Positions 1 through 64,000 of a stretch of DNA of 64,000 nucleotides are shown piece after piece. Within the stretch, counting starts at the first letter, position 1. Every line of letters starts with the position of its first letter. The notes below the pieces were generated by a model that saw only the letters and a list, made by a program, of their open reading frames with translations, was not told where the DNA came from and ran no database searches. The position numbers were made by a program, and so were the translations under genes. The stretch is from Jatrophihabitans sp. GAS493. GTDB lineage: Bacteria; Actinomycetota; Actinomycetes; Mycobacteriales; Jatrophihabitantaceae. The DNA is taken from assembly GCF_900230215.1 (NCBI RefSeq), contig NZ_LT907982.1, positions 2,232,001 through 2,296,000 of the forward strand, given 5' to 3'.

Positions 1-816
1 GTCGAAGACACCCTGCACGAAAGCCCCGATGGTGGGGACGTCCAGTGCGGAGGTCTGCGGCGCGAGGACGCTGACCGTGGCGGTGCCGAGGGTGAGCCCA
101 GTGCCGCCCGGGCTGGTCGCGACCTTGAACGAGTTCGTGGCCTTCGCGACGACGTAGTAGGTGCGGCCGGCGACGACGTTGGTCGCAGCACCGGTGTCGG
201 TGAAGATCACCGAGTCACCATTGGAGCGGGCCGTCGAGGTCTCCGTGATCGTGTCCGTGGCCGAGGAGAGCCCGGTGACGACGACGCCCTTCTGGGCGAC
301 GTTGGTGGTGATCGCGGCGAGCAGCCCCCGAGTCTTGCGAGGCGTCGTGTTGTCGGTGGGCAGCTGGTACACGCCGTTGATGAACGTCCAGTTCACGTCC
401 AACGCCATCGCGGCGAGCTCCTGCTCGATCTGCCAGTCGAGTTCGTTGGTGACCGGGTTGGTGCCGGGCACGCCGTGGTACGGGGCAGAGCTGGGCGTGG
501 TGAGCTGCCCGGGGCTGGACTGCTTGGTGTACGACAGCGACACCTTGGACTGGTGCACCTCGCAAACGTTGCGGACGTTGTCCCGAACGCGGGCGACGCC
601 GGTCGGGGCGGTTGCGCCTTCCAGTGCGACGTTCTGCCCCGGGCTGCGAAGGTCCGCTCTCTGCCATTCGAACTCGGGGGCGGTGGTCATGCCGCCGCCG
701 GTGAGACCGCCGATGGCGGACAGCAGCGGAGTGTCTTTCGGGGTCAGCGAGAACAGCTCGCCTACGTAGTTGGGCAGGTTGAACGTGGTGCCCATTCCGG
801 AGATAGCGCCGGCCAT
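1..816 (-). CDS. Phage major capsid protein, SU10-like (partial, C-terminus outside window)
   Basis: The reading frame is open from an ATG at 816 to the left edge, 272 codons without a stop, so the protein is cut by the window. GGAGGA lies 4 bases before the ATG. The N-terminal motifs FNLPNYVGELF and TPLLSAIGGLTGG, and a central ELDWQIEQELAAMA segment, look like the SU10-type major capsid family with the HK97 shell fold. Its place after terminase, portal, minor head protein and scaffold fits. Residues about 176-257 interrupt the usual pattern with a beta-rich, Thr/Gly/Val-rich stretch (TYYVVAKATNSFKVAT) resembling accessory domains of tail proteins. Family assignment is from memory of conserved motifs. 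Confidence 0.85.
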   Translation of the reverse strand, partial: MAGAISGMGTTFNLPNYVGELFSLTPKDTPLLSAIGGLTGGGMTTAPEFEWQRADLRSPGQNVALEGATAPTGVARVRDNVRNVCEVHQSKVSLSYTKQSSPGQLTTPSSAPYHGVPGTNPVTNELDWQIEQELAAMALDVNWTFINGVYQLPTDNTTPRKTRGLLAAITTNVAQKGVVVTGLSSATDTITETSTARSNGDSVIFTDTGAATNVVAGRTYYVVAKATNSFKVATSPGGTGLTLGTATVSVLAPQTSALDVPTIGAFVQGVFD

Positions 817-859
817 GTTGTCCTCCAAGGACGTTGGGATTGGTCAGTTCGGGTTGGCC

Positions 860-1555
860 CTACGCCTGCGAGGCGTAGGCCTGTTGCCGTTTCAGCGCGA
901 TGGCGAGGCGGTGATTGCCTGCCTTCGTCGCTTCCGCGATCTGCACTTCGATGTCGGCCGGTACTCCGGGTCCACCGGAGGATGGGATGCCACTCGCGGA
1001 CGCCGCCTGGGTGTCTTTGAGTTTCGGGTTGTCCGCGACCGCCTTGAGCACCAGGGCGTCAAGCTCTGTCGCGAAGGTGGCGGATGCGGGGTCTAGCTTG
1101 GTGAGCTCGCCGTTGTGGGCGAGGACAGCTGTGAGGAGCGCGGCGTCGGCCTTGTGGGTCCGGGCTGCGGCGTCCAGTGCCCGCTCGACCCGGAGCGTCT
1201 TCGCTTCGGCGGCGAGCTGGTCGCGTTCGGCGCGGGCGGTTTCGAGTGCCTTCACCGGGTCTTCGTCGCCGGTGTCGATGCCAGCTGCGGCGAGGATGGC
1301 CTTGACCCGTTCCGCTTCGGCGTTCTTCGCTGTGCGAGAGTCGCCCGCTTCCTTCCGGGCGTCGCGGATGATCCGCTGCGCCGCTTCGGGGAGGGTTTCG
1401 ACTTTGCCGTCCCAGTTGGCGAAGACGTCGGCCGGAGTCGGGGCCGGCGGCACGGTCGCTGGGGGTGTGACCGGTGCAGCTGGCGGCGTTGTGGGCGCGG
1501 TCGGTGGGGTCTGCGGGTCGGTCGGTGCGGCGGGTGGCGTTACTGGTGCGGTCAT
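860..1555 (-). CDS. Phage capsid scaffolding protein
   Basis: The protein has 231 residues. Residues 1-40 are a Pro/Thr/Ala low-complexity tract. Then come an ANWDGKVETLPEAAQRIIRD segment and a long charged helix with coiled-coil character (about 55-120), ending in a basic-aromatic tail (ALKRQQAYASQA). This is the usual build of scaffold proteins that shape the procapsid and leave during maturation. It sits between the minor head protein and the major capsid gene, the standard slot. The ATG at 1555 is chosen because the sequence upstream (to 1699) does not look coding and a GGGAG-type site precedes it, though spacing is long. No protease domain is visible. Confidence 0.75.
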   Translation of the reverse strand: MTAPVTPPAAPTDPQTPPTAPTTPPAAPVTPPATVPPAPTPADVFANWDGKVETLPEAAQRIIRDARKEAGDSRTAKNAEAERVKAILAAAGIDTGDEDPVKALETARAERDQLAAEAKTLRVERALDAAARTHKADAALLTAVLAHNGELTKLDPASATFATELDALVLKAVADNPKLKDTQAASASGIPSSGGPGVPADIEVQIAEATKAGNHRLAIALKRQQAYASQA

Positions 1556-1631
1556 TGCGTTGTCTCGCTTCTCCCGGCGCCAGGCCGAGGATTGGTTGCC
1601 GGCCGCGCCAGGCGACCGTTTGAGGTTGCTG

Positions 1632-2723
1632 CTAGTTGCCGAGAGACAGCTGCTCGCGGCGTGTCTTGCGGACCAAGTCGTGCTGTGCGACGTGGTCACG
1701 GATGCGGGCCTGCGCCACCCGTAGGCGAGCGCGGGCTCGGTGATCGTCCAGCGGGGTCAGGGCGCCGAGTTGGGCGTACTTCGCCGCCCGGACCTGCCGC
1801 TCGAGGTAGCGCAGTTTCTGCGTGGCTCGATACCGGGCTTCGTCGGCGTCGGTCCACTCGGATTGGCGGCCAAGGTTGGTGACCCCGGGGAAGTAGGGCA
1901 GCAGCACGTGGCGGCAGTTCGGGTGGAACAACCCAGCGGCTTCGGCTTCGTCCAGGCGCAGCGCGTCGTGCTCGGTCCCGGTGCGGGTGAGTACTTTCCC
2001 CTCGAACGGCAGGCACTGAGGGCACGGGTGGCCGTCGTGGTTGACCGTGAAGTACTCGATGCCGGCGGCGGTCATCCGTGCCTCGTGCGCGGTGTTGAAC
2101 GCCCGCTGCGACGCGGTGCGGACCGCTACCTCGGTATAGGAGGCGAGGTTCCAGTCATGGCCGGCGCGGTCAACGTAGCCGGTGATGCCGTGATCGACCA
2201 GTGCGTGCCAGGCTTTGGCCTGCGCTTGCGCCGGTGTCGCCCGGGACAGCACCAGATCGGTTGCGGCGTCGGCGGTGATCGCACGGTAGGCGTCGTCGGG
2301 GAACCGCAGAATCCGGTTGTCGACCCCTGCGAGCTTCGATGCGAGTTCCACACCGATGGCGTTGGCGGCGGCGGTGCTCGTCCTCGTGAGACCGACACCA
2401 GGCGCAGCGGCGACCATCCGCCGCATCCGGGTGAAAGCGGCAGCCTCCCCCTCAACAGCTGCCAGCCTGGTCAGCTGCATCGCCAATGGCTGAGCACGCA
2501 ACCGCAATTGCGTCGCGATCTGGCCAGCGGCCCGCCGCATCGCCGTGAACAGCAATGCGCGGGCCGCGGCCTGCGGATCCAAACCAGCCCGGGCCAGCCG
2601 GGTGGTCTGCTCGATCAGCGCCTGCTCGGCACGGGTGTAGGTGGCAATCAGCTCCGACGCCAGCGAGTCGGCGCTAGGCCGGGGCTGCGGGGTCGGTGCT
2701 GGCCGGATCGTTGGTCGGGTCAT
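1632..2723 (-). CDS. Phage minor capsid protein (MuF / minor capsid protein 2 type)
   Basis: The protein has 363 residues: an alpha-helical, Ala/Arg-rich N-terminal 180 residues, then a C-terminal domain with CPQC (about residue 235) and HPNCRH (about residue 270). That Cys/His arrangement is typical of the MuF-like 'phage minor capsid protein 2' family, which binds the portal inside the head and may be ejected with the DNA. The start overlaps the portal end by 50 bases in another frame, a common portal-MuF arrangement suggesting coupled translation. No toxin domain is fused at the C-terminus. Function is by family and position. Confidence 0.8.
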   Translation of the reverse strand: MTRPTIRPAPTPQPRPSADSLASELIATYTRAEQALIEQTTRLARAGLDPQAAARALLFTAMRRAAGQIATQLRLRAQPLAMQLTRLAAVEGEAAAFTRMRRMVAAAPGVGLTRTSTAAANAIGVELASKLAGVDNRILRFPDDAYRAITADAATDLVLSRATPAQAQAKAWHALVDHGITGYVDRAGHDWNLASYTEVAVRTASQRAFNTAHEARMTAAGIEYFTVNHDGHPCPQCLPFEGKVLTRTGTEHDALRLDEAEAAGLFHPNCRHVLLPYFPGVTNLGRQSEWTDADEARYRATQKLRYLERQVRAAKYAQLGALTPLDDHRARARLRVAQARIRDHVAQHDLVRKTRREQLSLGN

Positions 2724-4293
2724 CGGGAACTCCGAACGTCGACGGGTCCGGCAACTGTGGCGCAGCTGCAGCGGCCTCAGCGGTTATCCGCTTGGCCTCA
2801 TCACCGATTTCCTTCTCGTCCCAGTCCGGGTGGATCAGGGCGACCAGGGTCTCGGTTGATGCGGCTTCGGCCTGTCGTAGCGCCAACGCTGTCTGTGCGA
2901 GCGTGATCTGTGATTCCTGCACCGAGTCGGCGAATGCGACGTTCGGCAGCTGGGCTTTCACCCCTGGCGTGCCGAACACCGCGATGTCGACGGCGAGCAT
3001 CTTCTCGACGAGGGCGGCGAGCTGAGGCCGCCACAACCGGGTCTTCCGGTCGCGTGTGAGGTAGGAGCGGCGTTCCTTCGCCTGAACCTCGGTGGCTGTC
3101 ATGTTCGACGTCTTCCCACCGTCGTCCATCCCGAACGTCTGCGACGAGTACCCGGAGGTGCGGAGGATGTCGGTGACGAGCTGGTTGGCGGTGGCCTGGT
3201 GCTCCTGCCAGCGGATGGTGAACTGCTCCGCCTGGATCGGCAACCCCGACCCTGTCGAGTTCGCTGACTGCAGCAGGTTCAGCGGGGTGAAGATCTCACG
3301 GTCCATGTCGAAACTCGCACCGTTACCAGGGCCGTTCGAGTCGAGCAAAGATTCACCTATGAACACACGGGATTTACCGAGACGAATGTCGCGCATCCAC
3401 GATGAGTACGTCTCATCGAGGGCGTCCATCAACGGTTCGACACCGTCGAGGTCCGACCGGCCGAGGTTGCAGCCGACCGGGTCATTGCGCCACTTCCGCT
3501 GCGGTCGCTGGTTGGCGACGTACACGACGTCGAGGCCCGGTGAGAGCGTCGATATGACGTTACCGTCGGTCACCATCTCAGCGAGCGGTGCCGTGTCCGG
3601 GTGCTCGGTCAGCGGGACCGCTGTGCCAATGTCCCCCTCGCCGCCTTGATAGAGGGCGTGCTGAATGATCCCGACGCCGTTCTTGTCGAGCTCGTGCCGC
3701 TCGAGGTGCCGGTACGCCAGGTTGTCGCTGGTCGTCGCGAGCCGGGTCCAGAACGTCACGGCCGACAGCCGGCCCCACCGGAACTCCGGCAAAGCACCGT
3801 CAGCAGCGATGGACGTGACGAACGGCTGGTCCAGCAGCGTCTTATCCCACGTCACCCGCAGGTACACCCCGCCGAGCGCCCCGCCGAGCTCCGCGGCTTC
3901 CGCGATCGCGGCGTGCAGCGTGTCGTCGGCGAGGTCATCAAGGCGCTTCTGCGTGACCTCGTCATCGACCGTGAACGACGGCGGCTCAGCGAAGAGCAGA
4001 TCCGCGCCGGCCTGGCAGATGTCAGCGGCGATCGGGACATGCAGCTTCGTGATCTGCTGCCCGTTCGTCGTCGGCTGCCCCCAGAACCAGCGTGCGATCG
4101 AACCGAACACACCGGTGCGACGTGCGGCGCCGCGCGGGACAGGGTAGCCGGGGACGCCCTGGCCGTTGAAGCCGTACTCAGTCGACAGGCGCAGCACGTC
4201 GCCGGAGTACCACGCGTCCCAGAGGTTCAGCTGCGGCGTGACCTTGGCCAGCTGCTTCGGGGGCCACGGTGTGCCGTTCAGAGGCAGCGGCAT
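2674..4293 (-). CDS. Phage portal protein (SPP1 gp6-like)
   Basis: The protein has 539 residues, the usual size for the SPP1 gp6-like portal family, which forms the dodecameric ring through which DNA enters and leaves the head. It has the mixed N-terminal clip/wing region (LHVPIAADICQAGADLLFAE), a long central helix region and an Asp/Pro/Ala-rich tail. Its ATG shares one base with the terminase stop (TGATG), and its end overlaps the minor head protein. Position directly after the large terminase is the strongest support. Confidence 0.87.
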   Translation of the reverse strand: MPLPLNGTPWPPKQLAKVTPQLNLWDAWYSGDVLRLSTEYGFNGQGVPGYPVPRGAARRTGVFGSIARWFWGQPTTNGQQITKLHVPIAADICQAGADLLFAEPPSFTVDDEVTQKRLDDLADDTLHAAIAEAAELGGALGGVYLRVTWDKTLLDQPFVTSIAADGALPEFRWGRLSAVTFWTRLATTSDNLAYRHLERHELDKNGVGIIQHALYQGGEGDIGTAVPLTEHPDTAPLAEMVTDGNVISTLSPGLDVVYVANQRPQRKWRNDPVGCNLGRSDLDGVEPLMDALDETYSSWMRDIRLGKSRVFIGESLLDSNGPGNGASFDMDREIFTPLNLLQSANSTGSGLPIQAEQFTIRWQEHQATANQLVTDILRTSGYSSQTFGMDDGGKTSNMTATEVQAKERRSYLTRDRKTRLWRPQLAALVEKMLAVDIAVFGTPGVKAQLPNVAFADSVQESQITLAQTALALRQAEAASTETLVALIHPDWDEKEIGDEAKRITAEAAAAAPQLPDPSTFGVPDDPTNDPASTDPAAPA

Positions 4294-5570
4294 CAGGCAG
4301 CCTCCCTAGGCGTCGTAGTGAGCCGGCCGCGCCACAATGACTCCGTGGTCGCTACGGCGTAGCGGGCAGCGTCGATGCTGTGATCCGCGGTCTTCAGCGG
4401 CTTGTCTTCGCCTTTTTCGGTGGCCTTGTCGTCCCACGAGTAGCCCGGCAGTTCGGTGATCAGCCCGGCGCACCGGTCGGTGATGAGCAGTTGCTCAGCA
4501 CCGAGAAGGCTGCTCATCGTCTGGATGCCGTAGGCGACGTCGTTCTCTGCGTCGGTCAGCCCACGCACTTTGTCGTTGAACAGCTGCACTTTGAACGACG
4601 CGGCAGCCGGGTCGATCGCGACCCACTGCGGGACCAGGTCGGTGACGTCCGGTGTGTGCGCTGCGCTGAGCCACGCACGGAAACTGGTCGACAGTTCGGC
4701 GTCGGTCAACCGGATCTGTGACACCGCGGGGTCGTGCCGCCATTCGTCGACGGCGTACAGCCGCTGATCCACACCGAGGCCGAGCAGCACCCCCGACGAT
4801 GGGTTGGTGGTGCCGTAGTCGACGCCGACGCCGAGTAGCCGCTGCATGACCGGCAGCGTCGCCCACGGGATGGTGTGCCGGGCCGGGTCCCACTGCGGGA
4901 ACACAGCGCCTTCAGCAGCGACCCATTCGCCGAGCACGTTGCGGCGGTAGTAGAGGCCGATGTTCTCGCGGCGGATCGCGTCTTTGCGTTCTTCGGACAG
5001 CAGCGGGTTGTCGTCGAGGAGGAAGTGCCAGGACCGCCAGTCCGGGAGGTCGGTGATGCGGTCGAGGAACTTCCGCTTCAGCCAGTGCGCGGGGTTGCCG
5101 GGGTTGGTGGTGCCGAAGAACTTGGCGCCTTCCCACAACCGGTTGAGCAGCTGGACGAAGAAGTCTTCCTGCAGCAGCGTGATCTCGTCGACGTACGCGC
5201 CGGCGCAAGTGAGACCCCGGAGGACTTGCTCGGAGCGGATGTCGCTGGAGCCGAGGACCCACACTTTCCGGCCGAGGACGGTGGCTGTGTCAGCGCCGGG
5301 TGTGTAGGAGACGTGCTTGGCGACGTCGCCGAACAGGTCGGGGCTCATCAGCGGGGCGAAGATGTTGCGGGCCGCTGAGCCCCGGGTGCGGGACACAGCT
5401 ACGAGTTCGCCGCGGACTTTGCTGGTCGCGACGTAGACGAGCCAACGGAGCAGGCTGGCGACGGTCTTACCCGATCGGACGGAGCCTTCCCACACGTTGA
5501 CGCGGGCGTCGGCGTCCTGCACGGAGCGCAACTGCTTCGGTGAAAGCGGCAGCTCCAGCTTGACGGTCAC
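4293..5570 (-). CDS. Phage terminase large subunit (PBSX-type ATPase/nuclease)
   Basis: This is the DNA-packaging motor, 425 residues. Walker A is GSVRSGKT (about 29-36) and Walker B is GAYVDEITLL (about 120-129); the C-terminal RNase H-like nuclease begins near VGVDYGTTNPSSGVLLGL (about 248), with later acidic residues (DPAAASFK; DHSIDAARYAV). The order ATPase then nuclease matches PBSX/Terminase_3 proteins. The start is GTG at 5570, overlapping the small-subunit stop as GTGA. No intein or truncation is visible. Confidence 0.93.
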   Translation of the reverse strand: MTVKLELPLSPKQLRSVQDADARVNVWEGSVRSGKTVASLLRWLVYVATSKVRGELVAVSRTRGSAARNIFAPLMSPDLFGDVAKHVSYTPGADTATVLGRKVWVLGSSDIRSEQVLRGLTCAGAYVDEITLLQEDFFVQLLNRLWEGAKFFGTTNPGNPAHWLKRKFLDRITDLPDWRSWHFLLDDNPLLSEERKDAIRRENIGLYYRRNVLGEWVAAEGAVFPQWDPARHTIPWATLPVMQRLLGVGVDYGTTNPSSGVLLGLGVDQRLYAVDEWRHDPAVSQIRLTDAELSTSFRAWLSAAHTPDVTDLVPQWVAIDPAAASFKVQLFNDKVRGLTDAENDVAYGIQTMSSLLGAEQLLITDRCAGLITELPGYSWDDKATEKGEDKPLKTADHSIDAARYAVATTESLWRGRLTTTPREAA

Positions 5571-6055
5571 GCTCCGATGCCGAGCGCTCGGCCGAGGTCG
5601 GCGAGCATGCTCTTGACATCTTCGGTGCCCTGCGAGGCGTCGACCTTCTCCAGGTCGATGGCCTTGGTCAGCGCGGTGCCGGCCGAGCTCATCAGGTTGC
5701 GGATGTCCGATGTCGGCGGGCGCTCCAGCAGATGCTCGGCGTACACGTTGTCCTTGCCGCCGAACGCGAACGCCAGGTGCGGCATCGTCATCTGCTCGAG
5801 GAACTCTTCAGCGCGGGTGTAGAGCGTGGCGATGATCGCGGCGCGGCGGGCGGCGTTGTCGACCTTGCGGGCGTGGGTCGCGGCGGCGGTGGCGTCACGG
5901 TTGAAGCTGACGTTCGCGGCTGCGGCGACTTTACTGACGGTGCCGGTGGAGACGCCGAGCTGGCGGGCGATGTCGTTGCGGGTCGTCCCGGCCTTGGCCA
6001 GGTCAACAATGCGCTTCTTCTCGGCCGGGGTGAGTGGCGGGCGGTGTCGAGGCAT
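5567..6055 (-). CDS. Phage terminase small subunit
   Basis: The protein has 162 residues with an N-terminal helix-turn-helix (KKRIVDLAKAG ... NDIARQLGVSTGTVSKV, residues 13-45), the part expected to recognise the packaging site. A helical region and an acidic C-terminus for oligomerisation and contact with the large subunit follow. It lies directly upstream of and translationally coupled to the large subunit. The ATG at 6055 has GAGGTG a few bases upstream, the same Shine-Dalgarno seen before the small zinc protein at 6448. Confidence 0.83.
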   Translation of the reverse strand: MPRHRPPLTPAEKKRIVDLAKAGTTRNDIARQLGVSTGTVSKVAAAANVSFNRDATAAATHARKVDNAARRAAIIATLYTRAEEFLEQMTMPHLAFAFGGKDNVYAEHLLERPPTSDIRNLMSSAGTALTKAIDLEKVDASQGTEDVKSMLADLGRALGIGA

Positions 6056-6185
6056 TGGGTCACCTCGCGGCGGATGGGGCGGTGCGCGGGGACGCCAGGT
6101 CAGGTCGCGCGATCGGGCGCCAGGCCCAAGTGGGTGTTGCGGTTTTCTCGGCGCTTTCTGGGCGCGTTGGGCTTACGATTGCCCG

Positions 6186-6353
6186 ATGATCAGGCTTGCG
6201 GTTCTGTGTGTCGCGGCGTTCTTCGCGGTGGCCGCTGCGTTGCTGTGGCTGCTCTACGCCGCCGTGATCGGTGTCGCTTTGGTGGTGCGCTTCGGTTACG
6301 GGGCGTTCTTGGCCTCGGCCAACCGGCGACGCTCGCAGGTCATGCACCAGTGA
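6186..6353 (+). CDS. Small membrane protein on the opposite strand of the phage operon
   Basis: A 55-residue frame on the plus strand within the minus-strand phage region. Residues 3-40 are almost entirely hydrophobic (LAVLCVAAFFAVAAALLWLL and following), predicting one or two membrane helices, with a basic tail (RRRSQVMHQ). The 3' end overlaps antisense with the zinc protein gene at 6296-6448, so it may be a chance frame. The sustained hydrophobic pattern and opposite orientation suggest a moron-type accessory gene. No family is recognised. Confidence 0.4.
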   Translation: MIRLAVLCVAAFFAVAAALLWLLYAAVIGVALVVRFGYGAFLASANRRRSQVMHQ

Positions 6354-6448
6354 CAGTTCGCTGAGGCGCAGTGCTGCTGGCCCTGCTGCGGTGTCCGAGG
6401 GATCTCCACCAGGGTCTTCTTGCAGACGTGGCAGGTGCGTTTGGCCAT
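6296..6448 (-). CDS. Small zinc-ribbon-like phage protein
   Basis: A 50-residue protein with CHVC near the N-terminus and CASANCHWCMTC further on, a Cys/His pattern suited to binding zinc. The ATG at 6448 has a good GAGGTG site 3 bases upstream, which fixes the start although the frame stays open to 6604. It lies just upstream of the terminase genes, where actinophages often carry small HNH or zinc proteins; no HNH residues are seen here. Function unknown. Confidence 0.6.
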   Translation of the reverse strand: MAKRTCHVCKKTLVEIPRTPQQGQQHCASANCHWCMTCERRRLAEAKNAP

Positions 6449-6700
6449 GGTCACCTCACGGGGGTTCGTGGGTTCGGCGCAGGAACGTTCATGGCAGCCC
6501 GAGCAGATGGCGGACCCAGGCCGAACGAACCTTGCGCTAGGTAGGAGTCTGGTGCCGGCGGTTTGACGCCTCACCCCGAACGTGCCCCAGTGACGACAAA
6601 GCACCAGCTGCGTGGGGCAGACTGGTGCCCGGAAAGCGTGTCACACGAATTTACTGGAGCGCAAGCGACACGCCCGGCTTCGATGATGTTCAATTGGCGC

Positions 6701-6967
6701 ATGACTGAACCTGCAGTAGGCGAACTCGTGGCAACTATCGACACCGGAGCGGACCCAAAGCACAGCTTTCGGGCGGCTGACCTAGCCATCTCAGGCGACA
6801 TCGAGGACGTGGACACAGTTGGCCGTGGCATCGCCAATCTGCTGACCTCGCTGGGCTACCTGTACGCCATCGAGGGTGACAAGCGCACCATCATCCCGGC
6901 GTCTGCAGTGGTCTCCGTGACGGTCGAACCATACGAGGGGCCGGGCGTCTACTTCGCCTCAGCCTAG
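6701..6967 (+). CDS. Hypothetical plus-strand protein in the phage
   Basis: Eighty-eight residues from the ATG at 6701; a start at 6683 is also possible and neither has a clear ribosome site. The protein is acidic with well-mixed secondary structure (VDTVGRGIANLLTSLGYLYA; TIIPASAVVSVTVEPYEG) and does not resemble a random frame. It converges on the minus-strand gene ending at 6964, with overlapping stops. No family is recognised. As one of two plus-strand genes among minus-strand phage genes it could be lysogenically expressed. Confidence 0.5.
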   Translation: MTEPAVGELVATIDTGADPKHSFRAADLAISGDIEDVDTVGRGIANLLTSLGYLYAIEGDKRTIIPASAVVSVTVEPYEGPGVYFASA

Positions 6968-7164
6968 AGGTCGATGTTCTTAGGCTCTGGAACGACGAAC
7001 TCAGCCACCGGGATCGGGCCGTCCGTGGTCTGTAACGTCTCGCCGTTAAGGCGATAGCGCGCAGGTGGTTTGAGCGCGTCCCACAAGGTGTCGCCATCGT
7101 GGCTGCCCAGCTCGACTCTGCCGTCCATCGGCCCGCCCTTGAACGCCACCCACGTATTCGCCAT
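6964..7164 (-). CDS. Small conserved-type phage protein (GGPMDG motif)
   Basis: Sixty-six residues beginning MANTWVAFKGGPMDGRVEL and ending in VVPEPKNIDL. The GGPxDG motif near the N-terminus followed by a short beta-rich body recurs in small actinophage proteins of unknown role. It starts 9 bases after the HTH gene, so it is probably co-transcribed with it. No ribosome site is evident in that 9-base gap. Confidence 0.6.
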   Translation of the reverse strand: MANTWVAFKGGPMDGRVELGSHDGDTLWDALKPPARYRLNGETLQTTDGPIPVAEFVVPEPKNIDL

Positions 7165-7173
7165 GGGCGGAGT

Positions 7174-7392
7174 CTACGGGCGGTCCCTCATCGCGATGCC
7201 CGCACGGGCGAACAGGGCGTCCGGGTCTCGGGTGTCGATCCAGTGCAGCAGCTCGTGCACGTCGTACCGGCCGCCGGGTAGCCGACGGATGTGCTGACGC
7301 TGCACCCACTTGCGGATGGTGGCCTTGGAGACGCCGCAGATGGCGGCGGCCTGGTCGAGGTCGACCGTGGGGGATTCGGTCATGGTGGTCAC
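7174..7392 (-). CDS. Helix-turn-helix DNA-binding protein (excisionase/MerR-like fold)
   Basis: About 72 residues. The core (LDQAAAICGVSKATIRKWVQ, then RRLPGGRYDVHELLHWI) is a winged helix-turn-helix of the excisionase/HTH_17 class, used by phages as excisionases or small regulators. GTG at 7392 overlaps the upstream stop as GTGA and has GGAGG 4 bases before it; the ATG at 7383 is the alternative but sits 13 bases from the same GGAGG. Its late position, far from the putative attachment site, makes a regulatory role more likely than excision. Confidence 0.75.
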   Translation of the reverse strand: MTTMTESPTVDLDQAAAICGVSKATIRKWVQRQHIRRLPGGRYDVHELLHWIDTRDPDALFARAGIAMRDRP

Positions 7393-8360
7393 ACAACCTC
7401 CAACGTCATCCGGGCGATCGCCTGCGAACCAGGCCACACCCGCCCACACCCATCACAGAACGCCGGCGCGGTACCGACCGGGTCGAACACCTGGCCCCAG
7501 CAATAGCCGCCGACGGCGCCGGGTGGGTAGTTCTTCTCGTCGCGGTGGTTGCCGAGCAGCTTCGGTTTCGGCAGCGGTGGGTGCGCACGGCGCAGCCCGG
7601 TCGAGGCTTGCTCGATCCGCCCGTACGCGTCGGCGACCCACTCGGCGCGGACCAGGTGGTGCAGGGCGGTGAGCAGGTAGTTGACCTCGCCGACGACAGT
7701 GGTCAGCTCCAGCGGCACCGTGGTGCGTGGTGTGGTCGAGCCGGTGTTGGTCTCGATGATCGTGGTGACCCACGGTGCGGACTCGTAGCCACCGGAGTGG
7801 AAGCCGCTGCGGCAGTCGACGCACGCAGTCACCGGCAGGTCCGACTGGTCGCAGCGGATGACGGCGACCGTCTGCTCGCGACGCGACTGCGCGATGCCCG
7901 TCGCGACCATCCGCGCTGGTCGCGCCGGTTCGACCCCAGCGGGCTCTGTGAGCCGTGACGGGTCCAGCTCCTCACGCAGCGCTTCGGCGACGCTGTGCAG
8001 CGTGCTCAGCACCGGCGGCACGTAGCTGCCGTCGTCTTCGGGCACCACGAACGGGACACCTCCGGCGCTTGCTCGGCCCCGGCGGTCAGCGGTTGCGTTG
8101 CCGATCCAGCTGGTGAGCTGGATGGCGTTCAGGTCCGGTTCCGTCATCACCGCCTGATGCGCGGTGCCGTCGCCATGCTCGATGCGCTGCAGCAACGGTG
8201 GTTCCAGCAGCAGCGTCAGCGCGAGGTAGTCGGCCGGGATGTCCCGCAACCAGCCGTAGAGCCGCCTAGTGCACGGGTCGCACAACAGGGTCTGATCCAC
8301 GGCCAACGGCGGCTCGTGGTCGAAATGCCGCGGCGAGACGCAATACGGGAGCGCGATCAC
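7389..8360 (-). CDS. Phage protein with Cys pairs, function unknown
   Basis: The protein has 323 residues. CDPC occurs near residue 27, CVDC near 178, and CDGCGRVW near the C-terminus, so two zinc sites are possible. The middle is helical and not recognised. The start is GTG at 8360, overlapping the previous stop as GTGA. Cys-pair proteins like this occur in actinophage genomes between replication and packaging genes; I cannot assign a reaction. Domain-like spacing of the Cys pairs is the only structural clue. Confidence 0.65.
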   Translation of the reverse strand: MIALPYCVSPRHFDHEPPLAVDQTLLCDPCTRRLYGWLRDIPADYLALTLLLEPPLLQRIEHGDGTAHQAVMTEPDLNAIQLTSWIGNATADRRGRASAGGVPFVVPEDDGSYVPPVLSTLHSVAEALREELDPSRLTEPAGVEPARPARMVATGIAQSRREQTVAVIRCDQSDLPVTACVDCRSGFHSGGYESAPWVTTIIETNTGSTTPRTTVPLELTTVVGEVNYLLTALHHLVRAEWVADAYGRIEQASTGLRRAHPPLPKPKLLGNHRDEKNYPPGAVGGYCWGQVFDPVGTAPAFCDGCGRVWPGSQAIARMTLEVV

Positions 8361-8572
8361 TCGATCATCCCCGCCAGACCTTCGAGCTTGTCCAGCACCG
8401 GGGCCAAGTCGTCGAGCAACTGGCCGAGCTCGATGAATGGCCGGCTGCTGATCGCTGACGACCCGCGTAGCTGACTGGCGATGTGTCGCGCCTGATCGCC
8501 GTACGTCATCGGCCCCGGTGTCTCAAAGACCACCTCGCCAAGGGGCAGCAGCGGAGCCTTTCGCCGCGCCAT
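8357..8572 (-). CDS. Small phage protein, function unknown
   Basis: Seventy-one residues, starting MARRKAPLLPLGEVVFETPG and ending with an amphipathic helix (IELGQLLDDLAPVLDKLEGL) that could form a dimer. The ATG at 8572 overlaps the upstream TGA by one base, and a GTG at 8575 is also in frame. It is part of the run of coupled genes downstream of the replication gene. Confidence 0.55.
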   Translation of the reverse strand: MARRKAPLLPLGEVVFETPGPMTYGDQARHIASQLRGSSAISSRPFIELGQLLDDLAPVLDKLEGLAGMIE

Positions 8573-8961
8573 CACTGGCCACCGCCGACTGGCCAGACGC
8601 AGCCACAGGCGTAGTCACACTCCGCAGGTGTGCTGTGCCGCCGCACAGGACGCTTGAGTTTGATCTCAGCCGACCACGACATCGCGCCCACCGTAGGCAT
8701 CGACGGGCCGTCATCAACCACCGGCGACGGCGCAAAACCCACACTCGCCCCGACCTCATGCCACGTCCCTCCGCGATCGCCGGAGATCCACATCTGCGTC
8801 CTAGGCAGCCGAGACGCCGCCGGAGGCCGCGCTGCCCGCTCAGCAGCCCGACGCCGAGCCGGAGGCCACACGCGCGACCACCACCATGACCGGTCGTAGC
8901 GCGCGGTCATGCGCTCAGCCCAGAACAGCGTCCGTTGGAGACGCCAGAGCAGCCGGTTCAT
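8572..8961 (-). CDS. Phage protein, function unknown
   Basis: The protein has 129 residues, with a basic, Trp/Arg-rich N-terminal third (RYDRSWWWSRVWPPARRRA) and a C-terminal part with CDYACGC. The ATG at 8961 is fixed by an ATGA overlap with the 59-residue gene upstream; the frame extends further upstream but that part duplicates the coding space of that gene. No family recognised. Confidence 0.55.
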   Translation of the reverse strand: MNRLLWRLQRTLFWAERMTARYDRSWWWSRVWPPARRRAAERAARPPAASRLPRTQMWISGDRGGTWHEVGASVGFAPSPVVDDGPSMPTVGAMSWSAEIKLKRPVRRHSTPAECDYACGCVWPVGGGQ

Positions 8962-9137
8962 CGCTTCGCCGGCAGGCGCTTGGCGCTGGTCGGACGCGAA
9001 CGCAGATCGTGCGGACTGACCCACACCGTCGGGCGTTCATCCGACCCTGCGCGGTCGCTGACCACACGCACCAGCCGGTTGCCGTTGCCGTCGACCTGGT
9101 CCAGCTCTTCGACGATCAGGCACTTGATCTTGCTCAT
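8958..9137 (-). CDS. Small 59-residue phage protein
   Basis: A short gene bounded on both sides by ATGA overlaps: its ATG (9137-9135) overlaps the stop of the giant replication gene, and its TGA (8960-8958) overlaps the next ATG. The product begins MSKIKCLIVEELDQVDGNGN and ends with a basic RSRPTSAKRLPAKR tail, with a beta-strand-rich middle (RLVRVVSD). The two exact overlaps are the main evidence that it is translated. Function unknown. Confidence 0.7.
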   Translation of the reverse strand: MSKIKCLIVEELDQVDGNGNRLVRVVSDRAGSDERPTVWVSPHDLRSRPTSAKRLPAKR

Positions 9138-12100
9138 GACGCATCACTCCAGGCGGTTGAGGGGGAAGAGGCTTCGGCCTTGATGGCCACGCCCATGAGG
9201 GTTGTTTCCATCGCAGCGACTAGCGCGGCGGTGGCTTCTTCGGCGTCGGATTCAGGGACGAACACCAGCAGTTCGTCGTGCACGGGCATCAGCACGCAGT
9301 CGGCCCAGCGGGTGTCCTGCCAACGGATGAGGGTGTCGACCAGCAGCTCACGCGCGGTGCCCTGCACGCAGTAGTTGAGCGCCTTGTGCGGCAGCCGCTG
9401 GTCGAGGTGGACCACCCGACCGGAGTACGTCTCGTAGGTGGTCATGCCGCGCTGCACGGCCTGCTTGAGGCCCTGGGTCCAGGCCGCGAGTTGCGGGGTG
9501 TAGGAGTCCAGGACGTCGACGGTGCTGGCGGCCAGTGTCTCGCTGATGCCCAGCGTGCGGGCGATGCCGGGGATGCCCGATCCGTAGAGCCGGCCGAAGA
9601 CGCCGCGCTTGGTGTTGTAGCGGTCTTCCTTGGTGGCGTCGGGGCCGTAGACCTCGCGGGCAATCAGGCCGTGCAGATCGACGCCCTGGGCGAGCATCTG
9701 CTGCAGGCCGAGGTCGCCGCTGAGCGCGGCCGCCACCCGGACCTCGACGCTGGCGAAGTCGGCAGAGGCGATCACGTAGCCGGGATCGGCGGTGATGCAG
9801 CGGCGGATGCCGCCCTGGCGCGGGACCTGCTGGAGGTTGGGGCGCACGCAATTGTGCACGCAGATCCCGTTGGCGATGAAGTTGTGGACCTCGTCCACCT
9901 CCATATCCCAGACCGGCTCCACGATGCCGGGCGTCACCGAGATAACGCGGTAGTCGTTCGGCCCAGTGGACAGATTCAGCTCGGCCTGTTCGACCCCCCA
10001 GGCCAGATCACGGTTGCCGCGGTGCTCGTGCATCGGTAGCTCTTCGAGATTCGAGGGGTGGTTGTTGGCCCGGTTGCCGTCGATGTGGTTGACGTCCACC
10101 TTGGTGCTGATCTTGCGGCCGGCGATCTGCTCCAATACCCAGCGGTGCTCCCGGTTCTTGCCCCCGCCCATGGTGCCGGCGCCTTTGCGGGCGATGGAGT
10201 GCGGGAAGAACTTCACGTAGCCGTCGTCCACGATGCGCTTGACCATCGTCATGAGCCTTGGACCGTCGTCGCGGTGCGGCCGTCCGGGTGCGTGCATGAG
10301 GTTTCCGGCGGCGCGCCAGTCGCCGTTACGCAGGCGCACAAGGTGGTCCGGTGTTGCTCGAAGCGTGATCTGATGACCGTCGGAATTCTCAGCGGTGATG
10401 ATCACGGTCTCGCGTACTGCGGTCTGCTCACACCACTTGACGCGGCGCAGAACCAGCTCACGATTGTGGTCAAAGGCGTAGACCCAATCTCCCGCCTTAA
10501 CCTCGGTGATCGGCACGCCGCCGGGATACTTGATCAGATCGCGGGGCATGTCCACGAGAGCGTCGCTTTGAATGCAGCTCATGCGGCCCGTGTCTGCGCC
10601 GAGGGTGTAGACCGTCGGGCGGGCCCGGCCGTCACCGCGGTGCACCAGCTGCGCGTACGGCTCCAGGAACAGGCCCAGCACCGTCTCGTGGTGTTGGTAG
10701 TCCAGGCGGGCCCGGACCAGATCACCGATCGGGCCTGAGAGCGTCTTGTAGCCCTCGATTGCGCTTCTGGCCACCGAGGGACGGCCGGTCTTCGTTCGGG
10801 GCAGAGGCGCGCCCAGGGCCACCAGGGCGGCCGCGATCTGCTGGTCGCTGCCCGCGTTGTCGATACCGAACGCGGCGAGGCGGCCGGCGGCTTCAGCGAG
10901 GGCGGCCTGGTGCTCGGGCAGCTTGGCGTCGATGTGCTCGCCGTCCAAGCGCACGCCCTGGTGCGCCACGCGGGCGGTCATCCGCTGCGCGGTGCGCTCA
11001 CGCTCGCGGACCACCGACGGCATCTGCGGCAGTGCCTTGGCCAGCGCCGCGGTGTCCAGCACGTCGCTGGCCGCGTAACGGATCATCGTCGTGCTGCGCG
11101 GGTTCACCTGCGCCCAGCCCGAACGCGTCACCGGCGTGGTCGCCTTGGTGTTGGTCAGCCACTTGCCGGCTTTGAACAGCGCGGCCCGGGCGGCGTCGGC
11201 CGGGGTGGACGCGGCCTGGTCGCCGAGCACGTCGTGAGCCAGCTGCTTAAGCCCGTCGGCGTCGGAGCCGGTGGACTGCGGATCCGCGATTAGCGCCTGG
11301 ATCGCGGTGTCGTGCATCCGGGTCCAGGCGGAGTCGATGTCGATGGCGTCGGCGATCGCCAACGGCACCAGGTCGGCGGTGGCCGAATGTGCGTGCAGCA
11401 CCTCGGCGCGGTTCACCAGGTCGCCGGCCACCTCGAGCTGTGCGGGGTCGGTTGCGTCGAAGACCAGGACGCCGTGGTCGTTGCCCACCTGGACCGTCCG
11501 CAGCTGGTAGTCGGCGTGCCCGATCGGGTAGCCCGTGTGTTCGACGTCCACCGTGAGCTCCTGGCCGAGGCCGAACACCTCGACCACCTGGGCGACGTCG
11601 GCCAGCTCGAGCGCGGCCAGCTGCTGGTGCGAGACGAGCGTCGGCAGCGTGAGCACCGGCCCGCTGGCTTCGGCGATCTGCTCAGCGAGCGCCTGGGCTT
11701 TGGCCGCAGCCTTCTCCGCGGCTCGCACCGCGGGGTCGACCTTGGTCCGCGTCGGCTTGGCCGGGGCGGGCTGCGCGATCGGCGCAACCTGCAGCGCAGC
11801 CTCACGTGCGGCCAGCAGACCCGCGGTGATCTTCGCCGACTCGGCGGGGTTCGCCGGCACTGGTGTGCAGGGTTCGCCAGGCTGTGCAGGGTTGCAGGGG
11901 TGCAGGGTCGTTTCACCCTGGCCTTGTATGCGCGTGTGTGTATGCGCGTGTGTGTAGGGGGGATAAATACCCTGCACACCCTGCACACCCTGCACAACGG
12001 GGTTAGAAACGTCGGTAATTACTGGGGTATCCGGGGGTGCAGGGTTGGCGTCAAACCCTGCACCCAACCCTGCACCGCTGGCCCAATTTCCGGTGATTCG

Positions 12101-14560
12101 GATTCGGAGTGCGCGTACGTGGCCGTGCCTGCGCTTCATCGCCGGGTAACCGAGACGGTTCAGCTCGGTGCCCCACTTCGTCATGCTGGGCCGATTCGTG
12201 TCTCTGATGCCCTGGTCTTTGCACCAGCCCACGAACGCTGCGTGCAATTCGTGGGACGCCGTCCCGGTCTCGAAGGGCTCGCACATCGCCTCCATCCAGC
12301 TGTGCGTGAGGTTCTGCTCGGCCGCGATCTCCTCAGCGCGGTAGCGGTATTTCTCCGGCGCTGCGTCGGTGCGCCCGGTCGTCTCGTCGGCCAGCCACCT
12401 CGAGGCCTCGGCCATGAGCTTGGCCAGTACCCCGGGCGCTTCGTTGCGCCAGGCCGCGCCGTGGGTGTTGCCGATCGCTTTGCGGGCCGCGATCACCTCG
12501 GCCGGGTCGCCTTCACACGGGATGAGCCGCACCCGCCGGCGCACAGCCGGGTCGGTGAGTTTGGGCGCTTCGTTGGCTGTCAGTACCAGCGTGTGGGTGG
12601 GGGTGAAGGTGATCGGGTTGCGCCCCATGTCGTTGCCGGTCAGCTCACCGCCGCCGGTCAGTTGCTTCAGCCGCTCCTGGCTGCTGGCTGCGTCCTTGGG
12701 GGCTTCGTCGATGAACGACAGCCGCCGGCCTTTCAGCGCGGTGACGATCGAGGCGTGCGCCTTGTCGGTGCCGCCGAGCAACCGCGGGTCAGCGGCGTGG
12801 GCGTAGCTGCCCAGCACCGACATGATCAGCACGACGATCTGGGTTTTGCCCCGGTCGCCTTCGCCGACGAGCAGCGGCAGCGCCTTGGCCGCATCACCGG
12901 TGACCGCGATCGACAGCACCCGCAGCGCCCAGGCCCGCAGCTCGGGGTCCGGCCAGACGGCCGCGGTGAAGGCGTCCCAGAGCGGTGTGGGGCGCACGTG
13001 GGGGGCGACCGCGGCCGCGCGCAGGTGCGGGGTGGCGGGGTCGACGTGCCCGGCGATCGTGGGGACATCGGCTGAGGCGGTGAGATCCCACGGGATGCCG
13101 CCGGCCCACAGCACCCAGGGGTCGCGGTCCAGCGAGGCCATGGCCACCGAGCAGGGGTGCGTGCCGCCGGCGAGCAGCGCTTTCATCCGCTCGCCGATCG
13201 CCTTGGCGGAGCTGGAGGTCATGAACCGCTTGCGGCGGTCGGCCTGGTCGCGGGCGTCGCTGCCCTTCTCGGCGTCGGGATCACCGTGCGGCATGATCTT
13301 GGCGACCTCGGTCATCGCCCAGCCCGACAGGTCCTTGAGGTCTTCCCAGCATTCGGGGCCGCGGCGCAGCCAGCCGTTGGAGTCGTAGGCGTAGCGCATC
13401 ACCGGCGACATCCGCTCGAGCACGGTCTGGGCCAGCGGCTGGTCGAGGCCGAAGTGCGGGTCGAACAGGTGCACCCCGATGTGCTCGCCGACGCTCCACG
13501 GTTGTGCCGGGGCGATCGGCTCGGCCGGCTCTTCGCCAGGCGCGGCGCCCGGTGTCGGTGCGGGTACCAGCGTCAGGCCCATCGCCTCGAAGCAGGGGTC
13601 ACGGTCGACGGGGGTCGGGCGGCCCACGCGGGTGACGGCTTTGCGCGCGGCGGTGATGAACAGCCGCAGCCATTCCTCGCCACGGTCCTCCCCGGCGGTG
13701 ACCTGCTCCCACAGCGCGGTGAGCTCGTCGAACGCCACGCCCAGGCCCGGGTGTCCGTCAGCGGCGATCTGCACCAGGTTCCAGGCGCGGTCGTCGGCGG
13801 CGTCGTGGCGAGTACCGCTGGTGGAGGCCTCGATCAGGCGGTAGGCGTCGAGCAGGGCGCTGGCCATGTGCGCGCAGGCCGGGCGTTCGTCGCTGGTGAT
13901 GGCCGACCACATCTGCTCGCCTTCGTCGCGCGAGGCCGAGCTGGCGCTGGCCGGTGCCGCACCTTCGGCCAGCCCTGCGACCCAGGCCTGGGGCAGCTCC
14001 GGCAGCTCGATGGTTTTAGGCGGCTCGCACGGCTGACCCTGAGGGTCGTACCAGGTATAAGTGCCGACGAGCGGGTTACCCCCCAGGTCTTTCGGAACTC
14101 CGACGTGCACCGACGGCCAGACCACGGCGTAACGGTGGTGGCGCTGGATGATCTCGACGTCGGGGCCGAGCACCGTGGCGTAGCGCTGTGCGGGGACGCG
14201 ATAGAAGTAGATCCGGCTCAGCCCTGGTCCCCGCGCCGTGCTCGACCAGGTGGGCGGGAGGTCGCCCCAGAGCGTGATGTGCTCGCCGAGGGTGCCCGCA
14301 CCGTGCTTGACGACGTCGCCCTTGATGTAGTCGTCGACGTCGATGCCGATGACCCCTTCGGGCATCCTGATCGCCACCGAGCTGGTGGCGTGCGAGGTGG
14401 CCCAGCGCACCAGCTGCTCGGGCTCGGCGTCGACGCCGTCGGCGCCGGTGAAGCCGCGAGGCGGGGGTGTCTTGGTTTCCGGGGGAACGGGCACGATCGG
14501 CCAGCCGGCCTGGTGGTAGGCCAGGACGGAGTCGGCGAAAGGTCGAACTGGCTGGGTCAC
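9134..14560 (-). CDS. Giant replication protein: prim-pol + SF3 helicase + 3'-5' exonuclease + family A DNA polymerase, with intein
   Basis: The protein has 1808 residues (about 1566 after splicing) and would prime, unwind, proofread and copy phage DNA. Domains in order: prim-pol (about 1-190, acidic motif GIDVDDY); D5/P4-type SF3 helicase (Walker A GEGDRGKT near 567, Walker B FIDEAP near 614, then LVLTANEAPKLTD); low-complexity linker (about 830-900); DEDDy exonuclease (TVDVEHTG near 1005, later YAASDVLD); family A polymerase (TGRMS near 1325, motif A ASADFASVE, motif B KRGVFGRLYGSG, motif C VHDELLV near 1766). An intein occupies residues 1329-1570. GTG at 14560 overlaps the upstream stop as GTGA and has AGGAGA upstream. 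Prim-pol/helicase fusions are common; joining PolA to them is unusual. All key motifs look intact. Confidence 0.93.
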   Translation of the reverse strand: MTQPVRPFADSVLAYHQAGWPIVPVPPETKTPPPRGFTGADGVDAEPEQLVRWATSHATSSVAIRMPEGVIGIDVDDYIKGDVVKHGAGTLGEHITLWGDLPPTWSSTARGPGLSRIYFYRVPAQRYATVLGPDVEIIQRHHRYAVVWPSVHVGVPKDLGGNPLVGTYTWYDPQGQPCEPPKTIELPELPQAWVAGLAEGAAPASASSASRDEGEQMWSAITSDERPACAHMASALLDAYRLIEASTSGTRHDAADDRAWNLVQIAADGHPGLGVAFDELTALWEQVTAGEDRGEEWLRLFITAARKAVTRVGRPTPVDRDPCFEAMGLTLVPAPTPGAAPGEEPAEPIAPAQPWSVGEHIGVHLFDPHFGLDQPLAQTVLERMSPVMRYAYDSNGWLRRGPECWEDLKDLSGWAMTEVAKIMPHGDPDAEKGSDARDQADRRKRFMTSSSAKAIGERMKALLAGGTHPCSVAMASLDRDPWVLWAGGIPWDLTASADVPTIAGHVDPATPHLRAAAVAPHVRPTPLWDAFTAAVWPDPELRAWALRVLSIAVTGDAAKALPLLVGEGDRGKTQIVVLIMSVLGSYAHAADPRLLGGTDKAHASIVTALKGRRLSFIDEAPKDAASSQERLKQLTGGGELTGNDMGRNPITFTPTHTLVLTANEAPKLTDPAVRRRVRLIPCEGDPAEVIAARKAIGNTHGAAWRNEAPGVLAKLMAEASRWLADETTGRTDAAPEKYRYRAEEIAAEQNLTHSWMEAMCEPFETGTASHELHAAFVGWCKDQGIRDTNRPSMTKWGTELNRLGYPAMKRRHGHVRALRIRITGNWASGAGLGAGFDANPAPPDTPVITDVSNPVVQGVQGVQGIYPPYTHAHTHTRIQGQGETTLHPCNPAQPGEPCTPVPANPAESAKITAGLLAAREAALQVAPIAQPAPAKPTRTKVDPAVRAAEKAAAKAQALAEQIAEASGPVLTLPTLVSHQQLAALELADVAQVVEVFGLGQELTVDVEHTGYPIGHADYQLRTVQVGNDHGVLVFDATDPAQLEVAGDLVNRAEVLHAHSATADLVPLAIADAIDIDSAWTRMHDTAIQALIADPQSTGSDADGLKQLAHDVLGDQAASTPADAARAALFKAGKWLTNTKATTPVTRSGWAQVNPRSTTMIRYAASDVLDTAALAKALPQMPSVVRERERTAQRMTARVAHQGVRLDGEHIDAKLPEHQAALAEAAGRLAAFGIDNAGSDQQIAAALVALGAPLPRTKTGRPSVARSAIEGYKTLSGPIGDLVRARLDYQHHETVLGLFLEPYAQLVHRGDGRARPTVYTLGADTGRMSCIQSDALVDMPRDLIKYPGGVPITEVKAGDWVYAFDHNRELVLRRVKWCEQTAVRETVIITAENSDGHQITLRATPDHLVRLRNGDWRAAGNLMHAPGRPHRDDGPRLMTMVKRIVDDGYVKFFPHSIARKGAGTMGGGKNREHRWVLEQIAGRKISTKVDVNHIDGNRANNHPSNLEELPMHEHRGNRDLAWGVEQAELNLSTGPNDYRVISVTPGIVEPVWDMEVDEVHNFIANGICVHNCVRPNLQQVPRQGGIRRCITADPGYVIASADFASVEVRVAAALSGDLGLQQMLAQGVDLHGLIAREVYGPDATKEDRYNTKRGVFGRLYGSGIPGIARTLGISETLAASTVDVLDSYTPQLAAWTQGLKQAVQRGMTTYETYSGRVVHLDQRLPHKALNYCVQGTARELLVDTLIRWQDTRWADCVLMPVHDELLVFVPESDAEEATAALVAAMETTLMGVAIKAEASSPSTAWSDAS
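9851..10576 (-). other. Intein with HNH homing endonuclease inside the polymerase domain
   Basis: An in-frame 242-codon insertion between TGRMS and CVRPNLQQVP, a conserved polymerase segment. It starts with Cys (CIQSDALV), has the splicing block B motif TPDHLV, and ends ICVHN followed by Cys+1, the hallmarks of a class 1 intein. The middle holds an HNH endonuclease (EHRWVLEQIAG, then VNHIDGNRANNHPSNLE), which would cut intein-free alleles and drive homing. All nucleophiles (Cys1, block B His, terminal His-Asn, Cys+1) are present, so splicing is predicted. Removal restores an uninterrupted polymerase sequence. Confidence 0.93.
11865..12075 (+). repeat. Nine GTGCAGGGT iterons in both orientations, candidate phage replication origin
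   Basis: Forward copies begin at 11865, 11884, 11900 and 12037. Reverse copies (ACCCTGCAC) lie at 11969-11995 as three head-to-tail 9-bp units, and at 12055-12063 and 12067-12075. An imperfect copy is at 11892. Between the arms are short AT-rich stretches (GATAAATAC; GGTAATTACT). The DNA lies inside the replication gene, where it encodes a low-complexity linker (VVQGVQGVQG and Pro/Thr/His-rich sequence), so it is not under tight protein constraint. Iterons within an initiator gene resemble origins of other phages; the origin role is inference. Confidence 0.7.
11925..11956. repeat. 32-bp alternating pyrimidine-purine tract (two 14-bp direct repeats)
   Basis: TGTATGCGCGTGTG occurs twice in tandem and runs on as TGTA, giving 32 bases of strict pyrimidine-purine alternation, a sequence class prone to left-handed Z-DNA under negative supercoiling. 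It sits in the middle of the iteron cluster and encodes the YTHAHTHTRIQ part of the linker. Confidence 0.7.
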
Positions 14561-14847
14561 GCGGTGTTCTCCTGGGGGTTTCGGGGGATGACGCCGCACA
14601 TGGGGCAGACGCGTGACGCGCCGCCCTGCAGCTTGATCTGGCGTTCGCGGTTCCGGCTGCCGTTCCAGGTCCGGGCGAGGGTCCAGCCGATGCCCTCGCG
14701 TCTGAGCACCGCGAGCAGGTTGGCGCCGCTACCGGCGCGGTGGTGGGCCAGGCGGGCGTCGAGGTTGCTGGCCCAGCCGATGTAGTGCTTGGCATGTTTG
14801 TAGGGCCGGTCGAAGTGCAGCAGGTAGACGGTGCCGTCGATGCTCAT
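14557..14847 (-). CDS. GIY-YIG superfamily nuclease-like protein
   Basis: The protein has 96 residues. VYLLHFDRP, then HYIGWASNLDARLAHHRAG, and a later RNRERQIK segment follow the GIY-YIG fold order (variant VYLL...YIG, catalytic Arg helix), with a C-terminal CPMC pair. Small stand-alone versions like this occur in actinophages; role in recombination or DNA processing is inferred. Its start overlaps the previous stop (TGATG) and its stop overlaps the replication gene start (GTGA), so translation is coupled to that gene. Confidence 0.75.
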   Translation of the reverse strand: MSIDGTVYLLHFDRPYKHAKHYIGWASNLDARLAHHRAGSGANLLAVLRREGIGWTLARTWNGSRNRERQIKLQGGASRVCPMCGVIPRNPQENTA

Positions 14848-15068
14848 CAGAAGCACTCTCCGGCGTGGATTAGGTGGCAGCTGGGGCAGGCCTGATCGCG
14901 GGTTTCGGCCACGATTTCCGGGCACTTAGGGGCGTGAGCGGGCAGGCCGGGCGCGGTGGGGCCTGCCTGGGCGTTGTGGGGGTCGGGCTTGTAGGTGAGC
15001 TCGGTGCCGGGGCCGAATCGCTCCAGGCACTCGCAGCAGTAACTGCCCCACTGGGCAACGAAGCTCAC
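14847..15068 (-). CDS. Small Cys-rich phage protein, probably zinc-binding
   Basis: Seventy-three residues from GTG 15068, which overlaps the upstream TGA as GTGA. CCEC (about residue 10) and ACPSC with a final GEC form two metal-type Cys clusters around a GTELTYKPD segment. Proteins of this build recur in actinophage replication modules without known function. Confidence 0.6.
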   Translation of the reverse strand: MSFVAQWGSYCCECLERFGPGTELTYKPDPHNAQAGPTAPGLPAHAPKCPEIVAETRDQACPSCHLIHAGECF

Positions 15069-15259
15069 CGCTTCACCGGCGGTCGGTTGGCGTCGCGGAA
15101 GCCGCGCAGCCACGCGTAGATGATGCGGCTGATCAGGCGTTCGCGGACACTGCGCTGGTGGTTCTCGCTGGCGGCGTAGCAGGCCGAGATGATGCGGCTG
15201 AGCAGCACGCCGTCCTCCGCGCTGAGGCCGACCACCGGGAATTCGTAGGGCTTACGCAT
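15065..15259 (-). CDS. Small helical phage protein, function unknown
   Basis: Sixty-four residues (MRKPYEFPVVGLSAEDGVLL, then a basic helix RERLISRIIYAWLRGFRDA). The ATG at 15259 overlaps the upstream TGA by one base; GTG at 15262 is an alternative. No family recognised. Confidence 0.55.
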   Translation of the reverse strand: MRKPYEFPVVGLSAEDGVLLSRIISACYAASENHQRSVRERLISRIIYAWLRGFRDANRPPVKR

Positions 15260-15450
15260 CACTCGATCTCCGCTTCGAGCTGATCCGCGACGCGACGCAA
15301 GAACACGAGCGCGGCGTGATACGGGTTGTCTGTCGGCAGCTCGATTTCGAGCGACAGCTTGGGTGGTCCTGCTGCCGTAGGCGCGTCCACGTCGCCCGTC
15401 ACCTCAGCGTTGACGACGATCGTGATGCGGCCGACCTCCTGCTGCGCCAT
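15259..15450 (-). CDS. Small phage protein, function unknown
   Basis: Sixty-three residues: a beta-strand (RITIVVNAEVTGDV), a LSLEIELPTDNPYHAALVFL segment and an acidic C-terminal helix. The ATG at 15450 overlaps the RuvC-like gene stop (TGATG). It is coupled to the recombination and replication genes around it; no known domain is seen. Confidence 0.55.
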   Translation of the reverse strand: MAQQEVGRITIVVNAEVTGDVDAPTAAGPPKLSLEIELPTDNPYHAALVFLRRVADQLEAEIE

Positions 15451-15914
15451 CAGACGGCCGCCTTGGAGAGCGGGTTGCGCACCAGGCCGCCGGCCACCGC
15501 AGCGAACAGGGCGTGCCGGGCGGCGTCTTTGGCGTGGCGCATCTGGTCGCACGGCTTGAGCAGCCCCGCGGCTTCGAGCATCCGGTCGGTGGCCCAGGGC
15601 TTGACGTGCCCGGCGGGGTGCACCACGGCGTCGGTGTCGAGGTCGAGCAGCGCGCCGATCAGGTCGCGGGTGATCTTCCCGGCGCCGGGGGTGGAGCTGC
15701 GGTGCGCCCGCCCGCCGACGATGAACTGCTCGACGGCCAGGAGCAGACCGTCGCCGGGTTCGCGGCGGCTGATGAGGCAGCGCACCAGCGGCACCACACC
15801 TTCGTGGCCGTGGATCTGGATGGCCACCGGGTGGGTGATCGTGCCGTCTTCGACGGTGAAGTGGAAGAGGCCGGTGGTCATGCCGGGGTCCGCCCCGACA
15901 ACCAGGGTGCTCAT
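15450..15914 (-). CDS. RuvC-like Holliday junction resolvase/nuclease
   Basis: The protein has 154 residues with the RNase H-fold acidic tetrad pattern of phage RuvC-like nucleases: GADPGMTTGL at the N-terminus (first Asp), AVEQFIVGG (Glu, about residue 63), and HAKDAARHALF near the C-terminus (last Asp). Such enzymes resolve branched DNA before packaging. The start is set by an ATGA overlap with the preceding gene. Size agrees with short phage family members. Confidence 0.8.
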   Translation of the reverse strand: MSTLVVGADPGMTTGLFHFTVEDGTITHPVAIQIHGHEGVVPLVRCLISRREPGDGLLLAVEQFIVGGRAHRSSTPGAGKITRDLIGALLDLDTDAVVHPAGHVKPWATDRMLEAAGLLKPCDQMRHAKDAARHALFAAVAGGLVRNPLSKAAV

Positions 15915-16126
15915 GGCGTCACCGCGTCTCGGTGGGCCGCGCTGCAGCGCGACAGCGTGGCACGGACGGCTGCGGTGCAGGTGCGGCACAGCACGAAGTT
16001 GCGGACGGCCGAGCCGCGTTCGGCGATGGTGGTCGTCGACCAGCCGGTGGGCAGGGCCGGGATGAGGCCGTTGACGGGTGTGACCTCTCCGCCCGTTATG
16101 CAGATAGTGCAGCTGATGGTGTGCAT
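15911..16126 (-). CDS. Small Cys-rich phage protein
   Basis: Seventy-one residues with CTIC near the N-terminus and CRTC (about residue 47), a spacing that would suit one zinc site. It starts 2 bases after the helicase stop and overlaps the RuvC-like gene by ATGA. No family recognised. Confidence 0.55.
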   Translation of the reverse strand: MHTISCTICITGGEVTPVNGLIPALPTGWSTTTIAERGSAVRNFVLCRTCTAAVRATLSRCSAAHRDAVTP

Positions 16127-16128
16127 GG

Positions 16129-17916
16129 CTAGCTGGCCTTCTTTCGTAGGGGGTGGACTGACGCGCCACCGAGCAGCTCGGCGACGATGCGAGGGTCTTG
16201 CACTAGGGCGGAGAGTTGGCCGGCGCGCTCGCGGAGCACGGCCCGCACCCGGGTGTCGAGGGTGTCGAGCGCGACGATGTCGACGATCTCGATGGATTCG
16301 TGCCGCTCGGAGCCGATGCGGTGGGCTCGGTCTTCGGCCTGGATCGACTCGACCAGCGACCAGGGGCGCTGCAGGAACACCACGGTGCTGGCGGCGGTGA
16401 GGGTGATGCCGACGCCGCCAGCACCGGTGGTCGCGCAGATCAGGTCCAGGTGGCCACCCTGGAACTTCTCCACCGTCTCGGTGCGGTCTTTCATGGACTG
16501 GCCGCCGATGACGTACCCGACGCGCAGCCCGGCTTTCGCGGCGGATTCCCCGGCTAGGCGCATCAGCTGCGCGGACGGCGCGAAGGCCACCACCTGCTGG
16601 TCGGGGCGCTCGGCGCAGATCTCCAGCATCGCGTCCACCTTCCAGCTGGGGTTGGTGAGCGTCACGCTGACGTGCTCGACCTGCTCGCCGGAGTCGTTGA
16701 TCTCGGTCGTGGTGGTGACTTCGGCCGCGGCGCTGGCCAGCTGCGACAGCCGCGTCATCTGGGCGAGCACGCTCATCACCGACAGTTCACCGCCGTCGGG
16801 CATCTGGGCGAGCATGTCGTTTTCCATCGCGTCGTAGGCCTTGCGGTAGGCCGGGGGCAGCTCGACGGCGCGCACCGAGTAGACCTTCGGCGGCAGCTGG
16901 TCCAGCACGTCGGCTTTGGCGACGCGGCGCTGCTGGCCGAGCAGGGTGGTGCGGAACTCGGGTTCGTTGCCGGGGTGAAGGCCCAGGATCGTCTCGCCGT
17001 AGTCGGCGGGGACCGAGAGGCAGTAGCGGTTGACCCAGCGCTCACGTGAGGGCCAGGCGCCCGGCGCGAGGCACGTGAGGGTGGGCCAGAGGTCGGCGGG
17101 GTGGTGGGTGATGGGGGTGCCCGACAGCGCGACGAATGCTTTGGCGTTGCGGGCGATCCGGCGCACCGCGGCCGAGCGGGCGGCATGGTGGTTTTTGATC
17201 AGGTGGCACTCGTCGGCGACCAGGGCGCGGGGGTCGAGCTCGATGAGCGGAGAGTGTGCGGGGTTGGTGTCTTTGGCGTCCATCCGCGCGGTGTCGTAGC
17301 TGGTGACGTAGACATCGGCCTCACCGATCAGGCCGCGTCGGCGCTTCGGGGAGCCGCGCCAGGCCGCGGTGCGCCAGAACGGAATCCAGTCGCGGAAGGC
17401 CTGCACCCAGGGGTCGACGACGCTGGCCGGGCAGATCACCAGGATCGGCATCGGGCTGGGGTTCTCCTTGTTCATGGAGCGTCCCCACAGCTCGATTAGG
17501 CCGAGAATGGTGGTGATCGTCTTGCCGGTGCCGGGCTCGTCGGTGATGAGGGTGTGGCCGGTGGCGGCGATCATGTTGGCGCCTTCCACCTGGTACGGGC
17601 GCGGGGTGTAGCCGTCTGGGATCGGCGCGCGCAGCGGCGTGGTGAGGTCTGCCGTGCGCGCGCTGATCTGTTCGGTTATCCAGGTCTGGAGGTTCGGGCC
17701 TGGTCGCCACGCCGGGCCGTAGACCGCGGCCAGCTGCACGACGGCCGCCCAAGTGAGCGGGCATAGCAGGGCACCTTTGGGGTTGCTGGTCTTGAATAGC
17801 GGGGTGGTCTGCTGCAGCTGCTTGGCGGTGAACGCAATGTCCTCGATCGCGCCGGCGGCGATCAGCACAATGCGCTGGCCGTCGGCGGCGATCTCGGCGT
17901 GGACTGCGGCGGTCAT
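16129..17916 (-). CDS. SNF2-family DEAD-type helicase/ATPase
   Basis: The protein has 595 residues. An N-terminal 85-residue region precedes the two RecA-like lobes: YTPRPYQVEG (Q-like motif), DEPGTGKT (motif I, about 124-131), VADECH (motif II, about 231-235), SGTPITHHPADLW (motif III), and in lobe 2 ATTGAGGVGITLT (V) and QAEDRAHRIGS (VI). This motif set defines SNF2-like translocases, common in phage replication and recombination modules. ATG 17916 overlaps the upstream stop as ATGA. Confidence 0.88.
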   Translation of the reverse strand: MTAAVHAEIAADGQRIVLIAAGAIEDIAFTAKQLQQTTPLFKTSNPKGALLCPLTWAAVVQLAAVYGPAWRPGPNLQTWITEQISARTADLTTPLRAPIPDGYTPRPYQVEGANMIAATGHTLITDEPGTGKTITTILGLIELWGRSMNKENPSPMPILVICPASVVDPWVQAFRDWIPFWRTAAWRGSPKRRRGLIGEADVYVTSYDTARMDAKDTNPAHSPLIELDPRALVADECHLIKNHHAARSAAVRRIARNAKAFVALSGTPITHHPADLWPTLTCLAPGAWPSRERWVNRYCLSVPADYGETILGLHPGNEPEFRTTLLGQQRRVAKADVLDQLPPKVYSVRAVELPPAYRKAYDAMENDMLAQMPDGGELSVMSVLAQMTRLSQLASAAAEVTTTTEINDSGEQVEHVSVTLTNPSWKVDAMLEICAERPDQQVVAFAPSAQLMRLAGESAAKAGLRVGYVIGGQSMKDRTETVEKFQGGHLDLICATTGAGGVGITLTAASTVVFLQRPWSLVESIQAEDRAHRIGSERHESIEIVDIVALDTLDTRVRAVLRERAGQLSALVQDPRIVAELLGGASVHPLRKKAS

Positions 17917-18314
17917 CGGTAGCTCTTGCAGACCGCTTCGAAGAGGGCCCGGACCTTCTCCTCGTGACCGTGACCTTTGCAGTGGTCGAGGGTGTTGTGG
18001 CAGCTGTTGTTGTGGCCAGGCTCTTTCGGGCACAACGTCCGGGAGCCCGTGTTGGCCGCGACGCGGTACTTCAACTCAGAGTCCGCGTGTCTACTCCGCT
18101 TGGCAATGATCGGATGACGCATCTCGGACGCCGGGTTATCCCGACAATCGCACCGCTTCACGGTGTAGCGGTAGACCTGCCCCTGGCCGAACTGGCGGTA
18201 CTTAGCCGAGACGCCGACGATCTCCCATCCGGTCGGCATCGCGGTGAGCGTGATGGTGCCGGTGCGCTTCTCGACGATCTCCACCTGGATGTCGTCGACG
18301 CTGACAGCGGGCAT
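17913..18314 (-). CDS. Phage protein with Cys/His cluster, function unknown
   Basis: The protein has 133 residues: a beta-rich N-terminal half (VEIVEKRTGTITLTAM), then CDCRDN, and a C-terminal Cys/His-rich stretch (LCPKEPGHNNSCHNTLDHC). AAGGA stands before the ATG at 18314. It is coupled to the helicase gene by an ATGA overlap. A zinc-bound structural role is plausible; no named family is recognised. Confidence 0.6.
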   Translation of the reverse strand: MPAVSVDDIQVEIVEKRTGTITLTAMPTGWEIVGVSAKYRQFGQGQVYRYTVKRCDCRDNPASEMRHPIIAKRSRHADSELKYRVAANTGSRTLCPKEPGHNNSCHNTLDHCKGHGHEEKVRALFEAVCKSYR

Positions 18315-18381
18315 TCTGGATTCCTTAGAAAGTTGGGGGTGCGGGCCAGCGCCACCCCAGTAGCGCTGGCCCGCGGGCGGG

Positions 18382-19191
18382 TTACTGCTGGCCGGTCAGC
18401 CGGGCCATGAGGGCTTGCTGCTCCGCGTTGAAGTCCTGCGGGGGCTGCACCGCTGGCTGGGCAGGCACCTGCTGAACCGGCTGCTGCGCGTAGGAGGCCT
18501 GGACCTGCGGCTGCTGGATGACCGGCGGCACGTACTGCTGAACCGGCTGCTGAACCACCGGGGCGGCCTGCGGCTGCGCGGGTGCCGGGGTGATGACCCC
18601 AGGGCGCTGGTAGGCGACCGAGAAGATCTTGGCCGGGTTCATGCCCGGGCCGCTCTGCCGCGTGCTGGTGAATGTGATCTGGATGGCGGCGCCGGCCTCC
18701 GGCGGTCCGACCGGAGCGCCGGCCTCTGCCATCGCCCGCACCAGCTCGTCGCGGGTGGCGCCCTTGACGTACCAGGTGCCCAGACCGTCGGGGTGCGTCG
18801 GGCTCGGCTCCATCTGCAGCGGCACCTTCATCACGAACTTCGGGCTGCCGTCCCGGAAAAACAACGGCTTGCCCTGGGTGTCGGTCTGCTGCTGGATGTC
18901 ACCGGAGCTCAGCGGCCGCGCGACGATTCCGACGTAGCTCTGGCCCGGCTGCTCGAACGCGAGTGACTTCCCTCCCCCGGTGCTCTGCTGGTTGTAGAAG
19001 TCGTCGAGGGAGCCCTGGGCCAGCGGCTGGGCGGGAGCGGCCATCTGCGGCTGCGGGTACCCCTGCTGCACCGGGAACTGGGCCGGGGGCTGCTGGTAGA
19101 CCGGCTGCTGGAACTGCGGCGGCGGTGCGTACTGCGGCTGAGCGGGCGGTGCGTAGGTGGGCGGGTAGCCCGGCTGTGCGAACTGCGTCAT
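18382..19191 (-). CDS. Phage single-stranded-DNA-binding-like protein with Gln/Pro-rich arms
   Basis: The protein has 269 residues. Residues 1-55 and about 195-255 are Pro/Gln/Tyr/Ala low complexity; the centre (LDDFYNQQSTGGGKSLAFEQ, then VGIVARPLSSGDIQQQTD and FVMKVPLQME) is beta-rich and resembles proteins annotated in actinophages as ssDNA-binding. Disordered arms are typical of SSBs that recruit partners. It lies between the exonuclease and helicase genes, fitting a recombination/replication role. AAAGG precedes the ATG. SSB function is inferred. Confidence 0.6.
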   Translation of the reverse strand: MTQFAQPGYPPTYAPPAQPQYAPPPQFQQPVYQQPPAQFPVQQGYPQPQMAAPAQPLAQGSLDDFYNQQSTGGGKSLAFEQPGQSYVGIVARPLSSGDIQQQTDTQGKPLFFRDGSPKFVMKVPLQMEPSPTHPDGLGTWYVKGATRDELVRAMAEAGAPVGPPEAGAAIQITFTSTRQSGPGMNPAKIFSVAYQRPGVITPAPAQPQAAPVVQQPVQQYVPPVIQQPQVQASYAQQPVQQVPAQPAVQPPQDFNAEQQALMARLTGQQ

Positions 19192-19245
19192 GAGAATTGC
19201 CTTTCGATTGTTGGGTGACGCTGGGTGAGTGGGTGGCGGCGTTGG

Positions 19246-19740
19246 CTACGAGCTGGCGGTGCCAGGGCAACCAACGCCGCCGTCTTTGGCCGACTGCAAT
19301 TGCTTGCGACGTGCGCGTCGGGTGCGTTGACAGTTGGTTTTGCATGTTCGGCACACCCTGCGATTTCGGTTATCGACAACGGTGTTTTCGGATGAGTACG
19401 CGTGACCAGATGGGCAGTGGGTTTTGGTCGCGTGATGTGCCGCAGGCCCCTCGCCGCGAAGTACGTTCTCGCGGTGAGTGACCGGTTCTAGATGCGCCGG
19501 GTTGACGCAAGGTGGGTTCCGGCAAAGGTGATCGAGTGACAACCCGTCCGGGATGGGACCGACCAACAGCTCGTAGGCGTAGCGGTGGGCCAGTGTTTTG
19601 CGCCCCTCGACGCGGAAACGCCCGTAGCCGAGCGGCTGGCGGTAGCCCCGCCATTCCCAGCAGTCACCGTCGGTGGAGCCCTTCTCTACGAACGCAAAGA
19701 AGCGCTCAGCGGCGGTGACGCCGAGTCGAGGCCTAGCCAT
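19246..19740 (-). CDS. Free-standing HNH homing endonuclease whose tail copies the exonuclease C-terminus
   Basis: The protein has 164 residues. WEWRGYRQPLGYGRF and AHRYAYELLVG lead into the HNH core LSLDHLCRNPPCVNPAHLE, then an H-x-K-THCPSGHAY zinc module common in phage HNH enzymes (about residues 110-140). The last 16 codons (19249-19296) encode QSAKDGGVGCPGTA plus two residues, almost the same as the end of the neighbouring exonuclease, but with many silent differences. The start overlaps the exonuclease stop by 8 bases. This is the signature of a homing endonuclease that entered the 3' end of the exonuclease gene. Confidence 0.88.
   Translation of the reverse strand: MARPRLGVTAAERFFAFVEKGSTDGDCWEWRGYRQPLGYGRFRVEGRKTLAHRYAYELLVGPIPDGLSLDHLCRNPPCVNPAHLEPVTHRENVLRGEGPAAHHATKTHCPSGHAYSSENTVVDNRNRRVCRTCKTNCQRTRRARRKQLQSAKDGGVGCPGTASS
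19249..19296 (-). repeat. 48-bp copy B of the exonuclease 3' end, fused to the HNH gene
   Basis: In frame with the HNH gene. Encodes the same 14-residue motif as 19742-19789; most base differences are at third codon positions. A 17-base core (plus strand ACGCCGCCGTCTTTGGC) is identical in both copies. Confidence 0.85.
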
Positions 19741-20548
19741 TGGACCCCGCCGTTCCGGGGCACCCGACGCCGCCGTCTTTGGCGCTCTGAGGCCTATAAA
19801 AGGGACAGAAGTAACAAAGGTCAGAGTCAGGAGTGGAAGGGACTTGAGACAGCTGCAGCCGGCCTGCGTGGATCTCGCGGGCGTAGTGCTGGCGAGTAGC
19901 GGTTTGTTCGAAGACCACTTGCAGGAGGTCGTCGATGTCGCTGGTGCGGTGTGCCTGCTCCCAGACGTAGAGCCCGTCAAGGCTCCCGGCAGTCGCGGGG
20001 TAGGCGAGCAGGACAACCCGGTCAACCGGGAGCCCCATGTTGCGGTAGCCGAGCCCGTAGAGATGGAGCTGGACTCGGTACTGCCTGGACGGACCCTTGG
20101 CCGATCGAACTTTGGCCAGGCTGGATTCGCCCAAGAATTTGTGGTCGTCGACCGAGCGCTCCTGCGCGTCGTAGAGGTCGGCGGTTCCGGGGTGGTCGGG
20201 GTGCGGCGTGACGCGCTGCTCGGCCACCCAGCGCATGACGTTCTTTCGCACGTTGTCGGCGGTGAAGGCGTCCGCGGCCCAGGCGTGCAGCGCGGTGCCG
20301 CGGATGGACGGCCAGGGGTCGAAGACGTGGTTGGTGGTGGGGCAGCCGGCCATCTTGCCGGCCACCTGCCGGTCGCACTCCACACCGAGCTCCGACGGGC
20401 CCAGGTGCAGCTGCAGCGATCGCGGGGCTTGGGCGGCGTGCTCGTGGAACACGCGCCGGATCTCGTTGGCGTAGCGGGCTGCCCAGGCGGTGTTGCCGTT
20501 GAGCGGCTTGGGGGCTGAGGCCATGAACGCGGCCGGGGACAACGTCAT
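19733..20548 (-). CDS. Cas4-like PD-(D/E)XK exonuclease with Fe-S Cys cluster
   Basis: The protein has 271 residues. LGPSELGVECDRQVAGKMAG carries the first Cys and the conserved Glu; GTALHAWA, the acidic SVDDHKFLGE (Asp...Lys catalytic motif) and RQYRVQLHLYGLGY (QxxxY) follow; the last Cys residues lie in LCYFCPFYRPQ and VGCPG. This matches the RecB/Cas4 exonuclease family with a 4Fe-4S cluster, which resects DNA ends for phage recombination. ATG 20548 overlaps a 47-residue gene (ATGA). The last codons are duplicated in the downstream HNH gene. Confidence 0.87.
   Translation of the reverse strand: MTLSPAAFMASAPKPLNGNTAWAARYANEIRRVFHEHAAQAPRSLQLHLGPSELGVECDRQVAGKMAGCPTTNHVFDPWPSIRGTALHAWAADAFTADNVRKNVMRWVAEQRVTPHPDHPGTADLYDAQERSVDDHKFLGESSLAKVRSAKGPSRQYRVQLHLYGLGYRNMGLPVDRVVLLAYPATAGSLDGLYVWEQAHRTSDIDDLLQVVFEQTATRQHYAREIHAGRLQLSQVPSTPDSDLCYFCPFYRPQSAKDGGVGCPGTAGSNG
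19742..19789 (-). repeat. 48-bp copy A of the exonuclease 3' end
   Basis: Native position in the exonuclease gene; pairs with copy B at 19249-19296. Encodes the last Cys of the presumed Fe-S cluster. Confidence 0.85.
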
Positions 20549-20688
20549 GACTGGACGTCCTTGAGCGAGTCCAGCCACGCGCAGTGCTCAGCCCACTGAC
20601 GAGCCTCACGGCTGCGGCGGGTGACTCGGCGTTCGTCGCGGACGAGCAGCGCGACCACGAGAAGCTGAACCACGATTAGGGTGATCAC
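20545..20688 (-). CDS. Small single-span membrane protein, 47 residues
   Basis: GTG at 20688 overlaps the upstream TGA (GTGA) and the stop overlaps the exonuclease ATG (ATGA). Residues 2-16 (ITLIVVQLLVVALLV) form a membrane helix, followed by a basic stretch (RDERRVTRRSREAR) and QWAEHCAWLDSLKDVQS. The exact overlaps on both sides support translation. The positive-inside rule puts the tail in the cytoplasm. Function unknown. Confidence 0.7.
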   Translation of the reverse strand: MITLIVVQLLVVALLVRDERRVTRRSREARQWAEHCAWLDSLKDVQS

Positions 20689-21356
20689 GACTCAGCGCCC
20701 GACCTTGCGGCGGCTACGGCCTTCGGGTCGAAGCCCTCGTGCACAAAGCGCTGATGGCCGGCCCGGCCCTGGGCGGTGTCGAATACCCGGTCGCAACCTT
20801 CGTACTGGCACGGGTGTTCGCCGGCGGCCTTGATCGGTGTGGGCTGCTGCGGAGCAGCGCTCGGCGTGGCCGGCGTCGCGGACCCCCCCCGCAGCTTGGC
20901 CTTGGCTATCTTGAGCGCCGCCTCGAGTTCGGCGATCTCGGCCCGGGCCGCACGTCGCGCCTGTGCGCCCTCGCGGTCTTCGCGCAGCCGGTTGTTCAGC
21001 ACGTCCAGGTCGTGGCGGATCCGCTCGCCTAGGTTGACGATGCGCTTGGAGTCCGACGTGGCGGCCTCTTCGAGGATCGCGTCAGCGGACGGCCCAGCCG
21101 CGGGGGCAGCGACGGTCGCCGGGCCGAACTCCTGTGGGAACGGGTTGACGGGCTTGGGCGCCACCGGCGAAGCGACCGCCTTGAGAGCGGGCGGCGCGGT
21201 GGTCGGTTTCGGAGCGGGCACGTCGGGGTCGTACTCGTTGCAGTCGCAGTTCGCACGGTCTTGGGCGTCGGTGTGCAGGCAGATCCGCAGGCCACCGTGG
21301 GCGTGCTCGATGCTGGGGTGGCCGCAGGTGCAATCGACCCGGCGAGGCGCGGTCAT
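20685..21356 (-). CDS. Phage protein with N-terminal Cys/His module and C-terminal C2H2 zinc finger
   Basis: The protein has 223 residues. The N-terminus CTCGHPSIEHAHGGLRICLH with CDCNEY is a Cys/His module; a Pro/Ala linker follows, then a charged coiled coil (about 105-160, RIRHDLDVLNNRLREDREGA), and a classical-looking finger CQYEGCDRVF...GHQRFVH (C-x4-C ... H-x3-H) near 190-212. C2H2 fingers are rare in bacteria but occur in some phages and in Ros/MucR proteins. DNA binding is plausible. ATG 21356 is set by an ATGA overlap. Confidence 0.65.
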   Translation of the reverse strand: MTAPRRVDCTCGHPSIEHAHGGLRICLHTDAQDRANCDCNEYDPDVPAPKPTTAPPALKAVASPVAPKPVNPFPQEFGPATVAAPAAGPSADAILEEAATSDSKRIVNLGERIRHDLDVLNNRLREDREGAQARRAARAEIAELEAALKIAKAKLRGGSATPATPSAAPQQPTPIKAAGEHPCQYEGCDRVFDTAQGRAGHQRFVHEGFDPKAVAAARSGAES

Positions 21357-21478
21357 CGGTCGAGCCACATCTGGGGACGCCCGCAGCGCAGGCACCAGGC
21401 GGTGACGAACACCCCGTCGAGCTGCAGGGTGTCGTCGTGGCCGACGAAGCGGCACTTGAGCTTGCGCAGCCAGATCAT
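21353..21478 (-). CDS. Small 41-residue zinc-type phage protein (DUF1660-like pattern)
   Basis: MIWLRKLKCRFVGHD starts the protein, with CLRCGRPQMW near the end: the C-x4-H ... C-x2-C arrangement of short phage proteins like DUF1660. Both ends are ATGA overlaps with neighbours, fixing its limits. Function unknown. Confidence 0.7.
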   Translation of the reverse strand: MIWLRKLKCRFVGHDDTLQLDGVFVTAWCLRCGRPQMWLDR

Positions 21479-21864
21479 GCCGCCACCTGCTCGGCGTCGC
21501 GGGCCTTCGCGCGGTGACGGGTGACGGTGCGCATCGAGATGTGCAGCTGCGTTGCGATCGTCTTGGAGGAGAGGCCACGGGCGTTCAGCGCCAAGACGGC
21601 CTCGTGCAACTCCGCGGAGGTGACGTGCACGTTCAGGTCGCCAGCGAGGAGCCGCTGAACGGCCACCGGATCGGGGGCGTACTTGCTGCGCGCGACGCGG
21701 ATGCGGGAGCCCCTCGGGTGGGTGAGCCAACGTTTCGCAACCCGGTGGCCGCAGCTGACGCAACGCCCGTGGCTGTAGTGGCGTAGAGCGCCGATCGCCC
21801 TGCGTTCCTCGAGTCGCCGGCTGGAGCTGATCAGCCGGCCGCAGTCGACACAGTTCCCGGTCAT
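21475..21864 (-). CDS. Helix-turn-helix protein with N-terminal zinc-ribbon-like Cys pairs
   Basis: The protein has 129 residues. CVDC (about residue 5) and CVSC (about 35) could form one zinc ribbon. The C-terminal 50 residues (ELHEAVLALNARGLSSKTIA, then LHISMRTVTRHRAK) are a LuxR/sigma-4-like helix-turn-helix. A regulator of phage early transcription is the simplest reading. ATG 21864 and the stop are both ATGA overlaps. Confidence 0.7.
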   Translation of the reverse strand: MTGNCVDCGRLISSSRRLEERRAIGALRHYSHGRCVSCGHRVAKRWLTHPRGSRIRVARSKYAPDPVAVQRLLAGDLNVHVTSAELHEAVLALNARGLSSKTIATQLHISMRTVTRHRAKARDAEQVAA

Positions 21865-22244
21865 GACGACTGGCCGCCGACCGGCGCGAGCTTCCAGCTG
21901 GTGCTCTTCTTGGCGTACGTGACGTAGAGCGCCGGGTTCTCGGCCTTGAGGCGGGTGGAGTCGATACGCCAGCTCTCGATGGCCTGCATCTTGAGCGGGC
22001 GCGCCAAGTGCGGGCTGGTGACCACGATCTCGGCTTCACCGGGGCGGGCCTGCGCGAGCTCGAACTTGATGCCGTTGGTGATCTCCTCGACGCGCTTTTT
22101 CGCTTCGTCGGCGTCGCGTTTGGCCTCGTCGTAGCTAAGCAGCAGCTGGTCCAGCCGGCTGTTGATGTCGGGGGTGACGGAGGGGACGGCCGGTGCGGGC
22201 GCGGGTGCACCGGGGATGGGCGGGAGCGAGTTGGCGATCGTCAT
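21861..22244 (-). CDS. Phage early protein with coiled coil, function unknown
   Basis: The protein has 127 residues: a Pro/Ala-rich start, a coiled coil (RLDQLLLSYDEAKRDADEAK, about 30-60), then ARPLKMQAIESWRIDSTRLK and NPALYVTYAKKSTSWKLAP. The last segment recurs in small actinophage proteins encoded beside Cas4-like exonucleases, so a role with the recombination enzyme is possible. It is translationally coupled on both sides. Confidence 0.62.
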   Translation of the reverse strand: MTIANSLPPIPGAPAPAPAVPSVTPDINSRLDQLLLSYDEAKRDADEAKKRVEEITNGIKFELAQARPGEAEIVVTSPHLARPLKMQAIESWRIDSTRLKAENPALYVTYAKKSTSWKLAPVGGQSS

Positions 22245-22597
22245 GACAGTTGGTCCTTCGTGGGCAGGTTCCAGACGGGGAGGTGGACGCCCGCGGCCTT
22301 GAGGCCCTGAGCGAGTTGGAGGGCCGCGAGGGAGCCGCGGTCGTTGGCGTTGATCCGTTCGGCCAGCACCTTCGCGGCCACGCGGTTCGGGTTGGTCTCG
22401 GTCGAGCCGTTGCGCAGCTCGACGAACACGCAGTGAGGCGGGCGGGTGCAGTCGGCGCGCAGCAGCTCGGCCTGGGCGAACACGTCGACGTGTCCGGCCA
22501 GCGCGTTGAACTGGGCGTGCACCTTCGGGTCGGTGTGAGAGCGGATCGAGTGCTTGACCAGCGCGAGCAGCTGGGCGTCGGTGATGTGTGCGCTCAT
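22241..22597 (-). CDS. Phage early protein, function unknown
   Basis: The protein has 118 residues from ATG 22597, fixed by an ATGA overlap. Helical, with HAQFNALAGHVDVFAQAELL and a beta hairpin (HCVFVELRNGSTETN). No family recognised; part of the early operon. Confidence 0.55.
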   Translation of the reverse strand: MSAHITDAQLLALVKHSIRSHTDPKVHAQFNALAGHVDVFAQAELLRADCTRPPHCVFVELRNGSTETNPNRVAAKVLAERINANDRGSLAALQLAQGLKAAGVHLPVWNLPTKDQLS

Positions 22598-22815
22598 TCG
22601 CCGGACTCCAGCGTCAGGAACCGGCTGCACATCTGCTGGATCTCCCAGCCGCTGTGCCGCGTCTTTCGCTCGTTGGCCCACTCGACGGTGTAGACGGTCA
22701 CGCGCTCGTGCCTGACCGGTTTGCGGGCATCGACAATCACGCCGCGCAGGTCGGCGTTCGTGCGGAGATTGGCGCCCACCTTGAAGCGGGGCGCGATCTT
22801 CCAGCTGGTGCTCAT
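22594..22815 (-). CDS. Phage early protein, function unknown
   Basis: Seventy-three residues from ATG 22815 (ATGA overlap). MSTSWKIAPRFKVGANLRTN, then a beta-rich part (VTVYTVEWANERKTRHSGWE) of the kind seen in small SH3-like folds. No family recognised. Confidence 0.55.
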   Translation of the reverse strand: MSTSWKIAPRFKVGANLRTNADLRGVIVDARKPVRHERVTVYTVEWANERKTRHSGWEIQQMCSRFLTLESGE

Positions 22816-23123
22816 GCGGCTGCCCGCCCAGCTGCCACGTTGGCGGCGATGGCGTCGGCGATCAGGGCGTCGTACTCGTCGGCGAGGGTGTCCAGCCGGG
22901 ACTGAACGGCGCCGAGGCCGCACATGTAGGTGGCCATGAAGTCCCCCGGGTTGTAGGTGAGTTCGTCGAACTGGGCGCGGTTGGCCACCAGGTCTTCGGT
23001 GAGGTCGGCCAGCCGCTGCTCGCTGAGGTGGGGGAGAAGCGCCTTGAGTGAGGCGTCTTCGTGGTATTCGGCCAGCTCGTCGCTGATGGCCTGGGCCGGG
23101 TATGCGCTGTAATCTGTGTCCAT
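22812..23123 (-). CDS. First gene of the phage early operon, function unknown
   Basis: The protein has 103 residues, acidic (MDTDYSAYPAQAISDELAEY) and largely helical. ATG 23123 is preceded by GGAAGGAACC. All later genes to the exonuclease follow with 4-base overlaps, so this start may load ribosomes for the whole chain. No domain recognised. Confidence 0.6.
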   Translation of the reverse strand: MDTDYSAYPAQAISDELAEYHEDASLKALLPHLSEQRLADLTEDLVANRAQFDELTYNPGDFMATYMCGLGAVQSRLDTLADEYDALIADAIAANVAAGRAAA

Positions 23124-23239
23124 CGGAGGTTCCTTCCGGTCGTGCCCGGGCCTGTTGACGCAGGTGCCGGGTTTTTACTTGGGCTTTTCAGGTGGTGGGG
23201 GAGCTCCGGCTGGTTACGGGAGGGGGCCAGCCGGAGCGT

Positions 23240-23464
23240 TCAGGCGGCGACGGGATCGCCGAGAAGGGATTCGAGGGAGACGTCGAGTAGAGACGCGAGG
23301 GTTTCGAGCTCGACGACGCTGAAGGGGATGTGTCCGCGGAAGCGGCGGGAGAACGCGGAGCGGGTGAGGCCGAGCTGGCCGGCGACGTGCACTTGCTGCA
23401 AGCCCCGGCGGGCCATCTCCGCTCGAACGTTGGCCGCTGCGCGGTCAGCGACTGTTTGGGTCAT
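23240..23464 (-). CDS. Cro-like XRE-family helix-turn-helix protein
   Basis: Seventy-four residues, nearly all one XRE helix-turn-helix (AEMARRGLQQVHVAGQLGLT, then RSAFSRRFRGHIPFS). It is the leftward gene facing the repressor across a shared operator region, the usual place of a Cro-type protein. No ribosome site is seen before ATG 23464; a TTGACT/CAAAGT promoter about 10-35 bases upstream would put the transcript start almost at the ATG, so leaderless translation is likely. Confidence 0.78.
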   Translation of the reverse strand: MTQTVADRAAANVRAEMARRGLQQVHVAGQLGLTRSAFSRRFRGHIPFSVVELETLASLLDVSLESLLGDPVAA

Positions 23465-23475
23465 AGGAGCTACTT

Positions 23476-23585
23476 TGCGCGCTGAGCGGGAAAAAGTCAA
23501 CATGAGACACGCCGCACTGAGAAAAACTTTTCCCGTTGTGACGTTGGTTATCGCATTGGGTGTAGCCAATGCGCGCTGAGCGCGC
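23476..23585. promoter_or_regulatory. Phage immunity operator region with divergent promoters
   Basis: A 13-bp direct repeat TGCGCGCTGAGCG lies at 23476-23488 and 23570-23582; the right copy extends to a full palindrome GCGCGC-TGA-GCGCGC (23571-23585). The left copy sits in the -35/-10 spacer of the leftward promoter (TTGACT, 23500-23495). A second palindrome CGCATTGG-6-CCAATGCG is at 23552-23573, overlapping the right site. TAGATT at 23586-23591, 7 bases before the repressor ATG, is a likely -10. Binding by the two HTH proteins is inference. Confidence 0.6.
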
Positions 23586-23597
23586 TAGATTCCCACT

Positions 23598-23956
<359 letters not shown>

Positions 23957-24104
23957 GTGGCGATCTATCTCGGCTCGCAATCCGAGCCGAAGATGGACTC
24001 TACCATCGACCGTGCCGTGGTTCTGCATCGGCCGTCGTGGGCCAGCTTTCCCCGATGTAGCGCGCACGGTACCGGTCATATAGGGCGACTGGAATGATCT
24101 AGTC

Positions 24105-25550
24105 ATGTCCCTCCCAGATTCGGCCCACCCCCGGCCGACCCCCACCTCTGCCTCGTACTCGATCACGGTCCGCATCTACGCCCTACCGGACGCCTCGGTC
24201 GTCGGTCGCCTGGCGACCACCGTCACCGAAGCCGGAGGCATGGTTACCGCCATCGACGTCTCCGAATCCCGTCACGACCGGATCACCATCGACGTCACGT
24301 GCTCAGCGGTGAATGGCGAACACGCTGACGAGATCGTCTCCGCACTACGGGCGCTCGAAGGCGTTGAGGTGCACCGGGTCTCCGACCGGACGTTCCTACT
24401 CCACCTCGGCGGGAAGATCTCGGTCGAGTCGAAGGTGGCGCTGCGGACCCGAGACGACCTCTCCATGGCCTACACGCCGGGCGTGGGGCGTGTCTCCCTC
24501 GCATTGGCCGCCAACCCGGAGGACGTCTACAAGCTAACCATCAAAGGCAATGCGGTCGCGGTGGTCACCGATGGTTCTGCGGTGCTCGGACTGGGCAACA
24601 TCGGCCCCGGTGCCGCGCTGCCGGTGATGGAGGGGAAGGCGGCGCTCTTCAAGCAGTTCGCCGGCATCGACGCGTGGCCGATCTGCCTGGACACCCAGGA
24701 TGTTGACCTGATCGTGCAGACCGTGAAGATGATCGCGCCGGGCTTCGGCGGGATCAACCTCGAGGACATTTCGGCGCCGCGCTGCTTCGAGGTTGAGGCC
24801 CGTCTGCGCGCCGAGCTGGATATCCCGGTATTTCACGATGATCAGCACGGCACCGCGATCGTGGTGCTGGCCGCGCTGACCAATGCGCTGCGCTGCGTGC
24901 GCAAGGGCCTGTCGGAGGTACGCATCGTCGTATCGGGGGGAGGGGCGGCGGGTACGGCGATCGTGGAGTTGCTGCTCGCGGCCGGGGTTCGGCACGTCCT
25001 CGTCTGGGATCGTGAAGGGATCCTGGCGCCGGAGGACCCGGCACTCTCTGAGGCCAAGCGGGCGCTGGCTCGCAAGACGAACCCGGACGGGATCTCGGGT
25101 GACCTGCACGATGCGCTGCGCGGGGCCGACGTCTTCATCGGCGTCTCCGCGCCGGGGGTGCTACCGGCCGCCTGGATAGGTGACATGAACGACGACCCGG
25201 TGGTCTTTGCGCTGGCCAACCCGGACCCTGAGACTGACGTCGACCAGGCACGCAAGTACGCCACGGTGCTGGCCACCGGGCGGTCGGACTACCCGAATCA
25301 GATCAACAACGTCCTTGCGTTTCCGGGTGTATTCCGCGGATTGCTGGACGCGCGGGCCGGCCAGGTGACCACCGAGATGCTGCTGCGGGCGGCGGCCGCG
25401 CTGGCTCAGTGCGTCTCCGATGAGCAGTTGAACACGGCCTACGTCATCCCTTCCGTCTTTGATCCGTCCGTGCCGATAGCGGTCGCCGCCGCGGTCCGGA
25501 ACGCCGCCACGCGTGGTGACGTGGTCGCCGGTGACCGCGGGATGGAGTGA
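24105..25550 (+). CDS. NAD-dependent malic enzyme with N-terminal ACT domain
   Basis: The protein has 481 residues; the enzyme converts malate to pyruvate and CO2 in the cytoplasm. An ACT-like regulatory domain occupies about 18-95; the malic domain shows MAYTPGVGRVS, VTDGSAVLGLGNIGP and FHDDQHGTA (metal/substrate motifs), and the NAD-binding domain has SGGGAAGTA and VFALANPDPE. Length and domain order match the actinobacterial ACT-type malic enzymes. First host gene to the right of tRNA-Lys; single-gene transcription unit. Confidence 0.93.
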   Translation: MSLPDSAHPRPTPTSASYSITVRIYALPDASVVGRLATTVTEAGGMVTAIDVSESRHDRITIDVTCSAVNGEHADEIVSALRALEGVEVHRVSDRTFLLHLGGKISVESKVALRTRDDLSMAYTPGVGRVSLALAANPEDVYKLTIKGNAVAVVTDGSAVLGLGNIGPGAALPVMEGKAALFKQFAGIDAWPICLDTQDVDLIVQTVKMIAPGFGGINLEDISAPRCFEVEARLRAELDIPVFHDDQHGTAIVVLAALTNALRCVRKGLSEVRIVVSGGGAAGTAIVELLLAAGVRHVLVWDREGILAPEDPALSEAKRALARKTNPDGISGDLHDALRGADVFIGVSAPGVLPAAWIGDMNDDPVVFALANPDPETDVDQARKYATVLATGRSDYPNQINNVLAFPGVFRGLLDARAGQVTTEMLLRAAAALAQCVSDEQLNTAYVIPSVFDPSVPIAVAAAVRNAATRGDVVAGDRGME

Positions 25551-25654
25551 TCGTGCCCGCGAAGTTATCCACAGCAATCGATTGGTGCGACCTGTTGCCC
25601 ATTTAATCCCGCTATCTTTTCTCCGAAGGTGTTGCAGGTATTCGGGGAGGGCAC

Positions 25655-25963
25655 ATGGGAGAGGGCTTCGCCGCCAAGACGGCCGAGGTGAGTCAGGTTG
25701 CCGAGTTGTGTGCGGCGATCGCCGAGGAGCTCACGGCCGGATTGGCTAGTTGTTCAGCAGATGTCAACATTTTGTTGATGAATTGGCGTGGGAGTGCCGC
25801 CTCGTCCTTCGAGTCGGCCTTCGACGAGTTCACGCGGGCAACCGGGTTGATCCTCGCTGCGCTGAAAGACGAGTCCGGCGATCTTCAGCGGGCGGCGGTG
25901 GCCTATGTCGATTCCGACGAGAGCAGTGCGTCGGCCCTGATCACGGCCGGGCGCGCGGGATGA
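25655..25963 (+). CDS. WXG100 family (ESAT-6-like) protein
   Basis: The protein has 102 residues: two amphipathic helices around a turn with NWRGSAASSF (W-x-G, about residue 44-46), the hallmark of WXG100 proteins exported by type VII secretion. GGGGAGGG precedes the ATG, and TATCTT about 40 bases upstream could be a -10. It overlaps the next gene by ATGA. It probably acts as partner or chaperone of the toxin encoded two genes on. Confidence 0.85.
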   Translation: MGEGFAAKTAEVSQVAELCAAIAEELTAGLASCSADVNILLMNWRGSAASSFESAFDEFTRATGLILAALKDESGDLQRAAVAYVDSDESSASALITAGRAG

Positions 25964-26244
25964 CGCACCGCGTCGACACCGAGGAACTTGCCGACGTCGT
26001 GGCCCGGCTGCGGGGTTTCGCGGGATTCGTGGACGAACGGCTGGAGACACTCGAGCATCGGGTCAACGCGCTCGGTGAAGCGTGGCGGGGAGACGCCGCC
26101 ACCCGGCACGCGGATGCGCACGCACGATGGCTGGCCGCAGCGTGCGAACTGCACTGTGCGCTAATCGCACTACAGGGGGCCGCCCGCACAGCGCAGGCGA
26201 ACTACTCCACGGCGATCGAGGTCAATGTGGGGATGTGGCGATGA
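25960..26244 (+). CDS. Second WXG100 family protein
   Basis: Ninety-four residues from ATG 25960 (ATGA overlap). The helix-turn-helix hairpin has AWRGDAATRHADAHARW (W-x-G at about 42-44). With its neighbour it makes a likely heterodimer that pilots the toxin to the type VII secretion machine. No ESX core genes are in the window. Confidence 0.85.
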   Translation: MTHRVDTEELADVVARLRGFAGFVDERLETLEHRVNALGEAWRGDAATRHADAHARWLAAACELHCALIALQGAARTAQANYSTAIEVNVGMWR

Positions 26245-27635
26245 CCGCACCTTCGCTAGCGGTTGATCCGCTCGCATTCGAGGGGGCCGCCCGATCGCTG
26301 CGGAGCCTGGAGCGAACCACGTCCGACGGCGCACTGCGTCTCTCCTCCGCTCTGGCCGCAACCGGCGGCATATCCGGCAGCGATCACGGCGGTACCGCCT
26401 GGGCCGTCGCCTACGACGGCGGGGTACGGGAGGCACTGGACGGCATCGAGAATTATGTTTCGGGACTGGCGCACTTCTCCACGCTGATGGCCGCCACCGG
26501 GGCTAACCACTCGCAGTCGGAGCTGAATTCGGTGATCCCTGACCAGTGCGCACCGCCATCCAGCGACTACCCGTTCAGCCCGTCCTACGTCGGCTCCGGC
26601 TCGGAAGTGCTGGAATTGCCGACACCGGACTCGGCGCACGGGGGCTCAGGAGCGACACCAGCGGGGTGGCACTTCATATCGGGGCTGGTCGGGTACCTCT
26701 GGCCCAATGGTCATCAGGGGAAGCTGCGTTCGACGGCCGAGGCCTGGACTTCGATGGCCGCAGCACTTCGAGAGCCGAGTGTGTCGGCGTTGGCCGACAA
26801 TCACCTGGCCGGGCAGCAATCGCCCGAGGTGCCGCTGATCGCGGATTACCTCTCGGAGTTCGGTGGGCACTCCGAAGTGCTGGCGCAGGCCTGCGAGAGC
26901 CTGGGCGGTGCCTGTAGGAGCTATGCCGACAACCTGGATGACGTGCACTCTCAGGTGATCGCGGAACTGCGGGACCTGGTGGAGCAGAGCGCGGCGTTTG
27001 CCGTCATCGGGGTTGGGCTGACGATCTTCACAGCAGGGATCTCCGACGCCGCGGCAACCGGAGCAGTGGCCGCTCGGGCCGCGCTCGTAGCCACGCGAGT
27101 CGGCGGCATCCTGGGACGGCTGATCGAGACGGCCGGCCGGATCGCCCAGGGTGTGGTCGATGCCCTCGACACGGTGATCACAACGACCCGGGCCCTGAAG
27201 CAGTTCTTGGAGCTGAAGGTCAGCCTGGCCGCGATGAAGTCGGCCAACGCGATCCCAGTCATCAGCAAAGTGACCAAAGCAGCCGCAGACGTCGCGCTGA
27301 CTGAAGCGAGAGGTTCATCGTCGCAATTGAGGGCGGTAAGGTCCTTAGCTGAGCGGCTCGATGCGGCGGCTCGGTGGCCGAAGCAGAGGTTGCCCTTTAG
27401 TGATGGGCCGCCAAACGGCCTGCTCGTGAAACGCTCTCCATCCGGAGAGGTGGCAAACTATGCGGAGTACGACGCCAACGGATACATTACGAAGCGAGTC
27501 GACCTCTCAGGTCGCTCGCACAACGGAGTTCCGACACCGCATACAGTTGACTTTGTTCATGATAAGAATCCTACAGGTGGCACTTATCCACGTGGACTTT
27601 CTGTTCGTCCTGCAACCCAAAGTGAGATCCCATGA
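26241..27635 (+). CDS. Type VII secreted polymorphic toxin (toxin type 24-like C-terminus)
   Basis: The protein has 464 residues from ATG 26241 (ATGA overlap). Residues 1-240 are a helical trafficking region rich in Ala/Ser; about 250-345 is a hydrophobic/helical segment (FAVIGVGLTIFTAGISDAAA); the last 70 residues (NGLLVKRSPSGEVANYAEYD, RSHNGVPTPHTVDF, RPATQSEIP) resemble the polymorphic toxin type 24 domain. The toxin end is poorer in G+C than the rest, typical of exchanged toxin tips. Target unknown; the ending next to an immunity gene supports the toxin call. Confidence 0.78.
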   Translation: MTAPSLAVDPLAFEGAARSLRSLERTTSDGALRLSSALAATGGISGSDHGGTAWAVAYDGGVREALDGIENYVSGLAHFSTLMAATGANHSQSELNSVIPDQCAPPSSDYPFSPSYVGSGSEVLELPTPDSAHGGSGATPAGWHFISGLVGYLWPNGHQGKLRSTAEAWTSMAAALREPSVSALADNHLAGQQSPEVPLIADYLSEFGGHSEVLAQACESLGGACRSYADNLDDVHSQVIAELRDLVEQSAAFAVIGVGLTIFTAGISDAAATGAVAARAALVATRVGGILGRLIETAGRIAQGVVDALDTVITTTRALKQFLELKVSLAAMKSANAIPVISKVTKAAADVALTEARGSSSQLRAVRSLAERLDAAARWPKQRLPFSDGPPNGLLVKRSPSGEVANYAEYDANGYITKRVDLSGRSHNGVPTPHTVDFVHDKNPTGGTYPRGLSVRPATQSEIP

Positions 27636-28054
27636 CTTCTGATACGAGTGATGACCTGCCGGATGCAACTCTTGAAGAGCATTTTGCCGCGATCGATTCA
27701 CCGGATTTTTCGATCCGTGTCGAGGCCGTTCGCGCGCTAGAGCGCGACGGTATTAGCGAGCGAGTATTTGAGCGGCTTGTTCAATGCTTCGACGACCCTG
27801 ACACGGCGGTTGGCGAGGAAGCGGCCGCCGTGTTGGCCCGCAGTGGTGGACTAAACGGACTGCGAGCGGTCATGGTGGAGTTGGCAAACGACGACGACAA
27901 TCTGGGCTACTTCATCCGTGATCGGCTGATAGAGATGTGGGTAGGCGGCTACCCGCTGGATCATCGGCTCGGGGAAGTGCTGAGCGCTGAACCTTCCGAC
28001 GCTGTGAGAGAAGGCGTTCTGGAGATGTACAGCGTAATGGGTAAGCGATTGTGA
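27632..28054 (+). CDS. Immunity protein with HEAT-like repeats
   Basis: The protein has 140 residues, acidic. Helical pairs SPDFSIRVEAVRALERDG, DPDTAVGEEAAAVLARSG and VMVELANDDDNLGYFI look like HEAT/Armadillo-type repeats, a common immunity fold. It starts within the toxin stop (ATGA), the normal toxin-immunity arrangement. It should bind and neutralise the preceding toxin; direct evidence is position only. Confidence 0.75.
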   Translation: MTSDTSDDLPDATLEEHFAAIDSPDFSIRVEAVRALERDGISERVFERLVQCFDDPDTAVGEEAAAVLARSGGLNGLRAVMVELANDDDNLGYFIRDRLIEMWVGGYPLDHRLGEVLSAEPSDAVREGVLEMYSVMGKRL

Positions 28055-28292
28055 GTTGTCTGCGGCGCTGGAGCGTATTTCATTAGCTATCCTGGCGCGT
28101 AACCGGAACTGCGCGACGGCACCCAAGTCGGACCTCGGTGGGAAGCGAGTCCGTTGGCAGACGGCCGACATTTACACAGCCGACGATATTCGCCCCAAGG
28201 TGGAGCACTGCTCGCAAGCCGGAATTTCGATACCGCAGGGGAGGGCAGGCTGTGCTTCCAAACGTGAACGAAGTTGTTGAGATCGGAACAGA

Positions 28293-28718
28293 ATGAGGGC
28301 TCAAATCCTGGCTGCGCTCAGCGACGTGCTACTGGGTGAGGTTAGCGGAATAAAGGTTATTGAATCCGCCAAGCCTGAGGAATTGGCGTCATGCGTCGCA
28401 TCAATGCCGCTGGTGTTGAAGCCTGAGGCGGTTGTGAGCGTTCTGCAGAAGTTCGGATCGGGACAGATCTCCGCCGACGACGCACAGCGCTGGGCGTCGC
28501 TTGTTCGCTGGGGTTTCATTCCGGGACGGCCTGGCTCGGAGTCGACGGGTCCGGTCGATATCGACTGGGAACTCAGGTACGAAGACGAAATCGGCGAGGC
28601 TGTGGGACGACTCGATGAGTTGGGCGACCTGATCGACGGCACCATTGATCAGGACGAAGTCCGGTATCTGATCAACAGCTTGACCCGAAGTGACCGAGAC
28701 TCAGCCGACCGACTGTAG
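28293..28718 (+). CDS. Second immunity-like protein, orphan
   Basis: The protein has 141 residues, acidic and helical (EELASCVASMPLVLKPEAVV, ADDAQRWASLVRWGFIPGR, GRLDELGDLIDGTIDQDEVR). Build, size and position just after a toxin/immunity pair suggest a stored immunity gene; no toxin gene stands before it. The 238 bases between (28055-28292) hold no convincing gene. Named family not recognised. Confidence 0.55.
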   Translation: MRAQILAALSDVLLGEVSGIKVIESAKPEELASCVASMPLVLKPEAVVSVLQKFGSGQISADDAQRWASLVRWGFIPGRPGSESTGPVDIDWELRYEDEIGEAVGRLDELGDLIDGTIDQDEVRYLINSLTRSDRDSADRL

Positions 28719-28901
28719 CTGGCCGCCGAGAGTCTCAGGTTGCCTAGCCACGGGCGCTCTGTCCGTGGAACGACCGGTTTGCCGCGTGAAATCGGATCTT
28801 CGAAGGACAAGGTGGGCGATGATTCTGCGGCCGCGTGACGGAAGGTCGGACGGGGCAGTCAAAGTTGCGCTGCTATATTTTCGGCGACGTTCGGGGGGAC
28901 G

Positions 28902-30155
28902 ATGCGAAGGCGACGGTGGGGTGACGCGGGCGACGGCTCGGTGAGCGTGGCGACTCTCCGCCGCGACGTCAACGCCGGAGGCGTCCTTGCTGACGGCGAA
29001 GTCGACACGTCGTGGAGCCAGGCGATCCGAGTCGGCATCGGCCTGTGGTTCGTCAGCTGGTGCGCCTACCTCCTCTTCGCGACCGTCGTCACCGCGATCG
29101 CGCCATCGCCCCGGCTCGATCGAGGCCCTACCTATGGCTGGATATTTCGTGTCTTCGCGCACTGGGACTCGGGCCACTTCTGGCGGGTCGCGGCGCATGG
29201 CTACCTCAGCCGCGGTCGGCACGACGTCAACGTTGCGTTCTTCCCGGGGTATCCCCTCGCGGGCCGCTACCTTGCGACTCTGCTCGGCCTCGGCCACACG
29301 ACGCTCGGCGACTACCAGATAGCTCTCGCACTGATCGCTTGGAGCGGGGCGGCTGTGGCGTCGGTGCTCCTCTACAAACTCGCCGCCGAGAGTCTCGGGG
29401 CGCGAGTGGCCACGGTGAGTGTGATCGTGCTGCTGGCCGGGCCGTATTCGCATTTCCTGATGGCCTCGTACTCCGAGGCACCATTCCTCGCGTTCGCGCT
29501 CGCCGCGTGGTTGGCTGCACGTCACCAAGCCTGGATCTGGGCCGGCATCTGGTGCGCGCTTGCTACGTTCATGCGAGTGAACGGGATTTTCCTGCTCGCC
29601 GGAATCGTCGTCATGTACGTGCTTGCCGCACGGGCCAGTCAAGAACCGTTGGTGCAGCGCAGAGCAGCCGGACTTCTGCTGCCCCTCGGTGCGCTACTCA
29701 TCTACTTCGGTTGGATCCGAGCCGCCACCGGCAGCTGGGGCGGCTGGTTCATTGCGCAGCGCAAGGGCTGGGATCGTTACACGACCTGGCCCTGGAGGAC
29801 CCTTCACAAGACGCTTGAGAACCTGCAGCTCGCCACCAGTCGGGTCGGCGATTACCAGACGACCATGGAGCTGCTCTTCGCCGGCCTCCTGATCGCCGCG
29901 CTGGTGTTGTTTGCCCGCCGGGGACGCTGGCCGGAGTTCACCTACGTCGGATTGACCGCGCTCTCGCTGATGACGAGCTCGTTCTACCAGTCCGTGCCGC
30001 GCTCGACGGTGTTGGCCTTTCCGATCGTCATCATGATCGCCCGTTGGCTCGTCACCAGCCGGCACAGGGTGCTCGTCTGGGGAGTCTGCGCGACCTCCAC
30101 GCTGCTGCTCGTGATCAACACGGCAACCTTCGTCCGCGGCTACTGGGCAGGCTGA
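28902..30155 (+). CDS. PIG-V-like membrane mannosyltransferase
   Basis: The protein has 417 residues with about eight to ten membrane helices. The catalytic loop AHWDSGHFWRVAAHGYL, then FFPGYPLAGRY, is the signature of PIG-V/GPI-mannosyltransferase-2-like proteins, GT-C enzymes that use polyprenyl-phospho-mannose outside the membrane. In actinobacteria such proteins act on lipoglycans or proteins; the substrate here is unknown. ATG 28902 is preceded by a G-rich stretch; GTG 28941 is an alternative. Confidence 0.82.
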   Translation: MRRRRWGDAGDGSVSVATLRRDVNAGGVLADGEVDTSWSQAIRVGIGLWFVSWCAYLLFATVVTAIAPSPRLDRGPTYGWIFRVFAHWDSGHFWRVAAHGYLSRGRHDVNVAFFPGYPLAGRYLATLLGLGHTTLGDYQIALALIAWSGAAVASVLLYKLAAESLGARVATVSVIVLLAGPYSHFLMASYSEAPFLAFALAAWLAARHQAWIWAGIWCALATFMRVNGIFLLAGIVVMYVLAARASQEPLVQRRAAGLLLPLGALLIYFGWIRAATGSWGGWFIAQRKGWDRYTTWPWRTLHKTLENLQLATSRVGDYQTTMELLFAGLLIAALVLFARRGRWPEFTYVGLTALSLMTSSFYQSVPRSTVLAFPIVIMIARWLVTSRHRVLVWGVCATSTLLLVINTATFVRGYWAG

Positions 30156-30162
30156 CCCCTCG

Positions 30163-30264
30163 ACGGTCAGGACAAGGCGACGGCCGGGACAAGGCGACGG
30201 CCGGGACAAAGCGACGGTCAGGACAAAGCGACGGTCAGGACAAGGCGACGGTCAGGACAAACGG
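30163..30264. repeat. Six tandem copies of a 17-bp minisatellite
   Basis: Units of ACGGTCAGGACAAGGCG with C/T, A/G variants start at 30163, 30180, 30197, 30214, 30231 and 30248 (last one with a changed end). It lies in the short gap between the mannosyltransferase stop and the tRNA-His terminator. A 17-bp period shifts frame each unit, so it is not coding. Confidence 0.9.
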
Positions 30265-30278
30265 CCCGGCAACGCAGA

Positions 30279-30306
30279 AGGCCGGCGCCCGCGAGGGCAC
30301 CGGCCT
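30279..30306 (-). terminator. Hairpin downstream of tRNA-His
   Basis: AGGCCGGCGCCC-GCGA-GGGCACCGGCCT, one mismatch in a 12-bp stem. On the minus strand it is followed by TTCTGCGTT, a modest T tail. It may also end the plus-strand mannosyltransferase transcript. Confidence 0.6.
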
Positions 30307-30316
30307 ACCTACACAG

Positions 30317-30393
30317 TGGGGTGAGTGACGGGACTCGAACCCGCGACATCCGCGACCACAACGCGGCGCTCTACCAGCTGAGCTACACCCACC
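30317..30393 (-). tRNA. tRNA-His (anticodon GTG), CCA encoded
   Basis: Minus-strand cloverleaf with the extra G(-1) opposite C73, acceptor GTGGGTG/CACTCAC, anticodon stem CCGCG/CGCGG with loop TTGTGGT, T-arm GCGGG/CCCGT; the encoded CCA is 30319-30317. Confidence 0.95.
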
Positions 30394-30423
30394 ATGGCGC
30401 AGCGACTGCTCGCTGCGCGCAGG

Positions 30424-31041
30424 TTAGTCTACCTGCCCGCCGGCACTGGTCAGAACCGCATTGGCTGCGGCCTGGGCCTCGTCGCTGCTCGGCCCCGGCT
30501 GGGGCACGAAGACGGTCGATCGGTAGTACTGGAGCTCCTGGATGCTCTCCAGGATGTCAGCCAGGGCCCGGTGGGCCAGGCCCTTCGCCGGCTGAGCGAA
30601 GTAGACCCGCGGATACCAGCGCTTCGCCAGCTCCTTCACCGAGGAGACATCGATCATCCGATAGTGCAGGTGCTCGTCTAGCTCCGGCATGTCCCGGGCC
30701 AGGAAGCCTCGGTCGGTGGCGATCGAGTTCCCGCAGAGCGGCGCGCTCTTGGCCTCCGGAATGTGCTGCTTGATGTAGGCCAGCACCTGCTGCTCGGCGT
30801 CGGCCATCGTCACCGTGCTGGCTCGCACCTCATCGGTGAGGCCGGAGCTGGCGTGCATGTCGTGGACGAACGGCACCATGTTGTCCAGCACCGCGTCGGG
30901 GGCGTTGATGATGATGTCCAGCCCCTCGTCGAGCACGTTCAACTCGGCGTCGGTGACGACGACGGCGATTTCAATAAGAGCATCGTGGCTCAACTCGAGA
31001 CCGGTCATCTCGCAGTCGATCCACACCAAGCGATCATTCAT
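30424..31041 (-). CDS. orn: Oligoribonuclease
   Basis: The protein has 205 residues; this DEDDh exonuclease degrades 2-5 nt RNAs and pGpG to mononucleotides in the cytoplasm. Motifs: [10 protein letters not shown] (DxE), the [10 protein letters not shown] segment (Asp of motif II), [19 protein letters not shown] and [11 protein letters not shown] (His and Asp of motif III). ATG 31041 gives the normal family length. Directly downstream of tRNA-His in the minus direction but separated from it by 30 bases. Confidence 0.95.
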
Positions 31042-31057
31042 CCTGGTGACATTACGG

Positions 31058-32374
31058 CTACCGACGCTTGAGCACGATTCGTGAGCCCCTCGACGGGGCG
31101 AGTGTGATGTTTCGGCTGGCCGCCGGCTCCGGCCGCTGCCGCTCGGCGACGACGTCGAAGCGCCCCAGTACCTCCTGCAACACCGCCGCCGCCTCGACCA
31201 GCGAGAAGCCGGCTCCGATGCAGCGACGCACGCCACCACCGAACGGAATCCACGTGTTGGCGGCCGGCTGCGAATCGATGAAGCGGGTCGGATCGAACTC
31301 TTCGGGGTGAGGGAAGTTCGCCGGGTCGGACTGCACGACCCCCACGCCCGGCATCACCGACACCCCGGCCGCAAGCAGGTGACCTCCGATCTCGACCGGC
31401 TGCTTCAGCTTCCGCACCACCTCGTAGATCACCGGATGCAGCCGCATCGCCTCCTTGGCCACCGCCTCCAGATAATGTGTGTCGCCCTCATCCGCGGCCT
31501 GCTGAGCGCGTCGTTGAACCGCGTCGTTACGGGCCAGATCGTGTAACGCCCAGGCCAGCGCCGTCGCGGTCGTCTCATGCCCGGCCAGCAGCAGCGTGAT
31601 CAGGTTGTCTCGTAGCTCGGCATCGGTGAGCGACTCCTGCGGCGAGACCGACAGCAGAGTGGAGAGCACATCCGTTCGCCGGCCGAGATCGGTCGCGAGC
31701 CGGCGCTCGGCGATCTCGGCGTAGATCAGCTCGTCCAGGCGTGAACGCAGCTGCGCGAACCGGCGCCACGGCCACACCCTCCGCAGTGGCTTGTAGTACC
31801 AACCGATCATGGTGACGATGTTGAGATCGACGACGCCGGCAACCACCGGACGCAACTCGGCCAGACGCTGCTCGTCGGTCACCCCGAAGACGACTTGGAG
31901 GATGATCTCCAGAGTCAGGCGCTGCGTGTACTTCTGTACCGCGAACGCGCTCCCGACCGGCCAGGTCGCCACCTGCGCCCGGGTGATCTCGGCGATCATG
32001 TTGCCGTAGCCGCGTAGCGCGGCGCCGTTGAAGGCCGGCATCAGCAACTGCCGTACTCGCATGTGCTCGCCACCGTCCAGCAGCAGCACCGAGCGGTTTC
32101 CCATGATCGGCTCCAGCACGGCGTTCCCCTCGCCGGCGTGGAAGACATCCGGCGAGCCGGTGAAGACGCGCTTGATGTCCTCCGGGCGGGTCAGCTGCAC
32201 GATGGTGCGATTGTGGGGCGCCATCCGGATCGTGAAGATGTCGCCATATCGGCGCCGAAGCAGGGGTATGTACCGGTGTCGGTACTTGCCGAAGAGGAAC
32301 GACTGAAGCAGCACCGGCAGCGGCGGACCGTTCGGTAGCGATGGTTCGCCGACCGTGACCTCGCCTGCCGTCAT
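31058..32374 (-). CDS. Cytochrome P450
   Basis: The protein has 438 residues; a heme-thiolate monooxygenase, cytoplasmic in bacteria. I-helix [12 protein letters not shown] with acid/alcohol pair, ExxR EAMR, and heme-binding loop [13 protein letters not shown] with the Cys ligand are all present. ATG 32374 has GGAGGAGAG just upstream; the frame extends to 32488 but crosses the promoter. A TetR gene diverges from it and probably represses it. Redox partner and substrate are not shown by the window. Confidence 0.93.
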
Positions 32375-32414
32375 CTTCTCTCCTCCATCGACGCCCGGGT
32401 GGGGCCTGACTACA

Positions 32415-32430
32415 TATACACGCACGTATA
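32415..32430. promoter_or_regulatory. Palindrome between P450 and tetR genes, candidate TetR operator
   Basis: TATAC-6-GTATA inverted repeat (32415-32430), 41 bases before the P450 start and 64 bases before the TetR start, AT-rich against a GC-rich background. It could overlap the -10 regions of both promoters. Binding is inferred. Confidence 0.45.
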
Positions 32431-32493
32431 ACTGTGGGGTCAAGTTGGCCGACGCTGAAGCAGCGAGAACACCGGCGCCCTCGCTCACGTAAT

Positions 32494-33105
32494 GTGCACG
32501 ACGTGGGTCATCGAGAACAGTTGCTGGCCGCAGCCCGCCAACTGCTGCAGGACAAAGGCTATGCGCACATCACGGCTCGGGACCTCGTTGCTGCCTCCGA
32601 CACCAACCTCGCCTCGATCGGGTATCACTTCGGATCGAAGGCCGAGCTGCTCAATGAAGCGATCAGCGGAATTCTCACCGCGTGGATCGACGACCTGGCC
32701 TCAACCGTCCTGGCTGATCCGGATGTCCCGCCCCTGCAGCGCATTGTGCTCACCTGGCAGGCGCAACTCGATCACCTGCCGGAGAAGCGGGCTCTCTTCC
32801 TCTCCTTCGTGGAGGCGTTGGCCCAGGCCGGACGCTCCTCCCAGCTGCGGGCCCAGTTTGCCGAGCACTACCGTCGCTGCCGAATCCGAGTCGCTGAACT
32901 GATCGTGCAGTCGGTGGCCGGTGAGGCGGCGGAGGAGATGCCGGCCGACGATCCGCGGCAGCTGGCGGTCGCTAGTTTCGTGCTGGCCGTCTGCAACGGT
33001 CTCGCACTGCAGTGGCTGCTCGACCCGGACGGTGTGCCGACGCCGGAGGATCTGATGCAAGGCCTGCTGCCGCTGCTGACCGCCTCGCTGGGCGTGACGA
33101 ACTAG
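32494..33105 (+). CDS. TetR-family regulator, probably of the divergent P450
   Basis: The protein has 203 residues. HTH in LLAAARQLLQDKGYAHITAR, then LVAASDTNLASIGYHFGSKA (recognition helix with GYHFGSK). The ligand domain is helical, with FLSFVEALAQAG and FVLAVCNGLALQWLLDPD typical of the TetR_C class acting on hydrophobic ligands. GTG 32494 or 32503 are both possible starts; neither has a strong ribosome site. Confidence 0.85.
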   Translation: MHDVGHREQLLAAARQLLQDKGYAHITARDLVAASDTNLASIGYHFGSKAELLNEAISGILTAWIDDLASTVLADPDVPPLQRIVLTWQAQLDHLPEKRALFLSFVEALAQAGRSSQLRAQFAEHYRRCRIRVAELIVQSVAGEAAEEMPADDPRQLAVASFVLAVCNGLALQWLLDPDGVPTPEDLMQGLLPLLTASLGVTN

Positions 33106-33156
33106 CGCTCGATCGACAGGACGCAGAACGAGCCCGCAGAAGCTGAGCTGCAGGGG

Positions 33157-33777
33157 CTAGCTCGGCTGGGCTCGCCAGCCGATCATGCCGATCACGATGA
33201 GGCGCAGCTGCTTCTCGGCCCGGCGGATCACCGGGGCCTCGCGGGCCACGTCAATCTCCAGCAATTCTTGGACGATGGTGAGCATCGCGCTCACCATCAA
33301 GTCGGCGGCGATATCCAATTCAGCAACGATCGGAGCGTTCTTCCACACCGGCATGCTGGCCAGGTCGGTGCTCAGTTCACTGGTGAAGAGGCGGAGTTCG
33401 GCTGAGATGGCACGACGCACGTCGGTGACCCCGCCGTTGCGCTCGCGCAGCAGGAACCGAAAGTGGTCTTCGTTGGCCCGCACCTGACGCTGCAGGATCG
33501 CCACCGACCCGACCACCGGGTCGCGGGTGGGGTTACGTCGGGCATCGCGCAGCATCTGACGCAGGCTGCGCATGGCCTGATCGACCAGCGTGACGCCGAG
33601 GTCCTCCATCGAGTCGAAGTGCCGGTAGAAGGCGGTGGGAACCACGCCCGCGCTCCGGCTGACCTCGCGGAGGCTGAGGCTGGAGAGGCTGCGATCGTGC
33701 AGTTGCTCGAGTGCCGCGTCAAGGAGTGCCTGGTGGGTGCGCTGTTTGCGCTCAGCGCGGGTTACTGCCTCGGTCAC
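33157..33777 (-). CDS. TetR-family regulator of the desaturase operon
   Basis: The protein has 206 residues from GTG 33777. HTH: QALLDAALEQLHDRSLSSLS, then VSRSAGVVPTAFYRHFDSME (recognition helix TAFYRHF). The C-terminal domain resembles fatty-acid-responsive TetR proteins (DesT/FasR-like). It diverges from a reductase/desaturase operon, so it is the natural repressor of it. The frame is open upstream to 33843 but that part lacks TetR features. Adjacent and convergent with the previous TetR gene, unrelated in sequence. Confidence 0.83.
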   Translation of the reverse strand: MTEAVTRAERKQRTHQALLDAALEQLHDRSLSSLSLREVSRSAGVVPTAFYRHFDSMEDLGVTLVDQAMRSLRQMLRDARRNPTRDPVVGSVAILQRQVRANEDHFRFLLRERNGGVTDVRRAISAELRLFTSELSTDLASMPVWKNAPIVAELDIAADLMVSAMLTIVQELLEIDVAREAPVIRRAEKQLRLIVIGMIGWRAQPS

Positions 33778-33907
33778 GTCCCGAGAGTACGCGTGTTCAC
33801 TTATTTGGTCGAGTTCTAATTGCGCTATACCTGCCCGATTCAATGCATTTTATGGGCATTTTCTGCCCGGAACTCCATGCTTCGATGAATTAATGCGGTA
33901 CCGACGG

Positions 33908-33957
33908 TTGACAATACTTATCGCAAGGTGTGAACTCTTGAGTGTACAGACGTACAC
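33908..33957 (+). promoter_or_regulatory. Promoter and palindromic operator of the reductase/desaturase operon
   Basis: TTGACA at 33908-33913 is a perfect -35. A perfect inverted repeat GTGTAC-AGAC-GTACAC lies at 33942-33957, about 50 bases before the first ATG, where repressor binding would block transcription. The -10 is weak (TGAACT, 17-bp spacing). The divergent TetR is the likely ligand. Confidence 0.55.
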
Positions 33958-34006
33958 CGAACGGCCGGCCTCTCTGGGACGGCCGATCGGCTGGGGGTTT
34001 GAAACG

Positions 34007-35203
34007 ATGACCGAGGGCCAGATGACCGAGGGCCACAGGCCGCAGAAGCTGCGCCGCACTCACAGGGGGAACGACGACGTGACCACCACCGCGCCCCGCG
34101 TTGGATCTTCGCGAGCGACGCCGAAGACAACGGTGTTCTCACGGGGGCTCGCCCTGCTCGACGCCCTGGCGACACCGCACGGCATCGACCGCTACCTCGA
34201 ACTGGTCAATCCGATGCTCGCGGTGCGCGAACTGCGCGCCGAGATCACCAAGGTCGAGCGCACGACCAGCGACACGGTAACCCTGCAGTTGCGCCCGACT
34301 CGGGTGTGGAAGGGGTTCGTCGCCGGACAGTTCGTCGCATTGACCGTGCTCATCGACGGCGTGCGTCGCACCCGCTGCTACTCGCCGGCCAACTCCCAGC
34401 ACCACACCGACGGGCGCATCGAACTGACGATCAAGGCCGATCCGAGCGGCATCGTCTCGCCGTGGCTGGTGGAGAATGCCCGACCGGGCATGATCGTCGG
34501 ACTCTCGCAGGCCGACGGATCGTTCGTCCTTCCCGACGAGCGGCCGCAGAAGTTGCTCTTCATCAGTGGCGGTAGCGGCATCACGCCGGTGCTGTCGATG
34601 CTGCGCACGCTCATCGACGAGGGCTACACCGGCGACGTCACCTTCGTGCACTACGCCTACACGCGCGAAGATGTTCCCGGCCTGCAGTACCTGCAGCATC
34701 TGGTCGACGGCTGGGACAACGTTCACCTCGTCCTCGGCTTCACCGATGTCGAGGGGGGTGATCTCTCCGGATTCTTCGGGTCGCATCACCTCGAGGCGGT
34801 GGCTCCGTGGCATGCCGAGGCGGCCACCTACCTCTGCGGACCGGCCGGACTGATGAAGTCGGTCCGCGAGCATTACGCCTCAGTGGGGCTGCTGGAGAAC
34901 CTGCACGTCGAGGAGTTCACCCCGGCGATCACGGTCATTCCCGGCGAGGCGGTCGGCGAGATCACCTTCGAAAAGAGCAATATCAGCGCCGCCAACACCG
35001 GCGAGACGCTGCTCGAACAAGCCGAGAAGGCAGGGCTGCACCCGGAGTACGGGTGCCGGATGGGGATCTGCTTCTCCTGCACCCAGATCAAGAAGTCGGG
35101 CTGCGTTCGGAACGTGATCTCGGGTGACACATCCGATGATCCGGACGAACAGATCCAACTCTGCATCTCCGTGCCACTCGGCGACATTTCGCTAGAGATT
35201 TAA
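34007..35203 (+). CDS. Ferredoxin-reductase-type electron donor for fatty acid desaturase
   Basis: The protein has about 398 residues. FAD domain with RCYSPANS, NAD domain with FISGGSGITPVLSML and YLCGPAGLM, then a C-terminal 2Fe-2S ferredoxin domain with CRMGICFSC ... LC cysteines. This is the architecture of mycobacterial Rv3230c, the reductase of DesA3; the next gene is a DesA3-like desaturase 10 bases on. Two in-frame ATGs (34007, 34022) lie in a tandem 15-bp duplication; GTG 34079 is another possible start. Confidence 0.9.
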   Translation: MTEGQMTEGHRPQKLRRTHRGNDDVTTTAPRVGSSRATPKTTVFSRGLALLDALATPHGIDRYLELVNPMLAVRELRAEITKVERTTSDTVTLQLRPTRVWKGFVAGQFVALTVLIDGVRRTRCYSPANSQHHTDGRIELTIKADPSGIVSPWLVENARPGMIVGLSQADGSFVLPDERPQKLLFISGGSGITPVLSMLRTLIDEGYTGDVTFVHYAYTREDVPGLQYLQHLVDGWDNVHLVLGFTDVEGGDLSGFFGSHHLEAVAPWHAEAATYLCGPAGLMKSVREHYASVGLLENLHVEEFTPAITVIPGEAVGEITFEKSNISAANTGETLLEQAEKAGLHPEYGCRMGICFSCTQIKKSGCVRNVISGDTSDDPDEQIQLCISVPLGDISLEI

Positions 35204-35213
35204 AGGAGGAATC

Positions 35214-36332
35214 ATGAGTGTTGCAGCTGGAATACTGACGCGGGAACAGACCGATGAGCTGGGGCGGGAGCTCGACGCGATTCGGGCCGAGCTGGTCGCG
35301 AAGCTCGGTCAGGAGGACCGCGACTACATCTACAAGATCATCAAGGCTCAGCGGGCGCTTGAGGTCGCCGGCCGCGGGTCGATGTTCCTCGGCTTCCTGC
35401 CGCCGTTCTGGTTGGCCGGGGTGGCCGCGTTGTCGATGTCGAAGATTCTCGACAACATGGAGATCGGTCATAACGTCATGCACGGGCAGTACGACTGGAT
35501 GCGTGACCCGGCGGTGAACTCGAAGATGTTCGAGTGGGACAACGTCTGCCCGTCGGAGCAGTGGCGCCACTCGCACAACTACATGCACCACACCTTCACC
35601 AACATCCGCGGCAAGGACCGCGACATCGGCTACGGCGTGCTGCGCATGGACGAGAACCAGAAGTGGCGCCCCTACTACCTCGGCAACCCGATCTACGCCT
35701 TCCTGCTGATGATGGCCTTCGAGTGGGGCGTGATGGCTCACGATCTGGAGGTCGAGAAGCTCTGGACCGGCCGGAAGAAGTGGTCGGACACCGTGGGCCT
35801 GCGGCGCCAGATGTGGGAGAAGGGTGTCAAGCAGGTCCTGAAGGACTACGTGCTCTTCCCGGCGCTGAGTGGCCCGCTCTTCCTGCCTACGTTGGCCGGC
35901 AATGCGGTGGCCAACGTCGTTCGCAACGTCTGGTCGTTCGGAATCATCTTCTGCGGTCACTTCCCGACCGGAGTGCCAACCTTTCCGCAGGAGCTGACCG
36001 AGGACGAGACCCGCGGTGAGTGGTACGTCCGGCAGATGACCGGTTCGGCCAACATCACCGGTGGGTCGCTCTTCCATATCCTCACCGGAAATCTCTCCTT
36101 CCAGATCGAGCATCACCTCTTCCCGGACATCCCGGCCCGCCGCTACGCCGAGGTGGCGCCGCAGATCCAAGAGATCTGCGAGCGCTACGGCCTCTCGTAC
36201 ACCAGTGGGCGGCTGTCCAAGCAGCTCGGTCAGGTGGCGATGAAGATCTGCAAGCTGGCCCTTCCGGGTCGCGGGTCGGCCACGAGCCCGACGATCACCG
36301 CGAAGCGGCCTGAGCTCACCGTGGCGGCCTAG
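35214..36332 (+). CDS. Membrane fatty acid desaturase (DesA3-like stearoyl-CoA delta-9 type)
   Basis: The protein has 372 residues; introduces a double bond into long-chain acyl-CoA at the membrane using a diiron centre. Histidine boxes: HNVMH (HxxxH, about 84), HSHNYMHH (about 119-126), and IEHHLFPDIP (about 297-300), with hydrophobic spans between. AAAGGAGGA precedes ATG 35214. It forms an operon with the reductase upstream and a small gene downstream; oleate synthesis for membrane fluidity is the expected role. Confidence 0.93.
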   Translation: MSVAAGILTREQTDELGRELDAIRAELVAKLGQEDRDYIYKIIKAQRALEVAGRGSMFLGFLPPFWLAGVAALSMSKILDNMEIGHNVMHGQYDWMRDPAVNSKMFEWDNVCPSEQWRHSHNYMHHTFTNIRGKDRDIGYGVLRMDENQKWRPYYLGNPIYAFLLMMAFEWGVMAHDLEVEKLWTGRKKWSDTVGLRRQMWEKGVKQVLKDYVLFPALSGPLFLPTLAGNAVANVVRNVWSFGIIFCGHFPTGVPTFPQELTEDETRGEWYVRQMTGSANITGGSLFHILTGNLSFQIEHHLFPDIPARRYAEVAPQIQEICERYGLSYTSGRLSKQLGQVAMKICKLALPGRGSATSPTITAKRPELTVAA

Positions 36333-36524
36333 ATGGTCAGCGGGGTCGAGGCGGGGAAGGACACCGTTCAGGAGTTGGCTGAGTCGGCGGCGACGCACAT
36401 CGGCACGATCGCGACCATCGTCACCGGCGCTGTGCGGGATGTGACTCGCGAGATCGGGACCTGGCTGACCGACCTGTTCGAGATGCGTGAGGCGGCCAAG
36501 CGGGCCACTCGCGACTACTCGTAG
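36333..36524 (+). CDS. Small helical protein in the desaturase operon
   Basis: Sixty-three residues; its ATG directly follows the desaturase TAG with no gap. One long amphipathic helix region (ESAATHIGTIATIVTGAVRD) then LTDLFEMREAAKRATRDY. It may sit on the membrane beside the desaturase. No family recognised; no own ribosome site, so coupling to the desaturase is expected. Confidence 0.55.
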   Translation: MVSGVEAGKDTVQELAESAATHIGTIATIVTGAVRDVTREIGTWLTDLFEMREAAKRATRDYS

Positions 36525-36539
36525 TACCGCTGCAAAAAC

Positions 36540-36559
36540 GGGGCCGAGTAGTCGGCCCC
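36540..36559 (+). terminator. Hairpin after the desaturase operon
   Basis: Perfect 8-bp stem GGGGCCGA-GTAG-TCGGCCCC, 16 bases after the small gene's stop. No T-run follows on the plus strand. Confidence 0.6.
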
Positions 36560-36623
36560 CACAGATCGTCGCCGCTCGTCTCACTAGCGCACGGGGCCCA
36601 GTGAGGTGAGCGACGTCAACAGG

Positions 36624-36662
36624 GTGCGTTGGCGGTCCACTGGATTCGGGCCGCCAACGCAC
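36624..36662 (+). terminator. Strong 12-bp hairpin with T-rich tail
   Basis: GTGCGTTGGCGG-15-CCGCCAACGCAC followed by TTCTTTCT. It lies 100 bases past the last operon gene, in the 354-base stretch 36525-36877 that otherwise holds no gene I can see. It may be a second terminator or the 3' end of a small RNA. Confidence 0.6.
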
Positions 36663-36877
36663 TTCTTTCTGTCCGTAGGCGCATCGTCGTATCTTTTCGA
36701 CGCCCGGCCCGCTCTACGTAGCTAGAGCCGCGATCGGCGCTTTTACCTTGGACATTCGAATGGTTGTTGAGTGGCTCTTTCGAATTGCGAAGCACCCAGG
36801 AGTGACGTAGCTTACGTCTACTTCACACTCCGCGGAGGCTGGATTCACCGACGAAACGCAAGGGACAGGGAAGTCCA

Positions 36878-37168
36878 ATGATCGATCTCAGTGGTTTTAC
36901 TGCACCGTTTCATCGCTCGTCACTGCTGCAGCGGGCCGCCGCGGCAACCAGGGTCATCATCCTCACCGAGATCAATCTGGTGAATGCGTTTCGCGTCGCG
37001 CAGTTACCGCCGGCCAGAGTCGACGCCACCGTCTACCGGGATCTGGCTGACCTGTTCGAAGCGATCGAAGACGACGAGGACGCAAGCGTCGACCGCGACT
37101 GCGACGGTCTGCGCCGACTGGCCGACTCGCTGGATCAGCGACCGCGCCGCCTGCGAAACTCGCACTGA
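36878..37168 (+). CDS. Hypothetical protein
   Basis: Ninety-six residues, helical, with a hydrophobic centre (RVIILTEINLVNAFRVAQLP) and an acidic stretch (LADLFEAIEDDEDASVDRD) before a basic tail. AGGGA lies 7-10 bases before the ATG. No family recognised and no operon partner. Confidence 0.5.
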   Translation: MIDLSGFTAPFHRSSLLQRAAAATRVIILTEINLVNAFRVAQLPPARVDATVYRDLADLFEAIEDDEDASVDRDCDGLRRLADSLDQRPRRLRNSH

Positions 37169-37202
37169 GCAGAGCTGACCTTGACCCACCCTGGAACGGT
37201 CG

Positions 37203-37730
37203 TCAGACGCTGACGGCCGGTCTCGAGACGCCGATTCCGCCCTGGGCGTCCCGGCCGAAACGTTCTATCTCACGGGTCAGGTCCAAGGCGCCGATACGCG
37301 AGGAGCGGCTGCGATCCTCCTCGGTGATCAGCGCGGCCGGAATGAGCCAGACGACCTCGAACTCCAACCCGTTCGGATCCTTCGCGTAGAGCGACTTCGT
37401 GGTTCCGTGATCGGATGCGCCGACGAGCGCGCCGGCATCGGCCAACCGCCCGGTCAGCGCCTCCAGATCGCCGAGGGTGTCGACCTCCCAGGCCAGGTGA
37501 TAAAGCCCGACGGTCGAGCGGCCGGCCCCCGACGGTGCAGCCTGCGAACCGATCTCGAAGAGCCCGAGATCATGATCATTGGTCGAACCGGGGGCTCGCA
37601 GAAAGGCCGCTCCCCGCATTGAAGCCCCGCCCGGGATGTAGTCGAAGCCGAGGACGTCGCGGTAGAAGGCCACGCTGCGGGCCACATCGTTGACGTAGAG
37701 CACCGCGTGATTGAGACGGAAAATCGGCAT
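37203..37730 (-). CDS. VOC-family (glyoxalase/extradiol dioxygenase-like) protein
   Basis: The protein has 175 residues. Two beta-alpha-beta-beta-beta modules: LNHAVLYVNDVARSVAFYRD (His ligand), YHLAWEVDTLGDLEALT (second His) and KDPNGLEFEVVW (Glu ligand), the metal set of catechol-2,3-dioxygenase/glyoxalase-like proteins. GGAGA precedes the ATG at 37730. Single gene; substrate unknown. Confidence 0.85.
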   Translation of the reverse strand: MPIFRLNHAVLYVNDVARSVAFYRDVLGFDYIPGGASMRGAAFLRAPGSTNDHDLGLFEIGSQAAPSGAGRSTVGLYHLAWEVDTLGDLEALTGRLADAGALVGASDHGTTKSLYAKDPNGLEFEVVWLIPAALITEEDRSRSSRIGALDLTREIERFGRDAQGGIGVSRPAVSV

Positions 37731-37870
37731 CGAAGTCTCCTCGCGCTCGATTGCCTTCACCATAGCAATCACGGTGAGCGTTCAACCTTCTTTCGCTGCG
37801 CGCTGGGTGACGTCCTCAGCTGGAACGGGTACTAAGGAGAGGCAAGCAGACCCCAATCAAGGAGTGCAGC

Positions 37871-38608
37871 ATGCTCGGACTTCCCGACCAGGTGACCGCC
37901 TGTCTCTTCGACCTCGACGGCGTCCTGACTCAGACGGCGAAGGTCCACGCTGCCGCCTGGAAGGCCACCTTCGATGCCTTCCTGCGCGAGCGCGACGGCG
38001 ACTCCTACCGTCCATTCGACCAGGTCGCCGACTATGACGAGTACGTCGACGGGAAGCCACGTGAGGATGGTGTGCGCGACTTTCTCGCCTCGCGGGGGAT
38101 CACCCTTCCCGACGGCACCCCGGACGATCGGCCGACGGACCAGACCGTCTACGGTCTCGGCAATCGTAAGAACGACGATCTGCAGCAACGAATCGAGCGG
38201 GACGGCGTCGAGGTGTATGACGGGTCGGTGCGCTATCTGAAGGCGGCTCGGGAGGCCGGGCTCCGCTGCGTCGTCGTCTCCTCCAGCGCCAACACCGCGC
38301 AGGTGCTGAAGGTGACCGGTCTACAGCAGTATGTCGAGGGGAGGGTCGATGGGGTGACGCTGCAACGCGAGCACCTCAAGGGCAAACCGGCGCCGGATTC
38401 GTTCCTGGCCGGTGCCCGGCTGGTGGCTACGCCGGCCGCACAGGCGGTCGTCTTCGAGGATGCCCTGGCCGGAGTGGCGGCCGGGCGAGCCGGGGGATTC
38501 GGCTTCGTCGTCGGAGTGGATCGGGTCGGGCAGGCAGCGGCGCTGAAGGAGCACGGCGCCGATGTCGTCGTCGCTGACCTGGCCGACCTGCTGACGGAAC
38601 AGCGATGA
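37871..38608 (+). CDS. Beta-phosphoglucomutase (HAD superfamily)
   Basis: The protein has 245 residues. DLDGVLT holds the catalytic aspartates (FDLDGVL, about 14-20), followed by a helical cap, [12 protein letters not shown] (motif II), [10 protein letters not shown] (motif III Lys) and [10 protein letters not shown] (motif IV). It turns beta-glucose 1-phosphate into glucose 6-phosphate. ATGA overlap with the GH65 phosphorylase gene makes this assignment firm: the phosphorylase makes its substrate. Confidence 0.9.
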
Positions 38609-40977
38609 TCATCCAGCCGCAGTTTCCGGTCGAGCCCTGGGTGGTGCGCGAGACGAGCGTGAACCTCGACCACCTGGCCCAGGCCGAGTCGATCTTCGCG
38701 CTGGCCAACGGGCACATCGGAGTGCGGGGCAACTTCGACGAGGGGGAGCCGTACGGCCTTCCGGGGAGCTACCTGAGCTCCTTCTACGAGCAGCAGCCGC
38801 TGCCCTACGCCGAAGCCGGCTATGGATACCCCGAATCCGGGCAGAGCATCGTCAATATAACCAACGGGAAACTCATCCGACTGGTGGTCGACGACGAAGC
38901 CTTCGACCTGCGTTACGGCACCATCCTGTCTCATGAGCGCCTCCTCGACCTGCGCACCGGACTGCTGCAGCGTGACGTCCACTGGCGATCACCGGCCGGG
39001 AAGGAGGTCCGCGTCCGCTCGACCCGGCTGGTCTCCTTCACTCGTCGGTCGATCATGGCTATCAACTACCAGGTCGAGGCGCTGGACTCAGCGGTGCGCA
39101 TCGTGCTGCAGTCGGAATTGGTGGCCAATGAGGAGATGCCGACGCGGTCGGCCGACCCCCGCGTCGCGGCGGTGCTTGAGAATCCGCTCGAGGCCCAGGA
39201 GCACAGCAGTGACGGCAGCCGGTTCCGGTTGCTGCACAACACCAGGCGCAGCCAACTGCGGATCGCGGCCGGAATGGATCACCTGGTCGGTGAGGTGCAG
39301 GATCCGGTGCTGCGGATGAACGTCGAACCGGATTGGGCCCGGATGACGATCGGCGCGCACCTCGAACCGGGCCAGCGCCTGCAGTTGACCAAGTTCGTGG
39401 CCTACAGCTGGTCAAGTCAACGGTCGGTGCCGGCCCTTCGCGATCAGGTCGATGCGGCGCTGGCCTCGGCGATGGCGACCGGCTGGAGAGCGCTGGCCGA
39501 TGAGCAGCGGGCCTACCTCGATGACTTCTGGGCCGGCGCCGATGTGGAGGTCGAGGGTGCGCCGGAGCTTCAGCAGGCGGTCCGCTTCGGGCTCTGGCAT
39601 GTCCTGCAGGCGGCGGCCCGCTCGGAGCTGCGGGCGGTGGCGGCCAAGGGGCTCACCGGCACCGGATACGACGGGCATGCCTTCTGGGACACCGAGATGT
39701 TCGTCCTCCCCGTCCTGACCGCCACCGCTCCACAGGCCTCAGCCGACGCGCTGCGCTGGCGGCACTCCACCCTCGACCTGGCCCGCGACCGAGCCAAGAC
39801 CCTGAGTTTCCAGGGGGCGGCCTTCCCATGGCGCACGATCGCCGGACAGGAGTGCTCGGCCTACTGGCCGGCCGGTACGGCGGCCTTCCACATCAATGCG
39901 GCGGTCGCGGTGGCCGCCGCCCGGCATCTGCGGTGGAGTGGTGATCTGGATTTCGGTCGCGGCTGCGCGTTGGAGGTCGCCGTCGAGACGGCGCGCCTCT
40001 GGATGTCGCTCGGCTTCTACGGGATGGACGGTCGCTTCCACCTGGACGGCGTCACCGGCCCGGACGAGTACAGTGCCGTGGCCGACGACAACGTCTATAC
40101 GAATCTCATGGCGGCCCGCAACCTCCGCTTCGCCGCCGACGTCGCGCGGCGCTGGCCGACCGAGGCCGAGGCGCTCGGCGTGACGGTCGACGAGGTGCAG
40201 AGCTGGCGCAGTGCCGACGAGGCGATGGCGGTGCCCTACAACGAGCAACTGCAGGTGCATGAGCAGTCCCGGGACTTCACGGCGCACGCAGTGCTTGACT
40301 TCCAGCGGGCCGCCGCGACCGGAAGCTACCCGCTCCTCCTGCACTGGCCGTACTTCGACCTCTACCGCAAGCAAGTGGTGAAGCAGGCCGACTTGGTGCT
40401 CGCTCTGCACTGGTGTGGTGACTCCTTCACCGCCGAGGAGAAGGCTCGCGACTTCGCCTACTACGAGGCCTTAACAGTGCGGGATTCGTCGCTCTCGGCC
40501 TGCACCCAGTCGATCGTTGCGGCTGAGGTCGGACAGTTGGAGCTGGCCTACGACTACTTGATGGAGGCGGCGCTGACCGACCTCGACGACCTGGAGCACA
40601 ACACGTCCGACGGGATGCACATCGCCTCGCTGGCCGGCACCTGGCTGGGGATCGTCTGCGGGTTCGGCGGGCTACGAGACCACTCCGATCAGCTTGCCTT
40701 CGCGCCGCGGCTGCCCGACGGGCTGACCAGACTGGCGTTTCGACTGCGCTGGCGCGGCAGCGTCCTGCGCGTCACCGTCACCCCTGATGCGGCCACCTAC
40801 GAGGCCGACCAGAAGCCGGATGAGGAGATCGCGCTGCGCCACCACGGACAATCCTTCACCCTCACCTCAACGAGCAGCGTGACGCTACCCATCGACGCGA
40901 TGCCGCGGCCCGGCCCGCGGCCGACCCAGCCCGCCGGTCGGGCACCGGTGCGGCGCGAGGCAGGGGAGTCTGAGTAG
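38605..40977 (+). CDS. Glycoside hydrolase family 65 disaccharide phosphorylase (maltose/trehalose/kojibiose type)
   Basis: The protein has 790 residues with the three GH65 parts: N-terminal beta-sandwich (to about 280), (alpha/alpha)6 barrel (about 320-680) and C-terminal beta domain. [19 protein letters not shown] carries the catalytic Glu; [15 protein letters not shown] and HWCGDSF are conserved barrel motifs. It cleaves an alpha-linked glucose disaccharide with phosphate to beta-glucose 1-phosphate plus glucose. Which disaccharide cannot be told from motifs. Pro/Arg-rich tail after about 765. Confidence 0.92.
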
Positions 40978-41020
40978 CGCGTTCGGCGCACGGGCTGCTG
41001 GGCCGCCCGGGCCGTGCTGC

Positions 41021-42421
41021 TCACGCGTCGGTCACCGGCCAGTGCAGCGTCACCTGCGCGCCTGGTCCGGGATTGCGATTCGCCGCCTCGGCGTCGCCGC
41101 CGTGACTGCGCATGATGTTGCGCACGATGGCCAGGCCGAGCCCCGATCCGCCTTGCTCGGAGTCGTCGACGCCGCCGCGGGTGCGGGCGACGTCGCCCCG
41201 GCGGAACCGTTCGAAGACCACCGGAATCAGCTCCGGTGGGAAGCCCGGTCCCTCGTCGAGAACCGCGATCCGGACCTCGTCGCCGGCCCGAGCGGCGCGC
41301 ACGATGACCCGGCTTCCAGCCGGTGCGTAGCGCAACGCGTTGCTGATCAGATTCTCGACCGCCCGGCGGATGCGATCGGGGTCGGCGGTCACCGCCAGGG
41401 CGGCCGGTGCATCGAGTTCGATCTCGACACTGCGCTTGAGGGCCAAGGCATCGAAGAGCGCCGTCGCGTCGGCGAGGGTCTCCACCAGATCGAAGCGGGT
41501 CAACCGTAGGTTTGCGGAGTCCTCGTCGCGGGCCAGCACCAGCAGATCCTCGGCCAACCGGATCAGTCGCTCGGTCTCCTCGGCCGCCACCTCGACCGTC
41601 GCCAGCAGCTCCTCGTTGCTGCGCCCGGGCCGCTGAGCCAGTTCGAGTTCGCCGCGTAGCACCGTCAGCGGGGTCCGTAACTCATGCCCCGCGTCGGCGA
41701 CGAAGGCCCGCTCCCGCTCCAGTGCGTCGTGCAGCCGGGCCAGCAGCGCGTTCATGGTCGTGGCCAGTCGCCCGATCTCGTCGCGGGTCTCAGGGACGGT
41801 AAGGCCACCGCCGGCATCGTTGGCCTGCAATTCTGCGGCCTGCCGCCGCATCCGTTCGACGGGAGCGAGGGCGCTACCAGCCAGGAACCAGGACCCCGGG
41901 GCGGCGATGAGCAGGACGATGAACCCGAGCAGGAGCAACTGTTTGCCGGCCCGTTCGACGGCCTCATCGACGATGTCGCGACTGAGCCCGACCGCGACCA
42001 CTGTGCCGCCGCTCCCCACCGGCGCGGCGAGGACACGAACCTCCTGATGGTGACCCCCGTGCGTGGAGTTCACCAGCACGTCGAAGAAGCGGGCCCCACT
42101 CTTGGCCTCGGCCAGTTGTTGCGCCGAGAGTAGGGAGTGCTGGAGCTCGTCGACACTCTGCAGCACCGCCCCATCGCTGCCGAGCACCTGTCCGTAGGTG
42201 TTGTCGCCCAGCGTTATCCGACCCGAAGTGAGGTCGGAGCGGACCGTTCCGTCGCTGTTCACTTCGGCCGCGAGTTCGTCCGAACGGCTGCGCAACGAGT
42301 TGTCCAGGCTGTTCTGCAGCCCCGAATGCAGCGTGGTGAGAAAGATCAGCCCGGCTCCGCCGAGGAGTATCACTGTGGCCAGGGTCGAGGCGAGGGCGAT
42401 CTTGAGCCGGATCGGCAGCAT
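41021..42421 (-). CDS. Sensor histidine kinase (OmpR-partner type)
   Basis: The protein has 466 residues. TM1 about 8-30, periplasmic sensor to about 158, TM2 about 160-180, HAMP, then HisKA with VADAGHELRTPLTVL (phospho-His) and HATPase with ENLISNALRYA (N), LDEGPGFPPE (G1) and GSGLGLAIVRNI (G2). It shares a TGATG junction with the response regulator upstream. The signal is unknown; proximity to uppP hints at envelope stress. Confidence 0.93.
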   Translation of the reverse strand: MLPIRLKIALASTLATVILLGGAGLIFLTTLHSGLQNSLDNSLRSRSDELAAEVNSDGTVRSDLTSGRITLGDNTYGQVLGSDGAVLQSVDELQHSLLSAQQLAEAKSGARFFDVLVNSTHGGHHQEVRVLAAPVGSGGTVVAVGLSRDIVDEAVERAGKQLLLLGFIVLLIAAPGSWFLAGSALAPVERMRRQAAELQANDAGGGLTVPETRDEIGRLATTMNALLARLHDALERERAFVADAGHELRTPLTVLRGELELAQRPGRSNEELLATVEVAAEETERLIRLAEDLLVLARDEDSANLRLTRFDLVETLADATALFDALALKRSVEIELDAPAALAVTADPDRIRRAVENLISNALRYAPAGSRVIVRAARAGDEVRIAVLDEGPGFPPELIPVVFERFRRGDVARTRGGVDDSEQGGSGLGLAIVRNIMRSHGGDAEAANRNPGPGAQVTLHWPVTDA

Positions 42422-43119
42422 CAGCCCGCGGCCGGCTTGCTGGGGCGGGGTTCGGCGCTGAGCCGGTAACCTGCCCCGCGGACGGTCTCCAGTTGCTCGA
42501 CGTTGAAGGGGCGGTCGATCTTGCGCCGCAAGTAGGCGACGTACTGGTCGACGACGTTGCTGCCACCGTCGTAGGCGAAGTCCCAGACATGGTCGAGGAT
42601 GCGGGTACGTGAGAGCACCTGACCGGGGTGGCGGAGGAAGAGTTCCAGCAACGAGAACTCACGGGGCGAGAGTTCCAGGAGGACATCTCCGCGCCACGCC
42701 TCCCGGGCGGCTGGATCGAGGGCGAGATTGCCCGCCGTGAGCACCGTCGGCCGGGGGGTGGTGCCGCGGCGCATCAGTGCCCGCAGCCGGGCCGACAATT
42801 CACTGAAGCTAAACGGTTTTGCCAGATAGTCGTCAGCCCCGCTGTCGAGGCCGCGCACCCGGTCGGCGACCTCGGTGCGCGCGGTCAGCAGCAGCACCGG
42901 CGCCCAGCGGTTGGCCGAGCGCAGCGCCCGGCAGACCTCGAAGCCGTCGGCACCCGGGAGCATCAGATCGAGTACGACGGCGTCGTACTCGTGCTCGGTC
43001 GCCCGCCAGATCGCTTCGCTGCCGTCGCCGACCACGTCAACGGTGTAGCCGTCCTCGGTGAGTCCGCGCCGCAGCATGCTCGCCATCCGCACATCGTCTT
43101 CGGCCACCAGAATCCTCAC
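42421..43119 (-). CDS. OmpR-family response regulator
   Basis: The protein has 232 residues. Receiver domain EDDVRM (acidic pair), VVLDLMLPGADG (phospho-Asp about 51), LLTARTE (Thr) and AKPFSF (Lys); winged-helix effector ends with VVDQYVAYLRRKID and TVRGAGYRL. First gene of the two-gene operon, divergent from uppP. Confidence 0.93.
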   Translation of the reverse strand: MRILVAEDDVRMASMLRRGLTEDGYTVDVVGDGSEAIWRATEHEYDAVVLDLMLPGADGFEVCRALRSANRWAPVLLLTARTEVADRVRGLDSGADDYLAKPFSFSELSARLRALMRRGTTPRPTVLTAGNLALDPAAREAWRGDVLLELSPREFSLLELFLRHPGQVLSRTRILDHVWDFAYDGGSNVVDQYVAYLRRKIDRPFNVEQLETVRGAGYRLSAEPRPSKPAAG

Positions 43120-43142
43120 AGCCCGGACAGTACAAACTCAAT

Positions 43143-43207
43143 GATGTGAGCAACATGTGACCGCGATTTGGCTCTCACTCACCCCGTTTGTACATCGTGC
43201 TCACATC
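43143..43207. promoter_or_regulatory. Inverted 10-bp repeats between response regulator and uppP
   Basis: GATGTGAGCA at 43143-43152 and its exact inverse TGCTCACATC at 43198-43207; each is paired with GTACAAAC-type elements (43130-43137; inverse GTTTGTAC near 43186-43193). The symmetry spans the divergent promoters, so it may bind the response regulator. Confidence 0.45.
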
Positions 43208-43276
43208 GTCGACCGCCCAGGATCGTCCACGACGGCGCCGACGCGACGTCTCCCGGTCGGAAGGACGTCCCCTGCT

Positions 43277-44170
43277 GTGCACGCGCAATTGAGTTGGCTC
43301 GAGGCCAGCGTCATCGGTCTGGTCCAGGGAGTCACCGAACTCTTTCCGGTGAGCAGCCTCGGCCACAGTGTCTTGATCCCGGCGATCATCGGCGGGTCGT
43401 GGGCCAAGGACCTGGACGTCAGCAGCCCGGAGTCGCCCTATCTGGCGTTCATCGTCGGCCTGCATGTGGCCACCGCGATCGCGCTGGTCATCTACTTCTG
43501 GCGGGACTGGCTGAGCATCGTGCGCGGCCTCGGCTCCTCGATCCGGCATCGGCGCATCGAGCACGACAACGAGCGGTTGGGCTGGCTGCTCGTCATCTCG
43601 ACGATCCCGGTCGGCCTCGTCGGACTGCTGCTGGAGCACACCCTGCGCACCGTGTTGGCCAAGCCCTCGCCGACCGCCGTCTTCCTCATGATCAATGGGC
43701 TGATCCTCTTCGCCGCCGAGCGCTGGAAGCGGCGCGCGGCCAACCGCGATCTCGCGGTCGAGAATCTCCCGGACAGTGAGGATGAGGTGATCAGCCGCCT
43801 CCCGATTCGGGACGCCCTCCTGGTCGGTACCTCGCAGTGTCTGGCCCTCGCGCCAGGCATCAGTCGCTCGGGTGTGGCGATGGCGACCGGACTGCGCCGC
43901 GGTCTCTCCCACGAGTCGGCGGCCCGCTTCTCGTTCCTGCTGGCCACGCCGGTCATCCTGGCCGCCGGCGTGCTGAAGATCCCGGATCTGCTGGGCCCGC
44001 TGGGCGACGGCATCCGACCGCAGGTATTGGTCGGCAGCCTCATGTCCGGTATCGGCGCCTACCTCAGCGTGCGCTACCTGAGCCGTTACTTCGAAGATCG
44101 CTCGCTGCGCCCCTTCGCCTGGTACTGCCTCATCGCCGGCGCCGTCTCGTTGGTGCTGGTGAACCGGTGA
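43277..44170 (+). CDS. uppP: Undecaprenyl-diphosphatase
   Basis: The protein has 297 residues from GTG 43277; recycles the cell-wall lipid carrier by removing one phosphate from undecaprenyl diphosphate at the membrane. Motifs GLVQGVTELFPVSSLGHSV (E-x3-E-type loop and PVSS-GH) and LAPGISRSGVAMATG (PGxSRSG) are complete; about eight membrane helices. The frame is open to 43157, but the upstream part has no conserved features. Overlaps the DedA gene by GTGA. Confidence 0.9.
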   Translation: MHAQLSWLEASVIGLVQGVTELFPVSSLGHSVLIPAIIGGSWAKDLDVSSPESPYLAFIVGLHVATAIALVIYFWRDWLSIVRGLGSSIRHRRIEHDNERLGWLLVISTIPVGLVGLLLEHTLRTVLAKPSPTAVFLMINGLILFAAERWKRRAANRDLAVENLPDSEDEVISRLPIRDALLVGTSQCLALAPGISRSGVAMATGLRRGLSHESAARFSFLLATPVILAAGVLKIPDLLGPLGDGIRPQVLVGSLMSGIGAYLSVRYLSRYFEDRSLRPFAWYCLIAGAVSLVLVNR

Positions 44171-44790
44171 ACATCCTCAACCCGACGCACCTGATCTCCT
44201 CCTACGGCACGCTGGGGCTGGCCTTCATCATCTTCGCCGAGACCGGACTGCTGATCGGTTTCTTCCTGCCCGGTGACTCGCTCCTCTTTCTGGCCGGTGC
44301 CTACAGCGCAGCCTCGGTGACGGCCCCGATCCACCTGAACCTGGGGCTCACCCTGGTGGCGGTCATCGTCGCCGCTATCGCCGGCGGAGAGGTCGGCTAC
44401 TTCATCGGCCGCCGACTTGGCCCCGAGCTCTTCAAGCGCCGCGATTCCCGCTTCTTCAAGCAGCAGAATGTCACCCGCTCCCGCGAGTTTCTGGACGAGT
44501 ACGGCCCGGGGAAGGCGCTGCTCATCGCGCGTTTCGTGCCTATCGTGCGGACACTGATGAACCCGGTGGCGGGCGTGCTGCGGGTGCCGCTGCGCAGCTT
44601 CACCGTCTTCAACGTCGTCGGCGGGGTGCTCTGGGCCGGCGGGGTGACGCTGCTCGGATACTTCCTGGGATCGGCGATAAACATTGACAAATACATCCTC
44701 CCGGTGACGGCCGGGGTCATCCTGATCAGCCTGATCCCACTCGGGCTGGAGTACCGCAGGCAGCGCAGCCGAGCCGACGGACCAGCCTGA
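44167..44790 (+). CDS. DedA/SNARE-associated family membrane protein
   Basis: The protein has 207 residues, five or six hydrophobic segments. FAETGLLIGFFLPGDSLLFL and ARFVPIVRTLMNPVAGV are the two DedA signature regions (E/D and R-x3-R/P motifs). DedA proteins are linked to lipid-carrier flipping; coupling to uppP (GTGA) fits undecaprenyl phosphate recycling. Short basic tail. Confidence 0.9.
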   Translation: MNILNPTHLISSYGTLGLAFIIFAETGLLIGFFLPGDSLLFLAGAYSAASVTAPIHLNLGLTLVAVIVAAIAGGEVGYFIGRRLGPELFKRRDSRFFKQQNVTRSREFLDEYGPGKALLIARFVPIVRTLMNPVAGVLRVPLRSFTVFNVVGGVLWAGGVTLLGYFLGSAINIDKYILPVTAGVILISLIPLGLEYRRQRSRADGPA

Positions 44791-44843
44791 CGTTCGCGCC
44801 GTTCGCCGCATCCTGAGGACCCGCAATCGTTCGCTATCCGTGG

Positions 44844-47081
44844 CTATTCGTTGCGGGACGCTTCCGGGCCGGTGATCCGCTCCAGGAGAGGGAAGGTGCA
44901 GGCGACGATCACCAGCGAGGCGACCAATCCGCTGAGCACGATCAGGTAGTAGCCCATTCCCGGGGCTCGCAGTGATTCGGTCAGTTGGGCTTTCAGGAAG
45001 AGCCCCGACGCCAGAAAGCCGACACCGATCGACACAGTCGCGAGCGCGATCATCGGCACCGCGCTCTCCAGGGCGACGACCCGGCGCAGCATGCCGAGCG
45101 GGGCCCCGGTCAGCCGCAGGAGGCTGAACGGACGCCTGCGATCACTTAGGCCGGTCGCGACGCTCACGGCGAGGGCGCAGCCGGCGATCGGGAGGCTGGT
45201 CAGGATGACCACATCGGCCAGTTGCTGGTACTGCTTGTTCAGCTTGGTATTGGGATTCTGCGCATTCAATTCACCGATCGTCGCGGCCACCGCGAGCGAA
45301 GGGTGCGCCTGCTCCAGCAGGGTTCGGGCGCCCTCGATCGCGTCGGTTGACCCGTCGGTCACCACAGCGGTCAGCTCGACCGGCAGTCGCTCCAGTTGGG
45401 CCGCAGGCACCGACGATGCCGGCCAGACGGTGCTGGCCTGGGTCGAGTCGCGGCCTCCGAAGTAGGCCTCGACGGTGGCCACCGACGCCCCGTCCGCGCA
45501 GTGCCCCAGTGCCGGGGCCTCGGCCAGCGCCGCGCAGGAGGCTACGCCGGGTGGGAACGCGCGCGGGTCATCGCTGGGCATCTGATGCACCACACTCACC
45601 GCTTGCACCCCGGGGATCGCCTTCAGGCGCTGGATCAGCGTGGCCGGAATGGCCGGGATCGCCGTCGAACGCGAGCCGTCCTGCGAGTGATACTGCTCGA
45701 CCAGCGTTGCGCTCTGCTGCACCGTGGTGTGGCCGCCGGCGCCGTAGGCGTTGATGGTCGTGATCATCGTGACGGCGACGCTGGTGACGAAGAGGGCGAG
45801 CACCAGCCCGGCTACTGCACGGAAGCCGGCCTGCGGATTGTCGGCCAGCCGGCGAGCGGCGATCAGGGCAGCCGGTCGGCCGGTGCGGTCGGCGACCAGG
45901 CGTGCCCCGAGCATCGTGAACCAGGGCCCCGCGATCACTAGCCCGACCATGATCAGCAGGAAGCCGGTAAGGAAGGCCTGGATCTGGCCGGGCGTGGTCG
46001 CCGGACGCCCGACCGCCACGAAGTAGCTGAGCTCGGCCACGCCGAGCAGCAGCGGAATGATCCGGTAGGCGCTGGGTGGGCGTGGGGTGGCCCGACGGGT
46101 GACTCCGAGCGGGGAGATGCTGACCCGGCGCAGGGCCAACCGCGCGGCGACGGCCGCGGCGATCGGTACACCCACCGCGACGGCCAGCACGTCCAGACGA
46201 TTCAGCGAGATATCGCTGAGATAGAAGCGGGTCCCGGTGAACGGGACAGCGGCCAGCGGATGACGCAGTCCGGCGAAGAGGAGGAAGCCCCCCGCGACGC
46301 CGAACACCGCGGCGGCGGTCGATTCGACGGCGGCGATGACCGATATCTGACGGGGGGTAGCGCCTACGAGTCGCATCGCGGCGAAGCGCTGTTCCCGGCG
46401 TGCGGCCGAGAGGCGGGTCGCGGTGGCGATGAAGACCAGGACCGGGCAGAGGATCGCGGCCGCCGTGATCGAGAGAATGAGGTCGATGCCGCGCGCGTCG
46501 ATGCCGATGAAGTAGCAGTCACCGTTGCAACTGCTCGGAACGGTGGTGCCGATGGCGGTGACTTCAGTGGCGCCGGGCAGCTGGGAGAGCTCCTCGGGTG
46601 TGTGCCCGACGATAGCGATCAGTGAACTCGGGGCCGGGAGCGCGGCGGGCCCGATGATGCCGATCTGGCGCCCCGGGTAGCGAGTGGCCAGCGGACCGTG
46701 CGGGTCATCGTGCAGCAGCTTCGCCAGTGCCGGTGAGGCATAGAACTCGCCGGGACCTGGGAGCGCGTCAACGCCGGGCGGCACCGGCGACGTCGCCCCG
46801 GTGGTCGCCACGTCCACCCGACCGAGGATCTCGCCCTGGTAGAGGTCGCCGGTGAGGTACCACCAGGCCGGGTCGACGTGCGGGCTGGTCGGTGTTTCGG
46901 CCGCGGCGGTCCCGGTCTCGAGCCAGCTGAAGCGGGCGTTCTGTGAGTTGACGGCATTGATACCGGCCAGCGTGATGAGCAGCATGCCCACCCCGAGTGC
47001 AACCGCCGCAGCCGAGATCACCAGACGTACGACCGCCTCCCGGCCGCCGTTGAGGGTCAGCCGTAGGCCCAGTCTGATCAT
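44844..47081 (-). CDS. ABC transporter permease, FtsX/MacB type
   Basis: The protein has 745 residues. One N-terminal TM (about 18-45), an extracytoplasmic domain, a central bundle of TMs with an FtsX core, a second large extracytoplasmic domain (about 430-600) and three C-terminal TMs (ALATVSIGVGFLASGLFL; YYLIVLSGLVASLVIVACTF). Works with the ATPase gene just upstream (ATGA overlap). Export or resistance/mechanotransmission role; substrate unknown. Confidence 0.88.
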   Translation of the reverse strand: MIRLGLRLTLNGGREAVVRLVISAAAVALGVGMLLITLAGINAVNSQNARFSWLETGTAAAETPTSPHVDPAWWYLTGDLYQGEILGRVDVATTGATSPVPPGVDALPGPGEFYASPALAKLLHDDPHGPLATRYPGRQIGIIGPAALPAPSSLIAIVGHTPEELSQLPGATEVTAIGTTVPSSCNGDCYFIGIDARGIDLILSITAAAILCPVLVFIATATRLSAARREQRFAAMRLVGATPRQISVIAAVESTAAAVFGVAGGFLLFAGLRHPLAAVPFTGTRFYLSDISLNRLDVLAVAVGVPIAAAVAARLALRRVSISPLGVTRRATPRPPSAYRIIPLLLGVAELSYFVAVGRPATTPGQIQAFLTGFLLIMVGLVIAGPWFTMLGARLVADRTGRPAALIAARRLADNPQAGFRAVAGLVLALFVTSVAVTMITTINAYGAGGHTTVQQSATLVEQYHSQDGSRSTAIPAIPATLIQRLKAIPGVQAVSVVHQMPSDDPRAFPPGVASCAALAEAPALGHCADGASVATVEAYFGGRDSTQASTVWPASSVPAAQLERLPVELTAVVTDGSTDAIEGARTLLEQAHPSLAVAATIGELNAQNPNTKLNKQYQQLADVVILTSLPIAGCALAVSVATGLSDRRRPFSLLRLTGAPLGMLRRVVALESAVPMIALATVSIGVGFLASGLFLKAQLTESLRAPGMGYYLIVLSGLVASLVIVACTFPLLERITGPEASRNE

Positions 47082-47764
47082 GACCGAGCCGAGGAGATGG
47101 CGGTGACCTTGCCGTCGCGCACAATGACCTCCCGGTCGGCGTAGGCGGCGACGCGGGGCTCATGCGTGACCAGTACGACGGAGGTGCCGTTCGCCCGGGC
47201 CGACGTGGTCAGTAGTTCCATCACGTTCTCGCCGGTGAGCGAATCGAGCGACCCGGTGGGCTCGTCGGCGAAGAGGAGCACCGGGCGCGCGACCAGTCCG
47301 CGGGCCAGAGCGACCCGCTGTGCCTGCCCGCCGGAGAGTTCGCCCGAGCGGCGCCCCTGCAACCCATCGAGGTCGAGGAGGCCGAACCAGGACTGAGCCT
47401 CCCGCAATGCTGAGCTGCGCGGCTCGCCTCGCAGTAGCAGCGGGAGGGCCACGTTCTCCTCGGCCGTCAGCTCCGGCACGAGTTGCCCGAACTGGAAGAC
47501 GAAGCCGAATTGATCGCGCCGCAGCGCACTGCGCTCGTTCTCCCGGAGCGAGTCGATGCGCCGGCCGCCGAAGCGCACCTCGCCCGAATCGGGCACCAGG
47601 ATCCCGGCCAGGCAGTGCAGCAGGGTCGACTTCCCGGAGCCGCTCGGCCCCATCACGGCGAGGATCTCGCCGGCTGAGACGCAGATGCTGGCCGATCGCA
47701 GCGCCGGGGTGGCGCCGAAGGAGAGGCAGACGTCGACCGCTTCGACCAGCGGATCGTCACTCAT
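47078..47764 (-). CDS. ABC transporter ATP-binding protein (LolD/MacB-like)
   Basis: The protein has 228 residues. Walker A GPSGSGKST, Q-loop FVFQFGQL, signature LSGGQAQRVALARG, Walker B LLFADEPTGSLD, H-loop LVTHEP. It powers the FtsX-type permease encoded next. ATG 47764 overlaps the PadR stop. Confidence 0.94.
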   Translation of the reverse strand: MSDDPLVEAVDVCLSFGATPALRSASICVSAGEILAVMGPSGSGKSTLLHCLAGILVPDSGEVRFGGRRIDSLRENERSALRRDQFGFVFQFGQLVPELTAEENVALPLLLRGEPRSSALREAQSWFGLLDLDGLQGRRSGELSGGQAQRVALARGLVARPVLLFADEPTGSLDSLTGENVMELLTTSARANGTSVVLVTHEPRVAAYADREVIVRDGKVTAISSARS

Positions 47765-48285
47765 GAGCGGACGTGTTCGGCCAGGGCGTCCAGGCGCGCC
47801 GCGGTGAGGTCGATCCAGCGCAGATCGGCCTCGAGATGGAAGAGCCCGTGATCGGCCAGCAGGGCGTCGACCATGCTTCCGGAGCGCTTCACCTCGGTCA
47901 GCTCCCGCATTCTCTGCAGGTGCGCGCCCCGCTGGGTGTCCAGGTACTCGTCGGCTGAGCGTCCGAGCATCAGTGCAAGGACCACCTTCGCGAAGAGGAT
48001 CGTCTGCAGATGCGGCTCGGCCGCGACGGGTTCCCGAAGCCAGGCTTCGACCTCGGTCGCCCCCTCCTCAGTGATGACGTAGCGCTTGCGGTCAGGCCCT
48101 GAGCCGGCCTCGGCTTCGCCGACCACCACCTTGCCGTCGCGAGCCAGGCGGGCCAGGGTGGCGTACACCTGGCCGAAGGGCACCGGTCGGTCGCGACCGA
48201 AGTAGCGGTCGTAGTCGCGTTTGAGGTCGTACCCGTGGCTGGGTTCACGTTCGAGGAGGCCGAGAAGAGTGAGTGGGACGGTCAT
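47761..48285 (-). CDS. PadR-family regulator of the ABC export operon
   Basis: The protein has 174 residues. Winged helix LTLLGLLEREPSHGYDLKRD, then FGQVYATLARLARDGKVVVG with RKRYVITEEG wing; C-terminal dimerisation helices. As first gene of the three-gene operon it should autorepress and sense the exported compound. The predicted -10 TATAGT ends 8 bases before the ATG, so the mRNA is probably leaderless. Confidence 0.9.
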   Translation of the reverse strand: MTVPLTLLGLLEREPSHGYDLKRDYDRYFGRDRPVPFGQVYATLARLARDGKVVVGEAEAGSGPDRKRYVITEEGATEVEAWLREPVAAEPHLQTILFAKVVLALMLGRSADEYLDTQRGAHLQRMRELTEVKRSGSMVDALLADHGLFHLEADLRWIDLTAARLDALAEHVRS

Positions 48286-48293
48286 GACCGGTG

Positions 48294-48312
48294 ACTATAC
48301 TCTCGGCGTATA
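48294..48312 (-). promoter_or_regulatory. PadR promoter with overlapping palindrome
   Basis: TATAC-7-GTATA (48296-48312) overlaps the -10 TATAGT (minus strand, 48299-48294). A wider ACTAT/ATAGT pair at 48294-48298 and 48320-48324 surrounds it. Autoregulation is inferred. Confidence 0.5.
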
Positions 48313-48332
48313 CCCTGCGATAGTAATTCGAC

Positions 48333-48938
48333 TCAGGTGCGGAGTCCTCGGAAGATCGCGGTTCCGACCGCCTCGCTCAACGCGGCCGCGTCCTGACCGC
48401 GGGAGGGTTTCAGCCATTCGGTGAGCGAGTTGACCGTGCCGAAGATCAGGCGCGCGGTGAGCGCCGGGTCGAGATCGCCCCGAAGGTCGCCCTCCTCGAT
48501 GGCCTGCGCGACGAGTGCGGCGGCCAGATTGTCCAGTCGTCGGCGCCGGGCCAGGGCGCGACGTTCGACATCGCTGTTACCCCGCACTCGAAGCAGCAGC
48601 GTCACGTAGGGCAGTTGCTCGACCAGCATCCGCACGCTGGAGCGAACCAGTGCCTCCAGGCGCTGCACCGCCGCTCCGTCGAGTAGTGCGACCTCGGCGG
48701 CCACCTGTTCCAGGCCAGTGAGGGCCCGGTCCAGGGCCAGTCCCAGCAGGGCGTCCTTGCTCTGGATGTGGTGATAGATGGCGGACTTGGTGATCCTCAG
48801 GCGTTTGGCGAGATCGTCGATGCTGGTGCCGTCAAAGCCGCGCTCGTTGAAGACCTCGACCGAGGCGGCCAGGACGGTCTCCAGATCATGGCCAGGACGT
48901 CCTCGACGGGGCGCCGTGCCCACCTGCGGGCCGGTCAC
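48333..48938 (-). CDS. paaR: TetR-family repressor of phenylacetate degradation
   Basis: The protein has 201 residues from GTG 48938, overlapping the hydratase stop (GTGA). HTH VLAASVEVFNERGFDGTSID, then LAKRLRITKSAIYHHIQSKD. Ligand domain includes LVRSSVRMLVEQLPYVTLLL and FGTVNSLTEWLKP. Context (paa genes, and a palindrome fitting the PaaR motif at 49739-49760) supports PaaR, which releases DNA on binding phenylacetyl-CoA. Confidence 0.87.
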   Translation of the reverse strand: MTGPQVGTAPRRGRPGHDLETVLAASVEVFNERGFDGTSIDDLAKRLRITKSAIYHHIQSKDALLGLALDRALTGLEQVAAEVALLDGAAVQRLEALVRSSVRMLVEQLPYVTLLLRVRGNSDVERRALARRRRLDNLAAALVAQAIEEGDLRGDLDPALTARLIFGTVNSLTEWLKPSRGQDAAALSEAVGTAIFRGLRT

Positions 48939-49726
48939 CGGCCGGTGAAGGTCGGGCGTTGCTTGGCCAGGAAGGATTCGACCGCGCCCCGATGGTCTTC
49001 GGTGCTACCAAGGCGGATCTGGTCGGTGCGCTCGCGGTGCAGCACCTCGGGCAGTGGCGCGCCCCAGCCCGAGGCGAGGGCGGCCTTGGCCGCTGCGTAG
49101 GCCTGGGTCGGCCCGTGGGCCAGTCGCGTGGCGAGGGCGTCCACTGCGGTGTCCCACTCTTCGGCTGCCACCACTTCGCCGACGAGCCCCCAGGCCAGGG
49201 CCTGCTCGGCGGTGAAGGAGTCGCCCCGGATGATGAGTTCGCTGGCCCGGGCGTACCCGACGGCGCGGGCCAGGGTGGCCGAGAGTCCGGAGTCGAAACT
49301 CAGCCCGATTCCGGTGAAGGCGGTGGCGAAGACGGCCCCGGCCCGGGCTATGCGCAGATCGCAGGCCAGGGCAAACGAGAGGCCGGCTCCGACGCAGGTT
49401 CCGTTGATCGCGGCCAGCACCGGCTTTGGCATCGAGGTGATCGCGGAGACGATCGGCTCGTAGTGTGCGGCCAGCGTGTCGAAGGTCGTCCTGGGATCGC
49501 CGGCCAACGCCGCGGCGTGCTCCTTCAGATCCTGTCCGACGCAGAATGCCCTGCCTTCGCCGGTGAGAACGACGACCCGGATGTTCGGATCGGCGCCCAC
49601 CGTGGTGAGCCTCTCCAGCAGCCAGGACTTGCCCGCAGTGTCCAGCGAAGCGCGCGGCAGCACGACCCTGGCGATGTGATCCCCGGCTTGCCGGACCGCC
49701 TGTGACTTTGACGTCTGATCGACCAT
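48935..49726 (-). CDS. Enoyl-CoA hydratase/isomerase, probably of the phenylacetate pathway
   Basis: The protein has 263 residues, crotonase fold. Oxyanion-hole segments GRAFCVGQDLKEHA and INGTCVGAGLSFALACDLRI are typical; C-terminal helix ends QRPTFTGR, as in PaaF/PaaG-type enzymes. Acidic residues at the usual catalytic sites are not clear enough to choose between hydratase and ring-epoxide isomerase. Co-transcribed with paaR and controlled by the shared palindrome. Confidence 0.85.
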   Translation of the reverse strand: MVDQTSKSQAVRQAGDHIARVVLPRASLDTAGKSWLLERLTTVGADPNIRVVVLTGEGRAFCVGQDLKEHAAALAGDPRTTFDTLAAHYEPIVSAITSMPKPVLAAINGTCVGAGLSFALACDLRIARAGAVFATAFTGIGLSFDSGLSATLARAVGYARASELIIRGDSFTAEQALAWGLVGEVVAAEEWDTAVDALATRLAHGPTQAYAAAKAALASGWGAPLPEVLHRERTDQIRLGSTEDHRGAVESFLAKQRPTFTGR

Positions 49727-49738
49727 GAGTGCATACTA

Positions 49739-49760
49739 ACTTACCGAACGATCGGTCAGT
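49739..49760. promoter_or_regulatory. PaaR operator
   Basis: A 22-bp palindrome: ACTTACCG, AACGAT, CGGTCAGT. It fits the spaced consensus I recall for Corynebacterium PaaR (ACTnACCG and CGGTnAGT arms with central CG) at every fixed base. It is 13 bases from the hydratase ATG and 24 from the paaA ATG, so one site controls both directions. Confidence 0.85.
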
Positions 49761-49784
49761 AATAGCCACTCTGGAGGTGTTCCG

Positions 49785-50771
49785 ATGGGCAGCGCCGACA
49801 CCGCGACCGGCACCAGCACCGGGCTGGAGCAGGACTTCGAGCAGACCATCGCGCGACAGCATCGCATCGAGCCCCGGGACTGGATGCCCGACGGGTATCG
49901 CCGCACCATGATTCGCCAGATCGCCCAGCACGCCCACTCGGAGATCATCGGGATGCAGCCGGAGGGGCAGTGGATCACGCGCGCACCTTCGCTGCGGCGA
50001 AAGGCGATTCTGCTGGCCAAGGTGCAGGACGAGGCCGGCCACGGGATGTACCTGTATTCGGCGGCCGAGACCCTCGGGGTCGATCGCGCCGAACTCACCC
50101 AGAAGCTCATCGATCAGCGGCAGCGGTACTCCTCCATCTTCAACTACCCGGCGCTGAGTTTCGCCGACGTCGGGGTCATCGGCTGGCTGGTCGACGGGGC
50201 GGCCATCTGCAACCAGGTGCCGCTCTGCCGCTCCTCCTACGGTCCGTACGCGCGGGCGATGATCCGTATCTGCAAGGAGGAGTCGTTTCATCAGCGGCAG
50301 GGCTACGAGCTGCTGCTGACGATGATGCGGGGTAGCGACGCGCAGCGGGCGATGGTGCAGGAAGCCGTGGATCGCTACTGGTGGCCGGCGCTGATGATGT
50401 TCGGCCCCCCCGATCATGCCTCGCCCAACAGCGCGCAGTCGATGAGCTGGGGCATCAAACGGCACAGCAACGACGAACTGCGGCAGCGCTTCGTCGACAT
50501 GTCCGTGCCGCAGGCGGCGATGCTCGGGGTCAGCCTCCCGGACCCGACGCTGCGCTGGAACGACGATAGCCAGCACCACGACTTCGCCAGCCCCGACTGG
50601 GAAGAGTTCGCCGCCGTTCTCAACGGGGACGGTCCATGCAACGCCCACCGCCTGGCCCGCCGGCGGGCCGCCCATGAGGAGGGGGCCTGGGTGCGGGAGG
50701 CCGCCCTGGCCTACACCGCGAAGCAGAACGCCGCGAAACGCAGCCCCGCCGAGAGCGAGGCCGGACCATGA
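49785..50771 (+). CDS. paaA: Phenylacetyl-CoA 1,2-epoxidase subunit A (catalytic)
   Basis: The protein has 328 residues; diiron oxygenase subunit forming the ring epoxide of phenylacetyl-CoA. [13 protein letters not shown] (ExxH) and [13 protein letters not shown] (second ExxH) supply ligands; [20 protein letters not shown] is a PaaA signature. GGAGG precedes ATG 49785. Overlaps paaB by ATGA. Length is normal for PaaA. Confidence 0.96.
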
Positions 50772-51061
50772 CGCCGGTGCAGGCCGAGTGGCCGCTCTAC
50801 GAGGTGTTTCTGCGTGGAAAACGCGGGCTGAACCACGTGCACGTCGGGTCGCTGCACGCGGCCGACGCGACGATGGCGCTGCACAGTGCCCGCGACCTCT
50901 ACACCCGCCGCAACGAGGGCGTCAGCATCTGGGTGGTCCCGGCAGCGGCGATCACCGCCTCCAGCCCGGAGGAGAAGGACCCATTCTTCGCACCCTCCGG
51001 GGACAAGGTCTACCGGCATCCGACCTTCTACGAGATCCCGGACGAAGTCCCGCACATATGA
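50768..51061 (+). CDS. paaB: Phenylacetyl-CoA epoxidase subunit B
   Basis: Ninety-seven residues. [20 protein letters not shown] and [20 protein letters not shown] are characteristic PaaB sequences; it bridges the PaaAC dimers. ATGA overlap with paaA. Confidence 0.96.
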
Positions 51062-51074
51062 GGAGGCGAACCCG

Positions 51075-51959
51075 ATGAGTGGTGACGAGTTCGACGCCTA
51101 CCTGGCGCTGGAGGAGGTGACCGATGACCAACGATGGGCCTTCGGAACCGGATTCAGTGATCCACTGCAGGGCGTCGACACCACGCTGCCCGCCGGCATC
51201 GATGGGTCGGCCCTCGGCGCGTACTGCGTGATGCTGGGCGACGACGCGCTCATCTACTCCCATCGCCTGCAGCAGTGGCTGACTCGGGCACCGGAACTTG
51301 AAGAGGAGACGGCGCTGGCCAACATCGCGCTGGACCTGCTGGGTGAGGCCCGAATGCTCTTCGCCCGGGCCGGCAGCGTCGATGGCAGCGCGCGCGACGA
51401 GGACGATTTCGCCTACCTCCGGGAGGAGCGGGACTTCCGCAACGTGCGGCTGGTCGAGCGGGCCGATGACGACTTCGCCGAGCTGGTGGCCCGACTGCTC
51501 ATCTTCTCGACCTGGCGCCTGGCGCTGCTCGATGCGCTGCGCGGCTCGGCTGATCCGGTGCTGGCGGCGATCGCCGGCATGGCCGTGAAGGAGGTGACCT
51601 ACCACCGCGACTACGCGGCTCGCTGGGTGGTACGCCTCGGCGACGGAACAGCCCTGTCGAAGCGGCGGATGCAGCAGGGGCTGGCGATCGTCTGGCCACT
51701 GGTCGAGGAACTCTTCACCACTCATCCGGTCGAAGCGGCGCTGGCCGGGGTGGCGGTGGCGTCGGCCGACGCGCGCGAAGAGTTCGACACCGTGATCGAC
51801 ACCGTGCTCGCCACCGCCGGGCTGACCCGACCGGAGGCCGCGCCGCTGGCGACGGTGGGTGGTCGGGGGGGACGGGACGGCCTGCACAGCGAGGCGCTCG
51901 CCCCGGTGCTGGCTGAGCTGCAGAGCGTCGCCCGGGCCCACCCGGGGGCGACATGGTGA
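51075..51959 (+). CDS. paaC: Phenylacetyl-CoA epoxidase subunit C (structural)
   Basis: The protein has 294 residues from ATG 51075 with GAGGAGG upstream. Ferritin-like helices ANIALDLLGEARMLFARAG, LLIFSTWRLALLDALRG and VKEVTYHRDYAARWVVRLGD match PaaC, the inactive partner of PaaA. Overlaps paaD by 7 bases. Confidence 0.95.
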   Translation: MSGDEFDAYLALEEVTDDQRWAFGTGFSDPLQGVDTTLPAGIDGSALGAYCVMLGDDALIYSHRLQQWLTRAPELEEETALANIALDLLGEARMLFARAGSVDGSARDEDDFAYLREERDFRNVRLVERADDDFAELVARLLIFSTWRLALLDALRGSADPVLAAIAGMAVKEVTYHRDYAARWVVRLGDGTALSKRRMQQGLAIVWPLVEELFTTHPVEAALAGVAVASADAREEFDTVIDTVLATAGLTRPEAAPLATVGGRGGRDGLHSEALAPVLAELQSVARAHPGATW

Positions 51960-52480
51960 TCCGCACGTTGGACCGCGAATCGGCCTGGGAGGTCGCCGCC
52001 GGGGTGCCCGACCCGGAGCTGCCGATGGTCACCCTGGCTGACCTCGGCATCCTGCGCAGCGTCGAGTGCACCACCCTGGCGGAGGGTGGGTATCGCGCCA
52101 CCGTGACGATCACCCCTACTTATTCAGGTTGTCCGGCGATGCGTGAGATCAGCGTCGACCTGCACCGGCGCCTCAGCGAGGCGGGATTCGCCGCGGTCGT
52201 CGTGCGCACCAGCCTCGCGCCGCCCTGGAGCAGCGACTGGATCTCCCCGGCCGGACGGGAGAAACTCGCGGCGGTGGGGGTAGCGCCGCCGAATCCGTCC
52301 GTGCCGAGAGGGGGCGCGGCCGTCCCGCTCACGCTGACGACACGACCCCGCAGTGTCGGGTGTCCGCACTGCGGTTCGACCCAGACGCGCGAGACGGCGC
52401 CCTTCGGGGCCACGGCCTGCCGAGCGCTCTATCGCTGCCTGAGCTGCGACGAGCCGTTCGAGTACGTCAAGGAGATCTAG
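51953..52480 (+). CDS. paaD: PaaD, Fe-S/metal assembly factor of the epoxidase
   Basis: The protein has 175 residues: DUF59/MIP18 domain (VPDPELPMVTLADLGILRSV; TYSGCPAM) and a C-terminal zinc-ribbon with GCPHCGS and CLSCDEPF Cys pairs. PaaD is thought to help mature the complex. It starts inside the paaC stop region and ends 2 bases before paaE. Confidence 0.93.
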   Translation: MVIRTLDRESAWEVAAGVPDPELPMVTLADLGILRSVECTTLAEGGYRATVTITPTYSGCPAMREISVDLHRRLSEAGFAAVVVRTSLAPPWSSDWISPAGREKLAAVGVAPPNPSVPRGGAAVPLTLTTRPRSVGCPHCGSTQTRETAPFGATACRALYRCLSCDEPFEYVKEI

Positions 52481-52482
52481 GC

Positions 52483-53532
52483 ATGTCGCGCACCGAGTTC
52501 CACCGGCTACGGGTCGCGGCGGTCGTCCCACTCACCGACGATTCCACCGCCGTCACGCTGGAGGTTCCGCCCGAGCTGGAGCAGACCTTCGCCTTCGCCG
52601 CCGGCCAGACGGTGACGGTTCGGGTGGGGGAGCAGCGGCGTTCCTACTCGATCTGCGCGCCCCGCGGTGCGCCTCTGCGGATCGGTGTGCGCGAAGTGCC
52701 CGGGGGCGCGGTCTCGACGTTGCTGGTGCGCGGCACCGATATCGGCGACTACCTCGAGATGCAGGCCCCAGCCGGCTCGTTCACGCCGGATCTGGCCGCC
52801 GGGGGCCACCACGTGCTCATCGCGGCCGGGTCCGGGATCACCCCGATGATCTCGATCGCCCAGTCGATCCTCGAGTCAGCTGCCGATTCGTCGGTGACGC
52901 TGCTCTACGGCAACCGAAGCAGCCAGAGCGTGATGTTCGCCGACGAGCTGGCCGACATCAAGGACAGCTATCCATCGCGTGTGTGCCTGGTGCATGTGCT
53001 CTCCCGCGAGCCCCAGGAGGTCGAACTCTTCAACGGTCGATTGGATGCCGCGAAGCTGCGGGTGTTGCTGCCGGTGACCGTCGATCCGACGAGCGTCGAC
53101 CATTGGTGGCTCTGCGGGCCGCTCGGGATGACCATGGATGCCATCGCGGTGCTGGCCGAGCTGAACGTGCCCGCGGAGCGAATCCATCGTGAATTGTTCT
53201 ACGTTGAGGCTGATCCGCCGCCCCTCCTGCGGCACGTGGACGGGCCGGTCGGCCCGGGCGCGGCGGTGACGCTGCTGCTGGACGGGCGCAGCACGACGGT
53301 GACCGTGCCACCTGACACTGCCATCCTTGACGCCGCCCAGCGCGTTCGTCCGGACCTGCCCTTCGCCTGTCGCGGCGGGGTATGTGGCACCTGCCGCGCG
53401 CTGGTGACCGAAGGGGAGGTACGGATGCGCCGGAACTTCGCGCTGGAGCAGGGTGAACTCGACGCCGGCTATGTGCTGACCTGTCAATCATTGCCGACCA
53501 CCGAAACGGTTTCGATAACGTTCGACAGCTGA
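52483..53532 (+). CDS. paaE: Phenylacetyl-CoA epoxidase reductase
   Basis: The protein has 349 residues. FAD site RSYSICAP, NADPH domain IAAGSGITPMISIAQ and WWLCGPLGM, and C-terminal 2Fe-2S ferredoxin with CRGGVCGTC ... LTCQ cysteines. It feeds electrons from NADPH to PaaA. Last gene of paaABCDE; a strong hairpin follows 44 bases on. Confidence 0.95.
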   Translation: MSRTEFHRLRVAAVVPLTDDSTAVTLEVPPELEQTFAFAAGQTVTVRVGEQRRSYSICAPRGAPLRIGVREVPGGAVSTLLVRGTDIGDYLEMQAPAGSFTPDLAAGGHHVLIAAGSGITPMISIAQSILESAADSSVTLLYGNRSSQSVMFADELADIKDSYPSRVCLVHVLSREPQEVELFNGRLDAAKLRVLLPVTVDPTSVDHWWLCGPLGMTMDAIAVLAELNVPAERIHRELFYVEADPPPLLRHVDGPVGPGAAVTLLLDGRSTTVTVPPDTAILDAAQRVRPDLPFACRGGVCGTCRALVTEGEVRMRRNFALEQGELDAGYVLTCQSLPTTETVSITFDS

Positions 53533-53575
53533 TTCAGCAGCTACCCCACCGCCGCCGGGCGGACCTCCGAGCCGA

Positions 53576-53595
53576 GGGTGGGGCTAACCCCACCC
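53576..53595. promoter_or_regulatory. Perfect palindrome upstream of MMPL/kinase operon, terminator or operator
   Basis: GGGTGGGG-CTAA-CCCCACCC, 44 bases after paaE and 78 bases before the MMPL start, followed by a second hairpin (CCGACTCGGGGGTCGG). No T-run follows, so a protein-binding site for the downstream NarL-type regulator is at least as likely as a terminator. Confidence 0.55.
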
Positions 53596-53673
53596 CCGAC
53601 TCGGGGGTCGGCCCCGGCTCAGAGGCCGGGAAGCTCCAGTGACGGCACATCCCCGTACTTCGAGGATGGATCC

Positions 53674-55977
53674 ATGACCACTTCTGTCTCCCGTTCGACT
53701 GCCGACGTCTCCAGCCCGACGAAGCCGCCGACCGCGCCACCCGGCGCCCTGGTGCGGTTGGTGAGGGGCGCTGCGCATGTCGCGCAGCGTCGTCCCAAGA
53801 CGATCATCGCGCTCTGGCTGCTGCTCGTGGTCGCCTGCACGGTCTTGGGCGCCACAGCCGGAACCAAATCCCTCACCGACGTGCAGTCGGAGGTGGGACA
53901 GTCCGCCAAGGCCGACGCGCTGCTCCAGCGCGCGGGGCTGCGCACCCCGGCGTCGGAGAGCATCCTCATCACCGCCTCGACACCGGCCCTAACCAGCGCC
54001 GCCGCGGCCGACCTGGCCGGGCGGGCCGGTGCGCTGCCACAGGTTGCGTCGGTGACCGGGCCTGAACAGTCGGCCGATCTGATCGCCGACGGTGGGCGGA
54101 TCGCGCTGGTGCAGGTGCAACTGCGCGGAGACCCGGACAGCGCGCAGGATCAGGTGGGCGCGCTACTCGCACTCGATGCCCAGGTCGAACGCGTTCATCC
54201 GGGCACCGTGGTCCAGGAGGCCGGCGCCGGCACCGAAAGCAAAGCCATCAACGACCTCATCGACAGCGACCTGCGCCGGGCCGAACTGATCTCGCTGCCG
54301 ATCACCCTCCTGATACTGGTGTTGGCCTTCGGAGCTGTCGTGGCCGCGTGCGTGCCGCTCATCCTCGGCATCACCGCGGTGGCGGCCGCGCTCGGGGCGC
54401 TCGGGCTGGTCTCACACCTGGCCCCCAACAGTCAGTCGACCTCCGCCGTCGTCGTGCTCATCGGCCTAGCGGTCGGGGTCGACTACTCGCTCTTCTACGT
54501 GCGCCGCGAGCGGGAGGAGAGGCGGCGCGGGCACGGGCCGGCCCGTCTGGGCGGTAGGTCGGTCCCCGACTCCGCGCTTGAAGCGGCCGCCTCCTCGGTC
54601 GGGCGGGCGATCCTCATCTCCGGACTGACGGTGATGGCGGCCCTGGCCGGACTGCTGCTCACCGGCGCGGGAGATTTCGTCTCGATGGGCCTCGGCACGA
54701 TCCTGGTCGTCGCCATCGCCGTCCTCGGATCGCTGACCGTTCTACCGGCCGTGCTCGCTCTGCTCGGTGACCGGGTCGACCGCGGGCGCGTCCCCGGCGC
54801 CGCTGCGATCACGGCTGCGCGAGCCCGCCGCCAGCTCCGCCGGCCCGACGGTGCCGGCCGACCAACCGGTGTCTGGGGCCGTCTGGCCCGAAACGTCACC
54901 AGCCACCCGCGAGCGGCCCTGGTTGCCTCCGTATGCGTGCTCGCCACCCTCGCCGTCCCGATGTTCGGCATGCGCACCGGCGACCTGCAGGCCGGCGACC
55001 TGCCGCAGAACCTGCCGGTCGTGTCGGCGATGAAGGCCATCGAGGCGACCTTCCCCGGCGCTCCGCAGGACGCCGAGCTCGTCGTCAGCGGTCACGCTCT
55101 TGCCAGTCCCGCCGCGCACGGTGGTCTGACTGCGCTCGGACGGCGCGCTCTGGCCGTCACCGGCGGACGGGGCGAGGTGACGGTGGCCGTCTCCTCCGAT
55201 GCCAGCGTGGCCCGGGTCGACGTGCCGATGCCGGACCTCGGAGTTGGGGCGGGCAAGGCCACGGTCGAACGGCTGCGCGCTCAGGTCGCGCCCACGGCCG
55301 CAACGATCGACGGCGTGGCGGCTCCGGCCCTGGTCACCGGCGACGTCGCCTCGAGCGCTGACTACTCGCACCGAATGAGTGAGGTGACCCCTGAGGTGAT
55401 CGGCTTCGTGCTGCTGCTCGGGTTCGTGTTGCTGCTGGTGACGTTCCGGGCTCCGCTGCTGGCGGCGACGGTGATGGCGCTGAACCTGCTGTCGGTCGGG
55501 GCGGCGTACGGCATCCTCACCGCCGTCTTCCAGCACACCTGGGCTGAGCACCTGCTTGGCTTCCACTCCACCGGGCACATCATCAATTGGATGCCGTTGT
55601 TCATGTTCGTGGTGCTCTTCGGGCTGTCGATGGACTACACCGTCCTTGTGCTCGAACGCATTCGTGAGGCGCGCCTGCGGGGGCTGCCTCCGCGCGAGGC
55701 CGCCGCCGATGGTGTCAGTGCGACCGCGGGCACCGTCACCAGTGCCGCAATCGTCATGGTGGCCGTCTTCTCGATCTTCGCCACGCTCGGCGTGATCACC
55801 TTCAAGCAGCTCGGGGTCGGTCTCGGGGCCGCGGTGCTGCTCGACGCCACGCTCGTGCGCGGAGTGGCACTGCCGGCAGCGGTGGCCCTCCTCGGCGAAC
55901 GCGGCTGGCCACTGCGTGGGTGGAAGGATGCCACTGTGGACCGTGTGGCAGCTGGCACCGCCAAGGACAGAACGTGA
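53674..55977 (+). CDS. MMPL-family (RND) membrane transporter
   Basis: The protein has 767 residues. TM1 about 45-65, first extracytoplasmic domain to about 205, TM2-6 (VGVDYSLFYVRREREERRRG marks the TM4 region), second external domain about 430-580, TM7-12 with GLSMDYTVLVLERIREARLR, the conserved MMPL Asp-Tyr pair. GAGGA before ATG 53674. Overlaps the kinase gene by GTGA. Export of lipid or hydrophobic drug is probable. Confidence 0.92.
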   Translation: MTTSVSRSTADVSSPTKPPTAPPGALVRLVRGAAHVAQRRPKTIIALWLLLVVACTVLGATAGTKSLTDVQSEVGQSAKADALLQRAGLRTPASESILITASTPALTSAAAADLAGRAGALPQVASVTGPEQSADLIADGGRIALVQVQLRGDPDSAQDQVGALLALDAQVERVHPGTVVQEAGAGTESKAINDLIDSDLRRAELISLPITLLILVLAFGAVVAACVPLILGITAVAAALGALGLVSHLAPNSQSTSAVVVLIGLAVGVDYSLFYVRREREERRRGHGPARLGGRSVPDSALEAAASSVGRAILISGLTVMAALAGLLLTGAGDFVSMGLGTILVVAIAVLGSLTVLPAVLALLGDRVDRGRVPGAAAITAARARRQLRRPDGAGRPTGVWGRLARNVTSHPRAALVASVCVLATLAVPMFGMRTGDLQAGDLPQNLPVVSAMKAIEATFPGAPQDAELVVSGHALASPAAHGGLTALGRRALAVTGGRGEVTVAVSSDASVARVDVPMPDLGVGAGKATVERLRAQVAPTAATIDGVAAPALVTGDVASSADYSHRMSEVTPEVIGFVLLLGFVLLLVTFRAPLLAATVMALNLLSVGAAYGILTAVFQHTWAEHLLGFHSTGHIINWMPLFMFVVLFGLSMDYTVLVLERIREARLRGLPPREAAADGVSATAGTVTSAAIVMVAVFSIFATLGVITFKQLGVGLGAAVLLDATLVRGVALPAAVALLGERGWPLRGWKDATVDRVAAGTAKDRT

Positions 55978-57014
55978 GCATGCGCGCCGAGCCGAGTGCT
56001 GCCGAGCCTGCGGCCGGCACCTCGCCGCTGGCCTTCACGATCGCGCTCGGCGCGTTCATCGTGCTGGCCACCACGGTTGTCTGGGCCGCGGTCGGCGGTG
56101 GCTACTTCTGGCCGTGTTGGGTGATTCTGGGCTGCGGTGCGGCGCTGGCCCCGCTGATCTGGTGGAATCACCTGCACGGCCGACCCAACACCGCGCACAC
56201 CCGGGTGTGGTGGCACCTGGACGTCAGTGCCACCGCGGCGGCGGTACTGATGCTGGTCTGGCTCTTCACCGGCGCGCACGGGCTGTGGGCGTTCTGGTCG
56301 ATCCTCGGACTTGCCCTGGCGCTCGGGCTGCACGCGCTCATCGACCTGCGGGCCGAGGTGCCCCAGCTGCAGACCCGGGCGTTGCAGGAGCGAGTCGATA
56401 CCCTGAGCCGAACTCGCCGTCAGGCCGTGGACGCCCAGGCCGCCGAACTGCGCCGCATCGAGCGCGATCTGCACGACGGTGCCCAGGCCCGTCTCGTAGC
56501 GTTGACCATGCAGCTCGGCCGCGCCGAGGCCGAGCTCGCCCATGAGCCCGCGGCCGCGGCGCTCGTCCGGGCCGCCCGAGAGGAGGCCACGGTGGCCATC
56601 CAGGAGTTGCGTGACCTTGCCCGGGGCATCGCCCCGCCGGTCCTCGCCGATCGGGGCCTGGTCGCCGCGGTTCAGTCGCTGGCCGACCGTGGGCACGCCG
56701 CGCTGACGGTGACGACCGCCAACGACGGGCGACGACTGCCGCCGGCGGTCGAGAACGCGGCCTACTTCCTGATCGCCGAGGCGTTGACCAACGCCGCCAA
56801 GCACGCGCCCGGCGTCACCGCACGAGTCGATCTCGCCCTGCGCCCGAAGCAGCTCGTCGTCGATGTGACCGATGACGGACCGGGTGGCGCCGACGTGACG
56901 GGCAACGGGCTGCAGGGACTGCGGGCCCGGGTCGAAGCACTGGACGGGACGCTGGCCGTCACCTCACCGGAGGGTGGACCCACCCACCTGCACGCGGAAC
57001 TGCCATGCGAGTAG
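55974..57014 (+). CDS. NarL-type sensor histidine kinase
   Basis: The protein has 346 residues from GTG 55974. Four N-terminal TMs (about 20-125), then HisKA_3 RIERDLHDGAQARLVALTMQ (phospho-His) and HATPase EALTNAAKHAPG, TDDGPGG and GLQGLRARVEAL. Coupled to the MMPL gene upstream and to the regulator downstream (10-base overlap). Confidence 0.92.
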   Translation: MSMRAEPSAAEPAAGTSPLAFTIALGAFIVLATTVVWAAVGGGYFWPCWVILGCGAALAPLIWWNHLHGRPNTAHTRVWWHLDVSATAAAVLMLVWLFTGAHGLWAFWSILGLALALGLHALIDLRAEVPQLQTRALQERVDTLSRTRRQAVDAQAAELRRIERDLHDGAQARLVALTMQLGRAEAELAHEPAAAALVRAAREEATVAIQELRDLARGIAPPVLADRGLVAAVQSLADRGHAALTVTTANDGRRLPPAVENAAYFLIAEALTNAAKHAPGVTARVDLALRPKQLVVDVTDDGPGGADVTGNGLQGLRARVEALDGTLAVTSPEGGPTHLHAELPCE

Positions 57015-57658
57015 TCATCGCCGAGGACCACGCGCTGCTGCGGGAGGGGCTCGTCGCGCTGCTGAACGGCGCCGGTATCGAGGTGGTGGCGACCACCGAC
57101 ACCGGCCCGGGCCTACTCGACATCGTCACCGAACACGAACCCGACCTCGCGATCATCGACGTGCGACTGCCCCCCGGCTTCGCCGACGAAGGCATCCGGG
57201 CGGCGATCGCAGCCCGCGCCGCGCACCCCACACTCGCCACGTTGATCCTCTCGCAGTACGTCGAACCCGTGTACACCGCCGAGCTGCTCGACTCGCCGGG
57301 CGGAGGGGTCGGCTACCTACTCAAGGAGCGGGTCAGTGACATCGCGGAATTCGTCGAGGCATTACACCGGGTCGCGGGCGGCGGCACGGCGCTTGACCGA
57401 GAGGTCGTCACCGAACTGGTCCGCACCCATTCCGCCACCAGCGACCACCTCAACGCCCTCACACCCCGCGAGCGCGAGACGCTCGCCTTGATGGCCGAGG
57501 GGCGCACCAACGCCGGCATCGCCAGGACGATGGTGATCACTCTGGGCGCGGTCGAGAAGCACATCTCCAACATCTTCACCAAGCTCGACCTCCCCGACAC
57601 TGACGACGACCACCGTCGGGTGCTGGCCGTGCTCAGTTATCTCCGCACGACCGGCTGA
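57005..57658 (+). CDS. NarL/FixJ-family response regulator
   Basis: The protein has 217 residues. Receiver AEDHALLREGL, AIIDVRLPP (phospho-Asp about 53), YLLKERV (Lys); LuxR-type HTH LTPRERETLALMAEGRTNAG, then VEKHISNIFTKLDL. It probably controls the MMPL operon through the palindrome at 53576-53595. The 3' end overlaps the convergent Lrp gene by 26 bases. Confidence 0.93.
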   Translation: MRVVIAEDHALLREGLVALLNGAGIEVVATTDTGPGLLDIVTEHEPDLAIIDVRLPPGFADEGIRAAIAARAAHPTLATLILSQYVEPVYTAELLDSPGGGVGYLLKERVSDIAEFVEALHRVAGGGTALDREVVTELVRTHSATSDHLNALTPRERETLALMAEGRTNAGIARTMVITLGAVEKHISNIFTKLDLPDTDDDHRRVLAVLSYLRTTG

Positions 57659-58196
57659 GCGCGGCGGTGGCCGATCGCTCGCGGAAGGCCGGTGCTCGAG
57701 GCGGCCGGGGGCGCTGCTGCTGCAGCAGCAACGGTAGGGTCCGCGGGGCGACGACCACCGACAGGATGACGACGCTGGTCGAGCGGCGAATCGCATCCGA
57801 TTCGTTCAGCTTCAACAGCAACTCCTGCAGCGCCTCGTTCGACTCGGCGGCCAGCCGGCAGAGCACGTCGCCGCTGCCGGTGGTCGCGTAGGCCTCCAGA
57901 ACCCCCGGGAGTGCAGTGAGGAACTGGCGGATGTCGGCCAGCCGCCCCTGGGCGATCTCCAGCGTCACCATCGCCTGCACTGGGTAGCCGGCGGCGGCCA
58001 CATCGATATCGGGCCCGTAGCCGGTGACTATGCCGGCCTGCTGGATCCGGTCCAGCCGGGCCGACACCGTCGCCCGCGCCACGCCCGACAGTCGGGAGAG
58101 CTCCAGGATGCCGATGCGCGGGTTGTCGGTGAGGAGCTGGAGCAGGGTGACGTCGAGGGCGTCCAGTCGTGATGACACATCGCGCTCCTCACTCAT
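57633..58196 (-). CDS. Lrp/AsnC-family regulator of tyrosine catabolism
   Basis: The protein has 187 residues. N-terminal HTH LDVTLLQLLTDNPRIGILEL, then LSRLSGVARATVSARLDRIQ; C-terminal RAM domain with VTLEIAQGRLADIRQFLTAL and YATTGSGDVLCRLAA. Divergent from the HPPD operon, so it is the likely regulator, responding to an aromatic amino acid. The basic tail after about 155 is unusual and overlaps the regulator gene on the other strand. Confidence 0.88.
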   Translation of the reverse strand: MSEERDVSSRLDALDVTLLQLLTDNPRIGILELSRLSGVARATVSARLDRIQQAGIVTGYGPDIDVAAAGYPVQAMVTLEIAQGRLADIRQFLTALPGVLEAYATTGSGDVLCRLAAESNEALQELLLKLNESDAIRRSTSVVILSVVVAPRTLPLLLQQQRPRPPRAPAFRERSATAALSRSCGDN

Positions 58197-58211
58197 CGGA
58201 TGACGACCAAC

Positions 58212-58250
58212 TTAGCAAAATGCTAATCAGTAGGCCAATTGAACTGGCCT
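58212..58250. promoter_or_regulatory. Tandem palindromes upstream of HPPD, candidate Lrp sites
   Basis: TTAGCA-AAA-TGCTAA (58212-58226) and AGGCCA-7-TGGCCT (58232-58250) lie 20 bases apart, centre to centre about two helix turns, just upstream of the Lrp gene start. Such phased AT-cored palindromes suit Lrp octamers. Confidence 0.5.
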
Positions 58251-58324
58251 GATGTTCCACTCGGGCTAGCTAGTGCTGTTCCGATTGCGGCTTGATGTCA
58301 ACGTGGATTCACTGGGAGTGCTGA

Positions 58325-59581
<1,257 letters not shown>

Positions 59582-59628
59582 GTTCTTAGGCGGCAACCGC
59601 CGCCGGACGAGCAGATGGGACGACGCAG

Positions 59629-60831
59629 ATGGCCCACTACCAGGCCCGAGGCTCGATACCACCCAAACGGCATACGCAGCATCGCAGCGATAGCGGCGAC
59701 CTGTACTACGAGGAGCTGATGGGGGAGGAGGGCTTCTCCTCGGACTCCTCGCTCCTGTATCACCGAGGCCTTCCTTCAGCGCTGGTCGATGCGCGTCCGT
59801 GGAGTCTGCCCGACCAGACGACGCTGCCCAACGAGCCGCTGCTACCCAGGCACCTGCGGCTGCCGGACCTCTTCGATGCGGCCGGCGCAGACTCCGTGGA
59901 TGTGGTGACGGGGCGCCGCCTGGTGCTGGCCAACGACGATGTGCGCATCAGCTATGTCGTGGCCGGCGGCGAGTCCCCGCTGTATCGCAATGGCATCGGT
60001 GACGAGTGCGTCTATGTCGAGTCCGGGACCGGTGTGGTGGAGACCGTCTTCGGTCCGCTGCCATTCCGCGCCGGGGACTACGTGCTGATTCCACGTTCGA
60101 CCACGCATCGCTGGATGCCGGATGGTGAACCGATTCGGGCCTACTGCATCGAAGCGAACTCGCACATCGCGCCCGCGCACAAATACCTCTCCCGCTACGG
60201 GCAACTGCTCGAACACTCACCCTTCTGCGAGCGTGACCTGCACGGCCCGGGCGAGTTGGCGCCGCGCGAGGAGACCGAGGTCGAGGTGTATCTGAAGCAT
60301 CGCGGCACCGGCCCGGGCGCGGTGACCGGGACGGTGCACGTCCTACCGCACCACCCGTTCGACGTGGTCGGCTGGGACGGCTGCCTCTACCCGTACACGT
60401 TCAACGTCTCCGACTTCGAGCCGATCACCGGACGGGTGCATCAGCCGCCGCCGGTGCATCAGGTCTTCGAGGGTCACAACTTCGTGATCTGCAACTTTGT
60501 GCCGCGAAAGGTGGACTATCACCCACTCTCGATTCCGGTTCCCTACTACCACTCCAACGTCGACTCCGACGAGGTGATGTTCTACTGCGGGGGCGACTAC
60601 GAGGCGCGGAAGGGATCGGGGATCGGCCAGGGGTCGGTGAGCCTCCACCCCGGCGGGCACTCGCACGGGCCGCAGCCCGGCGCCTACGAGCGTTCGATCG
60701 GCGTCGACTACTTCGACGAGTTGGCGGTGATGGTCGATACCTTCCGACCGCTGCGCCTCGGGGAGGGGGCGCAGGCCTGCGACGACGGCGTCTACGCCTG
60801 GTCCTGGCATCGTCAGGGTCGCAATCAGTGA
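59629..60831 (+). CDS. hmgA: Homogentisate 1,2-dioxygenase
   Basis: The protein has 400 residues; opens the homogentisate ring to maleylacetoacetate. Cupin core with iron ligands in VPYYHSNVDSDEVMFYCGGD and HPGGHSHGPQPGAYE; the GDYVLIPRSTTHRW strand is also typical. Fits the prokaryotic short HmgA class. Follows HPPD after 47 bases and overlaps the next gene by GTGA. Confidence 0.95.
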   Translation: MAHYQARGSIPPKRHTQHRSDSGDLYYEELMGEEGFSSDSSLLYHRGLPSALVDARPWSLPDQTTLPNEPLLPRHLRLPDLFDAAGADSVDVVTGRRLVLANDDVRISYVVAGGESPLYRNGIGDECVYVESGTGVVETVFGPLPFRAGDYVLIPRSTTHRWMPDGEPIRAYCIEANSHIAPAHKYLSRYGQLLEHSPFCERDLHGPGELAPREETEVEVYLKHRGTGPGAVTGTVHVLPHHPFDVVGWDGCLYPYTFNVSDFEPITGRVHQPPPVHQVFEGHNFVICNFVPRKVDYHPLSIPVPYYHSNVDSDEVMFYCGGDYEARKGSGIGQGSVSLHPGGHSHGPQPGAYERSIGVDYFDELAVMVDTFRPLRLGEGAQACDDGVYAWSWHRQGRNQ

Positions 60832-62009
60832 CGTCTTCGGTCGATCCGCTCGCCGTCGATCATCTCCCGTATGGCTCGCTGCTGGACGCCGACGGACTCC
60901 GCTTCGCCGCCGTGCGCTGGGGCGAAGCCGCCTTCGACCTGACCCGCTGGTCTCGACAGACCCCATTCGCTGAACTCTTCGGGGACGGATCGCTGGACGG
61001 GCTATTGGCCGCCGGGCACCGGACCTGGGACGAGCTACGGGCCGCGGTGGTCGCCGCGTTGGGCGTTCCGGCGACCCTCGCCGCGTTCTGCCGGCCGCTG
61101 GCCTGGACGACACCCACGCTGCCGTTTGCCCCCGGCGACTACGTCGACTTCTACGCATCCCGGGATCACGCAACGAATGTCGGACGAATCTTGCGGCCCG
61201 ATGGTGAACCGCTCACCCCGAACTGGCGGCATCTCCCGATCGGCTACCACGGGCGGGCGGGCACCATCGTGGTCTCGGGTACTGAGATCCGGCGTCCATG
61301 GGGGCAGTTTCGAACGGCAGACGGTGACATCGAATTCGCAGCCTCCGACCGCCTCGACCTGGAGGCCGAGGTCGCCTTCGTGCTCGGTGGTAGCACCACG
61401 TTGGGTGAATCGATCCCGCTGGTCGACGCGCGCGACTATATCTTCGGCGTCTGCCTGCTCAACGATTGGTCGGCGCGTGACATCCAATCCTGGGAGTACG
61501 TGCCGCTCGGCCCCTTCCTGGGCAAGTCGTTCGCGACCAGCATGTCACCCTGGATCACCCCGCTCTCCGCTCTGGAGGACGCCTGGTTGGCCCCGCCGGC
61601 CCGTGATACCCAGCTGCTTGCGTATCTGGATGACGCCGGCCGGCGCGACGCCCTCGACCTGGCCCTTGAAGTGCGTATCAACGGGCAGCTGATGTCGCGG
61701 CCACCGTTTCCTGGCATGTACTGGACTCCGGCGCAGATGCTGGCCCACCTCACGGTCAACGGCGCCTCGATTCGTCCAGGCGACCTCTTCGCGTCGGGCA
61801 CCGTCAGCGGCCCCACCCCGGACCAGGTCGGAAGCCTGCTTGAGCTCACCTGGAACGGGACGCGACCGAAGCCGCTGGGCGATGGGAGAATGCTCCGGTT
61901 CCTCGAAGACGGTGACGAAGTGGCCATCAGCGCGACCGCGCCGGGGCGGCACGGACGGATCACCCTCGGCGAATGCCGTGGACGGGTGGTGGAGGCGGTA
62001 CAGCGGTGA
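60828..62009 (+). CDS. fahA: Fumarylacetoacetase
   Basis: The protein has 393 residues from GTG 60828; hydrolyses fumarylacetoacetate to fumarate and acetoacetate. GDYVDFYASRDHATNVGR (metal Asp and catalytic His), LEAEVAFVLG (Glu) and LLNDWSARDIQSWEYVPLGP (Asp) are the FAH signatures; N-terminal SH3-like part present. No separate maleylacetoacetate isomerase gene is seen in the window. Confidence 0.95.
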   Translation: MTSSVDPLAVDHLPYGSLLDADGLRFAAVRWGEAAFDLTRWSRQTPFAELFGDGSLDGLLAAGHRTWDELRAAVVAALGVPATLAAFCRPLAWTTPTLPFAPGDYVDFYASRDHATNVGRILRPDGEPLTPNWRHLPIGYHGRAGTIVVSGTEIRRPWGQFRTADGDIEFAASDRLDLEAEVAFVLGGSTTLGESIPLVDARDYIFGVCLLNDWSARDIQSWEYVPLGPFLGKSFATSMSPWITPLSALEDAWLAPPARDTQLLAYLDDAGRRDALDLALEVRINGQLMSRPPFPGMYWTPAQMLAHLTVNGASIRPGDLFASGTVSGPTPDQVGSLLELTWNGTRPKPLGDGRMLRFLEDGDEVAISATAPGRHGRITLGECRGRVVEAVQR

Positions 62010-63265
62010 GGAGTTTGACGGTGGGCAGCCGGCTGGAGTTGCTGGACGGTGCTTTCGACTGGATCCGTTCGGTCGCGGTGCCGGCGCCCGGCGGCCTCAC
62101 CTGGTGTGAGGAGGGTGAACCCTTCGACGATCTCTACTCCGGTACCGCCGGTGTCCTCCTTGGCTGTGCCCAGGCAAGGTCGAGCGGCCTCAACCTCGCT
62201 GACATCGCCGACATTGCCGCTGCGGCGGTGGCCCGGTTGTCTCACCTGGCCACGAATCCAGGAACGGCGACGCTGCCCGACGACGGGCTCTTCTCGGGTT
62301 GGGCCGGCGTCCCGGTCGCGCTGCGGGCCTGGTCGTCGGCTGCGGATGATCCCCACGCGTTGTCGGCCGCCGAGCAGGTGACCCGGCAGATCGCTCAGCG
62401 GCTGCTCGGCGACGTGCTCAGCGGCCAGCCCCCGCACCCCTGCCCGGACATCATCTCCGGGGATGCCGGGTTGCTGCTCATGCTGCTGGCCGACCCGCAC
62501 GCGACGACGAGCGAAGCGGCCCAGCTGCTGGCCGATCGACTCGTCGCCTCGGCCGAGCCCGCGACGGTCGGACTGCAGTGGCGGATGGGGCCGAAGTGGG
62601 AGCACCTGATGCCGGGCTTCTCACACGGCACAGCCGGCGTGGCCTACGCGCTGGTCGCCGCCAGCCAGCAGCTGAAGCGACCCGACCTGCTGGAGACGGC
62701 CGTGCTGGGCGCCGAGGAGCTGCTGCTGCTCGGACACACCCCGGATGGGTGGGCGCTGCCGCTGAGCATCCCGCGGCAACTGCACCGTCCGGCGGTCTTC
62801 TACGGCTGGTGTCACGGACCAACCGGAACCATCCGACTTTTCCTGGCCTTGAACGAGATCGATCCGCAGCCGCGCTGGGAGCAGGCGATCGCGGCCTGCC
62901 TGCAGGCGCTGCGCGAAAGCGAGCTGCCCAAGCGCGTCTACCCCGGCTACTGGGACAACCTCGGGCGTTGCTGCGGGACGGCGGGCGTCGGGCAGTTGCT
63001 GGTCGAGCGCTACCAGGCCACCGGCGACCCGGCGTTGCTGGAGTGGGCCGAGGTGCTGGCGAGCGACGTGCTCGCGCGCGCGGTCGTCAGTGACACCGGG
63101 GTCAGCTGGTCGAACACCGAGCACGCCCGCGATCCGTCGCAGTTGCCGGCCGAGCCGGGATTCATGCAGGGGGCGAGTGGAATCGCCGGCTGGCTGGCTC
63201 AACTCGAGGCGGTCAAATCGGCTGGCCATGCCACGCCGGCCGGACTTCGCCTAGGCTGGATCTGA
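62006..63265 (+). CDS. LanC-like protein with Cys-Cys-Gly metal motif
   Basis: The protein has 419 residues from GTG 62006 (GTGA overlap with fahA; TTG 62015 and GTG 62021 are alternatives). Repeating helix pairs with GxxG turns (SGTAGVLLG, SGWAGVPVAL, SGDAGLLLML, HGTAGVAYAL) make the double alpha-barrel of lanthionine cyclases. Metal residues: Cys269 (GWCHG) and Cys322-Cys323 (GRCCGTAG), where LanC enzymes usually have Cys-His-Gly. No lanthipeptide precursor or dehydratase is nearby, so the substrate is unknown. Confidence 0.85.
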   Translation: MRSLTVGSRLELLDGAFDWIRSVAVPAPGGLTWCEEGEPFDDLYSGTAGVLLGCAQARSSGLNLADIADIAAAAVARLSHLATNPGTATLPDDGLFSGWAGVPVALRAWSSAADDPHALSAAEQVTRQIAQRLLGDVLSGQPPHPCPDIISGDAGLLLMLLADPHATTSEAAQLLADRLVASAEPATVGLQWRMGPKWEHLMPGFSHGTAGVAYALVAASQQLKRPDLLETAVLGAEELLLLGHTPDGWALPLSIPRQLHRPAVFYGWCHGPTGTIRLFLALNEIDPQPRWEQAIAACLQALRESELPKRVYPGYWDNLGRCCGTAGVGQLLVERYQATGDPALLEWAEVLASDVLARAVVSDTGVSWSNTEHARDPSQLPAEPGFMQGASGIAGWLAQLEAVKSAGHATPAGLRLGWI

Positions 63266-63299
63266 CGGGCTGGAACTGGCGGATGCCGGAGGCGCAACG

Positions 63300-63857
63300 A
63301 TGGGCAAGATCTTCGCGGTCGAATATCTGACTCTGGACGGGGGCTTCGAGGATCCGGGGTGGAGCGGCCCTTACTTCAACGAGGAACTCCAGCAATTTCA
63401 GTTCGACAACCTGCTCGAATGCGACGCGCTGCTGCTCGGGCGGGTGACGTATCAGGGATTCGCCCAGGCCTGGCCGTCGATGGAGGCCGAGACCGGCGAC
63501 TTCGGTCGGCGGATGAACAGCATCGGCAAGTACGTCGCATCGACGACTCTGGGCGCGCCGGAGTGGAACGCGACGCTGATCGAGGGGCACGTCATCGATG
63601 CCGTGAAGCGACTCAGGGCGTCGGAGGAGACGCTGATGATCGCCGGCAGCGCAACGCTGGTCGAGTCGCTGCGAAGCTACGGGCTCATCGACGAGTACCG
63701 GCTGATGATCTACCCGGTCGTCGTCGGCCACGGCCGGCGCTTCTTCGGTGAGGCACCCTCGTCGATGACGCTGGTCAACTCACTCGTCACCAAGTCGGGG
63801 GTCGCTGTCCTGACCTACCACCCCGACGAGTCGCGCGAACCGAGCTACTCCGGCTGA
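63300..63857 (+). CDS. Dihydrofolate reductase-fold protein (RibD C-terminal family)
   Basis: The protein has 185 residues. VEYLTLDGGFEDPG at the start, LLGRVTYQGFAQAWPSM, and LMIAGSATLVESL with IYPVVVGHGRRFF match the DHFR/RibD-C-like family common in actinobacteria, probably an NAD(P)H-dependent reductase of unknown substrate. GGAGG is 7 bases before ATG 63300. Confidence 0.88.
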   Translation: MGKIFAVEYLTLDGGFEDPGWSGPYFNEELQQFQFDNLLECDALLLGRVTYQGFAQAWPSMEAETGDFGRRMNSIGKYVASTTLGAPEWNATLIEGHVIDAVKRLRASEETLMIAGSATLVESLRSYGLIDEYRLMIYPVVVGHGRRFFGEAPSSMTLVNSLVTKSGVAVLTYHPDESREPSYSG

Positions 63858-64000
63858 ACGGCGTCGACGCTGTGGTTTCTGCGGCCCAGGAGCCAGTACA
63901 GCATCGAGTTGCCGGGGTTGACGGTGATGATCACCCGCCAGACCTTCCGGTTCCCGCGGATCTGCTCGTCGGATCGCCGGCTGAGATCACGCCAGGCGAA
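63845..64000 (-). CDS. PLDc_N-type small membrane protein (partial, N-terminus outside window)
   Basis: Fifty-one codons to a TAG at 63845, open to the right edge. WRDLSRRSDEQIRGNRKVWR followed by a hydrophobic VIITVNPGNSMLYWLLGRR resembles the phospholipase D nuclease N-terminal (PLDc_N) family. It overlaps the 3' end of the reductase gene by 13 bases on the opposite strand. Confidence 0.75.
   Translation of the reverse strand, partial: FAWRDLSRRSDEQIRGNRKVWRVIITVNPGNSMLYWLLGRRNHSVDAVQPE

Follow-up and report, generated by a model that had tools for sequence, protein, structure and literature searches.

A prophage gene encoding a fused PrimPol, SF3 helicase, exonuclease and PolA, with an iteron array and probable replication origin in its linker DNA

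The fused replicase gene of a temperate siphovirus-like prophage in Jatrophihabitans sp. GAS493 probably carries a replication origin inside its own coding sequence, in the DNA that encodes the linker between its helicase and polymerase halves. From sequence comparison we infer an SF3 initiator whose ancestral origin followed the helicase gene and was later drawn into the reading frame, where it now encodes the linker to PolA. The fusion, the intein within it, the iteron array, the conserved layout of that array and the covariation between iterons and a DNA-binding wing are established at the sequence level. The gene was found in a window of 64,000 nucleotides, the whole stretch of DNA analysed (Table 1), and encodes the replication protein of a 42.5-kb prophage that has integrated at tRNA-Lys.

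Table 1. Features of the fused replicase gene and its surroundings (positions in the 64-kb window).
Feature	Position	Strand	Details and support
Fused replicase gene	9134..14560	minus	1808 aa; GTG start 14558-14560, stop 9134-9136; intein precursor; full-length homologues L001, L002, L093, others
PrimPol domain, aa 13-182	14015..14524	minus	DxD 74/76, SxH 150/152; Pfam PF09250 4e-17
SF3 (D5/P4-type) helicase, aa 524-785	12206..12991	minus	TIGR01613 1e-32, PF19263
Candidate origin-binding domain: C-terminal winged helix, aa 736-820	12101..12355	minus	AF2 pLDDT 83; covariation
Wing residues K809, H814	codons 12134-12136, 12119-12121	minus	covariation with iterons
Iteron array in linker-coding DNA, candidate replication origin	11865..12075	none	9 exact CCCTGCAC/GTGCAGGG copies
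Alternating pyrimidine-purine (CA/CG)n tract between facing iterons, proposed melting element	11924..11957	none	encodes THAHTHTR; position shared by most relatives
3'-5' exonuclease domain, aa 993-1178	11027..11584	minus	PF01612 1e-5
PolA N-extein part, aa 1186-1328, ending TGRMS	10577..11005	minus	alignment
HNH intein, 242 aa, aa 1329-1570	9851..10576	minus	Cys1...His-Asn / Cys+1; TIGR01443 intein C-terminus 7e-7, HNH_3 3e-7, Hint
HNH homing endonuclease motif of intein	10022..10147	minus	PF13392 3e-7
PolA C-extein (palm/fingers; motifs A, B, C), aa 1571-1808	9137..9850	minus	PF00476 1e-40
SNF2-type helicase, same phage replication region	16129..17916	minus	ORF
tRNA-Lys and right attachment site (36-bp repeat)	23882..23956	minus	other repeat copy 18,656 bp left of window start

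The initial annotation had described a single 1808-codon frame uniting prim-pol, SF3 helicase, exonuclease and PolA, with all catalytic motifs intact and a low-complexity linker at the join of the two halves, and our analysis bears out each of these points. Pfam placed Prim-Pol, DUF5906/SF3 (4e-8), DNA_pol_A_exo1 and DNA_pol_A in this order, and NCBIfam also matched the P4-family primase helicase domain (other E-values in Table 1). The frame runs on the minus strand, which the annotation had not given; an alternative GTG 13 codons upstream is possible, and relatives start at the equivalent of position 14560. In the N-terminal domain the motifs D74xD76 and S150xH152 are invariant in three aligned relatives. 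Together with the profile match they point to an AEP PrimPol (PF09250) with predicted primer synthesis, and a phmmer search of this domain against PDB sequences gave no real match. The assignment of PrimPol motif III is uncertain. The helicase carries the Walker A motif GEGDRGKT followed by FIDE, kept in the aligned relatives, and its predicted fold (AF2 model, VIA) resembles D5, AsfvPrimPol and SaPI5 Rep with Z 18-20 (19-20 for the latter two), SaPI5 Rep being the best match (Z 19.7 across the whole model). Family match, Walker motifs and fold thus identify the SF3 ATPase core of a D5/SaPI-Rep-like initiator helicase. In the second half, exonuclease residues D1005, E1007, D1063 and D1166 are invariant among aligned relatives, and the polymerase residues D1601, K1651/F1655/Y1659 and H1761-D1762-E1763 are present and likewise kept. 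Motifs A, B and C with the four exonuclease acidic residues define a family A polymerase with proofreading, whose nearest solved structures are Taq and Klenow. Coupling of priming, unwinding, proofreading and synthesis in cis, as the annotation suggested, is plausible.

Although the PolA part is indeed fused as annotated, a 242-aa intein that interrupts it had been overlooked. The insertion point lies between TGRMS and CVRPNLQ, and the element displays Cys1, a TxxH block, a His-Asn end, Cys+1 and an HNH motif. The relative L002 provides the empty allele at this PolA site, and related inteins occupy the same site in distant phages (L100, L101, L102 and Dulem virus 38). The gene thus encodes the precursor of a 1566-aa protein predicted to arise by splicing, and the polymerase would be active only once the intein is spliced out. 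The AF2 model of PolA with the intein was too poor for use (pLDDT 51). We suggest that the intein is a mobile parasite aimed at the primer-binding motif of phage PolAs. The TGR/PNLQ motif is likewise a target of other inteins and introns of phage PolAs. The intron of SPO1 polA is found only a few residues off, at N675/L676 (PMC2814812), whereas the present element is an HNH intein, predicted to act by protein splicing, and not an intron. Because inteins have entered several catalytic sites in this polymerase family, it is well suited to studies of intein homing between phages.

A frameshift, sequencing error or assembly artefact joining two genes was named in the initial annotation as a finding that would refute the fusion. 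We consider its probability negligible, as 58 non-redundant fused genes were found in uncultivated phage contigs and actinobacterial prophages. Dozens of independent contigs share the same single frame, as do genomes of Nocardioides and Labedaea and two members of the host family. The named relatives are Nocardioides and Labedaea prophages, among them those of Nocardioides sp. 503 and Labedaea rhizosphaerae DSM 45361. Through the linker, the coding frame is open in 58/58 genes and the other two forward frames in 0/58. The annotation's second refuter, a fusion already common and described, came true in part: the architecture is widespread in uncultivated phages, but no published description of a PrimPol-SF3-exo-PolA fusion was found in the open-access literature searched, an absence that is not proof.

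All-in-one replicases are already known in other forms, as analogues, and together with the wide distribution of the present architecture they make the fusion alone less surprising than first held. PREX of Plasmodium joins a priming/unwinding module, an exonuclease and PolA on one chain. Its module is T7 gp4-like (Toprim and RecA-fold helicase), unlike the PrimPol/SF3 module described here. The PolA polyprotein of Pyrovirus 3173 (TOSV, TGBSV), a phage protein of 1606 aa, unites a DUF927 helicase-like part with exonuclease and PolA and is split in the relatives AJCSV and ACSV (PMC7689252); the relevant passages of that paper report no PrimPol domain or iteron linker. In the present protein Pfam matched Prim-Pol and DUF5906 instead of DUF927. 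GP55 of lactococcal phage 1706 combines helicase, AEP primase, polymerase and exonuclease, with all activities shown and >1000 homologues, but has a family B polymerase, another domain order and another helicase (PMC12205980); the present polymerase is DNA_pol_A.

One branch of the PolA tree (100/99) separates 32 fused rows from the rest. A merger of two neighbouring genes, as first suggested, agrees with the arrangement in unfused actinophages: the genes for primase/helicase and for PolA have a 4-bp overlap in Microbacterium phage BabyDaisy and are about 100 bp apart in TP1604 and Xkcd426. However, the split genes of L164 and L166 nest within the fused clade, so that both fusion and fission have occurred and the direction is not fully settled; simple descent from a split state like theirs was dropped for the same reason. 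These two phages live with two genes, the linker is long and unconserved, and PREX is reported to be proteolytically processed (PMC7689252). It is thus conceivable, at perhaps one chance among several, that linker cleavage or internal PolA initiation separates helicase and polymerase, and that the protein is not one machine. Against this, the frame is kept through the linker in all 58 fused genes, and a whole-half exchange in L032 left the fused state intact. Separate halves would in any case be compatible with an origin in the linker DNA.

The linker DNA consists of GTGCAGGGT repeats in both orientations (five copies with GTGCAGGG on the minus, coding strand and four inverted) flanking a tract that is probably easily melted. 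The array starts directly after the winged-helix codons, and thus adjoins the helicase-coding region, and is the densest both-strand 8-mer cluster in the window. Its layout is kept across the family (>..>.>..< ... >> [tract] <). In 27/32 linkers the commonest both-strand 8-mer (5-13 copies) exceeded all 300 synonymous-codon shuffles (mean about 3), and 4 more of these original linkers reached P about 0.01. Among newly fetched genes, 13/26 exceeded all 200 synonymous shuffles and 3 more reached P 0.005. By this measure 10/26 newly fetched genes and 1/32 original genes showed no significant iterons, some of them having different helicase modules. The GC minimum of the gene falls in the linker in 31/32. 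Many unfused PrimPol phages also have a two-strand repeat cluster that starts within about 100 bp of the gene stop (L041, L043, L052, L059, L063, L070, L071, L081, L086 and others), and in the split relatives L164 and L166 the cluster sits between the two genes. None was seen near the junction in phiBT1, BabyDaisy, TP1604, Xkcd426, Samy or the pS1D4-14.2 plasmid fusion.

Interdomain linkers are often Pro/Ala/Gly-rich and repetitive, and the linker could be an ordinary low-complexity spacer, its DNA repeats arising by slippage without function at the DNA level. This is very improbable, given that the copies are near-equal in number in the two orientations, exceed synonymous shuffles, keep their layout and covary with the DNA-binding wing. 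A translated iteron array, probably a replication origin, explains the linker better than mere filler would, and accounts for its low complexity: the peptides VQGVQGVQG and NPAP would be iterons read in two orientations.

Two residues of the C-terminal winged helix, 809 and 814, covary with the central bases of the repeat, and both lie in the wing hairpin of the AF2 model (model positions 320-333). Residue 814 ranked first of 673 variable columns (z 19.9; next column 7.0). Over 40 genes, K or W at this position accompanied C iterons in 21/21 cases, and N, H, V, R or A accompanied A iterons in 19/19. These counts should be interpreted with some caution, as W was accepted with C-type iterons only once it had appeared there (one case in the first set and two in the second). 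In independent pairs the ratio was 6:0 for K alone (p 0.031) and 8:0 for K or W (p 0.008). For residue 809 and the first centre base the median p was 0.016. Natural switches of the residue/iteron pairing occurred in L016/L117 and L010/L011. Statistically and at the level of the structural model, the winged helix appears to match the origin iterons. Should this wing code hold, GTGCAGGGT would be preferred over GTGACGGGT and the preference altered by H814K.

According to our proposal, the protein combines an SF3 initiator helicase of the D5/SaPI-Rep-like type, preceded by PrimPol at the N-terminus, with a family A polymerase capable of proofreading. The winged helix that follows the helicase would bind the GTGNNGGGT iterons that lie within its own gene, in the linker DNA, and inward-facing iterons flanking an alternating or AT-rich tract would place two helicase hexamers. 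The tract would then melt, PrimPol would prime, and the attached exo-PolA would extend. As in SaPIs, the origin would at first have lain immediately past the end of the helicase gene. The fusion to PolA would have made this DNA coding, and it would now be translated as a flexible linker.

This proposal has precedents. The C-terminal domain of SaPI Rep recognises iterons directly downstream of the rep gene, and SaPI Rep and SCCmec Cch share with the present protein an SF3-type helicase with a C-terminal DNA-binding domain, downstream iterons and two-hexamer loading (PMC7581432). In SaPI and SCCmec, however, the origin lies outside the gene, whereas the present array is itself coding and yields the linker to the fused PolA. 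SCC, moreover, encodes its A-family polymerase, CCPol, separately. Phage lambda gene O likewise holds iterons and a melting region inside the initiator's own coding sequence (PMC5043065), but O is a small initiator without primase, helicase or polymerase, while the present array bridges helicase and polymerase and is not homologous to the lambda origin.

Iteron arrays and operators look alike and are indistinguishable by sequence alone, and autoregulation of the gene that contains the array is conceivable. The repeats could therefore serve as operators or as a partition-type (centromere) site to which the helicase winged helix or another phage protein binds, controlling expression or maintenance, with replication starting elsewhere. 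We regard this as unlikely, because the putative melting tract has a fixed place between facing repeats, the array adjoins an SF3 initiator in fused and unfused phages, the covarying residues sit in the helicase protein itself, and arrays of this kind are the origins to which the helicases of SaPI and SCCmec bind.

With the array taken as an origin, a large fusion with a messy linker becomes a testable model in which one gene carries a whole replisome and its start site. We can go further only tentatively, at somewhat less than even chances: the 5.4-kb gene may be a nearly complete replicon, a single coding sequence that unites initiator, primase, helicase and proofreading polymerase with the cognate origin and in which repeats and wing are inherited and re-specified together by a simple two-residue code that bars related phages from each other's origins. 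If so, an initiator-origin recognition code would be readable from sequence, and the gene would offer a compact system for studying helicase-primase-polymerase coupling and a basis for orthogonal replicons. As in the prophage studied here, an SNF2-like ORF is also found upstream of the fusion in L001 and L002.

From repeat content and covariation, we infer that the DNA encoding the linker of the fused replicase is most likely the replication origin of the phage. The initial annotation had noted a low-complexity linker at the join; the DNA of this linker is an iteron array, in most genes richer in repeats than synonymous codon choice yields. In the coding strand GTGCAGGGT recurs in direct and inverted orientation, flanking a (CA/CG)n tract, and forms the densest two-strand 8-mer cluster in the 64-kb window. 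When each linker was compared with its own synonymous-codon shuffles, 27 of the first 32 exceeded all 300, with four more at P about 0.01, and 13 of 26 genes fetched later exceeded all 200, with three more at P 0.005. Most repeats share the core GTG-NN-GGGT, the centre being lineage-specific (AC, CA, GA, AA or GC). The layout is also conserved: three forward copies and one inverted copy are followed by a gap, then by two or three forward copies abutting an alternating or AT-rich tract, and finally by inverted copies. The GC minimum of the gene lies within the linker in 31/32. In unfused PrimPol phages the two-strand repeat cluster, where found, usually starts at or just after the stop of the gene, and in the split relatives L164 and L166 it occupies the gap between the helicase and PolA genes; the position of the array relative to the helicase is thus constant, whether translated or not. 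In Dulem virus 38, another 8-mer, GGCCTACG, occurs twelve times in the same orientation within ~500 bp; this may be an origin or a repeat site of another kind.

Coordinates of the features discussed (slashes mark intein boundaries)
Feature	Position	Strand	Remarks
Fused gene	window 9134-14560	minus	1808 aa
Iteron array	window 11865-12075		nine exact 8-mer copies, both orientations
Hint/HNH intein in PolA	window 9851-10576 (residues 1329-1570)	minus	canonical C-terminal splice motif
LAGLIDADG-like intein, relative L021	ORF 7788-13799		PolA O-helix, KRIIF/SKMFGGG
LAGLIDADG-like intein, relative L025	ORF 7905-13643		PolA QGTARE motif, NY/CIQGTARE
Intein, fused relative L148	ORF 1253-6967		SF3 Walker A loop, GGGENGK/...HN/TTL
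Phage PolA, L102	ORF 3-4499
Fusion with foreign exo-PolA, L032	ORF 7887-12659
Plasmid pS1D4-14.2 fusion	L004:3236-7576		1446 aa
Intergenic region, L164 and L166	about 6270-6480
Dulem virus 38 repeats	L003:5300-5950
tRNA-Lys 3' half copies	window 23882; 18,656 bp left of window start		36 bp
Integrase	just inside left prophage end
SNF2 helicase gene	adjoining fused gene
Second tRNA-Lys repeat and integrase	L091:1-1344 and left (window coordinates -24963 to -18656)		36 bp; 404 aa

The second centre base of the iteron was compared with all 673 variable columns of the N-terminal part, and residue 814 stood alone (z 19.9; next-best 7.0). Among 40 genes, K or W at this position accompanied C in 21/21, and N, H, V, R or A accompanied A in 19/19. 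Residue 809 tends to H with A as the first centre base, and to K or R with G or C. Independent pairs, taken on a helicase-core tree that excluded the winged helix, gave 6:0 for K alone at residue 814 (p 0.031) and 8:0 when W was pooled with K (p 0.008), of which the former is the safer figure because W was counted as C-type only after being seen; for residue 809 the median p was 0.016. In the relatives L016 and L117, whose winged-helix domains are very similar, both residues differ, and the iterons have GA and AC centres, respectively. In an AF2 model (pLDDT 83) a winged helix follows the SF3 core, and residues 809 and 814 both lie in its wing hairpin. Over the whole model the SaPI5 primase-helicase matches the fold best (Z 19.7, rmsd 4.5, 292 aligned), in a tie with AsfvPrimPol; D5 is close.

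Most likely the winged helix, encoded just before the linker, recognises the linker DNA as origin, and this DNA turned coding when PolA was joined. With their C-terminal domain, SaPI Rep helicases attach, apparently as two hexamers, to an iteron origin directly downstream of the gene (PMC7581432), and the lambda origin lies within gene O (PMC5043065); the window gene combines both traits, having iterons downstream of the helicase and a putative origin inside the gene. The related PrimPol-SF3 protein ORF904 recognises 5'-GTG-3' in the template (PMC8718748), and the GTG at the iteron start may be relevant here, a likeness that is only suggestive.

Concordant Pfam, PHROGs and NCBIfam searches of the single frame returned PrimPol, P4/D5-type SF3 helicase, 3'-5' exonuclease and family A polymerase, in the order initially proposed. 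The polymerase is indeed present, but an intein inside it, which the same searches reveal, had been overlooked. The protein passes sequence tests as a PrimPol, an SF3 initiator helicase, a proofreading PolA and an HNH intein; splicing, priming, unwinding and coupling are predicted activities. PREX is a described one-chain replicase. So are the Pyrovirus PolA polyprotein, whose parts are joined in some species but separate in others (PMC7689252), and GP55, whose polymerase belongs to family B (PMC12205980); the window protein differs from the former in having no DUF927 and from the latter in having no PolB. In the open-access literature searched, we found no description of the PrimPol-SF3-exo-PolA architecture or of any origin that doubles as the linker in a replicase.

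No record in the cultivated-phage collection covered 80% of the window protein. IMG/VR yielded full-length relatives, first L001, with the same intein, and L002, which lacks it and has a perfect empty site, then many more, and fused relatives also occur in prophages of Nocardioides sp. 503 and Labedaea rhizosphaerae and in two genomes from the family of the host. After removal of near-copies, 58 fused genes remained, the window's included; the coding frame is open through the linker in 58/58, each other forward frame in 0/58. The PolA domains of 32 of the 58 form one side of a fully supported branch. Phages with the halves as separate neighbouring genes, the arrangement from which a merger had been envisaged, also exist among cultivated actinophages: BabyDaisy (4-bp overlap), TP1604 and Xkcd426 (~100 bp apart). 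The split L164 and L166, with an iteron-hairpin-iteron region between their PrimPol and PolA genes, are nested in the fused clade, and their state could be a fission event. In L032 a PrimPol-helicase of the window's family is joined to a foreign exo-PolA of a distant type, akin to the one in a Streptomyces plasmid fusion; one polymerase half has thus replaced another at the linker, where 13-14 iterons remain. The single protein of plasmid pS1D4-14.2, annotated merely as a P4-family primase, has SF3 helicase, exonuclease and PolA after a different, possibly Toprim-like N-terminal part, and is an independent fusion.

The window intein, with apparently intact splice residues and HNH motif, lies between TGRMS and CVRPNLQQ, the PolA primer-binding motif. 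Same-site inteins in stand-alone PolAs (L100, L101, L102 and Dulem virus 38) are 49-70% identical to it, whereas the adjoining polymerases are only 24-29% identical to the window's, which points to horizontal homing. L102 apparently has three inteins, one allelic to the window's. Different inteins, two of them LAGLIDADG-like, occur at other sites in three family members (see table).

The fused gene is part of a prophage with portal, terminase and minor capsid genes, whose length of 42.5 kb follows from the positions of two copies of the tRNA-Lys 3' half. The SNF2-like ORF upstream of the fusion recurs in L001 and L002. Judging from a second tRNA-Lys repeat and another, separate integrase, a smaller element (~6.3 kb) has inserted in tandem beside the prophage.

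Follow-up and report, generated by a model that had tools for sequence, protein, structure and literature searches.

An HNH endonuclease gene inserted at the 3' end of a Cas4-like exonuclease gene between two silently differing copies of that end, and related gene-end duplications in phages

Homing endonucleases are thought to spare the genes of their hosts by residing in introns, inteins or intergenic sites, or by splitting genes into pieces that reassemble. Judged from its sequence, the locus described here has its nearest known architecture in the mobile ORF (mORF) insertions with duplicated gene ends of fungal mitochondrial DNA, which occur in Glomus atp6, atp9, cox2 and nad3, with a further such insertion in Allomyces macrogynus atp6 (PMC3630166). 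The relevant passages of a review of phage T4 describe homing endonucleases that are intergenic or that split genes into pieces that must reassemble, and these passages contain no recoded rebuilding of an interrupted end (PMC2988022). A study of the HNH endonucleases of Skunavirus phages reports marker exclusion and polymorphic flanking core genes, and a term search of that paper returned no duplication or recoding of gene ends (PMC12724721). The open-access literature, to which the search was confined, yielded no phage description of elements with rebuilt gene ends, and hence no priority is claimed.

The window analyzed here, a stretch of 64,000 nucleotides, is set in a bacterial chromosome of 4.88 Mb. 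The region around the exonuclease and HNH genes listed in Table 1 looks like a prophage, because the gene matches there are to phage families. The ATG codon of the HNH gene (19740) lies inside the 3' end of the exonuclease gene with an overlap of 8 nt, and the counterpart of the next gene is the landmark directly after the exonuclease gene in most relatives that lack the HNH gene. The exonuclease residues C58, C245, C248, C263, D124, D135-H136-K137 and Q160 are invariant across seven relatives, and the protein has the D...D-x-K motif and the four conserved cysteines characteristic of Cas4-like and RecB-family nucleases, although the Pfam nuclease models gave no match. The invariant cysteines presumably hold an iron-sulphur cluster, by analogy with the Cas4 and AddB nucleases. 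The rebuilt segment codes for C263 and the surrounding G-C-P-G motif, and an insertion without copy A would cost the exonuclease this cysteine.

Table 1. Features of the window at and near the HNH insertion (positions within the window).
Feature	Position	Strand	Family match
Cas4-like exonuclease gene, 271 aa, host of the insertion, intact through its rebuilt end	19733..20548	-	PHROG 1674 (exonuclease; E 3e-59, residues 14-266)
Copy A, recoded resident last codons of the exonuclease gene, from the CAG at 19789 to the stop at 19733, encoding QSAKDGGVGCPGTAGSNG and the stop, with the invariant fourth cysteine C263	19733..19789	-	
HNH endonuclease gene, 164 aa	19246..19740	-	Pfam HNH_3 (E 2.4e-13), PHROG 826 (E 2.8e-55)
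Copy B, displaced second exonuclease end, in-frame last residues of the HNH protein, from the CAG at 19296 to the stop at 19246, encoding QSAKDGGVGCPGTASS and the stop	19246..19296	-	
Next gene, of unknown function	18382..19191	-	PHROG 1911
Gene for a 127-residue product similar to the C-terminal part of a RecE-like exonuclease family	21861..22244	-	PHROG 434 (E 4e-8)

The preliminary description of this DNA had singled out positions 19246 to 19789 as an HNH gene ending in frame with a second version of the last exonuclease codons, and this interval proved exact, as it runs from the start of copy A to the end of copy B. The exonuclease C-terminus QSAKDGGVGCPGTAGSNG and the HNH C-terminus QSAKDGGVGCPGTASS have 15 of 16 residues in common, of which 14 are consecutive. 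The silent codon differences reported for these 14 shared residues were also confirmed: 7 of the 14 codons are unlike (copy A/copy B: AGC/TCG, GTC/GTT, GGG/GGT, CCC/CCT, GGA/GGC, ACG/ACC and GCG/GCC), with nine base differences, all nine of which are silent. None of 400,000 simulated random sets of nine base changes was entirely silent. The silent character of the differences indicates that both copies were functional coding sequences during most of their divergence, which counts against a duplication followed by decay. The alignment score of the two copies is 81, and the match is not attributable to chance because none of 1500 mismatched flank pairings reached 45. The recoding in the window is only partial, since a stretch of 17 bases, GCCAAAGACGGCGGCGT, is unaltered between the copies.

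The residues D70, H71 and N92 of the HNH protein are invariant among 20 sequences and have the spacing of D74, H75 and N96 in I-HmuI, and the catalytic residues of this I-HmuI-like member of PHROG 826 and HNH_3 are intact. The structure model is confident, with an I-HmuI/I-PpoI-like core, where the pLDDT is about 96, and a poorly ordered copy B tail, where it is 60-71. The Foldseek match of the model to I-HmuI has a probability of 0.99 over 66 columns, though the E-value is 0.08, and the matches to I-HmuI and I-PpoI fit an HNH/His-Me finger core; a sequence search of the PDB gave no useful match. No Rfam intron was matched at E<=1 in positions 18300-20700 of the window, and none was found at gathering scores in the phage loci L008, L067 and L171 considered below. 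A group I or II intron was ruled out, as these searches found no intron RNA and the exonuclease frame is whole and closes on a stop codon of its own. An intein was ruled out on account of this stop codon and of the ATG of the HNH gene, which lies in a different frame overlapping the exonuclease end.

Relatives of the exonuclease gene without an HNH gene were found in viral contigs (L003-L006), in one same-family genome (L010, 76% identity) and, when the search was widened to the order and the class, in L011, L012, L321 and L322. The genus- and family-level searches returned L010 alone, and those against genome contigs and plasmids returned no relatives. All nine HNH-free alleles have a single end with no HNH gene behind it, and in L006, L011, L012, L321 and L322 the exonuclease gene is directly followed by the equivalent of the window gene at 18382-19191. 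The site is thus empty in these nine alleles and occupied by an HNH gene in the window and in L067, a related phage contig. The Arg codon of YRP is AGG and the second cysteine codon is TGT in the window and L067, against CGN and TGC in seven HNH-free alleles, and the Ser codon is AGC in copy A, TCG in copy B and TCN in those HNH-free alleles that have this Ser. The pattern of AGG, TGT and AGC is suggestive, but not decisive, in marking copy A as the odd end; L321, compared along the full segment, is equally close to copies A and B. The low GC3 near the exonuclease end was dropped as a mark of recoding, as the HNH-free L010 and L012 dip too. No close HNH-free allele of the window's own exonuclease gene was found, and the native and element-borne copies in the window were therefore assigned via homologous sites.

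At the first of these sites, L067 has an HNH with 66% identity at the same exonuclease codons. Bases 2274-2309 of L010 align twice in L067, to its copy A and to its copy B, where copy B matches at 33 of 36 bases (3 differences) and copy A at 27 of 36 (9 differences). The L067 and L010 exonuclease genes are about 87% identical upstream and about 70% identical over roughly the last 55 codons, a drop that is seen near the insertion only. These alignments indicate that the displaced copy of L067 is the native end and that its resident end is the odd one.

The clearest case in the sequences surveyed is that of Gordonia phage Malisha (L008), where an HNH gene lies in the start of the lysin B gene and is absent from Spooky and many other relatives. 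The displaced lysin B start of Malisha is the same as that of the HNH-free Spooky at 81 of 81 bases, against an identity of 63% between the resident start and Spooky. Spooky, Periwinkle and Ecliptus agree fully (100%) in codons 12-21 of lysin B, where Malisha is 67% identical, and the native-invariant codons altered in Malisha amount to 13 of 18 in the start region compared to 15 of 65 in codons 34-150 (p = 2e-4). The divergence covers approximately the first 31 codons, and the remaining blocks are mostly at 0.7-0.97 relative to the natives, like the natives among themselves; with the rest of lysin B ordinary, only the duplicated part is divergent. A search of 50,697 phage records found nothing closer to the recoded start. 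To the left of the insertion, Malisha and Spooky show no difference over the adjoining 2870 bp, and to the right they are about 84% identical, which fits acquisition with one-sided co-conversion, although an identical left flank is expected of any insertion. The HNH protein of Malisha (gene 29, L008:1261-1920) is annotated with an N-terminus made up of 27 codons from the native start of lysin B, and the HNH gene calls in such phages probably contain displaced gene ends. Over about 5.6 kb to the right of the insertion (L319:8464-14057 compared with L320), the gene contents of Malisha and Spooky are unlike, and each has an additional HNH gene there (gene 34 in Malisha and gene 31 in Spooky).

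These comparisons bear on the remaining claims of the preliminary description. The insertion of the HNH gene into the 3' end of the exonuclease gene is upheld by the nine single-ended alleles and by the same insertion in L067. The claim that the resident end was re-made silently, with the original left on the HNH tail, holds by way of the homologous sites, the window itself showing silent divergence only. The proposed check against HNH-free relatives was run and came out in the direction anticipated, with L010 matching copy B of L067 over copy A and Spooky matching the displaced copy of Malisha. A duplication without an HNH gene, named as counterevidence, was looked for and is absent from the nine close HNH-free exonuclease alleles.

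The loci for a survey of gene-end duplications were gathered with the HNH protein and its alignments from viral contigs and annotated phages, and 215 HNH instances were retained after removal of duplicates. The upstream and downstream flanks were matched at the protein level with a score of at least 45 and varied residues required, and the matches had to end at stops or begin at starts on both sides, because an unanchored first survey, since discarded, had produced low-complexity false matches (L127, L130, L200 and L221). Gene-end duplications at the HNH borders were found in 10 of the 215 HNH relatives and in none of 1500 mismatched pairings, and about 95% of the surveyed HNH loci have no such duplication. 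Control ORFs in the same loci gave 7 hits in 927 at this score, including the L088 HNH locus itself, and the comparison of 10/215 with the remaining 6/927 gives p = 1.3e-4 (Fisher). Three of the control hits were looked at, and correspond to tandem paralogues (L073), a repeat-rich frame (L199) and an unexplained case (L125). In the last (L125:1300-1650), an ORF of 106 residues that does not match HNH terminates in GRAIEAKLKEKNHG and the preceding gene in YKAIEQALREKNHG, which makes it a gene-end duplication without a known endonuclease.

The duplications affect several unrelated genes and take two mirror forms, at 3' ends and at 5' starts. The 3' type comprises the window, L067, L020, L113, L123 (a low-GC phage) and L077, where the host gene is, by eye, a different Cas4-like nuclease gene in L020 and a Gp157-like gene in L113. 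The 5' type comprises L008 (Malisha lysin B), L088 and L171, and also L103, which is outside the strict rule. Nine of the ten cases were inspected (all but L233), and over these nine together with L103 and the short candidate L090, 48 of 128 same-residue codons are identical between the copies. The displaced copy is in frame with the HNH gene in the window, L067 and L020 and out of frame in L123 and L113, so that its fusion to the HNH protein is incidental. The comparison of L171 with the HNH-free L054 points in the same direction as the other pairs, with fewer codons and more weakly. At this 5'-type locus (L171:1450-1931, L054:847-1100), L054 has a gene of about 200 bases upstream of the target that L171 lacks, which implies that the insertion replaced a neighbour too. 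No phage relative of the L123 locus turned up in a DNA search, and CMP1, where the HNH gene lies between the helicase and exonuclease genes, has no end duplication. Further HNH relatives (L007, L150, L153, L154, L155, L157 and L158) adjoin replication or recombination genes of named phages, namely helicase and exonuclease genes in CMP1, ssDNA-binding genes in DrYang, Yvonnetastic and Darolandstone, a RecT-like gene in MoontowerMania, DNA polymerase I in GageAP and an annealing protein gene in Plumbus.

The sequences compared demonstrate an insertion at a gene end, a silently differing resident end and the recurrence of this arrangement in several genes, and they identify the displaced end as native at two homologous or parallel sites. 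The explanation that we favor, with a probability of roughly 0.77, is an HNH homing element, free of intron and intein, that would restore the interrupted gene by means of a recoded end. The mobile unit would consist of the HNH gene and a recoded end of the target gene, and would enter the exonuclease gene immediately upstream of where the last conserved cysteine is encoded. The element-borne end would then complete the exonuclease as copy A, the original end would be pushed downstream and persist only as the short in-frame HNH tail (copy B), and splicing would be unnecessary for an intact exonuclease. In the mirror form, the element would rebuild gene starts. The HNH enzyme may nick or cut the original end in a competing or co-infecting genome, where recombinational repair would then copy the element into the cut genome, and the recoding may spare the resident copy both from cutting and from recombination with the displaced copy. 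A shield against cleavage is plausible, and the immunity step has a precedent, as recoding the target gene against a phage homing endonuclease made the attacked phage viable again (PMC11620839). The wider proposal, that phages carry natural splicing-free home-and-rescue drives in 3' and 5' forms, with recoding selected for uncuttability and the carrier unharmed, is evenly balanced in our estimate; if it is true, such elements enter codons that are conserved and functionally needed, in genes for replication, recombination and lysis.

The purpose of the recoding is the one point on which a second reading, compatible with the homing element in all else, departs from it. The HNH gene may have brought a divergent exonuclease end from another phage, in which case the divergence would reflect origin and not protection. 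The closest fungal mitochondrial cases have been read as horizontally acquired foreign C-termini (PMC3630166), and the high divergence between the copies (48/128 codons identical over 11 cases) is as in distant homologues. However, the divergence in Malisha is restricted to the duplicated part of about 31 codons while the remainder of the gene is ordinary, and no closer source was present among the 50,697 phage records, though one may exist. We regard a foreign end without a shielding function as possible, with a likelihood of around one third.

Gene or gene-end duplications without an HNH gene do occur, for example in the controls L073 and L125, and the exonuclease end could thus have been duplicated in tandem long ago, with an unrelated HNH gene landing later between the copies. 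A dead copy would gain amino-acid changes, yet 9 of 9 differences are silent; none of the nine HNH-free exonuclease relatives is duplicated, at two sites the displaced copy agrees with native alleles, and the duplications are enriched at HNH borders, all of which makes this history highly improbable. There is just as little likelihood that the HNH protein captured the exonuclease end as an extension that functions in DNA binding or regulation. The tail is in frame in the window, L067 and L020, but its predicted structure is poorly ordered; it is missing from most HNH relatives, is out of frame in L123 and L113, and tracks the host gene and not the HNH gene.

A homing element with a recoded end would represent a third way of sparing the host gene in phages, where the element supplies a recoded version of the displaced piece and enters conserved coding sequence without splicing. 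It would account for odd HNH gene calls whose ends resemble neighbouring genes, and Malisha and Spooky provide a clean presence/absence pair for homing and immunity in laboratory phages. It would also be a natural counterpart to the recoded rescue in engineered gene drives. The HomeR home-and-rescue drives likewise place a homing nuclease in a needed gene together with a recoded restoring part, but they are designed, CRISPR-based and used in insects, whereas the phage elements are natural and putative drives (PMC7968924).

As in free-standing (intronless) homing, the HNH gene is present or absent at one and the same site, both in the exonuclease gene and in lysin B. According to the T4 passages mentioned above, the seg and mob endonucleases are similarly intronless, lie beside or in replication genes and have starts that overlap the upstream gene (PMC2988022). 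The I-HmuI-like HNH enzymes of the Skunavirus study have the same D-H-N residues with the same spacing and are inserted beside core genes (PMC12724721). As in the fungal mORFs, the endonuclease gene is flanked by two versions of the C-terminus of the host gene, where the displaced version resembles that of relatives and the inserted version, with mostly silent changes, completes the gene (PMC3630166). A native displaced end with mostly silent divergence of the resident end was found in L067/L010 and in Malisha/Spooky, and more weakly in L171/L054. Membership in the fungal mitochondrial class was nevertheless rejected, as the elements described here are HNH genes in phage DNA that work alike only; the fungal mORFs encode LAGLIDADG or GIY-YIG endonucleases in mitochondria (PMC3630166). 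Unlike them, the phage elements have a mirror form at gene starts and a displaced end that is sometimes fused in frame to the endonuclease.
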